From contig NC_135262.1 in assembly GCF_964204865.1 (NCBI RefSeq), forward strand, positions 8,866,001 through 8,930,000: a stretch of DNA of 64,000 nucleotides, written 5' to 3'. Source of the stretch: Styela clava (Eukaryota; Chordata; Ascidiacea; Stolidobranchia; Styelidae). The notes under the pieces are model-generated. The model was not told where the DNA came from, searched no databases, and worked only from the letters and a program-made list of their open reading frames with translations. Shown here piece after piece: positions 1-64,000 of the stretch. Numbering within the stretch: the first letter of the stretch is position 1; each line of letters starts with the position of its first letter. The translations under genes and the position numbers were made by a program.

Positions 1-155
1 CTAGTTTCAGAAAAACTGAAATTTTTCCGCAATGCCGCAACTACTAAGATATACCATTGCAGTAAAGCATATCCTTGAAACTACAAATGATCTTTATTCA
101 TAAATTGATTCTCCTCATATGATTGTTATTTTTAAGTCTTAGTTTAAAAATTTAG

Positions 156-3100
156 AGAAATGTAACATGATGCAAGAGGAAAGAGATGATGCATTGACTG
201 AAGTTAAATCTTTGAGTGAAAAATTGGTTGAAGCTTACAAGGAACAACAAAATTTAAAGGTAGATTTTATTGTGATTCTAAATCTGATTTATTCTGAAAA
301 TAATTGCTTTTTTGGTAGTTTCGCTCATTTTTCTGGATATTAGATTGAATTGCTACATATTTTTTAAAAATATCAAAAAAATCTCATTCTTTGTGAAAGA
401 ATCGTGCATGTTGCTTTGGAGTTAATAGAATAAATGAAAAATTGACACTGTTATACATTTCTCTCATGATTTGGAAAAAAGGAGTTGTAAAAATTGTATA
501 ACATGCAATAACATCCAAGATTTTTATACACAACTGTAGCCTGGGCATTCTGTCTGAATATGGGTGGATTGAAATTATCTTGTTGTTATTCACTGTTTAT
601 GAAAATTGATGTATTTGCACCTCTTTGTTAATGAAGAGCAGTGGTTCTCCATGTTTTCTTGATCTCCTCACTACGCATAAAAAATCTGTTCACATTGTTC
701 CTTTAATTTTTAAACGATTTTTAGCAAATGATACCTGAAATTTATGCTCTGGCTTTTGCACAGTTTGAGAATTGGTCAAACTATGACCATAGATATGTAT
801 TACAAGACTAAATAACCAAACAATATTAGTAGAACTACACAGAATATAAAGTGAAATTTTTCTGTATTCTGCCCTCCTTCCGAGTTGTAAAATGTTGATG
901 AAGATAAAGAAAAATTGACAAATAGAAGATAATTCTTAAGTTCAAATTCTTCAGAAGGTCCAGAAGGCTTGTTTTCGATATGCTCTGTTGTTATGTTGTC
1001 AATAGGAATTTGGAGCAAAGTTTTACGGAATGTGTATCATTATGTTTTCATATATAAATTTCAAACGTTTATTTCAGTTAAAATTGGAATCAGCAATAAG
1101 CAATCATCAGCGGGATATTCTGCAGTTGAAAGATTCAAATTTTCATCTACAAGAAAATATTGACAAAGAAAGCATGACTCGTGAAAAGTTAGCAGAAGAT
1201 TTGAAACTACTCCAACAAAAAAATGACAATGCAGAAATCGATTTGAAAAATTACACGCAGAGATGCAAGGACCTACAGGAACAACTAATGGAAAGGTATG
1301 AAGAATAGCGTACGTTTTTATATTTACATTATCATTTTGCGTTAATTTACTGCTTACTAAGTTTTTACCTATCTTAATTAAACTTTAATTAATAGTTGCA
1401 ATTACGGAGACTTTGAAATTTTAATTTTCAATTGAAAGTTTGCTGTTTTTTTAATTGATTATTTGGATATCTCAATATCCGAATTGGTCTATGTACTAAA
1501 ATTCCACTCCTCAATTTTTTTTTTTTTCCAATCATTATTTAATCTCAATTTTAATATGGATCATTTTTATTTCCACACATGCATTTGGTTAAAAAAGAAT
1601 GGATTTTTTGTCACATATGACATTTTACTTTTTTCAAATTTTTTGAATTTTTTTTATATTCAATGTAATTCATCTAAACTAAACTAAGTAATATAACATG
1701 GAATTGATTCTCGCTCATTACCGTAGCTGTTTCCCTGACACCATTGGCATTCCAGAGCTCGCATGTGACATTGAACAGAGTTGTGTTTCGATGACTCCTG
1801 AGCAAGTGTTTTTGACCTTGCTTTGAGTATATTTTATGGAAAATGTATTTCTAACACTCATTTATGGATTAGACACTAAATATTGTATTTATATTCTGTA
1901 GTATTTTTTTGTTATGGAACAATTGTTGAATTGATACAAACGTACTCTATCTTGTTTTGTTTTTTAAATTTCAAGTTTTTGCTCACTTGCCGTTTTCTTC
2001 TCCTTTCACCTCATTGCCCTTATTCTTGCTTTTTTTTTTGCCGAAATTGTGTATGTTTTTCATCAATTAACTGTGCTTTTTAATTCTGATTTCTGAATAA
2101 ATCTTGTCATTTTAAAACAGTAAATATTAATTATTGCAAAGCGATTATTTTTTATTTTTAATTCATCATTATTATTATTTTATTTATCCATTTTCTCATT
2201 GCTAATCTCAAATTCAGCTGTAATTGTCGAAGTTACCTTATAATTTTTATTATTTTACATTTGTAATAAAGAATAATGGTACGTTTTTTAAATAGTCTCC
2301 AATTTAATTATGTTTTCGGTATGTTTCCATAAATAGAAGATATTCCTTAGAGTAAGGGTATAAGAATCATGTTGTTTTCGCAAAATTTATGTGCTTTCTT
2401 TGAAGTCAATTCAATCAATTCTTGGATTTTTAAATCCACATTGAAGAGTAATTAACTATGTTTGAATCTAGGTTTTGTTATGATTTTGAAAATAAACATT
2501 TGATATTACTGAATCACCCAATAAATTTAAATCTCAGATATTTAAATTACTCAAAATTGTTTAGTTTATCATATTTTTGGCTTTTGCTAGTTCCAGATGA
2601 TTTTGCTTCCTTTTTTTGGTCTTTTTTTCATATTGTTCAGTGTTTATGCTGCGTGATTGCCTTGAGTACAGCGTGTTTATATCATAATTATGAATACGTC
2701 TGTTTTATCTTTATTTCGTTATTTATGTGATGTTCCATTTAAAATATCTCTGAATTTGTTAGCAACCGGTTAACTGTAATCACTAATCTTTAATTTATAT
2801 TAGATCATACTGAAATATACAAACGATACTTATGGAATGCAAAAATGAACTTAATTATGTTTTTTTTCTGGGTAAAGGGTAAAGGGCGACCCGCAAAAAT
2901 TAATTTTTTAATAGTTTATTATTTATTCAGAATCAGTTCGGCATTGCCTACCTGTGATGCCTACAATGTTAAATTTAACACTTTAAAGTGCCAGGCCATG
3001 GCCACACACAGGATATAACAAATACTATTATAATTGTCTACACTACAGTTTTTCTATATTATTAGTTTATTTGGTATAAATATTTTTCTCATAAAGATGA

Positions 3101-6100
3101 TTTGAAGGGATTTTTAAGCCTTATGTGAAATGGTTTCATTGATACCTACCTAGCATTTTTATCATATATTTTATCAGAATTTTTTACAACCATTTCATCT
3201 GAAATCTATTTACTGGTAGTTTTAATGTGGCTTTGAAAAAACTAACAGCTCTAGTTCAGTGTTTTTCAAACTGGGCCTGTGTGCCCTCAAGGGGCCACAA
3301 AGGGGTTCTCTTAGCATCACGAACATATGCCTTTACTTGGTAACATTCACGAGGTATCATTAAGTTAAAGTAAATTGAATGTGAATTGTATAAATATTTG
3401 ACTGTAAAACAAATACTCAAAAACTCATAACCGACATGAAATAGTAACCGGACGAGAGGCCGTGGTTTGGCATATGGGTAAGCCGTCTTATTGACTTTCC
3501 TCTCCCCCGGGATAAATATGTATATCCTATCCTAATGTACTGTACTTAATTCGTTGTTTTTCTTTGTTTGCTTTTTATTATTTAACATGACAAACAAAAT
3601 AACTTTTTGAAACTCCTCAAAAGCAAAATTGGGGGCCAACAAGTGTGAGAGGAGCCTTGAAAAGGGCCTTGGATTATAGTTCAAGTTTAAGAAGCATTGA
3701 TCTAGTCATTTAAAGTCTTTATCATTAAAAAATAATATGTTGGTTGAATAAGCTTTCAAATTTTGCATGAATAGTGATTTGTTAGACTTAATAAACAAAA
3801 ATCATTTTCATTTTTATAGAAAAAAACGTTCAATTCACTGTGTGTTTTTGATTTGAAATAAATCTATGAAACTGGGAAAATTCTGTGTCTTTGTTCATTG
3901 ATTTTGTGACTAATTGGGCGAAGAGAGTGATATGAATAAATAATTTATATGCTGGTTGAGAATTTCCCTGTTTCAGAGATTTATTTCAATGATCCATGAG
4001 TTACTGGTGTCAATTTAATTTTCCACATAATTGGAAATTGTTATTTATTGGCATGGAATATTCTTCAAATACTAGATTATCAGTGGGCTATGTTTGGTAT
4101 TGGGGTAGGACAATTCAAATGCTATCGAATCTTTTATTCAAGTGATGTTTTAAAGGGCCAAAGGGGGGGAAGAAAAATCTAAGAATGTCAGATGGTCATG
4201 AACTGCCTGGGAACATCTTTGTTGCAAACTCCACTATGATATGAGTGTGTTATATTATGCTACTCGATGTACCTAATAAAAAGATGTTTTCTATTCCTGA
4301 TAACTACCACTGAAAAGCACTATATTCAGATCAAAAAATAGTTGCTTTAGTCACAAGCGCTCAACTTTGTTCGTTTGGAATATGTTATGTTATGCCACCA
4401 ACTTTTCTATACCCATTAATTTGAAAGCTATTCTTCAATCCCATTTGCTCTTTCACCCTTGGGTGTATCATATTAATCATTAGCAGATTCCTATTTTTCT
4501 ACTCACTCGCATCTCTGATCACCCTGCATGGTTTCTCATCCCGAGGGGGATAGGTCGGTGTGAGAGGATTGCTGGACTCCTCGCCGATAAATAATCCTAT
4601 ACCCAGAATGGGCTGGAAACCGGATGAGAGGTTGTGGGTGCACCATATAATCAAAACCATTTTATCTAAAATGTGAAAATCTTATCCTACATTCTTCAGC
4701 TATTGAAGTCATGCTCAGAATGTTAATATTCTCATAAGCCCATTTTTATTTTTATTCCAGAAATGAAAAGCGCAAAATTTCTGGTAAAGAAGAGTCGACT
4801 AACATGGAAAAAATTAAGGACTTGGAAGAGAATGTGCAAAGATTAGAGAAGGAAGCAGAAGAAGAAGGGAAACTATATGATCAATGTATAAATGAAAATG
4901 AAAAGCTCTTAGAGAAGGTAATATTTATAATCACAATAAGATATACAGGATATCTTTAATTATCTTGAGACGTAATTGAAGTCATTTTTTTCATGACGAG
5001 TTTCATATTTTAAACATAACATTTGTCTTTTTTGAATCTACTCTCAATGTATTAGCTTTTAAATAGTCCTGAAATAGTCCTCCAGTTTGAGAACCATGGT
5101 GTTCTGTAATCAATGCTATCTGTTATGTACTTGGACGCCTAAGGCGTGAGTGTTATCTACCGGCGCTTAAAATTCAACAGCGTTGTGACAAAAGCGCTTC
5201 TTATTTCCTATTGTTCTCTACCACTGAAAAATCAGCTTTTACATCGGGCGGGTATTCAAGCACCGGCCCTTATTTATTTTTATGTTCTGTTCACACGGGC
5301 GGCTATTCAAGCGGGCCCCCTAATCAAGATCGGGTGGTAAAACGAGCATATACGGTAGTCAAAAAAGGGAGGCAGTTTTGTATAACATACCTTTTAATTA
5401 ATTTCAGATCTACAGATCAAGTTGGAGTATTCATAAAATAAACACATTGGATGTAAAAGTCCTAGTTTTAAAACTAATTTTTATTTGTTCAATAAACATG
5501 AATTGTTTTTCTCCGGCCAGGAAAGAAAGTTTGAAGATACAATTGATGCATTACAAAAGGAACTCAATGAAATGAAAACATTATTGCAAGCCCTGGAACA
5601 GGACAAGGTATATTAATAAGATTATGTTTTGTGAAAGAAACACGATGACCTAACACCTATGATCGTTTTTGTTGGTTGAAAATTTCTTGGTGAATTTTTT
5701 TAGAATTCTCTTGAAGTGGAACTAACTAATGAGAAAAGCAAGGTTTTGGAACGTTTACAAGAATTCATGAATGTTTCATCTGCAATTAACTCCGCAACAG
5801 AAGCAGTTGGTAATACAGAAAAACAGTTTCAAATATTGACAGGTGAGTTGTGCTTTATTTACAACTAAAGTGAAAGAAATCGAAAGTATGTTTGTATCAA
5901 AAATTACCGAAATATGTTTCTCAGCATAATGTGATATGCACAAAGTAAATTTATTACGAACCCAAGAGTATTGATAGCTAGAGTTTATCTGGAGTCACCC
6001 TTTTCAAAGACTCTAAGTGGTCAAGTCATCTGAACAAAATGACTCGACTTGAACTCAAGACTCAACCAACTACCAGAAAAACTTGACTTAAGTTTAGGCA

Positions 6101-9100
6101 AGTTGTTGAAATAGCGAGAAAAATTGCAGGGAAATATGAATTACCGTGTTGATAAATGTTTATGGGAAATAATCAAATAATCATTGGCTTTTCATAGAAA
6201 TAATAAAATAAAAAATGTTGATGCCGAGGTAAATATTGTCACGACATTGACATGATCACATATACATGATACATGATTAGTTAGACGCAAGGTGGTATTA
6301 GTGTTGATATGACACAATTTTATATTCATTTCATTTTTGTCTCTGAAATCAAGGAATTGGGCTAGATTTGTGACTCGAAATAGCTTTCAAACTTTCAAAT
6401 TGCCTGAGACGCTGACTTGACTATTACTCTGGATTTAGGAACTTGTACCCAAAATTGGTTAATTTAGAGCGTAGCTTATTTTGGTTCATTAGTCAATATG
6501 AAATTTGGTATAAAGCGAACTAAAAGAAGTTTTAGAATATCAAATGATAATAGAACTTCGAATACTGCTCAAAATAGTATTAAAAGCTTAAATAATTTTC
6601 AAGATATCAACCACATTTGCCCACTTTAATTCAAATTCCTCTACTTATTAATCTTCTTTTTTATTATCTTTTCTTATTTGTTGTAGAAAATCTCGACAAA
6701 AAAGAGATGGAAGATGCCAGTTTTCAAATGAATGTTATAAGATCGTGCATTGAATCGGAACGAATCCAAGCTAAGAAAGAATATGATGAATTAAATGGTG
6801 AAAACGAGAGTAGAAAAAGAATGATTATATCGTTCGAGAAGAAATTGGAAAATCTAGAGGTGAAATCTTCTTTTTGTCTTTGTGAAGAGTACCACTCAAT
6901 AAATCATTGTAAATACTTTTCAGTATCAGGACACCGATTGCCAAAAATTTCGAAGATTTTACAACTTTTCCATTTTTAAACATGTTTGTTGGTTTTACTC
7001 CATGATTACAATTTTGTTAATAAAATTGAATAATTAAATACATAATTCTTTGTTAGAACGAAAATGCCGAACTTGTGCAAAACAAAGAAAATGTGAAGGA
7101 ATTGCAGGGAAGGTTGCTGAAAGCTGAAGAGGAAAAAAAAGAATCTTCAACATCTTACCGAGCCATTGAACAAGAATTTATAAAAATGGCTGAAAAGTTG
7201 GAAGCAGAAAGAGAAGATGCAATTAAGGTAAATAGTATTTTTGAGATTTTTAATCAAATACCGGTAATCTCCAATTGTAAGATTGATATTATCTGGGTAA
7301 ACCAGACTTGTTAAATAAACCAATTTTTTAAATATTAAGCTATATTAATCTATGATTTACATTTTAGTTGAAAGATGAAATATCTCAAGGATTGAAAAGA
7401 GAAGATAATTTAAAAATTGAAATGGAAGAGATGCAATCTGTGTCAAGTGAATTGAAAGCTAAACTTATTCAGCTATTACAGTAAGTATACGCAGCTGAGT
7501 GTTAGAATTTTAGAGATCTTGAGTTAAAATTCTATATCTACAATATCGCACAGGTTGTGTAATAAAATTCTTGGAAGATTTATTATTTATAGTAGTTGCG
7601 TCTGCTTGTGTGACCCCTCATTCGGAGTAAAGATACAGAGCAAATCATTAAAATTTTAAGTAATAGAATATTTCTCTGTCTCTGCACCCAAAAAACAATA
7701 GCCTTTAAAACTTTTTGGGTCAAAAACCTATCGACAGTGACTTTTGAACATTATTCCACGTATGTAATATAGTAATTTTCTATTTTGACACACTCCTTAT
7801 AGCAGTGGTTTCAAATTGATTCTAATTCGATTATGTTGGCATACTTTTGCCTTTTTGCAAAAATTTATTGTTCATTCTCCATAGTATAATCATCACAGAA
7901 CATTCAGATTACAGTCAAACCTATTCTACTTATAACTTATTTTTGGAATGGTGAAGGAGGGGGGGGGGGGCATGCATGTTAAAAGCCCATGGAATGGGAG
8001 CCACGAGTCCTAAATGTTTGGGTACCACAGCCTCGGAGGATTTTCATATTTATCATGGGTAGAGGAAAGGCAATAAGACGATCATATGACAAACTATGGC
8101 TTCTCGTGTGGTTACCAGTCCATGTCGGGTATAGAAGTAGGTAACTAGTTATTCGTTTCAGTTACATGGACTTGAAATAAAAATCATCATTTAAATGCTA
8201 TTCATAGGGAAAAAGACGCTCTTTGGAAGGAATGTGACGAGCTGAGATATCTTCAAAAACTACAAGAAGAAGGCGAAGGTGTTGAAGGAAAATGGATGGA
8301 AGATCAGGAAGCAAGATATTGTTTATATTGTGGAACTCAATTTAATTTTATAATAAGGAAACATCACTGCAGGTGAGAAACATGAAGTGTTGTTGTGTGT
8401 CACATAGGTATTAGGGATATATTATGTTAGATTACCACGTTGGTATTACAGGTTGAATATTTGAAGTTTAAACCCTATGTTGGCTATTCTAACTAGAGTG
8501 TAAAAATATTAGGGGCAAATAGGGAACTAAAAATATTGCACTTCGAAAATTGTCAATTCTTTGGTTTTTATCTGCTTGCCTAAACCTTGTGTTTCATGCC
8601 TGCCTATCAAGCAATGCATTTATTGCGCAAGACTATTAGCATTGTGTCTCATCTGCTTGTCTAACGAGCATTGTGTTTCCAAACACCGGACACCGCTGTT
8701 TCAATACGGCCCGCCGAATTTAAGTGAAATAGTTTAACTCTTTGTTTTTTCTATTTGCGTTCTAGATGCCGCCAATTGTTACGTCAATATCACAGTTTTA
8801 TCATGTATATATTTGTAACAATTCAATGGTTCTGGTGTCTTAATTATCCTTACCGGTATTGGTATCGGCTCCTCGCGAGAGCTCTCCTGGCTTGCGAATA
8901 TCCTCTTGCTCCTAATTTTGGCCCTCGATCAATCAACTTCAGGAACCACTGCTTCTGAGCATTATCTGCTTGTCTATGGCCTTGTGTGGTTTAGTTTAAT
9001 GGTCTTTAATTTACTGACCTAAAGCCTTTTACTTTAATTGTTTGTCCTAGATGAGTATAGCAAGGTGTGAAAACACCCCATAGGGAGGCTGAAGTCAATT

Positions 9101-11988
9101 CAGCCATATATGAAAAACATAGTTTGGACGTTTTATATTTTCAGGTTATGTGGAAAAATCTTCTGTAATGATTGTTCAAAGCAATGGATAATAACGAAAA
9201 AAGATGGAAAGCACGAACGATGTTGTTTATCTTGTCTTGAACTACATAAAAAAAGAAATGGTAGGTGTTAGCGAACGCAAATTATTAGCGTACTAGAACT
9301 TAGCCAAAATCTTAAACTTTCGTGTTTCAGCAGTGTTAGATCTGCCGCTCCATGGCATCAAGAAACTAATTAATAATATTACATGTTTTCTTTTCTTATC
9401 GGGTTTGTACATGCAAATCTTACACAAGGCAATCATTATTAGCTTAGTGACTACTGGCTATATCCCATTTTCTATCAGATATTTTCCTAGTTTATATACA
9501 GATAGTCATTTTTGCAATGTTGATATTGATTTAAGGCCAACCGAATGAGCATGAAACAAATTTAGTTGCTAGTTATTAACTTTGTAGGGCACTATTGATC
9601 CATGTTCAATTTTTTGTAAAACAAAAATTTTAAGTGGCTACTCGCGATTATATGTTCTTTTATTACTATTTTAGAAATTAAATCATTGACATCCAAAGTT
9701 TCGTCTCAGAATATGGAATCTTCCCCGATCAAAGGTGTTGCAACGACCATGCCAAATGACACTGAATTTGATTCCATTACTGATGAAGAATTAAATGATT
9801 CGATTGAAACCGAAACTCCACACTCATCTAATAATGACTCTATTTTCCATACACCAAATGCCAAAATGAGTTCTGAACATTCAAGGTATTGCTTCATTGC
9901 TTTTAGACCTTATTCTTGGTGACCCAAATTTAAAAAAAAAATTATAATACAATGTGAAATCTTACAACCTAAAAAAATGCCTGAATACTAAATGATATGT
10001 AGTGCTTTCCATGGTCATTTCCAAAAAATATGGTTTTAACGAATACAGAATAGTTGAAAAATATGTTTTTCAGTGAGGTTTTCCATTACGAATGGTAATT
10101 TGTATTTCATAAGTTTATTTGATGTTTGTTGTGATAGAATTGATTACAAAATACTAATAGCACATATATCAACATCTCTATAATGATACCTATGTGGGCA
10201 CAAAATTTGATTTTTCTCAATTTGAAAGCCAATTCTTTATTCCAGGGATAGTATCGCAAGTTTGCCTTCAGATAACATCGATAGTTTGTCAGATGAATCA
10301 CAGGAAGCTGTTGTAGCTGCTGGAGATTTTCTAAAAGTTCCTATTCATGTGAAAACACCTGGTACTACCTTGTTGTGGAAATTTTCATCCGATCGAAGCA
10401 TTGATTTTCAGTTATCTTACGCTTCTTCAGAGGTGGGTCTGAAATTTTTCTAATAATCCAGAAGAGAAGAAGTTAACTAGATAGCGATCGGAGACCGTCG
10501 ACTTATCGATCTTGCGGTTCGATTTCTTCGCTCTGACTCAATAGCGACACTGCGTGTCCTATCACTAATTAATTAATAACTCACTAATTATACGACATAA
10601 TTCATCCAAAATCAATGGGCTTCTGGTCCGCTTTCGTGATATATCGCGAGTCGCGACCCAAAACTGGGTCGCTTGGTTTTTCAACTTTTGTTTTTTAGGA
10701 AATTTTATTGTTTATTTATATTTGGTATTGCTCAGTAGTAATTGTATATGCGAGAAGTATCACTGTGTAAAATCTTGGCATCATCTATTTGGTTTAACTT
10801 ACCAACAGCAAACAAGCGCAACCTCACCACCAGTGCAATTTTCAATCAATTTCTGTTGAAATGAATGCTATGAAAAATTGACTGTTCTATATTACACATT
10901 AATTTAATGAAAGCACGATATGCCGTTTAGTACGTGAGTATATTCTTGGGTCGCAAGATTTCACAAAATTTTTTTTTTTTCGAATTTGGGTCGCTTGAAA
11001 AAAATTTGGGTGTTCTTATCGAGGCCTGTATATTTCTATTGTCTGATTGTCGACCAAAGAAACTTCAACTTTTATGTAATTGATTAGTCATTGCATGTGT
11101 TACCATTGTTAATCTGTCTCACTATAATTTCATAAACTTTGAATATTAGGAATCAGAAGAACATAATCTAATACCAAGATGTCGATGTGATTCTCATTCT
11201 GAACCTGTTCAAGGGAAAATGGTTTCGAAACAATCCGGAATCTACACTTTTGAATTTGACAACAGGTTTTCAAGGTTAGGGACTTACATTTAATTATACA
11301 TATTTGTTATCTCTTCATTCTATGTAAAAGGCTTTTTAAAAGCAGTTAGCTTGGCCGAAACTCAAAATAAAATTTTGAAAAATATGATTGCTTTTTCTTG
11401 AACAATGCTGAAAAATTGGAAGTTTTTTTATGTTAGGGCATTACAACATTACTGTAAATATGCCACATCAGAGTATTCGAAATGCTATCTAAGGTAAGTA
11501 AATCTATTTCAAAATGAGATATTTAGCGTCTTCTTACCCCTGACCTATAGAGGACTTACTTAACAATATGGGTAGACACTGTTTGCTGCACTCTCGTGAG
11601 CTGGTGTTTATCTGCTGTACCAAATTTAGCGAACACTGGTGATTTTTTTGGTACTTCAAAGGAAAATCAGGCCGGGATGAGAAAGAAGAGTTGACATTGC
11701 CTTTATTCTTTAGGCCTGCATGTTTTCAAACCTTGAAAAAGGCATAAATTCGCATTACTATCACAAAATTGAGTTTTATTTGATGGCGGCAAGAGTGTCG
11801 TGATTTCTTTCCCTGATAATTTGGCAACGCACGAATAAATAGTTTGGGAACCGCTGAGTTATGGAAATACTACATTTATAATTTCATTACCATGAATAAT
11901 GTTAGTTTTCAAACTCTCTATTTTTCGTAGATTCAATTCAAAGTCTGTTAATTATTCACTACAACTTAAAGAACCTAGTCAACAATGA
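156..11988 (+). CDS. FYCO1: FYCO1 orthologue, 3' portion (coiled coil, FYVE, LIR, GOLD)
   Basis: FYCO1 is the adaptor that links LC3- and PI3P-positive autophagosomes and late endosomes to kinesin for plus-end transport. Fourteen exons join in phase: 156-259, 1078-1295, 4761-4917, 5521-5607, 5704-5842, 6687-6859, 7057-7227, 7368-7480, 8208-8372, 9145-9260, 9675-9885, 10246-10432, 11150-11274 and 11931-11988 (TGA), about 674 codons. The first eight encode a charged coiled coil. Exons 9-10 form the FYVE finger: W-x2-D, then RKHHCRLCG, with all four Cys pairs present. Exon 11 carries FDSITDEEL, an F-x-x-I LC3-interacting motif where vertebrate FYCO1 has its own. Exons 12-14 form a C-terminal GOLD-like beta domain (PGTTLLWKFSSD). 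The order FYVE-LIR-GOLD separates it from EEA1 and other FYVE proteins. The N-terminal RUN domain and start codon lie outside the window. The introns hold repeats. Confidence 0.93.
3257..3699. mobile_element. hAT-like non-autonomous element (weak target duplication)
   Basis: The left end reads CAGTGTTTTTCAAACTGGG; the right end, read inward, is CAATGCTTCTTAAACTTG. These are imperfect terminal inverted repeats of hAT type. Flanking 8-mers CTCTAGTT (3249-3256) and ATCTAGTC (3700-3707) match at 6 of 8 positions, so this is an old insertion. No transposase frame is present. Confidence 0.6.
3430..3535 (+). repeat. Dispersed repeat family R1, copy 1
   Basis: The block ACCGGACGAGAGGCCGTGG, a CATATGG, then CTTATTGACTTTCCTC and a ...GGGATAAATATG tail recurs in the window. 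Related copies lie at about 4545-4655 (plus), 8040-8140 (minus) and 19305-19410 (plus). The first copy lies within the 3257-3699 element. No clear tRNA head was seen, so the class is unknown. Confidence 0.55.
4545..4655 (+). repeat. Dispersed repeat family R1, copy 2
   Basis: Contains GATAAATAATCCTATACCC and CCGGATGAGAGGTTGTGGG, clearly related to the 3430-3535 copy, in the same FYCO1 intron and orientation. Confidence 0.5.
8040..8145 (-). repeat. Dispersed repeat family R1, copy 3 (reverse)
   Basis: On the minus strand it reads GGACTGGTAACCACACGAGA, then GTCATATGATCGTCTTATTG and CCTTTCCTC, matching the core of the other R1 copies. It lies in the FYCO1 intron before the FYVE exons. Confidence 0.5.
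10470..10690 (+). repeat. tRNA-like SINE, copy 1
   Basis: A head with TAGCGATCGGAGACCG and, about 36 bases on, GCGGTTCGATTTC resembles pol III A and B boxes. The downstream body (AATTATACGACATAATTCAT, then a GATATATCGCG) recurs at 28563-28790, with about three quarters of bases shared. It lies just after FYCO1 exon 12. Confidence 0.55.
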
Positions 11989-12362
11989 AATCCAAGATGA
12001 GAAATCGCAATTCGATGGAAACCAGCTTGAAATTGTGTTGTTGAGTTAAACTCATAATCTAAAATATTTAAATATATTCAATTTTGTATTAATTTTGATT
12101 TTGCTTTTTGATAGTGTGAAATTTTTTTTTATATAGTACTATTTTTATTAATGGTACATTCATATGCCCACATTTGACTATTCTATTTGTCTCAATTTTT
12201 CTCCTACTAAAATTGTTCCATGTTGCAACTATCAACTATAGCTTATTTAGGCACCATATTAATCCTGCTGCATTAGAGATTAAATAATTCGAATTCGATG
12301 TTTATTGTTATTAGAACTGTTCAACGAACCTTCTGAAATATTGAATCGATGATTATCTAACA
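11989..12362. other. FYCO1 3' flank
   Basis: Probable 3' UTR and flank. There is no AATAAA; an ATTAAA variant near 12280 is the best poly(A) signal candidate. The stretch ends in the 8-bp target duplication of the next element. Confidence 0.4.
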
Positions 12363-13759
12363 CAGGGGTCACCAAACTTTTTTGACCGCGGGCCGGGTAT
12401 GACTCAAATTGTGTTGAAACGGGCCGGATGAATATTTTTGTCAATGCAATACAATAAATTCACAAATGTTGGGAATATCGCAGAATATAGATCGAGAACA
12501 TCCTAGGAAAAAAATTGACAATATGTCTATATCTAGACAACTATCCTGAGTTTAGCTGTTATCAAAACGTTGCTGTCATGAATTAGAAATGTTACAAAAT
12601 CCGCGGCAAAAATTGTACGCATCACGTCTGCTAAGTACCGTTACGCCGTGTTGAAATACCGCTCATAAAAACGACTGCCTGCTGTAGCTTGGAATTCTAT
12701 GAAATTTTGACATAATTTAGATAAAATGAACAACTATTATCTGGTATTTGAATTTTTTCATTAGCGCATAAATTTCCCAACATTCGACGCTTTTAAAAAT
12801 TACGCTCCAGTTATACGTAGTGCAAATTATTGATATTGTCTACGGACACCAATAAAATTTATATGGACGTGTGTATTTCTTGTCTAACTTGATACTTACC
12901 AATTTTTATGAAGTTCGTACAATCAGAACATCGTTAATTATTACCCACAATGAACCACTGTCAAACTATCATGCACAACTCCAGCGTTTATTTGCGACGA
13001 TCTTTCGGCGGTGTCAATGACTGTTGCCAGAATAAAATCCTGAAATTATCTCAATATACCATAGATGTGACGCACATCGAAAGATTAGTGATTGATATGT
13101 GTTATTTTTCCATATTTAGTACAGTTCTTATCAAAAAAGTAAGACAATCATTATGGAAAAAATTGGCTGTCGGGCAGTACTAAAATTCCGATATCTCCGT
13201 TATTTCTTGACCGTTTATTCCAAACTTGGTATTGTTTTCTATTTTTACTCAGATCTTTCCACTGGAGCAGTTTTTATTTAAATCGGATGAACTTCCATTT
13301 TTTTGTAACATACCTACATGAATATCCGCATTAAAGCAGTACAAAAGTTAGTGTGGCTTTTGAAATTGGAGCAGTACGCGAGGGATTACAGTACTGTTAG
13401 CACAAAATGCACATTCGACGTTTATTTTAGCACGAAAAACAAACAGTTTCGTCGAAAGCAAGCGCCACGAGTGTACAAGTGTATCGCAGAAAACGTTACG
13501 TACTGGTAGCATTCAAAGTCGCAAAAACGAAGTTTTGTTTACAACCACAACTGAAAATCTGTCAGGGTGACAAAAGTGTCTGAGCGGATGCGGAAAGGCC
13601 TATTATTACGTCACTTTTCTGCATCTTGCCGATTGGCCAATGTTACGAAATAAACAAGGACGACGATGCTCGTGAAAATCTTCCTTGGAAAAAAATTTAG
13701 CCATTTTTGCGTGTTATTGCGGACCGGATAAAATGACGGCCGTAGTTTGGTGACCCCTG
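12363..13759. mobile_element. hAT-type non-autonomous transposon, 1.4 kb, perfect TSD
   Basis: Both ends begin CAGGGGTCACCAAACT reading inward. The element is bounded by identical 8-bp duplications ATCTAACA at 12355-12362 and 13760-13767, the hallmark of hAT transposition. The perfect TSD argues for a fairly recent insertion. Internal frames (12950-13183, 13318-13509) are short, and no transposase motif is recognisable, so it depended on a partner in trans. It sits between FYCO1 and EXOSC10. Confidence 0.9.
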
Positions 13760-13767
13760 ATCTAACA

Positions 13768-15512
13768 TACCATTAATTATTTTATAATTTTCATATATAT
13801 ATATATATAAAAATACAGCTCGTTTGTTATCTTATTCTATAACGGTACGCCTTAACATTTTGTGCAATATCAATTTAGGCATTGCCATATTTTCATCTTC
13901 GATGAATTGTGGGCTTGCTATAACCTTCGATTAAAATCATGCTTGTTAAAGTCCAGAGGCTGTATTTCTGCCCGTCTTGAAGTTACGAGAAAAGCATATT
14001 TACATAACACTTTGTTTTTCACATACATGCATTTCGGTATTGATTCATCATGAAATAGAATGATTTGTTTGATTGATTGCTGTTTAAACAATTGAATGAG
14101 ATGGTTCCATAATATGTATTTATGTCTTGACTAGTAGAAAGGATATTGAGTTTGTCATCAGTGCTAAAAAAGATTGTCTGTAATGGAATCTGGGCCTGGC
14201 TTCCTTGAGAATGGCTGATAAGATGGATCAAATATACCTTGAGCTTTGTCTATCGTAAATGTCGTGAAAAAAATAATCATGGGTTACAGACAGTGTTCCC
14301 TCTAAGGTGTGCGCGTGCACACAGCTTACAGAGGCTGCGCACACGCATAGATTTACTGCGCACAGACGTATTTCGATGTAATGTAACAAATGCTCGGTTG
14401 GCAGGTTGAGAAAGTTTGTTGTTGGCCCACTTATTACCCGGTTAGAACGCCAAAATTTCTTTATTGGTTTTTGCACAAATATTAGTGATTTCCAAAAAAA
14501 TGCGCACACCAAAAATAATTTCTGCGCACATATACTACAAAAAATTAGAAGGAACATTGGTTACAGCTGCTGGACTCGGCTTGAAAGCAGGTATTCGTCT
14601 TATACGCCCACAAGCAAACAAATTTCGAATCCAGATGGGGTTGTAGTTTGCTGCATAGTTAAACTGCTTCCTGAATAATTAATTACTTAACGTTATCTTA
14701 TATTGCAATTCCGGATTCGAATACAGGCCCAACATCAGTAATACCTAATTCCATTAGGATTCTATACTCTGAACAAGGCTCTTGACAAGCTGACACTAAA
14801 CACATGGATCTCTATTTTTTGGTAGATGTGGGAGCATGGAGCGAGACCAACAAACAACAGCGCTCCAGAACTATGTGTACCAATATGGAGGAAATAATTT
14901 TGTTCGTCTACTTTACATCAAGTCGTGTAAAGAGACTGAACCCCTATGGGCAGGGTGGATATTCACTTGGATAACAAAGACAGTCCCGAACTAAAATAAA
15001 GAAAATTGAGGCCTAATCCGGTACACATACTACGGGAGTATCCAAACAAAACCTCGACTTTACCATAGGTTATCCAGCTTCGTGTCCCTTAGCCCCTGCG
15101 TCATACCCCATGACTCGCCAAGACAAAAATTAATGTCTATCAGAAAACCCCCCTTATCCTGATATCCAAAACTACACAATACCAACAGGGTATGTTAATA
15201 CTTTGCCATACTATCCACAATGCGACATGAAGGAAAAATTGTAAATATTTCCTTTATATTTGGCCAAAAAGACAGTGAATTTCATTAAATGAACTAAATC
15301 AGTGCATGCAAAAATTTTGGCAGTCGAGAAGAGTAGGTGAATCCAAATTAAAATTTTTTGAACAGAGAAATATCTGTACCACTTATTATCTTCCAGACGG
15401 ATCTGATATAGCATCTCTCCATATTCACTACTATTCAGCACATTACGGACAGCTGTGAATTACATTAATTCCATAATAGAATATGACAGTAGGTTGATAA
15501 TGTCCGAAAATG
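13768..15512. other. Intergenic, FYCO1 to EXOSC10 3' end
   Basis: An (AT)n run at 13795-13809 and the hAT-like element at 14291-14559 are the only clear structures. Opposed short frames at 14228-14678 overlap that element and are not genes. Repeat-like text with CATACTACGGGAGT near 15025 recurs near 32929. Nothing else seen. Confidence 0.5.
14291..14559. mobile_element. hAT-type MITE with GCGCACAC-rich ends
   Basis: Left end CAGTGTTCCCTCTAA and right end (inward) CAATGTTCCTTCTAA are inverted repeats. Flanking 8-mers GTTACAGA (14283-14290) and GTTACAGC (14560-14567) match at 7 of 8. The arms carry repeated TGCGCACAC motifs. At 269 bp it has no coding capacity. Confidence 0.85.
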
Positions 15513-17894
15513 TCATTTTTTATGATAATGGAATCTTTTATAATGCTCTTGGGTATATTCAAATGGTTGTATATCCGAATTTACTGCAAGTTTCTTCGCT
15601 TTCTTTTTGGCATGTCTCGACATCTTTTTATCTTGATTTGGTTGTGGGTGACGCTTCTGTCCATGAACTTGTGGTAAATTACTTAATATAATAACATCTT
15701 CTTCTTGTTGCTTTTGTTTTTGTACAACTTTCTTCTCTTCTGCTTGCTCTTGTTTATCACCATGAAGATTTTTCAATTTCCAAGCATATTCAAGACTCAG
15801 CATTGTTTTCAAGCTCACATCGTCAAGAGATGTTATACATTTTGTTGGTGCGTTTGGCAAATCATTTTTAGGGGGAAAATACTTTGAAAATGGATCCCAA
15901 TTTGCTTCTTGCATATGACTGGTTGGATTACTAGATTGACCTGTAAGTAATGGTTGAGGACGACCGTCGTTACAGAGAAATGACGATTGTGGAGCAGTCG
16001 ATACTTGCGGCGGTTTATGTTTAGTGTTTGGTGTAGAAAGATCAAAATTAGATAAGTCATGTGGGCAAGTCAATATATCATCATAAGCATCTTCATCAGG
16101 TTTTGCTGGAACGGGTACTTCAGTCGGTGTGCTGATATGTGATGCATCTGTCTTCTTACCAGAGCCTTTTGCTCTTGCTTCCAAAACTAACTGATGAATT
16201 GCATGAACATGTTGACGGACAAGAGGTGGTACTGGATTGCAACATGCAAGTACTCCTTGTGCCTCTCTGGGCATGATTTCAGCAATTTGAAAAAGCATAT
16301 GATTAGGTAAAACGTAACCAGGGCTTTCATCCTCTTGTCTTGCCATCGTGTCTCTCCACTCAAAAAGCAATTTCAGAAGTTCAAGTTGCTTGTTATTAAG
16401 TTGTTTTCTGCTTTTCCGTCTCTCATATAATTTAAGATGTGATGTAGGCGTAAGTAGAAACTTCTCATATTTTCGTAGGCAAACATCACGACTTCTATAT
16501 AGAGTATTGAGGAGTCTTGTGGTACCAGTACCAGAAGCTTGACCTGTGGCACCCAAGTCCAGAAGTTCATTTTTCATTATATCATACACATATAACAAAT
16601 AATGAGTATCCTCTTGCGCATACTTTCTCATTTCCTCTGGTATCGGCCGGATTCTCCAATCCGCAAGTTGATATTTTTTATCTGCATGAACATCACAATA
16701 CTTTTGCAACAAATAATCAAGAGAAAAATGCCCTAAACACATTTCTCTTGCGGCCTGACCAGTATCAAACATGTTAACAACATACACTCCAAAATCGCGC
16801 TGCAACCAATGCACATCAAAATCAGCACCATGAAATACTTTTACAATATTAGGATTTGTAAATACTTCATTGAATCTGTGAATTTCTGATCGTAGTTCTA
16901 ATGTATCGATCAAAAAGTCTTTTGATCTCGACGATATTTGCATGAGACAGGTTATACCTTGGAAAGATCGATAGGAATGATGTTCCAGATCAACTGCAAA
17001 TTCAGGGCAAGTTTTCAAGTGCTCAATAACATCGAGCAGTTCATTTAAATTCGTGATAACCTCGCATGGCTCTGATGGGAAAGGATCATATTTTTGTGGT
17101 TCGACTCTTTGAAGCTGCTTGTTTAAAAATTTCAAATTTGCAAGCTCCGTTTCATATGGGTGACCATATATATTTTGATCTTCTGCGTTATATTCTCTAC
17201 CTTGTCTTACCAAATTGACAATGGCAAGTGAAACACCACCATCAGATGATTGTGAATGTAAATTTACTAAAGCTTTCGGTAACTGTTTCACAGCATTTGG
17301 TTTCTCTGTAATTTTTGGAACAAAAGGTAGATTACTGTTGTCAATTTTATCTTTGAATTTCGTTTGTGGCCTCATAATATTATGTGCATGGAATAATTTG
17401 AAAGTTTGTTGTTTGCCATATTTATTTTCTCTGTTCCATGACGAAACAATCGGCTTAGTTTTCGTAATGAAAACTAGAGGTTGCTGAATAACGACATCAG
17501 TATCTGGTTGTGAATTGTCCTTTTTCGGTGCAGTAGCTTGTTCTAATAATGTGGATATTTGTTCCAACATCATGTCATTTGCTTCAACAATACGATCGTA
17601 ATGATCATCTACATCAACATTACCACTACTCGTTTGTCCATCAGTTTGTGGCAAAGTCTTTATTCCTTGATGATGTAGAAATGAGTTGATGTTTGATAAA
17701 ATCCTTGAACCTTGTTTGTTATAGAATGCGCGAAAACCAGGAAAGCTGCTGTACAAGTCGAAATCATCTGAAGAGTGAGGCAAACTACTACTTGCTTTGA
17801 TAGTTGTCATTAAAGCACTCAATACTTTTTTTGAATATTCATCAACATCACCCAAACTACCACTGGCAAAACCTTTATCAGAATTAGCATCCAT
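15513..17894 (-). CDS. EXOSC10: EXOSC10 / Rrp6 exosome 3'-5' exonuclease
   Basis: This is the distributive 3'-5' RNase of the nuclear exosome, acting on rRNA, snoRNA and aberrant RNAs. The uninterrupted 793-residue frame has the family order. An N-terminal PMC2NT region (about 20-120) binds the Rrp47/C1D partner. The DEDD-Y exonuclease (about 275-450) has D302 and E304 in FAVDLEHH, D360 in HGADFDVHW, and Y425 and D429 in YAQEDTHYLL. An HRDC domain follows (about 500-575), then a basic, disordered tail (KKMSRHAKKKAKK). The catalytic residues keep the spacing of the human enzyme (885 residues), so activity is likely. ATG at 17894 is the first in-frame Met. A good acceptor (TTTTTTATTTCAG, exon edge 17925) lies just upstream, so a 5' UTR intron is likely. 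A coding region without introns is unusual for this gene. Confidence 0.96.
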   Translation of the reverse strand: MDANSDKGFASGSLGDVDEYSKKVLSALMTTIKASSSLPHSSDDFDLYSSFPGFRAFYNKQGSRILSNINSFLHHQGIKTLPQTDGQTSSGNVDVDDHYDRIVEANDMMLEQISTLLEQATAPKKDNSQPDTDVVIQQPLVFITKTKPIVSSWNRENKYGKQQTFKLFHAHNIMRPQTKFKDKIDNSNLPFVPKITEKPNAVKQLPKALVNLHSQSSDGGVSLAIVNLVRQGREYNAEDQNIYGHPYETELANLKFLNKQLQRVEPQKYDPFPSEPCEVITNLNELLDVIEHLKTCPEFAVDLEHHSYRSFQGITCLMQISSRSKDFLIDTLELRSEIHRFNEVFTNPNIVKVFHGADFDVHWLQRDFGVYVVNMFDTGQAAREMCLGHFSLDYLLQKYCDVHADKKYQLADWRIRPIPEEMRKYAQEDTHYLLYVYDIMKNELLDLGATGQASGTGTTRLLNTLYRSRDVCLRKYEKFLLTPTSHLKLYERRKSRKQLNNKQLELLKLLFEWRDTMARQEDESPGYVLPNHMLFQIAEIMPREAQGVLACCNPVPPLVRQHVHAIHQLVLEARAKGSGKKTDASHISTPTEVPVPAKPDEDAYDDILTCPHDLSNFDLSTPNTKHKPPQVSTAPQSSFLCNDGRPQPLLTGQSSNPTSHMQEANWDPFSKYFPPKNDLPNAPTKCITSLDDVSLKTMLSLEYAWKLKNLHGDKQEQAEEKKVVQKQKQQEEDVIILSNLPQVHGQKRHPQPNQDKKMSRHAKKKAKKLAVNSDIQPFEYTQEHYKRFHYHKK

Positions 17895-18565
17895 TATTCT
17901 GTTATTCCTTTTAATGTTTGAAATACTGAAATAAAAAACGTATAATCAGTTACAGGCTCAATATATTTGAAGTATAGATCTACTGGTATCTGTGTACAGG
18001 TGTACGCTCAGACTGTGGTTGATTCAAGTCCGTACTGTGTACCCGTACCGTGACTTTCCTGACTCCTGCAATGCCTGACTGCAGGAAAATCTCATATCAC
18101 AGTATCAGCATATCTGTGTCAGTCTGAACCGGTTAACGTTCCACCGTTTGATAGGATAGTGGATACAATACAGATAAAGATATGAATGTATGTTGTGGTT
18201 AACAGTAAAACCGTACCGTATGTCAGTACAGCAGTATGTAGCAAAATCAATTTAGCCTACAGATTCACCCAAGCCCAAGATATTCTGATATTTATTGCAG
18301 TCACTGAGCAAAGCGAATTATTCGGCTATTCTGACATTAGGCTATTAGAAAAATTATCTTCCTAACTTAGCAAGTGTGCGCTACTCTAGTTTAGAGATGC
18401 TGATTTTGAAAACGTCTCGAAGTAAAAAAATAAATAGAAAAAATCGCCAACCCGGGTAAATTACAGAATTATGAAAACATGCTCCTGCAACAAAACCAGA
18501 AATTCTCGGCAACATTACCTTTCGACCAATAGACTCAAGCACGTGCCGTTCACGAAACCGACGTC
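17895..18565. promoter_or_regulatory. EXOSC10 5' UTR intron and probable shared divergent promoter
   Basis: On the minus strand a donor (AAAG|GTAATG, exon edge 18519) and acceptor (exon edge 17925) frame a probable EXOSC10 5' UTR intron. Just outside the donor lie CCAAT (18525-18529), the E-box CACGTG (18540-18545) and a CRE-like GACGTCA (18560-18566). The last overlaps the ATG of the plus-strand gene at 18566. About 45 bp of motif-dense sequence between two divergent starts suggests a bidirectional promoter. The motifs are seen; the function is inferred. Confidence 0.55.
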
Positions 18566-19003
18566 ATGCCTTTTAATCTTAATCCTGCGGTAAGTACATT
18601 ATGAGTTTATTTTGACTTAGTTGGAACATATATTATTAGAAGTATATGTAGAGGCTATTTGCAAAAGCATTTATTATAATTAGTGAACTGTACCAGTACC
18701 ACATTTGTAAATATGAAGGGTTAGTTGGAGGCAACTCGGCAGATCTTTCATATGATAGCGAAAGTGAGGCACATACACACCGGTAAAGCAAACATTTTCA
18801 CAATCAATTGATAATCATTTATTTATCAACACAATATAAGAACATTATGAGAAACATTGAATATAAAAAATCACGGTAACTAATTTTAATTGTGGGACAG
18901 ATTTCGCGAGGACCCTCGTATTGCCTTCAAGCAGCGGCACTATCATTACTTCCAGTCAACACAAACTCAGGATCAGGAATCAGGATTAAAATTTTATGTT
19001 TAG
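18566..19003 (+). CDS. Unrecognised 70-residue protein, three exons
   Basis: Exons 18566-18589, 18697-18782 and 18901-19003 (TAG) join in phase: GCG|GTAAGT to CCAG|TAC, then CACCG|GTAAAG to GACAG|A. The protein starts MPFNLNPAYHICKYEGL, continues through an acidic YDSESEAH stretch, and ends with a basic/aromatic FREDPRIAFKQRHYHYF segment and a Gln-rich tail. No signal peptide or membrane segment is visible. An ATTAAA at 19035-19040 could serve as poly(A) signal. The gene is head to head with EXOSC10. I do not recognise the family. Three short exons that splice cleanly into one frame are the main argument for coding; the first acceptor has a weak pyrimidine tract. Confidence 0.5.
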
Positions 19004-19962
19004 ATATACTTTGTGGCTGTTGAGGGGTAATATGATTAAATATAATTAATATAGTGCTCTGCCTAAAATGACCTTCCTCTCGTTTTCGAAATGCGCTCAC
19101 GATTGGGATTCACTCGTGAGGAGAATTCCCCGGATGGCTTCAACACAATGGTATGGTAGATATTCAATGGCCTACGAATGGTTTGTTTGATAGCCTCAAC
19201 GGTTGGCGAGAGGATTGGCGGAATCCTCACCATCGTAGGGTGGTCCTCATCCACTATCAACGCATCTTAAAAAGTTAATAGTAAACTATTTTTGTACCTG
19301 ACATAGACTCGTGAACGAGCAAGTGGGCGTGGTTCGTCATATGATTTTTGGTTGAGTTGTCTTATCGGCTTTCCTCAGCTCCTGAATAAGTATGAAAGCC
19401 CTACCTAATGCAAAAATGTCTGAATGAAACGGGAGAACTTTTCAGTTGAAAACGCTAGGTTCAAAAGAATTTGAAAACAATTAACATGACTGCCAGATTT
19501 TATATAAAACCTGCTTTTATTTCTTTTTATTAAGGTGTGACTGCTCGTAATTTTTCGTTTTTAAAGTCTAGTCTAGTTTTCAGCAATCAGCAGTACTCCA
19601 AAAAGTCAAATTGTTTTGTGCTGTTTGTGCCAATTTTCTATGTATGGTGTGATTTCGAGTTCAAAAATAAACTATTGGTATATTGGGTCTGTCGCTGATT
19701 AAACTGTTTTATGATTCCAGTTGTAATAAAGTAAATAGAAATAAAGCATGAAAAGATAAGCAATGGAAAAATAACCTAAAAGGTCGCGATCAAGTCTATA
19801 AAATTACACAGAAATGTGCAAAATATGGACACTCGTAGATTTGATTAGGAGGCAGAGTTGGTTAAATATATGCGTCTGATAACATCACTGCTTTCTGAGG
19901 TGTATGTTGCTGTAATATATTATATTACTATATTTCCACTGTTCATCGACACTTTTGGTTTC
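19004..19962. other. Intergenic between the small gene and threonine dehydratase
   Basis: Holds dispersed repeat R1 copy 4 (about 19305-19410, with GGGCGTGGTTCGTCATATG). A minus-strand AATAAA at 19516-19521 is a possible distal poly(A) signal for the dehydratase. A 65-codon minus frame at 19063-19260 has no start or splice context. Confidence 0.4.
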
Positions 19963-22900
19963 TTAATGAAGTGCGTTGTCATCGTGAAATTGTTGCCACT
20001 TGAGGTCATTTTTGTAAAATTGTTCTAGTTGTTCACGGACTAGTTTTGCATGACCTTTGTTCCTGGTTTCGATGGTGCAGGTAATTGCCGCCATGTAGAC
20101 GTGAGAAGGCAAAGACATTCTGTCGTGACCAATGTCTTTGATGCTGTAATGTTATGATATATGGACAGTGATTAAATCATTAAAACAAATAAACATCATG
20201 CAGCCTCCCTATATAGAATATTATAAATATACATATGCCAATCATGAAATCTTTAGATCCCATCATTCAATCGCTGGCTCAGGGGTGGACTATATATAAT
20301 TATGATAATTCTCAGTTTATAATTAAAATGGATTTTAATGAATATATATATCAGAGCGTATAGTACCCGACTCTGTTAGCATTTGAAGATCATCCCTCAT
20401 CATTCCCATTATCCGTACAATAAACAATAGTGGCTATTCGGCCAGACGCTATTTGGTCGTGGTGAAAATGCACTATACACCTCGAGTACCAATGTGACAA
20501 CCGTTTCAAGTAAATGACATTCACATTCCACTCGAGCCCTATATATATATATATATTTATTTCTTCGAAGATAACATAAGAATCGTTTGCTCCTTCTCAA
20601 ATTTGCGCACGGATCATAAAATAATATTCCAAAATCAATGCGCCATAACAATCTGTATACGCCTACTTACCTTGCTCCTAAATCAGACAACATATCTGTA
20701 AGTCTTGCCAAACCGCCAGGTCGGTCAGTCACAGCCACTAAAAATCGTGATAGCCTTCCCTCTTGTACTAATGCTCGATCTATGACATGTGTCAAGATGT
20801 TTGCATCTATATTGCCTCCACTTAATATGCATACAACTCTATGGGAAAGAAAAGGACAAATTCAGTTCGCAATTAGCACAAGTTTCGCTATCGTTAGATT
20901 TCAGGTTAATGACAAGCAAACTACTAACGCCACTGTGCAGTACTATACATATTATTAAATGAAACAATAAACACAATGAAGAATTTACTGACACATTGCA
21001 CCGAAACTCACTTTTTGCCCTTTACTTCAGGTAGTTTATCGGAAAGCAATGCTGCATATCCGATTGCACCTGCTCCTTCCACCACCGATTTTTCTCCTTC
21101 CAATAAATGTAGTATGGCTGTAGTAATATACTTTTCTGGAACTGATATGAGCTTATCAATTTGTGCCGTTGCAAATGAGTTATATCCAACCTGTACAAAT
21201 ATTTTCAATTGCGATATTTATAAGATTCGGAAAAAGACTCAATTATTTGTGAGGCATCAATAACGACTAAAGGCATGAGTATGCCTTTTGCTAAATTCAG
21301 ATATAACACACTTTTCTTATAGCCAGACAAGCGTATAACATAATTTCCTGAAGGAAATTGTTCTGAAACAATGATTTTCAGACACTCGCGCGTGAATGAA
21401 TAAATGGGGAACACGGAAACTTGTGACGAAAAACCACCGGCAGACAATTCAAAGCTGAGGCACAGCACCGAAAGACGCTTAACATGATACCACTTACTCT
21501 CAAAACGTTTAATCCGTCTGCAATCGATTGCGTAGCTCCATTCATAGTACTGCAACATCTGACTGGTCGTCTGTGCTCATTGGCCGTGTGCCACCCTGGA
21601 CATCGTTCTGATTCGACGCCCTTAAAATTTGAAACTTTTTATCAAGGATTTAGCGCGGCGACGACTAACCAAACATTAATTAAATGCCTGAAGAGAACAA
21701 TTTCCTGCACTTGTTCATTGCATAAATAGATTTAATATAATACGAATTTGATTCAGTTAGATTTTAAACTTACAATGATCTTGACATTCGGGTTTATATA
21801 TTTTGCCGCAACCGAGACTCCGGATATCAATCCACCACCACCTATCTGAACAACAATATAGTCTGCATCGGGTACGTCTTCCATAATCTCAATGCCTGCT
21901 GTCCCTTGACCAGCCAACACATCAGGATGATCGAATCTTGAAAAAAAGTATATTAAAAATGATAAAATCTCGGCGGGAAATGACGGTTATAGTATCGGTA
22001 TAAATAATTCAATATTAGGTGAATATACAAGGCAGTGGACGATAATGGGCAGTAGGCTGAATTATTTGGACATTTACTAGACTATTGAGCAGTTAGAGTT
22101 AAGAGCGTTAATCAACATTAGCTTATGGTTTGGTACAGTAACGTAAATATGCAGTTTCTATCCTCATTTCAACCTCACGAACATGAGAGACCCTAATTAG
22201 ACTATCAAAACATCAATGAAGATGTGGCTTCAAAGTAGTGGTATTGAGGTATACCCATCAATATAGACAAGATTTCTCTCATTTCGAAGCGTGAGAGCGC
22301 GAAATTTTGCTTCGTCAAATCTGTCTCCGTGAAGAATAACATTTGCTTCCAGGTCTTTGCAGCTATTAATCTTTGAAACAGAAAATAAAAATACTAAAAG
22401 AGCGGAAATGATAAAAAATCCAACAGAACAGCATTTATCGAGAAAGATATCGCGCAAGATAAATAAATCACTCTACATTTGTATGAATGGGGCTGTTCAA
22501 ATTCAGAATACTATACTATCAAACATCTATAGCTGAGGAATTCGTGCAAGATTCAATTGTTCAAGTAATAGCGTGATGTGATTCAAGACGTATAAACGTT
22601 TGTTGATCAATAAGCTCGGTTCGAATTTCCAGTGAACTTCCGATTCCCTCTCAAGTAGTCATATAGCTATAGAAAAACTCACGTCCAAATCTGGCGAAGT
22701 TTAAATTATCCTCAAAACTGAACCTACTTTCACTAATGGTGTCGTCTTTGGCATGACCACTGTAACCGGTATACCAAGTTTTCCACCTTGATATGCCACA
22801 GATTGAGCGTGGTTACCGGCGGAGGTTGTGATTACGCCAAGCTTTCTTTGCTCTTCCGTTAAATTCATCAAGGAATTCAATGCGCCTCTATCTTTGAAAC

Positions 22901-23931
22901 TAGAGAAAAAAAGATAAAATTATAATTACCAAATTCATTATTCAATAAAAATCATTCATGATTGAGTCAAAATAGTTAATGGTGAGTTAATGGTGGATAC
23001 TCCTCTTTTGGAAAAAGTTAGGTGACTACTATAATGCAATGAGATACTGAAATCATTTATATATAGTGGTACTATAAGTTTCAGAAGGTAAGTAAAACAA
23101 ATTATATTGTTAACAAGAGAGCTCGAACATATGGACACGATTTGGTATGCAATCTCACGGTAGCCTACCGGTACCGTATCGCAGCTGAGCAGCGAATTTG
23201 AACTTACGCGAAAGTGGAACCGCCACAAGAAGCGCAGCTTTTAATTTTGACGAAGTCATCACACAAAAAACAAATCCCATAGAGCCACAGAACTTTTTAA
23301 AATAAATAAAAGTAATAGCCTTCTAGCGAAAAATAAATCTTAAACCACTGAGCAAAGCAAGTCACGCGCGCACACTCAAGAGTACTGATACCCTCATCTC
23401 TGAGAAAAAGTGACTACTGAAATGATATGAGATACTAAAATTATGTACAATTATCGCAGTGCTTATCGCGCGTTAGTAATTGACGATTGGCACGAGACGT
23501 GAAGCAAAAGCTTGAAGTCAAAACATCAGGTATAAAACACAGAAGGAAAAAATTTAAATTAGAACCAACTCTGACTTGCCTTCCAGTGAATTGCATGAAC
23601 TCTTTCTTGAAGTAAACGTTGCATCCTATACGATCCGATAGTCTGGTTCTCTGTTAATTAATTAATCAATTAATATGATTCTGTTAAAAAACAACACCAT
23701 AGCTAATTTGAGATTGGTAATATACAATTCAAAACAAACCAATTAAGTATTATGGTTCTAACCGTACATGGAGTTCGTACCACTCCATCTTTTATTTTAT
23801 CTCGGGCATCAAGTATTCTTCCAGGCGTCACTATCACTGGATTGTCTTTGTTGCAGTATGGATCTGCTAACTCTGGTATATAATCGGTATCAAGGACTTC
23901 ATCCATTGATATTGTCTCGATTTCAACGTTC
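19963..23931 (-). CDS. L-threonine dehydratase (PLP) with ACT domain
   Basis: It deaminates threonine (and usually serine) to a 2-oxoacid and ammonia. Exons in reading order: 23763-23931 (ATG at 23906), 23580-23650, 22728-22899, 22255-22370, 21774-21936, 21498-21620, 21012-21190, 20671-20838 and 19963-20143 (TAA), 438 residues. Fold-type II PLP signatures: GSFKDRG with the Schiff-base Lys at 74, TSAGNHAQ (97-104), HGDRFDEA, and the phosphate loop GGGGL (200-204). A C-terminal ACT domain (about 352-430) starts LSRFLVAVTDRPGGLARL. It distinguishes this from serine racemase and serine dehydratase and implies effector binding. The second intron uses a GC donor (GGAAG|GCAAGT). The first exon is preceded by an acceptor (TTTGACAG) and stays open upstream of the ATG, so a 5' exon probably exists. 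Residues 223-263 (exon 6) are less conserved-looking. Confidence 0.93.
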
Positions 23932-26900
23932 CTGTCAAACGAAAAGGCGTAATTGAACTTACTGTTGTGTCCAATATTTTTTTGTCATTTCTATTATAGT
24001 CGCTTTATATTCTCTTGCACCTTTTCGAGGCAACGTTTAGACTCCGTGCAACTTGGGTCCTGCGACCGAAGTACTATAACAGTTTCAAAAACTATGTTAT
24101 GACTGTAATTCTACATGACCCTACCTACCGCTACCAGTCTATGTCAAATAGAGATGGGGATTGCACATTCAAATAAACTACAAAATTGAAGTTATAAAAA
24201 AAAATACCGATGCAAATCAATACGAGTTATTATAGAGATAAACAACGATTTGCATCGATTAATTTAATAATCTAATAAGAGAAACGAGCATTTTTAATCG
24301 ATATTCGATTCGGAGGTATTACCACATCGTGAGCTTCACTATGGCTCGAGGTCTCTGTCAGAGCTCTGGTAAAACTGCTTATGCAACATTTAAAATTGTC
24401 TTCGATCGATGTTAGCTACCGCAGACCGAGGAGAAATCTGTGACTGCACTTGGGTGAGCAACATATGGCGGAATACTCCACGCTTTAGTAGCCACAAACA
24501 CGGTTATTGTCGAGGTAGATAGCTGTATGATGGCAAACGCGCTTGTTTTGGAGTGAGATGATGGCGAAAAAATTTCTGCCGTGGCGTAGGGGATTTTTGA
24601 CTCGATGGAATAATGGGTGGAATACCACAAGTACGCGTAACAGGTTTTGTGAGCTGAACCCTAGTTTGCTGAAAAGTGCGAGTCTTACAAACTATTACAG
24701 TACATTTGATGTATCAATGTAATGTTGACATTTTCAACGGTTGTGAACATTATCACGAAATCAGTATCAATATAGCTGGTCATAACTTAGATTTAAAAAC
24801 AAGTTAAAACGCTTGACGTTTGACAAAGGTAATGAAAAAATTACGGTATGCCAAGCGGTTAATCATGACAAAAAATGTACTCGGGATAACGAAATTCAAA
24901 TAGCAATATATATATTTCGAGTAGTGGCCTCCTTGAATACACCAATTAAAGGCAATTAAATTGCACAACTTGGAGAAACGACGCAAATAACTAGCCCATT
25001 CAAATTAGTCTTATTGCATTTCATTTCATTTGCAAATCAAATAATATATGCACAAATTATTATCGTATTTCTAATACTTGTTACACTTCAAATTAGGTAT
25101 GACCTTCAATTAAAAACAAAATGGGGTAAAATATCGCGGGAGCACTGGTTCTGACAAGACTGACTAATATTAGTGACGTTACGGAAACTATTTTGTTAAC
25201 AAGAAATATTACGAAGTTGTATGTGTGCTAACTTGATGTGTAATGCAATTTGGGTTTGTTCCCCTTGATATAAAAATAACTTTCTATTACTATTCTGTCG
25301 TTAAAATAGTTCTCATTTCTATTGTTTGCGATGGAATAGGTTCACTATTGCTTCCAGTGTAGATTAGTTGTTGTTGTTATATGTTTACGGCGCTTATAAC
25401 TTCAGTGGTCTTTTGCGCCATTGATCAATTCAAATTAAAAATACTATACTAACTTATATTACAATATTTACGAATATATAACTATACAATTGAATCATTG
25501 AATCAATTGCAATAAGTAATTATTTCTAAACATTTCTGCCCGTAGAAAAAACAAAACAGTGTAGATTAACTTGCTTAATTAAAAGAAATGATATAATTTT
25601 TAAAAAAAGACTCTTCAAACGAAATAATGATAAATTTTGTCTTTGCTCATAGTAGCGGTATTTTAGTATTTCATTGGCATTTTCCTGAACTTATGTGTAC
25701 CGTCCTAAACCCATGCACTACTGCGAATATTGCGATCCATCCTGCATCACACAGTTGGTGAGCTTAGATTTACTATTATAAATATGAACTTAATACAAAT
25801 AAATAAATAAAACTCACGCGTTTGTCACTAAAGTTGTAACATCCGATAGGAGATTGTAAACAGTCGCATGTCGAATTATATAAATGATCACTGAAATATA
25901 TTTTCACACTCTCATGAGCTTACGCTAATTTCAGTTCAGTAGTGTCAAAAGTGTGGTGGTCACAAAAGCTATTTTAACCAGCAAGTGACGTAACTTGACC
26001 AATCGCAGATAAGTAAAATGTGGGCTTGTCACAAAACGTTTTGATTAAATAAATGTTCATGACGTATATTCGAGAATTTTATACATGATATGTTGCCTAT
26101 CTGCGGGTACTGTTTTCATAGGCCATTTTTGAACAGGCTTGGTTGATATATAGTCGTGATTAATACGTGATTCATATTCAATGGTGAAATTACTCATAAA
26201 TCTACACTGAAAAATAAGCATAAGTGACCTTACATTTTACAGTAACTATTAAACAAATGCCATATATATTGACAAAATTGCAATACTGAGACAACCTGAC
26301 AGTAGCCTTCAATATAAATAGAGTTTTTCTCACGAAGTCCAACATATTTAATTTATTCAAATGTACTCCAATGCTACTATTCAATGCCCATTAGCTTGAG
26401 TTGAAATGACGATACTTTGATATATGGTAGTTCTTTGTCTATGTTGCTTTATAACAAATTTATATATATTATTGTACATGTGGTATTTATCGCAACGACT
26501 ATATAACGTATGTTGTTTTAATCATCGCACCATGAAATAATGTTTCATGTATTCTTATGTTAATTAACCTCATATCTTTATGACATGCGACGAGTACGTC
26601 ACTAAAGGCTGCAATACATTTGACAGCATTTGCAAACTCATCCATCTCAATCATTATTTGTTACCTTAATTAAAATTGATAGCGTGTCGTGCAAAGTTGA
26701 AACAGCTTTAAAACTCCAAACGATTGTTTCATTTTTACTGATTCCAATATTTACTGAATGATAATGTTTCACAAAGAGGAGATCAAAAATCCATAAATGA
26801 AAAGTTATTAAAATTGATATTGCTTATCCCAAGAACGAATAAAGTCTTTTTATTTCTCAAACAAATTGAAAACAAGAAGTACTCTTTTGACAACTGGCAC

Positions 26901-28560
26901 ATTTCTCCAGCGCGTTTGGGAATACTGTAGTAAGCAAGTGATTCAACTCAAAAGAGAATAAACAAATATAGTAGCTCCGTAGTTCTTGTTTAAGTGTCCA
27001 TTTTCGAGAATCCGGTCGTTGCTCTGTTCTATTCCCTTGCAGTATCTTCATTTATTGCGCGTCTAGATGCCGTTGAATTTTCTGTATAATACTTTATTCA
27101 CTATATATAAGTAGTCATAATATTGAATATCGGATAGTAGTAGGCATATGAAGTCCGTGATAATTTGGAAAAAGCATGTTTAATGAAATGTTTCGGCTAC
27201 ACTTTTGGGACAAAGTCATTCAGTGCAAGTGCAACCTGACAATTTCTTCAAATCTAGCATCGGGGTGAACAATACTAGAATCAGCGAATATAAATCTGAA
27301 CAGATGTACGTATAATGACTTATCTTTAGAAAAATAAACACAGGTAGGGCCTATCAGAGGCGCCAATCACTTTAGACTTTGGTGCCCTTTTTATTTAAAA
27401 TAATGAAACTAGCGCTCCATGTCATCTGAATAGGTTTCGGTATTCACTACTAATTAAAAGCTAAGTTATGATTAATTTATTTTTTGGAAATAATTCTCTT
27501 ATCTACAAACATTTATAGAGAGGTGTACGATGGTACTTGAGATTGAGAAAATGAAAAATGTTAACCGAGCGAATATTGAGGCCCGAATCGTCTGACCAAC
27601 TCGAATTACTTTATTAAACACTGAGATACCATTGATAATTATCAGTCGCCCATGAAAATTTCTGTGGTGCCCCTTTCTCGTGGTGCGCTAAGCGTATGCT
27701 TATTTTGGTTAATGGCTATAACAACCCTGGAGAAGAAACGATAAAAGAATTAACCATTCAGAAATGTAATTAGGGGAATAATGTAATTAGATAGGGAACG
27801 TGGAAATACCTGTAGCCAAGGAAGCAGAAGGCTGTAACAAAGCTTACATCGGCTTTAAAAACACCAAAGTAAGGTGGTATTTTAATTTTGAATGGTGAAT
27901 TCGCAGATTGACGGTATTAAAGTACAAAAGGTTATTCCGGTTTAAATGACGTTGAATGTAATAGCATAATGTCTTTCTAGATCACTCCACTTTGCGTTTT
28001 TTTTTTCATTATACGTACAACGTAGTCTGATTGCAATGTAGGCTGCTTTAGCAATGTTGCTCACAACATGGACTGTAAGAAAAGAAAACCAAAAGCAAGT
28101 AAGACAGGTTTCGAATGTACCAGTCGTACAAATAGGACGCACGTGGAAGTCAGTCAGACATCAGTGGATGGCTTGGAACAGTCAAAAAAAGACACTGGAT
28201 TATTCTCGGCATCGGAACTTTTATGACAGCGATTTTCCAGAATAACGTTTTATCATTTATCACATCATTATGTGAACAGGGCTCTTTGCCTGGGTTTAGA
28301 CTAGATGTTATGTCCAGTGAAGACTCGGGAACGGGTCCCCCTGGGTACGCAGCTTTAAAGATACTACAGATTCTGAACGCGCAGTTACACAAAAAGTAGT
28401 CAAGTTGCTTGTAACTCTGGGAGCCTCACGACAAGCGTATATGCAGTGAAGATGCCGACAACTTTTTCTGAACTCATACGAAAATGTCTGCTGATAAGAG
28501 ATAATGGCAGTCGTTGTCAATGTAAGATCTGGACAGAATAGAATATAACTCACTAAATTA
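23932..28560. other. Gene-poor stretch upstream of threonine dehydratase
   Basis: The proximal part should contain the dehydratase promoter and any 5' exon; no TATA or clear element was identified. Beyond that the sequence is AT-rich with scattered short frames (24412-24630, 26202-26384, 26857-27051) that lack start, splice or domain support. Repeat-like GTGCCCCTTTCTCGTGGTGC near 27665 looks like a transposon end. No gene seen. Confidence 0.45.
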
Positions 28561-28562
28561 AT

Positions 28563-28790
28563 CAACGAGATAGCCATCAGAGACCGCCGACTTATCGATC
28601 TAGCGGCGTGTATCCTTTGACTCAAGACCGACACCACGTGTTCCACCACTAAACAATTATCAACTCGTCAATTATACAATATAATTCATCTAAAATCTAT
28701 AGGCTACTGTTCCCAGATATGATGAATGCACATGCAAAATTTGGAACAGATTCAGCCTCGTTTTCGTGAGATATCGCGTGTATCTAACAA
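28563..28790 (+). repeat. tRNA-like SINE, copy 2
   Basis: Same family as 10470-10690: GACTTATCGATCTAGCGG, then AATTATACAATATAATTCAT and GAGATATCGCG in the same order. It lies directly beside the exon array. Confidence 0.5.
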
Positions 28791-28854
28791 ACAGACAAAT
28801 ACCTATCAACATACTTACCGATCAAGATCGATAAGTAACTAGTTACTAGAAAGA

Positions 28855-30330
28855 AGTTGTCCAATACAATTGCATTTTTGTTGATATTGTAATATTCTCC
28901 CTCGCCCTCTTGGTTCGTGAATTGTCCTTCTTCTTAATGAACCCAATCTCTTTTTCTTATCAACGTAAAAGATATTTCCATTCACCAAGTATTTCTCATG
29001 ATATTGCTGGTATCTGTGGGTCACACTCTATTGTCTTTTAATATAACTTCACTTAATCGCTCGAATACCGCGGCAGCGGAGCCTGTAATGTCAACCTTGA
29101 TTCGATCGACTAAACAGATGGGGCGACAACAAAACGAGTGTTAACGATGTGACACTTTTGGTGGCCAATCTGTGCTGTCGAATATATAAGTCGGCGAATC
29201 GCCACTTGTGGGGAGAGAAAACTAGGAAGAGAAGACTGTAACCCAGTATTATACTGTTGTCAATAAATATTTCATAACTTAATGCTGTGGCCCTGTTTTT
29301 CAAGAGCTAAAGAAAGTATAGCGTACTACGACCGTACTAAGACGTTAATAAGAAAGGAACGAAGTATATGAAAATAAAACCACGGTACGGTCCCTGCATT
29401 TGGTGTTTAGTCGATCGAATCAAGTTTGACACTACAGGCTCCGCTGTCGCGGTATTCGTACGATTAGGTGAAGTTACACTGAATGACAATAGAGGGTGGC
29501 TCACAGGTACCAGCAATATATCGTGTACTGAGGACGTAGTCATGTGAGCTAGATGGTACCTAAAATTTGATATATCACCGAACAAATTCAACTAATATGT
29601 AATAGACGAAAACCCTCCACCATTTTGTCCCCATTTATATTGTAGGATTCTCCGTTCTCTTGGTTCGTGAATAGTCCTTCTTCTTGAATCGATTCCAATC
29701 AAAATGCATTTCTCATGATAAATCGTGTACTGAGGGCGTATGCATGTGAATTAGATCATACGTAAAATTCTATGATTCACTACGCAAATTCGAAAAACCT
29801 AATACAAACATATTTTTGTTGATATTGGAGGATTCCCACTGCTCTCTTGCTCCGGAAATGGTTTTTCTTTTAAGGTATCCAATCTCTTCTTTTTCAATGT
29901 AGAATATATTTCCATTCGCGGAATATTTCTCGTGATAAATCGGTAATTACTTACACAAATGTGAGCTAGATTATACGTAAAATTTTATATATCACGAAGC
30001 GAATTCAACTGATAAGTAATCAACGAAAACTGTCTACATTATTAGCTGAATTTATATTGAAGGATTCCCTTCGTCCTATTGGTTCCTGAATAGACATTCT
30101 TCTCATTGTATTGGTTCTATTCTCTTTCTCAACGTAAAATATATTCATTCACTAAGTATTTCTCGTGATATATCGTTTAGTGAGGGTGTAGTCATGTGAG
30201 CTAGATGGGACGTAAAATTCTATAGTTCACTGAGCAAAATGAAATTTCATGAAAACCCTTTATATTTGATGATCTTATTGAATTACCTCATGTCCTCTTG
30301 GTTCGTGAATAGTTTAACTCCTTAATGTTT
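28855..30330 (-). repeat. Tandem array of a decaying exon related to the MGCPC gene
   Basis: At least five minus-strand copies of one exon: about 28865-29004, 29640-29735, 29825-29950, 30055-30185 and 30285-30325. The last three are about 225 bp apart. Copy 1 encodes KYLVNGNIFYVD, then RTIHEPRGRGRILQYQ. It matches exon 4 of the gene at 56712-58037 (KYLVNGNIFYVD, then KTIHEPRGQGRILQYQ). Several units retain the intron end with its CTACGCC(C/T)TCAG acceptor. Copy 2 has an in-frame internal deletion; copy 3 is nearly open; copy 4 is frameshifted by one base; copy 5 is a fragment. None keeps an obvious donor, and no MGCPC-type first exon is visible nearby. Confidence 0.8.
29005..29515. mobile_element. 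511-bp element with ~110-bp terminal inverted repeats
   Basis: Both ends read TGCTGGTA(T/C)CTGTG inward and stay complementary for about 110 bp, including ATACCGCG and GATTCGATCGACTAAACA. ATAT at 29001-29004 and 29516-29519 is a possible target duplication. It splits array unit 1 between the exon and its acceptor flank. The centre has a TATATAAG (near 29189) and AATAAA (near 29266), as in a small LTR or promoter cassette. No coding frame. Superfamily undetermined. Confidence 0.75.
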
Positions 30331-32900
30331 GCAGTACCTTTGGTTCATGTGCACATTTTGTCGCTAATCTTTCTATAATCCAACGCTTGTATTACCTTAC
30401 TGTTATTTTCTGAGATTTTGACAGCTTCACTAATGCAATTAAACTAAAATACTATTATCGATTCAAATGTCTACAAAGTGGCATTGAGATTTCAAGTTCT
30501 GTATCGGTGGGGTGAATTTAAATCGGAAGATGCAATGATTATTAGGGATAAACATAAACATACTCTTTCAGTTAGGCCATAGCATAGTACTAAAGGATTC
30601 TTCTTGGTGTGCAATTATTGACTCGATGACGATGACGTAAACAGACGGAGGCGATCGAGAACAAGAAATGTGCAATCCAAAACAAGTAAGAATTTTTAAG
30701 TGTATTCATATTTACGCTTTAGATTTCAAATATGAGAATTACCATGTTTTTGCCTTCTGTTAGTTTTTATACAACCTCTATATTGCATTCAAGCCTAATA
30801 ATATACAGTAGTTCATATCGTGTTTAGGCAAACTGACTGAATGTAAACAAGCTGTGAATGTTGACATCAGGAACTGCTGGAGTGGAACCGAAACTACAGT
30901 TAACTAAATATTCATTAAATTAGGAATTTCAGTTAGGCCATAACATAGCAATATATTGATATTGAAGAGAGTATTTGTGTGGAGTCCAAGACCCCTGGGA
31001 AGATGTGACTGTGCAAAGATGTTTGTACCATTTCGTAAATAAGGTCTACGCTGGAATTAAACTCAACAAAGATGCAGTTGTGCAAAAATGTTCCATATAG
31101 AGCACAGGTGATATTATTTTCGTAATTTTTTGTTGTCATTTCAACGGTCACTCATTTTGCAGACACGTCGCTTTGTTTCTTTATCCTTATTTTTTCTACT
31201 TCGTTCTTCTCCTAATTTGTTTATTCATTTGTTATGTCCATCCTTTTATATTCTAGCGTTTTCTTGTTTACAACCGTTTTTCTAAGTCTTTCACAGCTAT
31301 GCTAATGCAGTTAGCCTATAGGCGTAGGCCTACATTTGTTGTTTCGTATATGTGTGCACGTGTACGAGTGGAACTGTTGAAGAAAAAGGGGAAAGAAAAG
31401 ATACGAACGAAGTGTTATTGCGAAGGTTAAGGTTGAAGGGATGCGATCAAGGATTAATAAGGTAACTGTTAATATCTAATTTAATCGAACAACCATAAGT
31501 GTCTTCTTATATATCCCTCAAAAGAACTTTCAATTACAATTTATATATAAAAGCTGCATACTGCTGGGCACACGCGTTGAGCAGCGTTGCATTCAAATTT
31601 ACATTTTCAATAAATTCAGATGTATGCGATTTTATACATAAAATAACCCTACGACAATTACCAAATGGTTTAGATTTCTTTGCTTGCTGTTTTCTTACAG
31701 GTGATTCATAATTCCGTTTAGTCGCATTTTTTACTAAAGTAGTTGGAATAAAATTATACCCTCAAATATTGAATCAGATTGGAATCGGATCACAAATTCT
31801 GGAATTGTCTGAATGAAAACGAAAACGGAAGATACAGTTAGATACAGATCGAGGAGGTAAATTTTAATTTATGTAAAATTTTGAGCGGTTTTAAAAAAGC
31901 TCGATCAATTAACTGGGCTCAAGTCACCATTTGACGAAGACCTGAGGTGATTTGAGTCATTCATCTAAATGTAATGGTTGAACTCGTCATTAATTAAACT
32001 AGCAGTAGGCGTTACTCAGTGATTCGACGTACGATTGGTGTGACTGGACTTGGCCATCCACCAAGGGGCCTCGGTGCAGTGTGGTATAGGTCAGGGGTGG
32101 CCAATAAGTCGATCATATGTGATACTTTCACATAAGAGGATTATAGAAAAAAACGACACAGTCCTGCTCCAATACTAGAATTGTGATTTCAAACAATAGC
32201 GTGGTTTTACAAGAATCTAATCGATGAACAACATGGTATTTATATAAGTATAAATAAATACGTTTTTTGAATAATCTGACTGTTTTGCATTTTAGCTGAA
32301 TCTGGTTTCGATCGTATTTACGCAAATTAAGACGGGATGTTTTGAACTAAAAAATGTTGGCGTCTGGATCTGCCGTAGGAAATGCGGTTAGACATTTATT
32401 CAGTTAAGTATAAAATATTAGACTTTGCATTTGGTTATAGTTGTCTCATTCTTTGTAACTTCCGCATTTTGTAAAACCTACACCCTGTAACTTTTTCATC
32501 AACCATTTGAGTTTATTTTTATTGACAACGTAAAAATTACAAAGGGGATGAAAGCGCAAACGTGATATTGAGTTATAGATGGTCGTGCGACGTTTACAGT
32601 TATGTGAGGGAAGATAGGTATTTGTCTTAAAGTTTATGACAGATTTAGGCATTTTACCAATAACGGTTAGGTGTATTAATTCGAAAAGTATTATCTTGTT
32701 GAAGTAATTTCCACAACTACTGCTTGGTTCACACTGCTGTCTAATTTACCGTTGTTCCCGACGAAACGAAACGCTTGTTAAAATGCAGGCATAACAAGAA
32801 TACATAATAATAAAAAGAACGTAAAAATTATGGCGACCAAATCCCGTAGTATGTGAACCAAGATGGGGGCACCGGAACGTAGTACGTGTAGCAGGTTAGG
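30331..32900. other. Gene-poor stretch after the exon array
   Basis: A short duplicated phrase (TTTCAGTTAGGCCATA) occurs near 30568 and 30928. A CRE-like TGACGTAA near 30632 precedes ATG-TGC-AAT-CCA-AAA-CAA|GTAAGA, a possible first exon that could not be extended. A truncated CAGGGGTGGCCAA transposon end is near 32092. No gene seen. Confidence 0.4.
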
Positions 32901-32979
32901 GTTAGGCCGGAAGTTACGGATACTACGGGAGTCACTTGGGGCGCACTTGGGGCGCGGTAGCGTGAGATCGTTTCTGTGT

Positions 32980-33890
32980 AATCGCCCTTCGAAATTTTTA
33001 GCTGATCATTGTGAAAGAAAAAAAGTAATTCTAACTATTTATCTAAATCACAGGCTATAAGGCGAAGAAAGAAGGGAAAGAAAAGCTGTCGTCACAAGAT
33101 ATTGACATGGTTGATGGTCGTGTTACGTAACTGGAAATAAAGGTAATTTGTCTGAAGGTATTACAACATCTGAAGTTTTATCAGTTTTATCACTTGATTA
33201 CAAATCAAAGGTTTAATATTGTTAGGTATTACTTAAATTACAGTCTGGTAGCTAAAGTACTACTTCGATGTATCTATTATACTGCTTCTTGCGTCGTGCT
33301 TCGATTCTAATACGCGGTCCGAAATGCTCGTCCCTAATATTTACTCGTTATATCTCGATTGCCTCAAATAGTTTTCAGATTTCATATAGTAAATAACTAA
33401 CAATTTATAGGTGTATTATTCATGAAGTTCTTTTTCTTTTTACAGGACTGAATGTACAGAGAAGGTAAATCTTCGTGGCACAACTATAACCAAGTAAGTC
33501 CTTATCAACGCAAACAAATCTTGTAGCTTTAAGAGAGATAATTTTTTGCAAAGATCAAATTTTTCTGTCTAACTTGTAATTATCAGCCTCGCGCATTATA
33601 AAAATGTGCTCCGTATTTTATCATTGGACAGGTGAGCAGACCGGACAGACAGACCATATCTAAATTATCTGTACTGTTGAACATTCCAAATTATTAAGGC
33701 GCATGCATAAATGCTGAAGTTTATTGTTTCAAATTTAACTAATTCTCATTAGATACGAAGAAAAATGAAGTATATCTATGAAGAAAATTAAACAAACCGG
33801 CGGGAGAAAAGAAACTGTTTGTCAAAATTTGTAAATCCAAAATACACTGATCTATTTACAGTCGGCTAGAATCATATTCCCATAGTTCAT
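32980..33890 (+). repeat. Inverted duplication, plus-strand arm
   Basis: Aligns through most of its length, with gaps, to the reverse complement of 36040-37250. Shared anchors: GGCGAAGAAAGAAG (33061), TTATACTGCTTCTTG (33278), GTAAGTCCTTAT (33494) and CATTCCAAATTAT (33682). It contains an exon-like block with an acceptor at 33052 and a frame ending GATGGTCGTGTTACGTAA. No full protein can be built. Confidence 0.75.
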
Positions 33891-33933
33891 TATTTTTTTA
33901 GTGATACACTGCGCATTCACATAAAATTCAGGG

Positions 33934-34553
33934 GTCTGTAACCTAACAAATGTGTAATTCACACAATTCCTCGTTTACTGATCCTATAATTTAATTATAA
34001 TTAGTCAAATGGCAACAAAACACAGAAAAGTTGATGCTCAGTGCAGATGGGTTCCAATGGCGCAGAAAATATCCAAATGGAATTATTGGAGATGCAATGC
34101 AATGAGCAAATTTATGCGAGATGTATCACTTCTAGATTTTTATAAAAAACATGTTAAGGAAAATTTTATCCAAATTTGACAAACCATGCAAAAAAATTCA
34201 CATCGATGTTTTGGAAGTATATATATGCTTATTAACATTACAAAGAACAACTAAGATTAGTGATGCCCATTTATAAATTTTTTTCTATCTTGGCTATATT
34301 CAGTAAATTATTAAAAAAAAGTTTACCATTTATTGACGCATGATGCAGCAAAGTGTCTAATTAAATGTCATTTTAAACACTACTATGTTGAGTTCGGGAG
34401 TTGTCGCAGTCTTAATTCAAAATTTAACTTGTGATCTGTGTAAAACAATTATAATTCATCGTCCATTCGTTCTACTTTCTAAAATATGTGCGTCCCGCCA
34501 AGACTTGCAATCACTAATTTTGGCTCGTAAGCGATAAAAGGGTGCCGACCCCT
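33934..34553. mobile_element. Probable hAT-like element between the duplication arms
   Basis: Left end CAGGGGTCTGTAACC and right end (inward) CAGGGGTCGGCACCC are imperfect inverted repeats. No matching 8-bp duplication was found, so the boundaries or unity of the element are uncertain. An 18-base direct repeat (GAGTAATACACTGCGAAT) lies just outside at 34567-34602. Confidence 0.4.
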
Positions 34554-34716
34554 GATAGATCATTTGAGTAATACACTGCGAATTGAGTAATACACTGCGA
34601 ATTGTTGTTTCATATATGATGAAGTCTCTGAAGGCATCCCTTATATGGGCAATGCTTTAATTTTTTAATTATTCACATATCGCATGGAAGCAGTATACAT
34701 GCCGATTGTCTATATC

Positions 34717-35000
34717 AGGGCTGCTCAACTATTTTCATCGAAGGTCCGCATACAAAACTTCAAAATTATTTGGGTCCGGTCTTTCCATTAGTTATATTTC
34801 GGCATCCTTATTCGCATACTTTCTCGAACAATCATGGTGTTATGGTTCTATACATATATATTTAAAACTAGAAAAGTCATTTTATAAATGGGAACTTTAA
34901 AAGTGGGGCTAATGATCCAAACTATTGAATGCGGTCCGAATCAAATACTCGAAAAGATCCGGATGCGGACCGCATGACGAGGAAAAGGCATGGAAGGTGA
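34717..35000. mobile_element. Fragment of an hAT-like element
   Basis: Starts CAGGGCTGCTCAACTATTTT and carries GGTCCGCAT near the left and GCGGTCCG and GCGGACCGCAT near the right, as hAT ends often do. The right terminus is missing or diverged. The 64-codon frame inside is not a gene. Confidence 0.4.
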
Positions 35001-35574
35001 ATTCCACACAGCCCGTTGTAATGTAATGCCTGCAACTAAATACTAATTTCGTTGTATTATTTCTAAAATATAGCCGCCCAAAATGGCACTTTTAAGCTGA
35101 AATTTACGATTGTGTTTCTAAAGTGCTTTTTTTTGTCACTAAAATTAGAAAAATAGGCTGCAGAAATGACACGTGCAGCTCTTAACTTTACCGCATTTAC
35201 CTAATTTCAGACGTACTTTATTTTTTCGGGAATAAATCCAAATTTATGATTCACATAGTGTATTTTAATTGTGTGTACTGTTGTCTTGGTATATCTGATT
35301 TAATGTTAACGAATGTTTTCAAGATAAACTTGAGCTTTGCTGAAACAATAAAATATTTCCGAAATGACATCAAGTTTTATTCCGGGCAGGAGAAGTTTGA
35401 CGGGCATAGACTGAATCTAAGCGGGGGTTACAGGGCAAGGATTATCTATAATTATCTTTGGCCACACTTGATCGGTGGTGATTTTGACGTTATTAAGGGT
35501 AACCCCCTTGGATATTATTCGTTTTTGGCCATTTTTATCGGATAATCGTCACTATACAGCCTTATACTTCCTTT

Positions 35575-35905
35575 AATGACGTCTCCTCCCCATATTTTGT
35601 AATCGATATATTTCAAAAGACTTCGTAGGATTCGAACTTTGGACTTAAATTTTAGCTTTACAACTACACCACGTCAAACACTTTAATTCCAATACTCATC
35701 TATCAAGAGGCGGGGTCACGAAATCTGGGAAATAAGGTTGATTATCCCTTTGGATAGATAAGTAGATAAGTACTAGAGTTGGAACTCAGCATTGTTGTGG
35801 TTTAGTGGTTAGGTTCACATCGAGTTTATCATAAGTCCAAAGTTCGAGCCCGATAAAGTCTTTTAAGAAAATACGAACATTCGATGAGATAATAAGGTGA
35901 CGTAC
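35575..35905. repeat. Pair of tRNA-derived SINEs in inverted orientation
   Basis: Plus-strand head at 35797: A-box TGGTTTAGTGG (35798-35808) and B-box AGTTCGAGCCC (35841-35851). Minus-strand head: A-box region 35661-35672 and B-box AGTTCGAATCC (35628-35638). Both share TAAGTCCAAAGTTCGA and AAGTCTTTT after the B-box, so they are one family. No intact cloverleaf is expected; they are SINEs, not tRNA genes. Confidence 0.65.
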
Positions 35906-36039
35906 GTCATGGAGAATGTAGGAAACTAAATAAATATTCACAATCATCTGATGAAAAATGGCCGAAATCGACAAAAATTCATATTGTAATTTGTATAACC
36001 GTTGGGACTTCTACATCATGTTTAACGATGTGATGTGCA

Positions 36040-37250
36040 GGATCAAAGAATTAACTGGGTGAATGAAAGAATAGTCGATTCAAAAACACTCAGTACAGTT
36101 TGTATTTGCAAATTTTGATATAACAGTTTCACCTGCTTACACGACGGTTCGTTTAATTGTCTTCAAAGATTAATTTCATTTTACTTCGTGGATGTATACC
36201 TGAAATCAATTGAGGATTAGTTAGATTTAATCATTAATATGCACATCATCATATACACGCCTTGATAATTTGGAATGTAAGGTAAAGGTAGATTTGTTTA
36301 TGGTGCACAATAAAGTGGGTCAGGAGCACATTTTTAACGAAAAACGGACAATATACAAGCGAAAATAATTACAAGACAGACACAGGAAAATGACCCGATT
36401 TATATAATTCCAGCGAAAAATTATATTTAGCTACAAGATTTGTATGTTCATAAGGACTTACTTTCGGTTATATTGTTCTGATGAAAATGTGGTCATAGTT
36501 GTGCCGGGGAGAGTTGTCTCCTGTACATTTAGTCGTGTAACAAAACAAATTATAGATGGATAATACTCCTAGAAATTGTTGGTAATTACTATCTAAAATC
36601 CAAAAAATGTCTTGATGAAGTAAATATTGGGGTCGAGCATTTCGAAACTAATATTAGAGTCGAAGCACGACCCAAGAAGCAGTATAATAGATAGAGCGAG
36701 CTCTAACTACAAGTTGCATTTTATGCATAGAGTGTAATATAGGCCACGCTCGTTCAAATTGAAGCGCAAATATCACGATACAACCCACGTACGCAAAAGT
36801 CACTTTAAAAATTTGTTATAATTAACGCGCTCTCATCATACAATAGCATACATTGTGCAATTTAAAAAAATATTTTTTACGTTTAATATACGCCCATGCA
36901 CCCAATAAAATTTTTTTTCATAAAATAGAAAATACGACCAACCTATCAATTTACATCCACCAGTCTTCCCTCGACCACCAGCAGTTACAATATCTTCTAT
37001 CTTCGCAAAGCCCTGTAATTAAATTAAAAATTATAAAACGAGTGCATTAATAATCAAGTTGTGCTAAATCTGATAAACCTTAAAATTTGTAATGTATTTT
37101 GATCATTACCTACCTTTCTATTTACGTCACCCGACCATCAATCTGGTCATTATCATAATTTGCTAAAGTTTTTTTTTCACTTCTTTCTTCGCCTGTGGGC
37201 CTGTAATTTAGAGTAAAAGTTATGACCCATCTCCTTAGCTTATTCAGGGG
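36040..37250 (-). repeat. Inverted duplication, minus-strand arm
   Basis: Counterpart of 32980-33890, with about 200 extra bases around 36720-36940. An exon-like block ends in the same ACGTAA stop context as the other arm but differs in length by 2 bp, giving an earlier stop: a frameshift if it ever coded. Another exon-like piece (36945-37016, acceptor TTAATTACAG, donor G|GTTGGT) reads GFAKIEDIVTAGGRGKTGG on the minus strand. It is not assignable to a gene. Confidence 0.7.
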
Positions 37251-38469
37251 CAGCTAAAAGGGCGATGATACAGAGTTAAAAAATTATAAACAATAACACT
37301 TTGATCCAGACAACTTCAATAAATTTAATGTGGGCACAAAAATCAACACTAATATAAGAATTACAACTGCAACCAAATTTTGAAGCATTGTACAGCTTAT
37401 CATATAGGAAAAAGTTCTGTCAGTGAACTATGGAAAACAACAAATTTTGGGGTAGAATAACGGGCCCGTAAGATCACAAATATTTGAAAATCTACTATTA
37501 GCCTTCCAGCGACGTCTTATTTCTCACAAATTAGTGTCGAACAAGCACGACTCCGTAAAAGCAAAACTGTCGTTTGTTGCGACAGCTGAGGAATAGTAGT
37601 TCGGGGAAGCGCAGCAGCTCACAATACATCAAAAAGCGACAAAATGGCCGAACAAACGTCATCAATTTTGCAATAAATCAGAAACTACGTGCTCGAGATA
37701 AATAAAAAAGTACACATGCAGAGTAAATACGTGTAATATGAAAATATAGGATTACAAAAAATAGAATTATCATTTAACACTCAAAATGATAATCAGAAAT
37801 ATGAATATGACAGAAACAAAGGCGTATCGAGTTAGTCTATGTGTTTCTAAGTTCTACGTATACCTAAATTATTATCAATAAACTTTTAAAATATAGCTGG
37901 AGATTATGGAGTAAACATTAAGCGACAGTATAAATTAATGATCTTGTCGAAACACTGTTGACAACTAATGGTATTCCGACCTTCCTTGCCTGGGAACTTT
38001 GCGTATACCTCAGCGCAGACCAGCGTAGAAACGACCTTACGCTACCACACCCTGAACTGAAATGTGTGTGTGTGATAGGGGTCGTATGGTGCTTACAGCT
38101 CAATCAAAGCTTTTTGCACCAGGTCGTGATAGGCTATTTATTTATCTAGGGGAAATTATATAAAATAATTTCTTTGTTGCTATTAAATGGTCTACCAGTA
38201 GATTCGACAAATTTTAGCACATGAAATAAAATTTTACAATCTGTTAGTAAATATTGAAGCCGAACTGAAATGTGGCACGCGCCAAAATGTTTTTCCAAGG
38301 TCAGAAGAGAAGAAAGAGGCAGGTAATTTAAAGAGAAACAGAGGAAAGAAGTCGGCTATTTTTATAATAAAGAAACGAAGAAACTGGAAACCAATTCCCA
38401 CTCGGATCAGTGACCAATGATTAGGTAGTGAGTGATATTATTGGACTATGGATCGTTTTGGTATTTTTG

Positions 38470-39000
38470 TTGTTGTTCTAATTTTTCTTCGTATCGTTAT
38501 GAAAAAAATCGCCTTTCTTTTTGACTACTGGAGCAATTGCTTTAAAATATTCAGTGGGCAAAGATTGTGTTTTTCACTAAATGGCTATTACTTTTGTTTA
38601 TTCCTAAATTTTATATGAATCTTATGAGATCTTATATTTCACCCGAAATTTGGTCTACATCTACCCTCTGCATGTACGGTTCTGGTGAGTTACCGCACCG
38701 CATATATATGATTTTGTATTTCACTTTGTCCTGGTAATACAGAAGTGACTCAGATCACTTGGTATTTAAATTCTCATTGAAATTGGAAGAATAAATCATC
38801 GATATCACGTGGTATTTCAATTCATGTTAAAACTCAATTATGAAAAACGGATCATTGCCACATGACCTGGAAAAGCCATGACAGTCCCTGAACCCTCACG
38901 GTACCTCAATACAGCTACTGGAAAGTTACCGCATATGATTTTTGGGGAATTGGTCTGCGTGTCCATATATTTAAGCATATGTCTCTTGTACTATATATAT
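38470..39000 (+). repeat. Dispersed repeat family R2, copy 1
   Basis: Shares with 50060-50300 the ordered phrases TTGTTGTTCT/TTTT, AAAAAAATCGC, TTTTGACTACTGGAGCAAT, GGCTATTAC and GTGTCCATATATTTAAGCAT. Probable MITE-type element; termini not resolved. Confidence 0.55.
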
Positions 39001-39807
39001 ATATATATATATGTGCATTTTTTCTATAATATTCTCCATTCAAATCACCTCTCTTGTTCTGTCGCTTTAAAATATTTGTCTGTCACAATATAAATAATAA
39101 AATCAACTTTAACAGTAAATGTATAAAGGTGAATTGGGTAATGAATCGATGGTTCAGCTAAATACGGTCAATGCTGCAATATATTATAATTTTTATCGAT
39201 GTTCAATGGTAGGCACACGCCCAATTATTACAACACAGTGTGCTTCAGCCTACCAATTTCACTTGCGGGAACAGCTTTATTGTATTCCCTTCCAACAACG
39301 TGGCAATCATCGTTGTCTGTCAGTTCCAACTTTGTAATGGCCTCACAAGTTTTATGCTGTAGTCACATCTTGGAACTATAGTTTCCAAAAAAAGCCCATT
39401 TCGATGATGAAATAAAATAAAACAATCTTTAGGATTAGCTCACCCCAACAATGCGAAATTAGCGAAGAGATAATTTTTCTTCGTTAAACCGAATGCTATG
39501 TTTAAAATCACAGTATAGAGACAGCTACATCGATAAATTTAAAAAATATTCGTTAGTTTACTATTTTCGGTGCCAATGGGACACGATATAAAACCTTTCA
39601 GCCTATGAAGTAGCAATAATTTGAGCGAGATGACAGATTGCCACAACCAGCCAGAAATCGCACAAACCATAAATATATGCAGAATAATGATGAGCCTCGA
39701 AGTATTCATTCCGTTACTATTTCTTCGCTACTTGAACGGCGGCACGAAGGAACAGCAATCATCGAAATAACCAACAAAAGTACGAAGCAATTACACAAAT
39801 ACCAGTT

Positions 39808-39813
39808 TTTATT
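39808..39813 (-). terminator. Poly(A) signal AATAAA of the RING gene
   Basis: AATAAA on the minus strand, about 175 bases past the TAA at 39988. It supports ending the gene at that exon rather than splicing on. Confidence 0.5.
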
Positions 39814-39987
39814 TTTAATTTGCCATTCATAATTTTCACAAAAATACACTTCAAGCCATGAGTATGCGATACAACCACGTGATGCTATAATAGTATATAT
39901 ATATATATATTCATTGGGACCAAGAACGCCATTCATATTTCAGCCAATGCTCTTCCTACTTTTGCAAAATCAACATATGCGAACTAC

Positions 39988-42900
39988 TTACTTAAAGTCC
40001 ATCAAACTATTAACAAGTGAAACTGGGAAGCAGTCATCTGCACGGACAACAGTGCGGGGATTGCCGTTTTCCTCTAGCCAGAATGAAAGATAGGAATCGT
40101 CAATATCGTCTATGTCTTCAGTGATGAGGCTGGAGTTTTTCTTTTCCTGAACAAAATATCAGGTTGTGAAAAAGAGATCAAAGCCTATTCATGATCTCAG
40201 AGGCAAAATGTACAAATAAACTACAAAAAGCCATCCGAGATGCTGAACAAGAGAAGTGTTTTATCGGGGGATATTGCGGCTTAAATGGTAAACTAGCGGT
40301 TGGTTTGTGCGAAAAAACTATTTGATCAAAAATGTTCAGAAATGAGATTTACTGGACACGTTTTAGTGATATCAACAAACATTTACCAAAACAGTTTCCG
40401 TATCAAAAATACCATACTACCGAGTGCCAACCAGCCAGTCTCCTAACATCAGCATGTTCAAATATTCCTAAAATGTTGATGAATCGGCAACAGAAATTTA
40501 ATCTATCAACGGACAATGGAAGCGTATTTTGTAACCGTTCATTATAAATTCTTTCTCACCAGCTCAACACCAGCAAACATGCGAGGTTGAGTAAGATGTT
40601 TTAGTTGACAACTCTCAAGAAGCTTCACAACTCCAGGGAATTTTTTTCCACGACGATTGAAGACGTACACCTTGAGTGAAATGTCACATATTATTAAAAT
40701 TATACCTTTCAACTAAATGCTTTAGTCTAAAAATAGTGCTGTTTACAACCCAAAAGATTGTTTCAACTGAAACCCACTAAAGCTCTGATATGGGCATCTG
40801 ATACGGCCCGTTGGGTAATTCAATCTGGCCCGCCCGATGCTGCGACAACCAAACTAACAACAAAGTTTGGTTTTAGCTAAAATACCTCCGGAATTTGTTG
40901 AAAGTGCAATTAAATTTAGTTTCGTCACAAGGCATTGTTTTCCACTTTTGCTTTTGTAACACTGTAAATATCGTAAACGTACATGGCTCGCCAGTTTAGA
41001 TAGGCAAAATTTTTGGCCATCGATTCAAAAACCTTGCCCACCCTGCTAGCTGCTACAGCTCCTTTTATTTATTGAACTAGGTTCGTGCCTAAGTCTTGAA
41101 TATACGTGTAATATGTGAAAAGCTTTTACAAACTGTAGAAGTTTTTGATGCGCGGAGATAATTCACCAAGATTTTCCTTTAACATTGAATTTGATTAATG
41201 TAGGCCTACAGTTGTCCCCATCGCGCTTGTAATATTCTCTTCGGCACCAAGTAAATTATATTCACAGGAAACGAACCATTATAACCATTACCTCCACTCC
41301 TACTTTAATTTCGCCATACATCTTAATAGTCGGTGTAGGTGGGACATCTTTGTCATCTGACGACTCGTAGGAATCACTATAAGAATCATCAGAATCATAA
41401 CTTGAACAACTTCCATCTTCACTCTCTTCGTCGGAAGACTGAAGAAAATTGAGATTGTTCGATTGAAATGTAAAATGGGGAAGACTATGTTACACTTACG
41501 TAAAATATACAAACCGATGAACAGCTTTCTCAACTATTGCTATATTATAGGACAATCGTATTTATAACCCTGTAATAAATTGCCTTCTCCGTCCAACCTA
41601 GCAAATAAGGTTTTCAATTTGATTTGTTTGGTTCGCTCTAACACTTTGTACAAGTTTCGGTATTCAATGACCCCAAACGGAGTATTTATCGAAATTTTAT
41701 AGCACCCTGAATTCGTCAAAACTAAATTAAGCCAAACATCTCACACTGTAATCAGAGGAATCGGATGAATCCTCTTCGTCGCTGCTAGATGTGTCGCTGC
41801 TAGATGTTTGCTGTTTTTCTTCTGCGGTTTTCTTTTCTTGTCTCATTACATTCGCATTTTTATCTTGTCGTTTTGCAGAAGCTGCTGTCTTTTTGCCTTT
41901 CTCAGCATTTGAACTGGCTGCCTTCTTCGGTTCCGCATTGCATTTTGAGCTCATCATTTCAGCAACTTTTTTCGCAATTTCCTTACTAGATGTCGGGGCT
42001 GCTTCAAATAAAATCACAGTTGGAATGGTATACCACAGCGAATGCGACTATTTATCGTTTGAGAATGTTTTTTCTGGTACGAAAAGCATGTTCTATACGG
42101 CCCAGTCATATACCACGCATTTGGTTGGTTAGGTAATTAGATTTACATATAGAATGATATTTTGTTAGAAGATGGTTGTACACGTTTTGAAGTCCGCCTT
42201 TTAAATACGCGGAAACATTACTTACTCCCGGACCGAGACACAATAAGCAACATAATTCAGTGTTGTTTTTGTTTCTGTCGTGTACAGCACTCAATAAACA
42301 GGCCTACATGGAAAAAAATTAGGTTACTGCTACAAATGTCTACAATGTCGTTTTATTAAAATCAGCCGAAATCTCAAGCAAAAGTTTTGTATATACGAAC
42401 TATTTGTATCCCATACAAAACTTGCAACAGTAAGAAGCTATCATAATCTTACCTGTTTTAGGCTTGGCTTTTAGTGTCGTTTTAGTGGCAGGTTTCACGA
42501 GACCTTTTTTTGAAGTCGTTACTTTGTCAGATTTCACTTCTTTTTCTCGGTGCTTTAGCATTGCTAATAATCCTTTGATGGCGTAATTTTCCGGCAGTCC
42601 TTCGACTCCTTGTTGCGGTAGTACAGTGAGCTTGCGACAAACCGCACATTTCACTTTATTGGTCTTCTTACTTCTAGTTCGAAGCCATCCTAAAATGGAG
42701 TTGACTTTTATTGTAATGATGGGCAAAAATGTCTGTTCTTACGTATTCATGGCTGCTTATACAGAGATTTATGATCGACGCCGTGGGTCACGACGGCGGC
42801 AATAGGTTTATTCTCAGCATGGACATATTGAGTGAAAATAATAAACTATAAAATACCTGGACGACCATTGAGTACGAAACGCTCCATATTTCAATGATAA

Positions 42901-43281
42901 TTATCCAACTCTCAATTTATAAGCAATCAAATTTAAAGCTTCTCGATTCCTTCAAAAAATTCACTCAAAATGCAGTTATCCACAGAATTGGGATTTCTTA
43001 TTTTCTCATTTTAAGAGATTTTATAATAAAAGACAAGAAATCACAATTGAAAATATCATTCACAGAAATTATTCTTGCTTATTTATGGCGTGTTACAAGT
43101 GGTCCCGGGCTTAAAACGGTGTACATCAGTTTTATCACATACCTTTCAAGCACTTTACGCAGTAAGAATGTTGACATGACAGCACTTTTGGTTTTACATA
43201 CGCTGAATGGCAGATTGGACACTGTAACAGGCTTTCTGAGATTTCGGCTGATAAACTGCTTTCTGAAACTGCCGTAGCCAT
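39988..43281 (-). CDS. RING-finger protein with Ser/Asp-rich linker and CAP-Gly-like C-terminus
   Basis: Probable E3 ubiquitin ligase of 349 residues. Exons in reading order: 43143-43281 (ATG 43281), 42453-42689, 41745-42001, 41292-41438, 40560-40670 and 39988-40146 (TAA), all in phase. C3HC4 RING: C21, C24 (CPIC), C36, H38, C41, C44 (CQHSYCVKC), C61, C64 (CAVC). It is followed by LTVLPQQGVEGLPENY, as in TRIM-type RINGs. No B-box follows. Instead there is a Lys-rich stretch (about 70-188), then a Ser/Asp/Glu-rich run (190-243). The last 100 residues (KVGVEVYVFNRRGKKFPGVV, then FAGVELE) look like a CAP-Gly or other SH3-like barrel but lack the GKNDG motif. A GTAAGT overlaps the stop (TTT AAG TAA GTAG); an AATAAA downstream favours termination there. 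RING is certain, the C-terminal fold is inferred. Confidence 0.82.
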
Positions 43282-46213
43282 ATTAACATAAAAGTATCAA
43301 AATAACATAACGTAAATAACCTAAATCTAACAGAAGAAACAGAACGATACCGCCAAACGAACGAAAACTAGATGTGGTGCGCCGCTCGAGAATCGACCAA
43401 AACAACCATACAGAAACAACTCTAAACAAGCGTGGTGTAGTAATTATTAATCTTAAATTGATTTGCATTCAATCCTTCATCATTGTCCGTGTACAGTCGC
43501 TGTACTGTACAAACTGTAAAATTCAAAAAAGCCAGTAATTTTTTTTTGTTGGTTGATAATATGGAGGAGACGTATCATTTAATTCCCTGAAACAATCATG
43601 TTACGCTACTACAATTGAGCGGGATTACAAATATAATTTTTATAATAAAAATTGATGCCTAATGGGGAGCCATTCTCCATACCCAGCTGCTGTGTAATTT
43701 GGTTCTCAAAAACTGCAACACAGGGTCTCCAACAGGTTGATGAAAATTGGTCAATTTTGAAAAATGGCCCCCTTTTTTCAGAATGGGCATCCTTCGCTTA
43801 CAAATAAACCTTTGTAGTAAGGAAGGTTGAACAAAATAGGGATAGTAAAGAATTTAATTACCACTGCCAAATTATATTTAGAGTTTAAATAAAAAATAAT
43901 ACGCAAATGATCATACATATATATATATGGCTATTATCATATTTCGAGTTTAACCAAAAACGAATTTTTAAACTTTCGTGGTCGAAATTTGGTTATGTTG
44001 GAGGCGAAATCTAAAGTTAAATTTGAAAGTTAGATTCGGAGTTAAAATTTCCGTCATCAACATGGGGGAGTCAGTTTTCTAATTGATTGAAGTCAGAAGT
44101 CGGAGTTGTTTGGAACTTTAATTCGACTCTACATTACTGTTATACCTTTTCGCTTTAACAATGCCAAGTGCAAGATGATGCGATGCAATTTTATTTCAAC
44201 GATTTTTGGTCTGGCCTGCCTCATTTATCCAAAATAACAGAGAATGCAGTGTGTGTGTTTCAAGCACGTATGGTCGAAAAAGTAGTAAGTTTGGAAATGC
44301 AATCAAAAAATAAAAAAAACTATTCAAAAGAAAACTATACTGTCGACAAGTTTCCCTATAGATAGTAGTTCTCACTTATTATATATTTCCTAGATTTTAC
44401 AAGACTTTATTGTTAGATTCACTCCCAGTCAAATTTTTCATTAGTATTTACTATAATTTCTTCAAAAGACGACTCGTGTCTTCGGTGGACATGTCAGCAA
44501 AAATAAACCTCTGCTCTGGGCATAGTTGCATTGAGTCGATTGTTGATGACATGATGTGGGTATTTAGGTCGTCGGTGAACTATATTTCCGCGTATTCTCC
44601 CTATGGCAAAAGCATTTATGTGCAAGGGGACGTCGATGAAGAGTTTTTTCTCGTCCGGAACCGTGCGTAAAGCGTAAAAAACTCGTCAAATTTGGATCGG
44701 GGAATGATGATCATTTGAGATTGCACCCGACTAAATGAACACCCGACTAAATGATAAGGCTCCGAGGACCGAGAAAAATTAGCACACGTCATAGACCGAA
44801 TTGTTCTACTACTGAAATTATGATAAAGCAATTAATTCTGTTTCTTCTGCACCTATTTCTCAACGTGCAACAACCCAAGCGCAACAGCATTTTGCAGTGT
44901 ATTAATTATTGTATTTGTATTACAAGCAAAGCATTACATCGCACTATTTACATTGCTCATTAGTGGCGTTTAAAGTTATATCCACTAAACTAAATGAATG
45001 TACAATGACTGTCAATTAACCTATGAATGACTGTTGCTAAGCTCTCGAAACTCCGAAAAGACTGTTTGAAAGTATCGATGAAACAAATTTTCAACAAATA
45101 ATAAGTAATTCTGAGTAATTCAATAGACTTGCTGTACACTAACAACACAAATATATTTCTGTAACATTTCGTCTGACCAAGGTCAAACTTCCTCAGACAT
45201 ACATATTTCAAATTAGCAAGACTATTGAATTACTCAGGATAGTTATCTTTACTCTTGCTACAGCATCCTTGCATTATATGCAGACGGATCCACCGACACA
45301 AAAGGATAGAAGACAAACGAAAAAGTAGTTGGTCTTGTAGAAACCCAATCAATAATAAGTGATATCGAAAATAATAGAATATTCCAATACAATGCAAAAA
45401 AGTAATTCTCGATACTATCGAATTGTTGACGTTAATATCAATCAGAATTTTTTGTTTGCAAAATTGACATTTTGAGAAACTGACGTCTGGCAGGTGGACC
45501 GACAAAGTTCTTCATATAGTAAAACTGTTTTCTTTACTTTTCTGACTATGATTAATGTTCAAGTCTACACTATATGAAATACACATTGCTTTCTTTGGGT
45601 AAATTATTGGATTTTGTCATGACTGAGACAAGCGTTTATTGAGCTGAAAGCAACCGCGCCTACAATTCACAAATCAATATTAATATCACAAATTATACGA
45701 TGAGCGAATATGCACTTTGATTATAAAAACGAAGAAAATATATATACACCAACGATGAATCAATCTGAAAGAAAAAAGGGTATAATTTAAAACAAAAACT
45801 ATTTAAACGCAAAACCTTGGTATTTTGACATCAGGCAGTAGTTTGCGATCATGTATCTAACCGAGCTGATTGGTATTGTTGACGAATGAAGATTAGATGC
45901 CAAAGATAAACCAAACAAGATTTGTGGGAAAAGTTTTCCCTTTTTCGGAAAATCTGATTATAAAATACGTATTATAATGTCGGGAAAAAATGGAAAATTT
46001 TATTGGGTGCTAATTCGGTATGTGATCTCCGTGGTTGTCTGATTTCGGTGATTTTAGTTACGAACTGAATTTTATGCGAATGTCCTTCTGAGACTAAGTT
46101 AAAATGAGATTGATATCACGTTAATCATTAATGAGATTTTGGCTTAGGGTAATGCTAATTAAAAATATATTATGAAAAATGGAAATATATTCACCGAACA
46201 AAGCCGCCCCTCT
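43282..46213. other. Intergenic between RING gene and metallothionein
   Basis: Upstream flank of the RING gene, then AT-rich sequence. A frame at 44410-44670 (ISAYSPYGKSIYVQGDVDEE) and one at 44168-44365 are open but have no splice or family support; the first has repeat character. A CCCGACTAAATGA phrase is duplicated near 44727 and 44743. No gene seen. Confidence 0.45.
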
Positions 46214-46834
46214 TTATTTTGGACAGCAACTTTTTTTCGCTTGTGAACATTTGCAAGTCTCTGGATTGCATTTACATTTGGTGCAGTCTGTACATTTGTC
46301 GCAATGGCATGTGCCGGTTTCTGCAAAATAAAGATTGTGTTTAAAATTATTGGATGTTTGTTTTGGCACACGAAACTTGACTGGTTGCTGAAAGACGGCG
46401 TGTTTCTCTGTAAGTTGCAGAGTGCTTACCGCAGAACCATACTTAACATACTTCTTCTATTTATAATACAACCTAGCGACAGTGTGGACGTCACTTTCAT
46501 ATTTCTCAATATACCCAGGTTAGATCTGTGGAAATGTTATTGATAACAATTTTAACCTCAGAATAAGATGGTCATGTAGTATAAATCCAAATTATTATAA
46601 TGCGAATAACCAACTCCATTGCCTTGAATAACCTTCTTTGCTTGTCACAACTACAAGACTTCTCATAAAAAAGTCACTTGAAAATTCGTTTTGTAAATAA
46701 ACAAAAATTCTATTTCAACATGAATTGGCACAGAAAGAGCATATTAACTACAACTAGGTGGGATAAATAATCGTACGTCTTAAATGGAAAATATACAAAA
46801 CTAAATTCGTACCTGCGCAATTGCATGGATCCAT
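46214..46834 (-). CDS. Metallothionein, 42 residues, 12 Cys
   Basis: A small cytosolic thiolate protein that binds Zn, Cu and Cd. Exon 1 (46813-46834) encodes MDPCNCA. The intron has donor GTACGA and acceptor TTTTGCAG. Exon 2 (46214-46320) encodes the rest, ending in CCPK and TAA. Cysteines are at 4, 6, 12, 14, 17, 20, 23, 25, 30, 32, 39 and 40: C-x-C pairs plus a terminal CC, with Lys beside many Cys and no aromatic residue except a single His (H13). The MDPCNCAETG start is of chordate type. The length is close to that of short ascidian metallothioneins and well below the ~61 residues and 20 Cys of vertebrates. Twelve thiolates could hold about four divalent ions in one cluster (inference). 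Two metal-response-type elements lie upstream. Confidence 0.93.
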
Positions 46835-46934
46835 TTCAATTGAGGTTTTCTTTCCCAGTGGTTCAAAAAGCTTACAGCAGGTTTACTTTTGCTTTCAAAA
46901 TATGCTCTGTTTGTGAGATCCCCAATGCGCGTGG

Positions 46935-47022
46935 CTTTTTATTGCCTAGCTTTGCACACGGCACTCGCGTAGAAATTGAGAGCCGCGCGAAAATTCACGA
47001 GTCTATGTTTGAATTTGCACAC
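46935..47022 (-). promoter_or_regulatory. Metallothionein promoter: two MRE-type elements and TATA-like box
   Basis: TGCACAC, fitting the MRE core TGCRCNC bound by MTF-1, occurs at 46953-46959 and 47016-47022. Each lies inside the identical 16-mer TTTGCACACGGCACTC, 63 bp apart. On the gene's strand an AT-rich CAATAAAAAG (46944-46935) lies about 100 bp before the ATG, downstream of both elements, and could act as a TATA box. Sequence seen; function inferred from the consensus and position. Confidence 0.6.
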
Positions 47023-48568
47023 GGCACTCAGTTCTGACGCGTCGTTTTGCCACGGAGCACTAACCTGAGTGCCTCCGGGCCAACAGTCCAAGTTTAACTC
47101 ATGGATATTATGTGGCGCACACACTTGGTCAATATCAACATAAATAACAGTAGTTTGTATGACATATTGAATGCAAAATAACTTCATGGTGTAATGTCAC
47201 GTAATATCGCAACTACTTCAGAAATACGAAATTTCCATACATGTTATGAAATTTTTATTTTGATATACTGACGTTTTTTACAAATAAAATATCTCGGGAT
47301 ATCCGACGTACTTTTCGAATCCAGTCCTAATCGGATAAATGACTCCCTATTGTTGTGATGGAAATGACACCAAAGCCATCGAATCAATTCGACAATGCCG
47401 TGGAATTCGGATCTTTACATGAAAGTTGGGACCTTTTGTACAAAGCCCCCACCACTAATCCAAAAGTGTGATATTTGCGAAAAACACTCTGTCACGTTTT
47501 AAAATAACAAAATAGTAATTATCCAGTTGGGGTTAGGGTTAGAAATGATTTAAAAATTCGAATTTCCAGCGCAATCTGCATTCCTAACTCTAACTGGATA
47601 ATTTCTAATTTTCCTATTTTAAGCGTTGGCGGGAACTCCGTACAAAAGGTCATGGAATAATAGTAATGAATGTTGTAAAGATAGGAAGAAAAAATTAAGG
47701 TATTCAACACTTAAGTGGTCCTAGTTTTCTTCGTATCATTTCGGCAATGAAGCCAAAAAATGGGCGTTTCAAGCTGACTAATTTACAATATGCCAATGAC
47801 TGGCAACAAAATTGAGGTATTCAGAATTGTGGACAAATATTTACTTTAATTCTAACCATAAGACTGTCAAACTGTTTGTTGTTGTGAGTATTATTAGGTA
47901 GTACAACGATGGTACTGTAATTTCTATATTTAAATTTGTAAAGAAATTTGTGTCTCTCATAAATTAATTATGAAATTAGAATTACTATAATATCGTTAAA
48001 ATACACCATAATATTAACAATACCAAGCAGTTTTGCAGTACTATGATTAGCTTCAAAGTGAATAATAAAGGCCTAATTTGGTCCCCAAATCCAAAATTAA
48101 ATTATTTATATTATATTAATTATATTAAATCCTTGAATTTAGTTTTTAGATTTATGAAATTAAAAATCCCAACGTAGGTTACGAGTGGCAGTTACCAGTG
48201 AAAAAAGATTCAGACTTCCAGCGACTCTCGGTTCATAAATGTGATATCATATAACGTGGAAAATGAGCCAATCTAGACACCACTAAAACATACCTATTAG
48301 ACTAATAGAGTCTATCTGATAAAACTATATAGGGTTATAACGATAGTGTTTTCTGCTTCTATTCCAAATTCGAGTTAAAAATACGCATCTGACAAGTTGA
48401 ATTTAGCAAAGTACTATCCGGTTTTAACCTTTTTCATATGGACATCTAACTTTGGTAAAGATGTAAGAGTGTAGGTGAATTAATTCAAATTTGTTGATGA
48501 AAAAATAGAATATCACAAAGACGAATAGCGAAAGCGAGGTTTGGAGGAGCATATATTTACCATATAGA

Positions 48569-49248
48569 TAGGGTTACCAAATGTTTGGGACTTCGAAGCG
48601 GGACGCCTCCAACGACAACTACTCCTTACATGTGATTGTGTAACTTCACATTTTCCGATTATACTACATACGCATACATTTAAAACCATCCTGGATGTCT
48701 TCATTGTCATCGAGAGTTCATGCGCATATTCTCTGTCCGAGTATCGGGTTCAGTTCGAAAGATGGAAAGGAATTGACGTTAAGGATACAAAAATAATTCG
48801 AATTTAGATTTTTTATGTACAGTAAAAGGAAGAAATAATAATGAATCAGCCTGCCGTTTTCTAGCATTGATAACTTGCTTATTCGCCCAAGCATGCTTTT
48901 CTGTAGATAAGACCTTCTTCAAAAAGACGTTGTTCAATGTTACATTCACATAAGTGTCAGAACAGGACCAATTAGTATTGGTGTTACATGTGATACGTTC
49001 GCTAACAATGTTAGCGGGAAACAACGAAACAAACAAAATAACGCATTCTCTTTCAGTGAGTAGGCTGGCGCTGAGCTACACAGCAACAACAGTAACGAGA
49101 ACATGTTAATTAATAATTGGTAATGTTCGTTTATTATGCTGGATCGCTGAACGCCAAATCGGGACTTTTGCCTGACTTGTCGGGACGACGGAACAAGACC
49201 CTAAAATGCGAGACTTTCCCGCCTAAAGCGGGACGTATGGTAAGCCTA
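48569..49248. mobile_element. hAT-like element, 680 bp
   Basis: Left end TAGGGTTACCAAATG and right end (inward) TAGGCTTACCATACG are inverted repeats, followed by GCGGGA motifs. Flanking 8-mers CATATAGA (48561-48568) and CATATAGG (49249-49256) match at 7 of 8. No transposase frame. Confidence 0.8.
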
Positions 49249-50059
49249 CATATAGGTCTCCCCCGGTCATTTTTTGACATCGAACCGAAGGCGCAAGTCT
49301 ATACAACTCTCCATATACCCGCGACCTTGTATGTCGTCGCGAATCGCGAGCGACTCATACAAGCATTGTATATCATATAAAGTTTATAAACAACACCATT
49401 CTAAACGTCGCTTGCAGCCAATCTGCCCTTTAAAAAACAAATGGAATTCTATGATATTTCTTTTGATTTAGAACACTCGTTTGGAATTGAATTTCAAATG
49501 AAAAATACCTTTTAAATTGATGAACTATTGTTAAGTATATAATTGTTTTTAGGTGAGTAAGAGTCAACATAAATTATGATTTATGCTCATGTTATTTCTA
49601 TAGTCTGATTTTTTTGTCAATAATATTATTTTAGAAAGACCTCGCAAAACCGTCATAGATTATTTATAAGAAGATTTACTTCGTAGTATTCAACAATTTT
49701 AATGACATTAGAATAATATAACGTTAATTATGCATTAACGTTTGGCTACAAAGTAATTAAGGAAACGATTGATTTTCTTTCGTTTTGTTCATGTATGAAT
49801 AATATACCCTAAATGTCCGCTGCATCCAAGTACTTCACATTTGTGTCCCGTACCTCACACGGCGTTACAATCTTATCACCTCGTGAGATATATATAAAGA
49901 TACATTTCAATTGTCAGATAAATAGAAAATATGTATACAAGTTATTGATTATGAATAATGGAGATAGGAGAAAATTTCTGAAATTCTGTTTATTCTTCTA
50001 TAATATATATTGAATGATTTTATTTATTGAACACGTTAGTGGACATAACGTTTTGTTAT

Positions 50060-50300
50060 TATGTTGTTGTTGTTTTTTGTCACAGAAAAAAATCGCTTTT
50101 CTCCTTGACTAGTGGACCAATCGCTTCAGTGCTCAAAGATTAAATTTTTCGCTAGAAGGCTATTACCTTTATTTATTTTAAATATTCGGGGGAGCTGAAT
50201 GAGATTCGTTTTTTTGTTCGCCATGACATCACCAGAATTTGCCACTATGTGGCGCTACGTGTCCATATATTTGAGCATGGCTCTCTTGTTTTCTGGTATC
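50060..50300 (+). repeat. Dispersed repeat family R2, copy 2
   Basis: Matches 38470-39000 in order: AAAAAAATCGCTTTTCTCC, TTGACTAGTGGACCAAT, GGCTATTACC and GTGTCCATATATTTGAGCAT. Confidence 0.55.
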
Positions 50301-50377
50301 ATTATCTAACGTGGCACTGCATACCAATGACTTTGGACAAGCTTCTGTTAAAAGTCATATTATGAGGTAGTATAAAT

Positions 50378-53187
50378 TCACAACTTTATTCTTATTTTCA
50401 TTTCTGTAAATTTCAGTGAATAATAAAATCCTTTCCAGGTTTCCCATTCTATGCCATCAGCGTAAGAATCACGATTTCCTCCAATAAAATAATGGCCGTT
50501 AAGGTTGGAAGAATGACACGATCTGTACCACCAGGCTCCTTTATACAACATTGCACAATTGACACCGCTATTGTCATTATCTCTATCTTTTGTACTGAAA
50601 TAGAATCCATTGTGTGAAGAAAATGAATCACCCGCATTTCCTGAGTATCCACTCACGTAGAGGATGTAATGGGATGCTGCGTTTCCTACCTGGAAGTTCC
50701 TGAATTTAAAAAACATTCAATCTACCCAAGTATCGGCAAATTTATCACCACTCTTATATAAAAACTAGTTCAAACATTGAAAGTCTTTTCTATTGTATCA
50801 GAAAATTTCACATATAAACTGCTGTTGGACTAGTTATAAATTTACGATCGAACAAATAACAATTAACTATTACGTAAGACACTCTCTCTCTCTGACGGGG
50901 TGGTCATCACTGACCAGCCGTGGCACTCTTCACGAATCGCCGCCATTGTTTCCGGTTTTGTGCCATTCTGAGTAACTCAAGCATGCTTATGTCTGCGATG
51001 TCCTTCACGTTGTCTGACATTCTTGTTTTTGGTCTCCCACGTCTTCTTTTGCCAGGGGTTTTACCAAAGAGCAAGTCTTTTGTTAGGCCTTCTGTTCTGG
51101 CGACATGCCCCAAAAATCGCAATTTCCTGTCATTGATGTTGTCCAGCAGTGTTTGGCACGGTCCAAAAAAGACACACCCGTAAGACACACCCATATATTA
51201 TATAGATTTAGAAACGTTTATAATGTTCTTTCACCCACATCTATCAATTACTGTCTGTTTGTAAAGTGGTGATTCAAATAGATTCCAATGAGTGTAAAAT
51301 GTTTAATAGGCATGATGAAATAGAAATATGTATTAGTCAATGCAATATTTAATCGATAAACTCACGAGTATCTTGCGTAGCGTTTATTTCCTTCCCAATC
51401 CTTCATGTTAATCAACAGTTCGTAGCTGTTGGAAGAAGTTAATTGATGCAAAATTTCAAGACCTACAAGAGTTAAATTTATCAAAACATACATATAAAAT
51501 GATATATTGTCGGATGTTTACTTTAGTAATCCGATTTCTATGCTACGAGTAGAGAATTGTATTATTTCACGCGAGACGTTCAATTTATCAAGTTTGATTT
51601 TTATCACAGATATGTTAGTACGTTTTTTTGCATTAAAGTGGTGCTTGGTGAGTCCCTTCATGACCGGCGGATCAGTTGTTCGCCAACCCTGGTCTACGGC
51701 GAAACAGTGATTCAAAATTTGTTTAAGCTGTACAATGCTATCATACCAAGCCAATGCTCACTCGGCGTTTCCCCGAATCCCTTTACATAATCACTCCAAT
51801 CACGATGGAAATTGACTAAGCCATTCATTCGACGTTGAAATACCTAATGTAATGAAGTACATGATTACCTTATTATGCAGATGTCTTAGTAGGATAATAT
51901 TAGAACAAGAACATTTTATTACTTTTATAGCATACATTCACAATTATCAGGTGGGAAAGTTTGTAAACACAAGTCAATCGTGTCCCCTCCTACAACATTT
52001 TGTTTGTCGTTATATAGGTAGAATGTCTCATATATCCAAATTACAATTTAGTATTAATATATAACTGTTTTCACTTGATATTTCCCTAAAATTTATATAG
52101 AATATACATACCAGCCATCCTCCTCCATCAGTGGTTTGATCACAATAAACATCTTTTTTCCCAAAGATGTCATCACCCTTGAAAACCCCGCCAGTTCCAT
52201 TCCATATTTTTGCATCTCTTTGAAATAATTTATCACAATACGATCCTTTATCTAGGAAGAAAATTAAAATTATATATATATAAGCAAGGATTGAAATACT
52301 TACAAATTGAAAATGTGTGTATATATATTTTTAATGAAACGACTTATACTCGCAAAAATTTACTCGTGGGTGTAATGTTTCATATTAGAAATATAGGATT
52401 ATACAACGGGGCAAAGCGAGATTAGAGAAACTACGAAATAATTATAATAGTATTTGATCTGCGGAAAACACATTTATCTCCAACTACGGACAATTTGAAA
52501 GCGATTTATAAAGTGGTTAAAAAGTAACTTGATTTATTGTTCCGACATCAACCAAAGTTTTCCAACGATTTATAGTTTCAAAACTACCTCTTCTCTTGGC
52601 AGATGCAGCTCTTAGTTTTAGGTAAGTAATTATTTCTGTAAAACAATGAAAATATTTTACAAAATAGGAAATTGCAAAATTATATATTTCAACACAAATA
52701 TAAGTTTGGGAAAAACCAGATGAAATTATTCCGAAACTTTACTTGTTAATTACAGCTTAATTATAGACTATATTTTACTACATTACTTTTGAACTCGTGT
52801 CTAAACTTTAGGTTCAGGTTCTATCAAATTGTTACGAAAAAGTCGTTTATAAATAATAAAGAAAATGATCAAATTATATTGAGGATCGAAAAAATGAGGC
52901 GATAATTGTAGAATCGAAATAGAAATTTTTAATATAATTTTGAGAATATTTACCTTCTTCATCAGGATCTTCACAAAAACCTTCGGATACGAAACGACCG
53001 TTTTTCCACTTGTGGACGCAGATTCCATCTACATGTATAAATAGGTGAATGAAAGATCGAGAATTGAATTATATAAATTTCTCATTGATAGAATAACATG
53101 CAAAAGTATAAAACTTCACTTACCTGTTCTGTTAATTGACATCGTAAATGTAAGCAAAACAACAACTACAGTGAAAGTGATCTCCAT
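50378..53187 (-). CDS. Secreted fibrinogen-related (ficolin/tachylectin-like) lectin A
   Basis: Probable soluble pattern-recognition lectin. Six exons in phase: 53124-53187 (ATG 53187), 52954-53028, 52112-52251, 51747-51843, 51366-51462 and 50378-50699 (TGA), 264 residues. Residues 1-21 form a signal peptide (MEITFTVVVVLLTF). Residues 22-50 are a short linker with C25 and C40, and no collagen repeats. A complete fibrinogen C domain follows: CDQTTDGGGWLVFQRR, WLGLEILHQLTSS, the Ca site DRDNDN (196-201), and CAMLYKGAWWYRSCHSSNLN with the C206-C219 pair next to the acetyl-group pocket. The 5' flank has TTTATATAA on the gene's strand near 53325, a possible TATA box. The intron between exons 5 and 6 carries a LINE fragment that the paralogue at 62887-63690 lacks. 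Confidence 0.94.
50883..51178 (-). mobile_element. 5'-truncated LINE insertion with 10-bp TSD
   Basis: The minus-strand frame LRFLGHVARTEGLTKDLLFG, then GKRRRGRPKTR and RKQWRRFV, is the C-terminal tail of a non-LTR retrotransposon ORF2 (RTE/Jockey-like). The element ends in a (GA)n tail and is bounded by identical CGTAAGACAC copies at 50873-50882 and 51179-51188. It lies in the last intron of lectin A on the same strand. Confidence 0.85.
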
Positions 53188-56100
53188 TTCCTTAGTTTCC
53201 TACAAGAGAGGTTGCAACCATCTAATGTAGATATTAAAATTTTTGATATTTACTGTTTAATCATTCTAATATTCGATGAAGAATAACTTTGGGAACTTTT
53301 AAACAAATCACATATTTATCCCATTATATAAAAGTTTCCTTAGACACAATTCTTTGTTCAAAATCAATTAAGTTCCAATGCAGTTGCAAGATAGATTTTA
53401 GAGTTTGCGGGCTGTATGAAACTAGGTATATATATATACACTCTCACTCATGTTTATTCCACTTCCTTCCTCTAAGCATTACCAAAATTATTCTAAGATA
53501 ATGCTGTGTAGATTATGTACGTCTCACTTTTTCAGTTGCACCTAAAGTATATATATTAAATAGTTAGAGCGACTCGATAACATCATAGCACACTCGCGTT
53601 TCTGCATATTACTAAAAATCAAAGCGGTATCGCATATATCGCAATGAGCAGTGGTTTTCAAATTTCACAGGTTAGCGAAATTTTTCGAGATTTATTATAA
53701 GCTGTTTAAACGTATATTTTCCCTCCTCTGACAATATTTTCAAAATAAAATTCTGTTTTTTTTGCCTTTTTAACACGATCAAATATCAGTTATAATTTTG
53801 TCAACTAATATAATTTGGGATCAGTATAAGCCTTGCTAAATAAAATATCCAATCTCAATATTTTGCATTAACATTCTCAACGTTATTGTAGCATGCCCTC
53901 ATTTTACGAGTCATACCCACGCGGATGGATGGACATGTTAAAACAACTCAAATGCGTGCAACAGGGCAAATTGACCTGATTTAAATTGGCGATTGGGGTT
54001 TAAGGCATTTCTATATTAACATATATACATAATGTGCGACTGTTTTCAATACTCGGAAAATGTTATTTTTCATTTTTACGCACTGGATTTGACAAATATT
54101 AATGTTACCTCACTGGTGGTTGAAGCTGAAAATCGAGTAGGATTTATTGGAATCGTTTATGCTAATATTGCTTCTCTGGCGGACAAAAACGTAATCATTC
54201 AATCTCATGTTAGAAGCGTTACAAAGTACTCAACAATTCTCAAGTTTTTTATGCATTGAAGTTATGCTGGGTTGAAATATGATCTTGATCTCAACTAGTT
54301 TATTTTCATGAGAGCCATATATATATATATAATATTCACGTTCAGGCAAAGTGCAACAGGAATTGTTTCCATAGTGGTTTTCACCCATCTGGCGGACCTG
54401 AGGGGCAATTTCAATAAAATTTAATAATAAAATATTTTTCAAAAGTTTTTGTTGCATATAATATAACGTTCATGATTTGTTCAGAGAGCCCGGGAAGGTA
54501 GCGGCAATTGAAAAACTAAACAAAGCTTTAATTCTGTGATTGTGTAAACTTGGTTTATAAGTCGATTTACTCAAAGTTGATTGCTGCTATGGAATTGCGC
54601 GATAGTTGTGCAAATTTGCGAAATACCAAATCTTTGCTTAATATCTAGCTAGATAATCATGAAGTGTGCCAGAGGATGCATATTATGAGTTATAGAGATT
54701 TTGCTACGTGATGTTATTTTAAATGTAACTTGTAACTTAATGATGCTAACTTTAAATGTAACAGGCATTAACAATAAATGCAAACAATATGCCACGCCGG
54801 TTTGCTTTTATGCTTCAAAATTTCTTTTGGTCATTTTGTGTGAACTAATTGTAATTGAATATAGCAATAAAATATAAAATGATAGATTTGATCTATAAAA
54901 ATCAAAATTTGGGGATGACAAATCGGGTCTCGCAGAACTCAGAAAAAAAGTCATAAAATGTGTAAGAGTAATAGCTTGGTAGCGACTTTTCAGTGTTTTA
55001 CAAGTGCTGTGTATTTGAAATTGAAAGCTTCATTAATTGCAAAACAATTTGATTTTTCACGGCTAAAACACACAAAAAATCCTAACATAAACAACACAAA
55101 TGTGACAAAACGTTGGATAGCCCTTTTCGTATTAAACGTCATGTAATTCAAATTTGTGAGTTATACCGTGTTTCCCCGAAAATAAGACAGTGTTTTACTT
55201 CAATTTTCTTTCATAAAATAACACTAGGGCTTATTTTTAGGGAATGCTTTTTATTTTCATTTATCAAAAACAAAATTACGATAAATAACAAAATATGAAA
55301 ACCGATATCCATTTACTGTTAAATAACACGATTTTATTTAAAACAAAACTGCTAAACATAGATTATTCAAAAATGACCATATCATCATTTTCTGGAATGT
55401 CTTGCAAGTCACTAGACTCATAAATTTTCAAATTCAATTTCGTGCTCTCGACTAGGCCACTAGGTCTTATTTTAAGAGGAGGGCTGATATTAATATCATT
55501 CTGAAAGTTCAGTTTGGGTCTTAATTTCGGGAAAACGCGATATTTCGGAAATGTTTTGGGATTCATAGGATTTGGGGAAAAATTTTGCTATATGCAGCGC
55601 AATGTATTTCTCAGCTGGTCTAAAAAACTGGTATTGAAATACTATGATTTGGTTGAGGACAGTATGTATGGCATTCGCATTGTTTGCTAGATTTATTGTA
55701 CCACGTATGAGACGGAGAGCTCACGATCGAAGTAATGTGAGCGAACACATTCCCGCACCACTACTTCAAAATGTCTAGTATTCCTTGATCGATAGTTAGA
55801 CCAGAGACAATGCATAACATAATTTTTATGTAAAATCTATGGTTAGACCATAGCCGTTATATAATGGCTCTGGTTAGACTGTATATGACGCCTTAATAAT
55901 CCTGCATGACAACTTATAATGCAACGTTTATGATTGGCTAATAACGAGGTAGCTCTTGCAAAAATTATGATGCAAATTATGACAAACACATTTATTTGTA
56001 TGATTTTTCTATTTAATTTAGAACGATGTTTTATATTACATAAATATTCGTACTGTAATTTATTCATTATGTCACTTCATGTTTGAACGTGTTTTTTTGT

Positions 56101-56711
56101 GATGACAAAATAAACGATTGATTGATTGATTGATATTCATTGAATAGGTTTGTTTTCATGACAAATCAACCAGAATCTTGAACTTTGACCCGAATGATCA
56201 ATATTACGTAACAATGAATTTGATGGAGTTGCGATGGATACCATCTCCTTGGAGACCTGAGCAATCGGATTTTGCGATTTACTTTTATCCGGCGGCAGCA
56301 GGTTGATTTTCGGCAGCAGAGTGACGTTTTAACTTTGTAGAACCTGAATTTGGAGAATAAACGATGAATGACTTTTATTTAGCTCTTACAACCTTGTAAT
56401 TCCTCGGGTAAAGTTTTAAATCTAAAAACTAAAGTTTTGTTTTAAGTTAAAATTACTGGTAGTGCCGGCAGTGAGACCTAAGTTCAACATTAATTCGAAC
56501 TGTGTCTTAATTTTGGAGAAATTTTATCAATATCGGAAGATGGCAAAGATCAAATAAAATGTGGAAAAAGGCGACCAGCCATTGTCGTACCGTGCATCTC
56601 ACCAATCTATACTTGCTTACGCAATGGTCCTAATTGCCTTTGTCACTATATTTTTTAGATTTAATACTAACTACCTCTAATTTTAAAGTAACATAGTTAA
56701 TATATTGTGAC
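53188..56711. other. Intergenic between lectin A and the MGCPC gene
   Basis: Contains the lectin A upstream region, then AT-rich sequence, a TA-flanked MITE at 55166-55540 and short TTGA repeats near 56115. Frames at 54032-54259 and 54958-55146 have no support. No gene seen. Confidence 0.45.
55166..55540. mobile_element. Tc1/mariner-like MITE
   Basis: Left end CCGTGTTTCCCCGAAAATAA and right end (inward) TCGCGTTTTCCCGAAATTAA are inverted repeats, each flanked by TA. A minus frame at 55363-55566 overlaps the right end and is not a gene. Confidence 0.7.
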
Positions 56712-58037
56712 ATGGGTTGCCCTTGTTCTAAGTTTTCATCAGAGGATGAAGATGGCGAAGAAGTTATTGAGGTAAGTAAATTAGTTGAGGATGATGTGAC
56801 GGAATTGAATGTTTTGGCAGATGAAGGAATTCGTGATCACGTCATGGTCATTGATATGGAGATGGTGAAAGAAATGATTGAGCAGGTGATTGAGGATGCA
56901 AGGAAGGTGTTAAAGACAGAGGCAGACCAAATGAGAGATAGATTAGAAGACAAAGACAGCAGCGCGGAAATGGACACAAAAGAAAAGCTGGAAATACATC
57001 GTAGAGGTATATACTAAATAATCGCCTTTAGTTAAATTTAGAGATGTGAGACGGGCCAAGAAACAAAACTTTCTTGAGAATACTTGAATACAATATTATG
57101 TGATTTCATGTATTTTGGGTTATCTTATTATCATTTTACTTTCTCTAGAATGAAATATCTAACAAATTTAGCCAAATATAACATGTTTCCATATTATTTT
57201 AGTGCAATCTACTATGTGTTCTGACGAAGAAGACGCAAAGAAGATTGGGATCAGTTGGTCAGACGCGATTCGCCAACAGGTATTTTTTCTAGATTTATCA
57301 TTTCAAACCTATTTACTTACATAAAAAATATTTACTTGAATATAAAAATATTTTTTCAGTCGTGGAAGATCAACGGAGGACGTTTGTTTTCAGAAACATC
57401 TGTTTTTGATTCAGAAGATTCGTCGTGGACATTGGAAATTAAAGAAAAGGTGTGATTATCCAATGAAAAGGGTTATTTTCATAAAATTGTGCTTAATTAA
57501 ATATAAGCCTGATTGTTAAATTTGTTTTAAATTGTCTTGACAGCAGTCGCCTTTGATATAAAACTGAAGTCAATCTGACGTCATCTTCAGAACTCAATCA
57601 CAAAATGCATTGGAACTATTATTTGAGTTGAAATTAATGTTGTAATATTTTTATTCAAAACTGTTTTTATTTTCTATATGTTCCTGATGAAGCTCGCATG
57701 TCTACGCCTTCAGGATACAATATGTCATCGAAAATATTTGGTGAATGGAAATATTTTTTACGTTGACATGGAAAAGAGATTGGATTCATTAAGAAGAAAG
57801 ACCATACACGAGCCAAGAGGACAAGGGAGAATCCTACAATATCAACGAAGGTACAAATACAATGAACTTTCATGAATTTTTCCTTTGCAGTTGGTTAAGT
57901 GAATCGCAGCATTTTGCGTATTCATTTCGCTATCTCATTGTACTATTTGAATTCAATTAAAAATTTATTTTAGCTTATGTTATTACATTTTCAGATCTTA
58001 CATCGACGAGGACTTGAGCAACGAAGACTATTTTTAG
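56712..58037 (+). CDS. Unrecognised acylation-type protein (MGCPC...), 213 residues
   Basis: Five exons in phase: 56712-57006, 57203-57279, 57360-57449, 57714-57850 and 57995-58037 (TAG). The start MGCPCSKFSS has Gly2 for N-myristoylation and Cys3/Cys5 for palmitoylation, so it is probably a peripheral membrane protein. Residues 10-95 are acidic and helical (MEMVKEMIEQVIEDARKVL), a likely coiled coil. Then come ISWSDAIRQQ, a Ser/Glu segment, the basic exon-4 block (KYLVNGNIFYVD, then TIHEPRGQGRILQYQ) and an acidic tail ending EDLSNEDYF. No enzyme motif is visible. Exon 4 could start at 57693 instead of 57714; the array copies at 28.8-30.3 kb share the CAG acceptor used here. A degraded copy lies 3.9 kb downstream. 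I do not recognise the family. Confidence 0.72.
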
Positions 58038-58739
58038 TTATTAGCAATATTTTATTCAATTATTTCATTCATCTATACTGTTTCAATTTTATTATTTCTG
58101 GTGTATATTTGTTTCCATTTTTATTCAGAAATGTCGCCGTGTATTTCATTCGGTCAAATGTAAAAATATAATTTAGATATGTTACCATAAAAATTCCCGA
58201 TACAGAAGGCCAATTTGCGTTATTTAGCATATTTCAATAATCTATGAACCAGATAAATATACGACGTTAAGTACGTTGGTAAACTCAAATTTAAGAATTA
58301 ATGTTCGAACGAAATTTAATAAACTGCTGGTAGTTACTCATATATTCTATGTTTATTTATTCATACAATTTTTATGCGTTTATTGACTGAGTGCAATGCA
58401 TGCTACATTTTTGAATCGTTTTACATTTGAACTTCGCATAGAGTGCTTTACAAATAAAAAAGTTTTAAAACATGTATCGCCAATTGATATTTTTTTTTAA
58501 TAAAACGTCCAAATGATTTTAATCGCGTTTAAATATGTTGCGTGACTTGAATTTTTATTATTATTTTTTTTTATACTTTACACTTGACAATGTGAGGCAT
58601 TTATCAATTTTATTTAATAATTTTTTGTTTATAATTTGTAGTCTTGTTGCGTATCTTTAATGTATATTCAAATTTGGTTTAATATTGTGTTCATAAGTTA
58701 TTTGCCAACCATCAGTGAGAGAAGATTGTTCTTCTAAGT

Positions 58740-59449
58740 CAGGGCTTTCCAACTTTTTTCGCCTTGAACCCCTAAATTTTATTTTAAAGCCGTATGGACC
58801 CACAAGTGTTCATTGGAGATGTCCAAGGTAAATCACTTGCTGTCTTGATAGAACTATTCAGTTTTAATGTAATCAGTATTATTACCATATTTGATTGGAC
58901 TGGATGGAAGGTATGCCTGTGGCCCTTGCTTGTCGCGTTTAAGCTTTTCATTTTGTTTGGTTCTGGTACTAAGTTTGCATATTAATTTCGATTCCAATTT
59001 TAAATATTCTATGATCACTTAGTGTAGCAAAGATAGATTTATTCAATTATTTTTCTTTTCAATTCAAAACCCTAAGACACCACACATAGATTGGGGCAGT
59101 TTTGTCCCCCGGCTGTCCGCGGGATATCTAGTACCCAAAACAAATAGTCTTAATTAAATATATTCAAGTTTTTAATTTTCTAACAAAAATAATTGGTAAA
59201 AAAAAACTAACAGAAGTTACATTGAGAACCTTATGGCTGCTTATTATCCGCAAGCATCGAGATCCAATTGACCCCTAATCCAACTTTCGGTGCTCTTTCG
59301 TTTATTTCAGTTTATCCAACAACATATGAAAAATGCAACAACTCCAATGAAATGTACTCATTTAATATATTTAGCACTTTATCTGTGAACCCCCTGCAAT
59401 TATGCTGTATACCCATGGGGCTTCACCTGGACACCGTTGGGAAGCCCTG
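58740..59449. mobile_element. hAT-type element, 710 bp
   Basis: Ends CAGGGCTTTCCAAC and (inward) CAGGGCTTCCCAAC. Flanking 8-mers TTCTAAGT (58732-58739) and TTCTGAGT (59450-59457) match at 7 of 8. Short internal frames only. Confidence 0.85.
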
Positions 59450-60002
59450 TTCTGAGTTGTAAATCACAACTTGTAAAATAAATAAAATTGAGAAATCTAG
59501 TTTAAATGGTTTTGTGAATTGCTAGTATTCGACAATTGCTTCCTATAAGAGTTATATTATGCCATTGTAATTGATTCTATCATGAAATCGTCATTAATAT
59601 TAAGATTTAAAAAGTATAATTTAACAAATACCTGCAATTTGTTGCGTTTTACGAAATTGAATTGTAGAAGTCGAATTATTTGATTGGAGAAATTTTGTAA
59701 ATGACAAACAGTTTGAACACGGCATGTTTCAATATAATTTGTGTTTGTGTTTACGTATAATAACACAATATGTTTCTGATGCCTTTCAATAATGATTGAA
59801 CAACAAATTTAATATATTGTAATTTATTATTTTAGAATTTTTTATATTTTTTTATTGTATTTAGAAACTCAAAAGTTTTAATTCTATAAAAATTTGCAAT
59901 TAATTGAAGTTCCATCAATATCAGGCATGAATCATAATTAGTTGCGTATGTTTGAGTGCATATGTTTTACATGATATCACTTTATTCTTTGATAATTATC
60001 GG

Positions 60003-60395
60003 CAGGTTTGTCCATGGGACATATATTTTTGTCCCATTCCCATCCCATCCCATGGGAATTCCATAAGAATAAAATTCAATAAAAATTGTTAAGTTTAAGT
60101 TTAGCGTGTTCTAAATAGAGCTACATGTACGAAGAGACATTCAAAACAAAGAGGAGTTTGTTAACTTTTTATTCATAACTATTATACATGTGTTCAGCAG
60201 CCCCTTCACGAAGTATATTGTTAATGCTAAATATATATCTTGCTCTTTATAAGTAACAAGAGGGCTATGCTTGAATATATTTGAATTTTTTACCATCATT
60301 TCCCCGAAAATCATAGAGTTTTCGTGTCCCATGGAAAATCCAAATGTGTCCCATCACATCCCATGGGACGTTTCCGATTTCCATGGACAAGCCTG
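60003..60395. mobile_element. hAT-type MITE with TCCCATGGGA motifs
   Basis: Ends CAGGTTTGTCCATGG and (inward) CAGGCTTGTCCATGG. Flanking 8-mers ATTATCGG (59995-60002) and CTTATCGG (60396-60403) match at 7 of 8. Repeated CCCATCCCATGGGA motifs lie near both ends. No transposase. Confidence 0.85.
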
Positions 60396-60429
60396 CTTAT
60401 CGGTATTGCAATCCTTCCTATAGCCCAGT

Positions 60430-60560
60430 GTTTCCCAAATTTGTTTGTCTGTCGTGCCAAAATCATCAGCCAAATTTATGAAATATGTAACTAATGCTTG
60501 TTCCTACCTATTTTTTTTAGGTTTAATTTTGATTCAAACCGTATTGCTGCCAATTCTAAA
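60430..60560. mobile_element. Fragment of an hAT-like element
   Basis: CAGTGTTTCCCAAATTTG with TCGTGCCAAAATCATC downstream resembles a left hAT end. The partner end was not found before the pseudogene at 60581. Confidence 0.35.
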
Positions 60561-60580
60561 CTTAGTGCTTCAATTAAGTC

Positions 60581-61676
60581 ATGGGTTGTCCATGTTTAAA
60601 GTGATTGCGAGAAAATGAAGATGATGTCGAGTACAGGAAAATGTGATACTGATGAGATGGTCAATGTGAAGAGAGAGATATTAGAAGACAAAGACAACAG
60701 CACGGAAAGGGACATAAAAGAAATGTCAAAAATGCACGGCAGAGGTATATACATAATGTATATTAATTGATTTTAGAGAATTTTCATCTGGGTAAGAAAT
60801 AAAGCTTTATCCAGAATATACGTGATTTTTCCATTTTAAATAATATATTTCCATTTTACTTTTTTACACTTATTGAATTTACGCAAACATAATATATGTG
60901 TTTTAATATTATTTTAGTGCAATCTACTGCGTGTTATGACGAACGTGACGCAAAGATTATCGGGATCAGTTAATTAATCAGATGCGATTCGCCAACATGT
61001 ATTTTTTCCAGATTTAATATTTTCAACCTACCTTCTTGTATACAAAAAGTATTACTGAAATCTAAAATAATTTTTCACCATCGCAGAAAATCAACGGAGG
61101 ACGTTTAGTTTCCGAAACATCTGTTTTTGACTTGAAAGTTAAAGAAAAGGTGCGATTATCACTTAAAAAGAAATTCTTCCAAAAGATCGTAGTAAATTAA
61201 TATATGCTTTGTTGAAAACTTTTGCTTTGAATTGTCTTGTCAGCAGTCGCCTTTGATATAAAACTGAAGTCAATCTGACGTCATCTTTACTACTCATCCA
61301 TTCAAAATGCATTCAAACTGGTATTTGAGCTGAATTTGAGTAGGTAATTTTTTAATTCAAAGCTATTTTTATTTTTTTATTTTTTTCGATGAAGATCGAA
61401 ATTACCTTTTACGTTAACAAGGAAAAAAGATTGGATTCATTGAGAAGAAGGACTATTCACGAGCCAAGAAGACGACGGAAAATATCAACGAAGGTACAAA
61501 TATAAAGAATTTTCATGAACTTCATCTTTGCAGTTGGTTTGATAAATTACATCATTTTGCGTATTTTTCACTTTTTCATTCGACTGTAATTTTGGAATTC
61601 AATAAATTTATATTAGCCCATGTTTTTTTTTATTTTTAGATCTTACATCAATGAGGACTTGAGCAACGAAGATTAA
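60581..61676 (+). pseudogene. Pseudogene copy of the MGCPC gene
   Basis: All five exons and their introns are recognisable in order, so it is a segmental duplicate, not a retrocopy. Exon 1 starts ATGGGTTGTCCATGT but stops at codon 8 (TGA 60602) and has lost most of the acidic region. Exon 2 has in-frame TAA (ISSTOP where the parent has ISWSD), and its CAG|GT donor has become CATGT. Exon 3 lacks about 24 bases. Exon 4 has lost its 5' part and donor-side bases. Exon 5 keeps SYINEDLSNED and stop. Multiple breaks rule out the parental product; an unrelated short product is not excluded. Confidence 0.85.
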
Positions 61677-62886
61677 AACCATTTTCTTACTCAATGTTTA
61701 TTTTTTTATGTTTTTTCATTTATTTAATGCGATATATCGATTTTTATTTATCCACGCCGTTTCATTTTTTTCTTACAATTTCCGATACTTTTTTAATAAT
61801 TTCTATACATACACGTTGAAGCATTTTATACATGGTCATTATTTAACATTCTCAATTTCTTCATAGTTTTTTCACGCCTTTGCATTTGTTTTGAACGATT
61901 TTCCTGAGAATCTGTTCATTATTCCACTGACTCCCAGAGATATCTATCTTGTGGTTGAATAATTAAGATTCTTCCGGTCTGACGAATAAGTTGTGTAAAT
62001 TGAAATATTTCTTATCATCATTTATATGTTGTAGAGAACATGTTAACTGCTGTAGCAGTATTTGACTATTACATTGTACTATACAGTATAACTTTTTGGT
62101 TTGATGCATACCTTTAATTTTGTTCATGCTTACTTTATTAAAGCAATAAAACAGTATTATTCTTCCAAGCGTCTGTGACAAATGATTGTTATAATTCATA
62201 ACTTGAGAAGTAAATATTTAGTTTCAATAGACTTCGAAATTTTTAGTATTTTGATATGCAATTCAATACCATCAAGCCAAACAAAAATTGACATCTTTCG
62301 AATCCAAAATTCCTGTTCGTGTATTTTATCGCAAAATGTGCAAATGATATCAGCAAATATATTTATAACGACAATCAGAACTTTTTAATACAACGCATAT
62401 AATTCGAACATTTTTTAAGGTTGAAACATGTTTACAATGAACAATCCTTTTAATTGGTAAATCCTCAGAAGCAGGTATTTAAATTCTGAAATATATTTAC
62501 ATCTTTGAAAGTTAAATTATCCGGAGATGCTATTGATTCAATGCATAACGTTACATAACAATTACAGCAATGATATTTATTTCAATGTTCGATAAACTCG
62601 ACTAGTACAATGCATAGCATGAAAAATATATTTTGAAACACGATGACCCATGTATTGGAATGTTTTATTTTATTTAAACTAGAATATACACTACTTTTTA
62701 AAATAAGCCATTTAAAAACTGTAGTAGGAAAAATATATCTGAAACTTCAAACTTTTCCCTCAAATATTCCACAACTTTTTTGTATTTAGTTTATATCATT
62801 AAACAATGTGACAGCTATAGCTAGTCACTTTACCAACAACATATTATGGTAATAGACGTAATATAAAAGCGTATTTTGCAGTAAAA
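61677..62886. other. Intergenic, AT-rich
   Basis: No gene, repeat end or domain was recognised. It presumably includes the 3' flank of lectin B. Confidence 0.4.
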
Positions 62887-63690
62887 CTAAATTTTTATTC
62901 TTATTTTCATTTCTGTGAATTTAAGTGAATAATAATGGCCTTTCCAAGCACTCCATTCCACACCATCAGCGTAAGAATCATGATTTCCTCCTACGAAGTA
63001 ATGGCCGTTAAGGTTGGAAGAATGGCACGCACTGTACCACCAGGCTCCTTTATACAACACTGCACAATTGCCAACGTGGTCATCGTAATCTCTATCTTTC
63101 GTAGTGAAATTGGATCCATTGTGTCGACAAAATGAATCACCAGCATTCCCCGAGTATCCACTTACGTAGAGAGTATAATATGATGCCGCATTTGCTACTC
63201 GAAAGTTCCTGGATGTGGAAAATATTCAATTTACCCGGGAATCTATCGCCACATCCATGTGAAAGCTAGTATAAACGTTGGTAGACTTTCTATTGTATCG
63301 AAAACCTCACTTATAAACAAACTGCTTTTGAACTAGTTAAAAATTAATTATTGGACAAATAACTTATCTATTTGGGTAGACAAACCCAAATAGTTTTAAA
63401 AAACGTTCAAAATGTTCTTTCACCCATATCTTTTGATGTATATATTTAATTTTTAAAAATCTATCAATTATTCCAATTACTGTCTGTTTGTAAAGTGCTG
63501 TTTAAGTATATAAGTGTAAAATGTTTAATAGGCATGATTAAGTAGAAATACGTATTAGTTAACGCAATTTTAATCGATAAATTCATAACTCACGAATATC
63601 TTGCGTAGCGTTTATTTCCTTCCCAATCCTCCATGTCAATCAATAGTTCGTAGCTGTTGGAAGAAGTTAATTGATGCAAAGTTTCAAGAC
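62887..63690 (-). CDS. Fibrinogen-related lectin B, 3' two exons (partial)
   Basis: Paralogue of lectin A running off the window end. Exons 63594-63690 and 62887-63208 (TAG) have the same lengths (97 and 322) and phases as A. It keeps WEGNKRYARYS, CAVLYKGAWWYSACHSSNLN and the C-terminal YYSLKFTEMKIRIK. The Ca site reads DRDYDDH instead of DRDNDNS, and WWYRSC is WWYSAC, so calcium or ligand binding may differ. Its intron (385 bp) equals A's once A's LINE and one TSD copy are removed. Upstream exons (signal peptide and N-half of the domain) should lie beyond 64000. Confidence 0.92.
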
Positions 63691-64000
63691 CTGCAAGAAG
63701 TGATAAAATTTATAAGACATACATACAAAAATAGTATCTTGTCAGATGTTTACTGCCGCAATCCAATTTCTAAGCTATGAGTAGAGGATTGTTTTAATTC
63801 ATTAATTAATTTACTACCACTATACAAAAGGTTTGTTTCAGTTACAATGTTACCGATTCTATAAATAAATGAAAACGCAAGGCGCTTGTGTGGAGTAAGC
63901 TGTGGAGATGTCGAAATTTTATTGTGCATGATGAAATCAATATCGGGTCTAAGTTTTTCAAACTTTTAATCCGTATCGCCTTCCAGAAACTTCAAACACT
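63691..64000. other. Intron of lectin B
   Basis: Upstream intron of lectin B. The preceding exon, which in A lies 284 bp away, is not present before the window ends, so this intron is longer than its counterpart. Confidence 0.6.

Follow-up and report, generated by a model that had tools for sequence, protein, structure and literature searches.

A decayed tandem array of one MGCPC exon in Styela clava, probably the relic of a paralogous gene copy

The array of exon-4 copies described here is most probably the dead remnant of a paralogous copy of the MGCPC gene, i.e. a decayed 3′ fragment in which exon 4 was duplicated in tandem and which would have no present function. The window is the whole stretch of DNA that was analysed (C17:8866001-8930000; 64,000 nucleotides); coordinates given without a prefix refer to it. 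The genome searched comprises 376.6 Mb in 379 contigs. The units of the array keep intron sequence on both sides of the exon, no unit that is readable at the donor carries a GT, repeated elements are inserted in the array and downstream of it, and the unit is found in few places of the genome, one of them a second decayed array on another chromosome (C18).

The MGCPC family and the layout of the array

Gene G1 (MGCPC...; 56712..58037, plus strand) includes five exons (56712-57006, 57203-57279, 57360-57449, 57714-57850 and 57995-58037) separated by GT-AG introns. Its exon 4, 137 nt long, starts in phase 0 and ends in phase 2. The encoded protein (213 aa) has MGCPCS as its N-terminus, which agrees with MGxxxS, the pattern of N-myristoylation; acylation of the protein is putative. 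It matches no Pfam family above the cut-off (best E 0.069). On C17, the family forms a tandem cluster: G1, a decayed copy G2 (60581..61675, plus strand; MGCPCLK followed by a stop, exon 4 shortened) and further whole or partial copies, some of them broken in several cases, near 69, 73, 85, 90, 94 and 102 kb (window-based numbering). Decayed or partial copies are also found on C14. The exon-4 donor is GT in 7/8 gene copies, the exception (C14b) being AT. The aligned exon-4 acceptor of the C17 genes is AG in G1 and G5 and AA in G3, G6 and G7; some of the C17 copies therefore do not look functional. An isolated fragment of exon 1 of the family, with its 5′ flank, lies at C17:8453460-8454235 (minus strand).

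Five exon-4 units of about 230 bp, all on the minus strand, were found within 30370-28808, in agreement with the first-pass annotation, which had counted at least five tandem copies. A unit consists of the end of intron 3, the 137-nt exon 4 and the start of intron 4. The MGCPC gene used as a blastn query gives five minus-strand pieces (28994-28877, with 87% identity, 29700-29624, 29928-29815, 30202-30051 and 30327-30234; E 1.5e-36 to 1.6e-4). With a unit profile, five units (E 6e-52 to 6e-20) are detected, together with a detached intron piece; this profile was built from the genes and from the array units themselves and is therefore not an independent test of the array. Exon 4 of G1, at 57.7 kb, had been regarded as the only match of the array in the window; blastn adds the decayed G2 (60.6-61.7 kb).

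From the 5′ end of the array, the units are U5 (30239..30370; the most decayed, profile E 5.9e-20), U4 (30008..30242), U3 (29793..30007), U2 (29598..29789) and U1 (28808..29004), U2, U3 and U4 being delimited by both blastn and the profile. The detached intron piece (29516..29590, minus strand; profile E 2.1e-11; repeat family D1) belongs to U1, from whose exon it is separated by an inserted element. Spacings in the 3′ direction are 219, 232, 187 and 750 bp; the last one results from this 515-bp element and is reduced to 233 bp when the element and its TA are subtracted. The junction between intron 4 of one unit and intron 3 of the next is identical in all units that retain it, on C17 and on C18 (alignment, read by eye). 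U1 is the best preserved unit: its exon shows an open frame of 42 codons and an identity of 84-89% to five C17 gene copies (86-89% to four of them over 118 nt).

Local direct-repeat clusters number three in 114 kb of C17, and of these the array alone comprises more than a single pair; they are commoner in the other stretches examined (four in 20 kb of C18, nine in 30 kb of C13 and one in 20 kb of C14). None of the seven rows given by Tandem Repeats Finder falls at the array, as expected for copies this diverged, and Rfam gives nothing in the window at gathering score. The assembly yielded no COX1 match, and a pattern for the spliced leader of Ciona had 0 hits.

The window also contains, at 15513-17945 (minus strand), an uninterrupted frame of 810 aa that matches EXOSC10/Rrp6 and includes three Pfam domains, apparently an intronless gene in an animal genome. 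Two similar copies of fibrinogen C-terminal exons lie at 50378-50716 (minus strand; Pfam E 1.4e-34) and 62887-63225 (minus strand; by eye).

Decay, inserted elements and a probable exon-5 start

The donor can be read in seven units of the two arrays (units X1 to X4 being those of C18; U5 and X4 are unreadable at this place) and is GT in none of them: AT in U1, U3, X2 and X3, AC in U2, CT in U4 and GC in X1, whose alignment is the least certain. An A is thus found at +1 in 5/7 units, AT being common to four. This suggests that the donor died before the expansion or early in it; G-to-A changes are frequent enough to recur independently. At the aligned acceptor, AG is found in U2 and X2 only, with AA in U3 and AC in U4; the gene copies G3, G6 and G7 likewise lack AG at the exact aligned place. 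The acceptor side of U1 was cut away by the 515-bp element. Stops in the reference frame were found in U4 (one), U5 (two), X1 (two), X2 (one), X3 (one) and X4 (one). No stop interrupts U1, U2 or U3, but a large deletion is found in U2 and small deletions are found in U3. The earlier statements that donors seem lost and that most units are decayed are therefore borne out. The statement that the units carry the acceptor stands for the retained end of intron 3 and for the AG of U2, and falls for U1, U3 and U4.

The element that splits U1 (29003..29517) has terminal inverted repeats of about 115 bp (88% identity; inverted-repeat detection), is bordered by TA on both sides according to the junctions read, and is MITE-like. 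Its family has at least 84 matches in the genome (best 40 of 62 candidates scored). A second insertion, a high-copy dispersed repeat (28564..28839; 2519 candidates genome-wide, 40 of which were scored), separates U1 from exon 5, at the place expected for intron 4, and fills most of the gap between U1 and 28531-28510.

At 28510..28531, on the same strand as the array and about 345 bp downstream of the U1 exon, a stretch is found that is probably the start of exon 5 preceded by its CAG acceptor: 19/22 nucleotides (CAG and the first 19 nt of the exon) are identical to the gene. Gene copies aside, this 22-mer, which was selected after the match had been noticed, reaches more than 16 matches nowhere else in the window on either strand, and none of 8.0 million Markov positions reaches 17. 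Local alignment scores at the site are 32 when 30 nt of intron are added to exon 5 and 29 for exon 5 alone, each reached by 0/1000 null sequences. Other results speak against the site: the score of exon 5 of copy G7 is reached by 16/1000, a 37-mer has 21 matches there, which is the chance level, a whole-gene profile does not report it at E up to 10, and exon 5 with its flank ranks just 17th of 198 in a tile test.

A search for exons 1, 2 and 3 upstream of the C17 array (30341-39500) did not find them: 19, 44 and 91 of 100 null scores, respectively, are as high. Of six pieces tried in the nearer stretch 30341-32500, the best one, 21 nt of exon 1, has a score that is reached by 3/200 nulls. The search upstream of the C18 array did not reveal exons 1 to 3 either, and exon 5 was not found at that array (149/400 nulls as high).

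Pairwise comparisons of U1 with five gene copies give dN of 0.06-0.10 and dS of 0.45-0.87. The selective constraint on U1 that these values suggested was dropped after the 17 differences between U1 and the gene consensus had been polarised by the other units: four non-synonymous and three synonymous changes fall on the U1 branch, three non-synonymous and five synonymous ones on the gene branch, and two synonymous ones are unplaced. The U1 branch thus has no clear constraint. It is short, and U1 is open over its 42 codons, unlike the other units; gene conversion or a later death of this unit could possibly explain the short branch.

Related arrays in the genome

The 811-bp DNA of the array has at least 11 matches in the 376.6 Mb (8/8 candidates scored) and its 40-aa peptide at least 14; each of them lies at a gene copy (C17 and C14) or at one of the two arrays (C17 and C18). 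The count of exon copies throughout the genome, which had been proposed as a check against a high-copy repeat, thus finds the unit at these places only. The many copies of a dispersed or satellite repeat were not found. It is therefore least probable of all the readings considered here, and largely refuted, that such a repeat captured exon 4 or that the gene captured its exon 4 from a repeat, even if head-to-tail units with a single junction and a second array on another chromosome would fit either event.

The second array (C18:5657287-5658360) includes, according to the unit profile, four decayed exon-4 units, X1 to X4, with spacings of 204, 416 and 191. The spacing of 416 becomes 238 after subtraction of a different inverted-repeat element of 170 bp (ends CAGGGGTC...GACCCCTG), which is flanked by a target duplication of 8 bp containing two mismatched positions (by eye). 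Next to this array, C18:5658487-5661689 is collinear over 4.7 kb with the block 39527..44227 of the window. The flank 39500-41200 used as a query gives at least 41 matches (best 40 of 3338 candidates). These are the query itself, the C18 stretch and short hits of a dispersed repeat at about 40801-41048; among these best 40, a long match is found in the C17 and C18 places only.

The stretch 40801-41048 itself belongs to a high-copy dispersed repeat (the 3338 candidates, of which 40 were scored, refer to the whole query). The block common to C17 and C18 also includes a putative TRIM-like gene with a RING-like pattern of cysteines (43135-43248 and 42400-42738, both minus strand; by eye). The C18 copy of this stretch carries a stop, and Pfam gives nothing for 42400-42738.

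Since the array and its neighbouring stretch are common to C17 and C18, the two loci would derive either one from the other or both from a shared source. A tree of 17 exon-4 sequences, in which strong support is found on just 2/14 inner branches, pairs U5 with X4 (96/91) and U4 with X2 (82/68), and places U1 beside the gene copies (87/90). The unit junction, the paired units and the collinear flank, all common to the two arrays, suggest that an array of several units would predate the C17/C18 duplication.

Another array of the family, decayed and made of exon 3 only, is found at C13:21925001-21955000. Blastn gives eight distinct places there, one of which has an E of just 0.009; this count omits one 20-nt match to intron sequence. 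Four of the eight occur three times through a 4.95-kb tandem with 99.8-99.9% identity, which is either recent or an assembly artefact. The exon-3 peptide has 17 genomic matches, which are confined to C17, C14 and C13, and stops were found in 3/5 distinct C13 units scored by this peptide search. Exon 4 was not found at the C13 array (no tblastn match at E up to 1; best unit-profile E 4.8). The exon-4 arrays and this exon-3 array taken together indicate that single-exon amplification probably occurred at least twice in the family. That exons of the family were repeatedly amplified by a route copying an exon with its intron flanks and acting on short exons, e.g. through small circular DNA amplified and re-inserted, is conceivable and rather unlikely.

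Origin of the array and its meaning

Duplicated (non-processed) pseudogene fragments are a class of sequences that keep introns and accumulate disabling changes. The array resembles them in its intron sequence, its decay, its mobile-element insertions and its nature of an ectopic partial copy, and differs from them in that one exon was tandemly amplified and that a partner array lies on another chromosome. The flanks of introns 3 and 4 that align with the gene indicate that it is not a processed copy, and the disabling changes include stops, deletions, lost donors and the insertion of an element; U1 is open and its donor is dead. The first-pass annotation had left the choice between the relic of a paralogue with an expanded exon and a repeat unit that captured an exon. 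The retained intron flanks, the probable exon 5 downstream on the same strand and the C18 array support the relic as the better option. The G2 match, the 515-bp element, the downstream high-copy repeat and the probable exon-5 start were absent from that annotation.

The following order of events is proposed. A 3′ gene fragment (end of intron 3, exon 4, intron 4 and start of exon 5) would have lain in inverted orientation, 27 kb away from the gene cluster of today. Exon 4 with its surroundings, about 230 bp in all, would then have been duplicated in tandem to at least four or five copies, probably via unequal exchange or slippage, and the C17 and C18 loci may derive one from the other or share a source. 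To a later stage would belong the decay of the units, the splitting of U1 on C17 by a mobile element and of the C18 array by a different one, and the insertion of the high-copy repeat into the old intron 4. Against a relic of this kind stand the exons 1 to 3 that were not found upstream, the lack of an exon 5 at the C18 array, and U1, which is open with a short branch.

Tandem exon duplication is well known, and Dscam1 and Mhc are named for mutually exclusive exon clusters in PMC9013439. As in such clusters, the array has head-to-tail copies of an exon with intron flanks and a length that is not a multiple of three; unlike them, it has dead donors in 7/7 readable units, mostly broken frames and no complete gene around it. 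A literature search at the level of titles and openings of abstracts, together with parts of PMC9013439 and PMC5740500, found no such locus; nothing wider is claimed.

The array could be the ruin of a mutually exclusive alternative-exon cluster that once worked in a paralogous gene, which is considered distinctly unlikely. Adjacent similar exons of similar length are present (five units with a period of about 230 bp), as the earlier remark on an arrangement that produces alternative exons had recognized. Two copies of the 137-nt exon (phase 0 to 2) in one message would shift the frame, so that the copies would be usable one at a time only; U2 and X2 have AG at the aligned acceptor, and exon 5 probably lies downstream. 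A working acceptor and donor on each exon is what the array lacks: the donors were probably dead before the expansion or early in it, judging from the AT shared by 4/7 units and the A at +1 in 5/7, and the upstream exons of the gene were not found. The alternative-exon reading is no more than a resemblance.

It is still more improbable that U1 is in use, e.g. as the terminal exon of a read-through transcript or as a source of antisense RNA against the gene cluster. Such a use would agree with its 42 open codons and its identity to the five C17 gene copies, with the orientation of the array, which is antisense to the cluster, and with the end of the element, which supplies an in-frame CAG right before the exon (by eye). 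The dead donor and the U1 branch without clear constraint argue against it, as does its exact identity to the five gene copies tested, which extends over 17 nt at most and is short for small-RNA targeting.

The relic of a paralogous gene copy thus remains the preferred reading. Tandem exon duplication is the usual origin of alternative exons, and the array would be a failed case of it, with a partner on another chromosome. It illustrates a non-functional outcome of this process and calls for caution before exon arrays are named alternative exons from sequence alone. The most interesting part is the repetition of single-exon arrays in one family, which offers a small test case for exon amplification.
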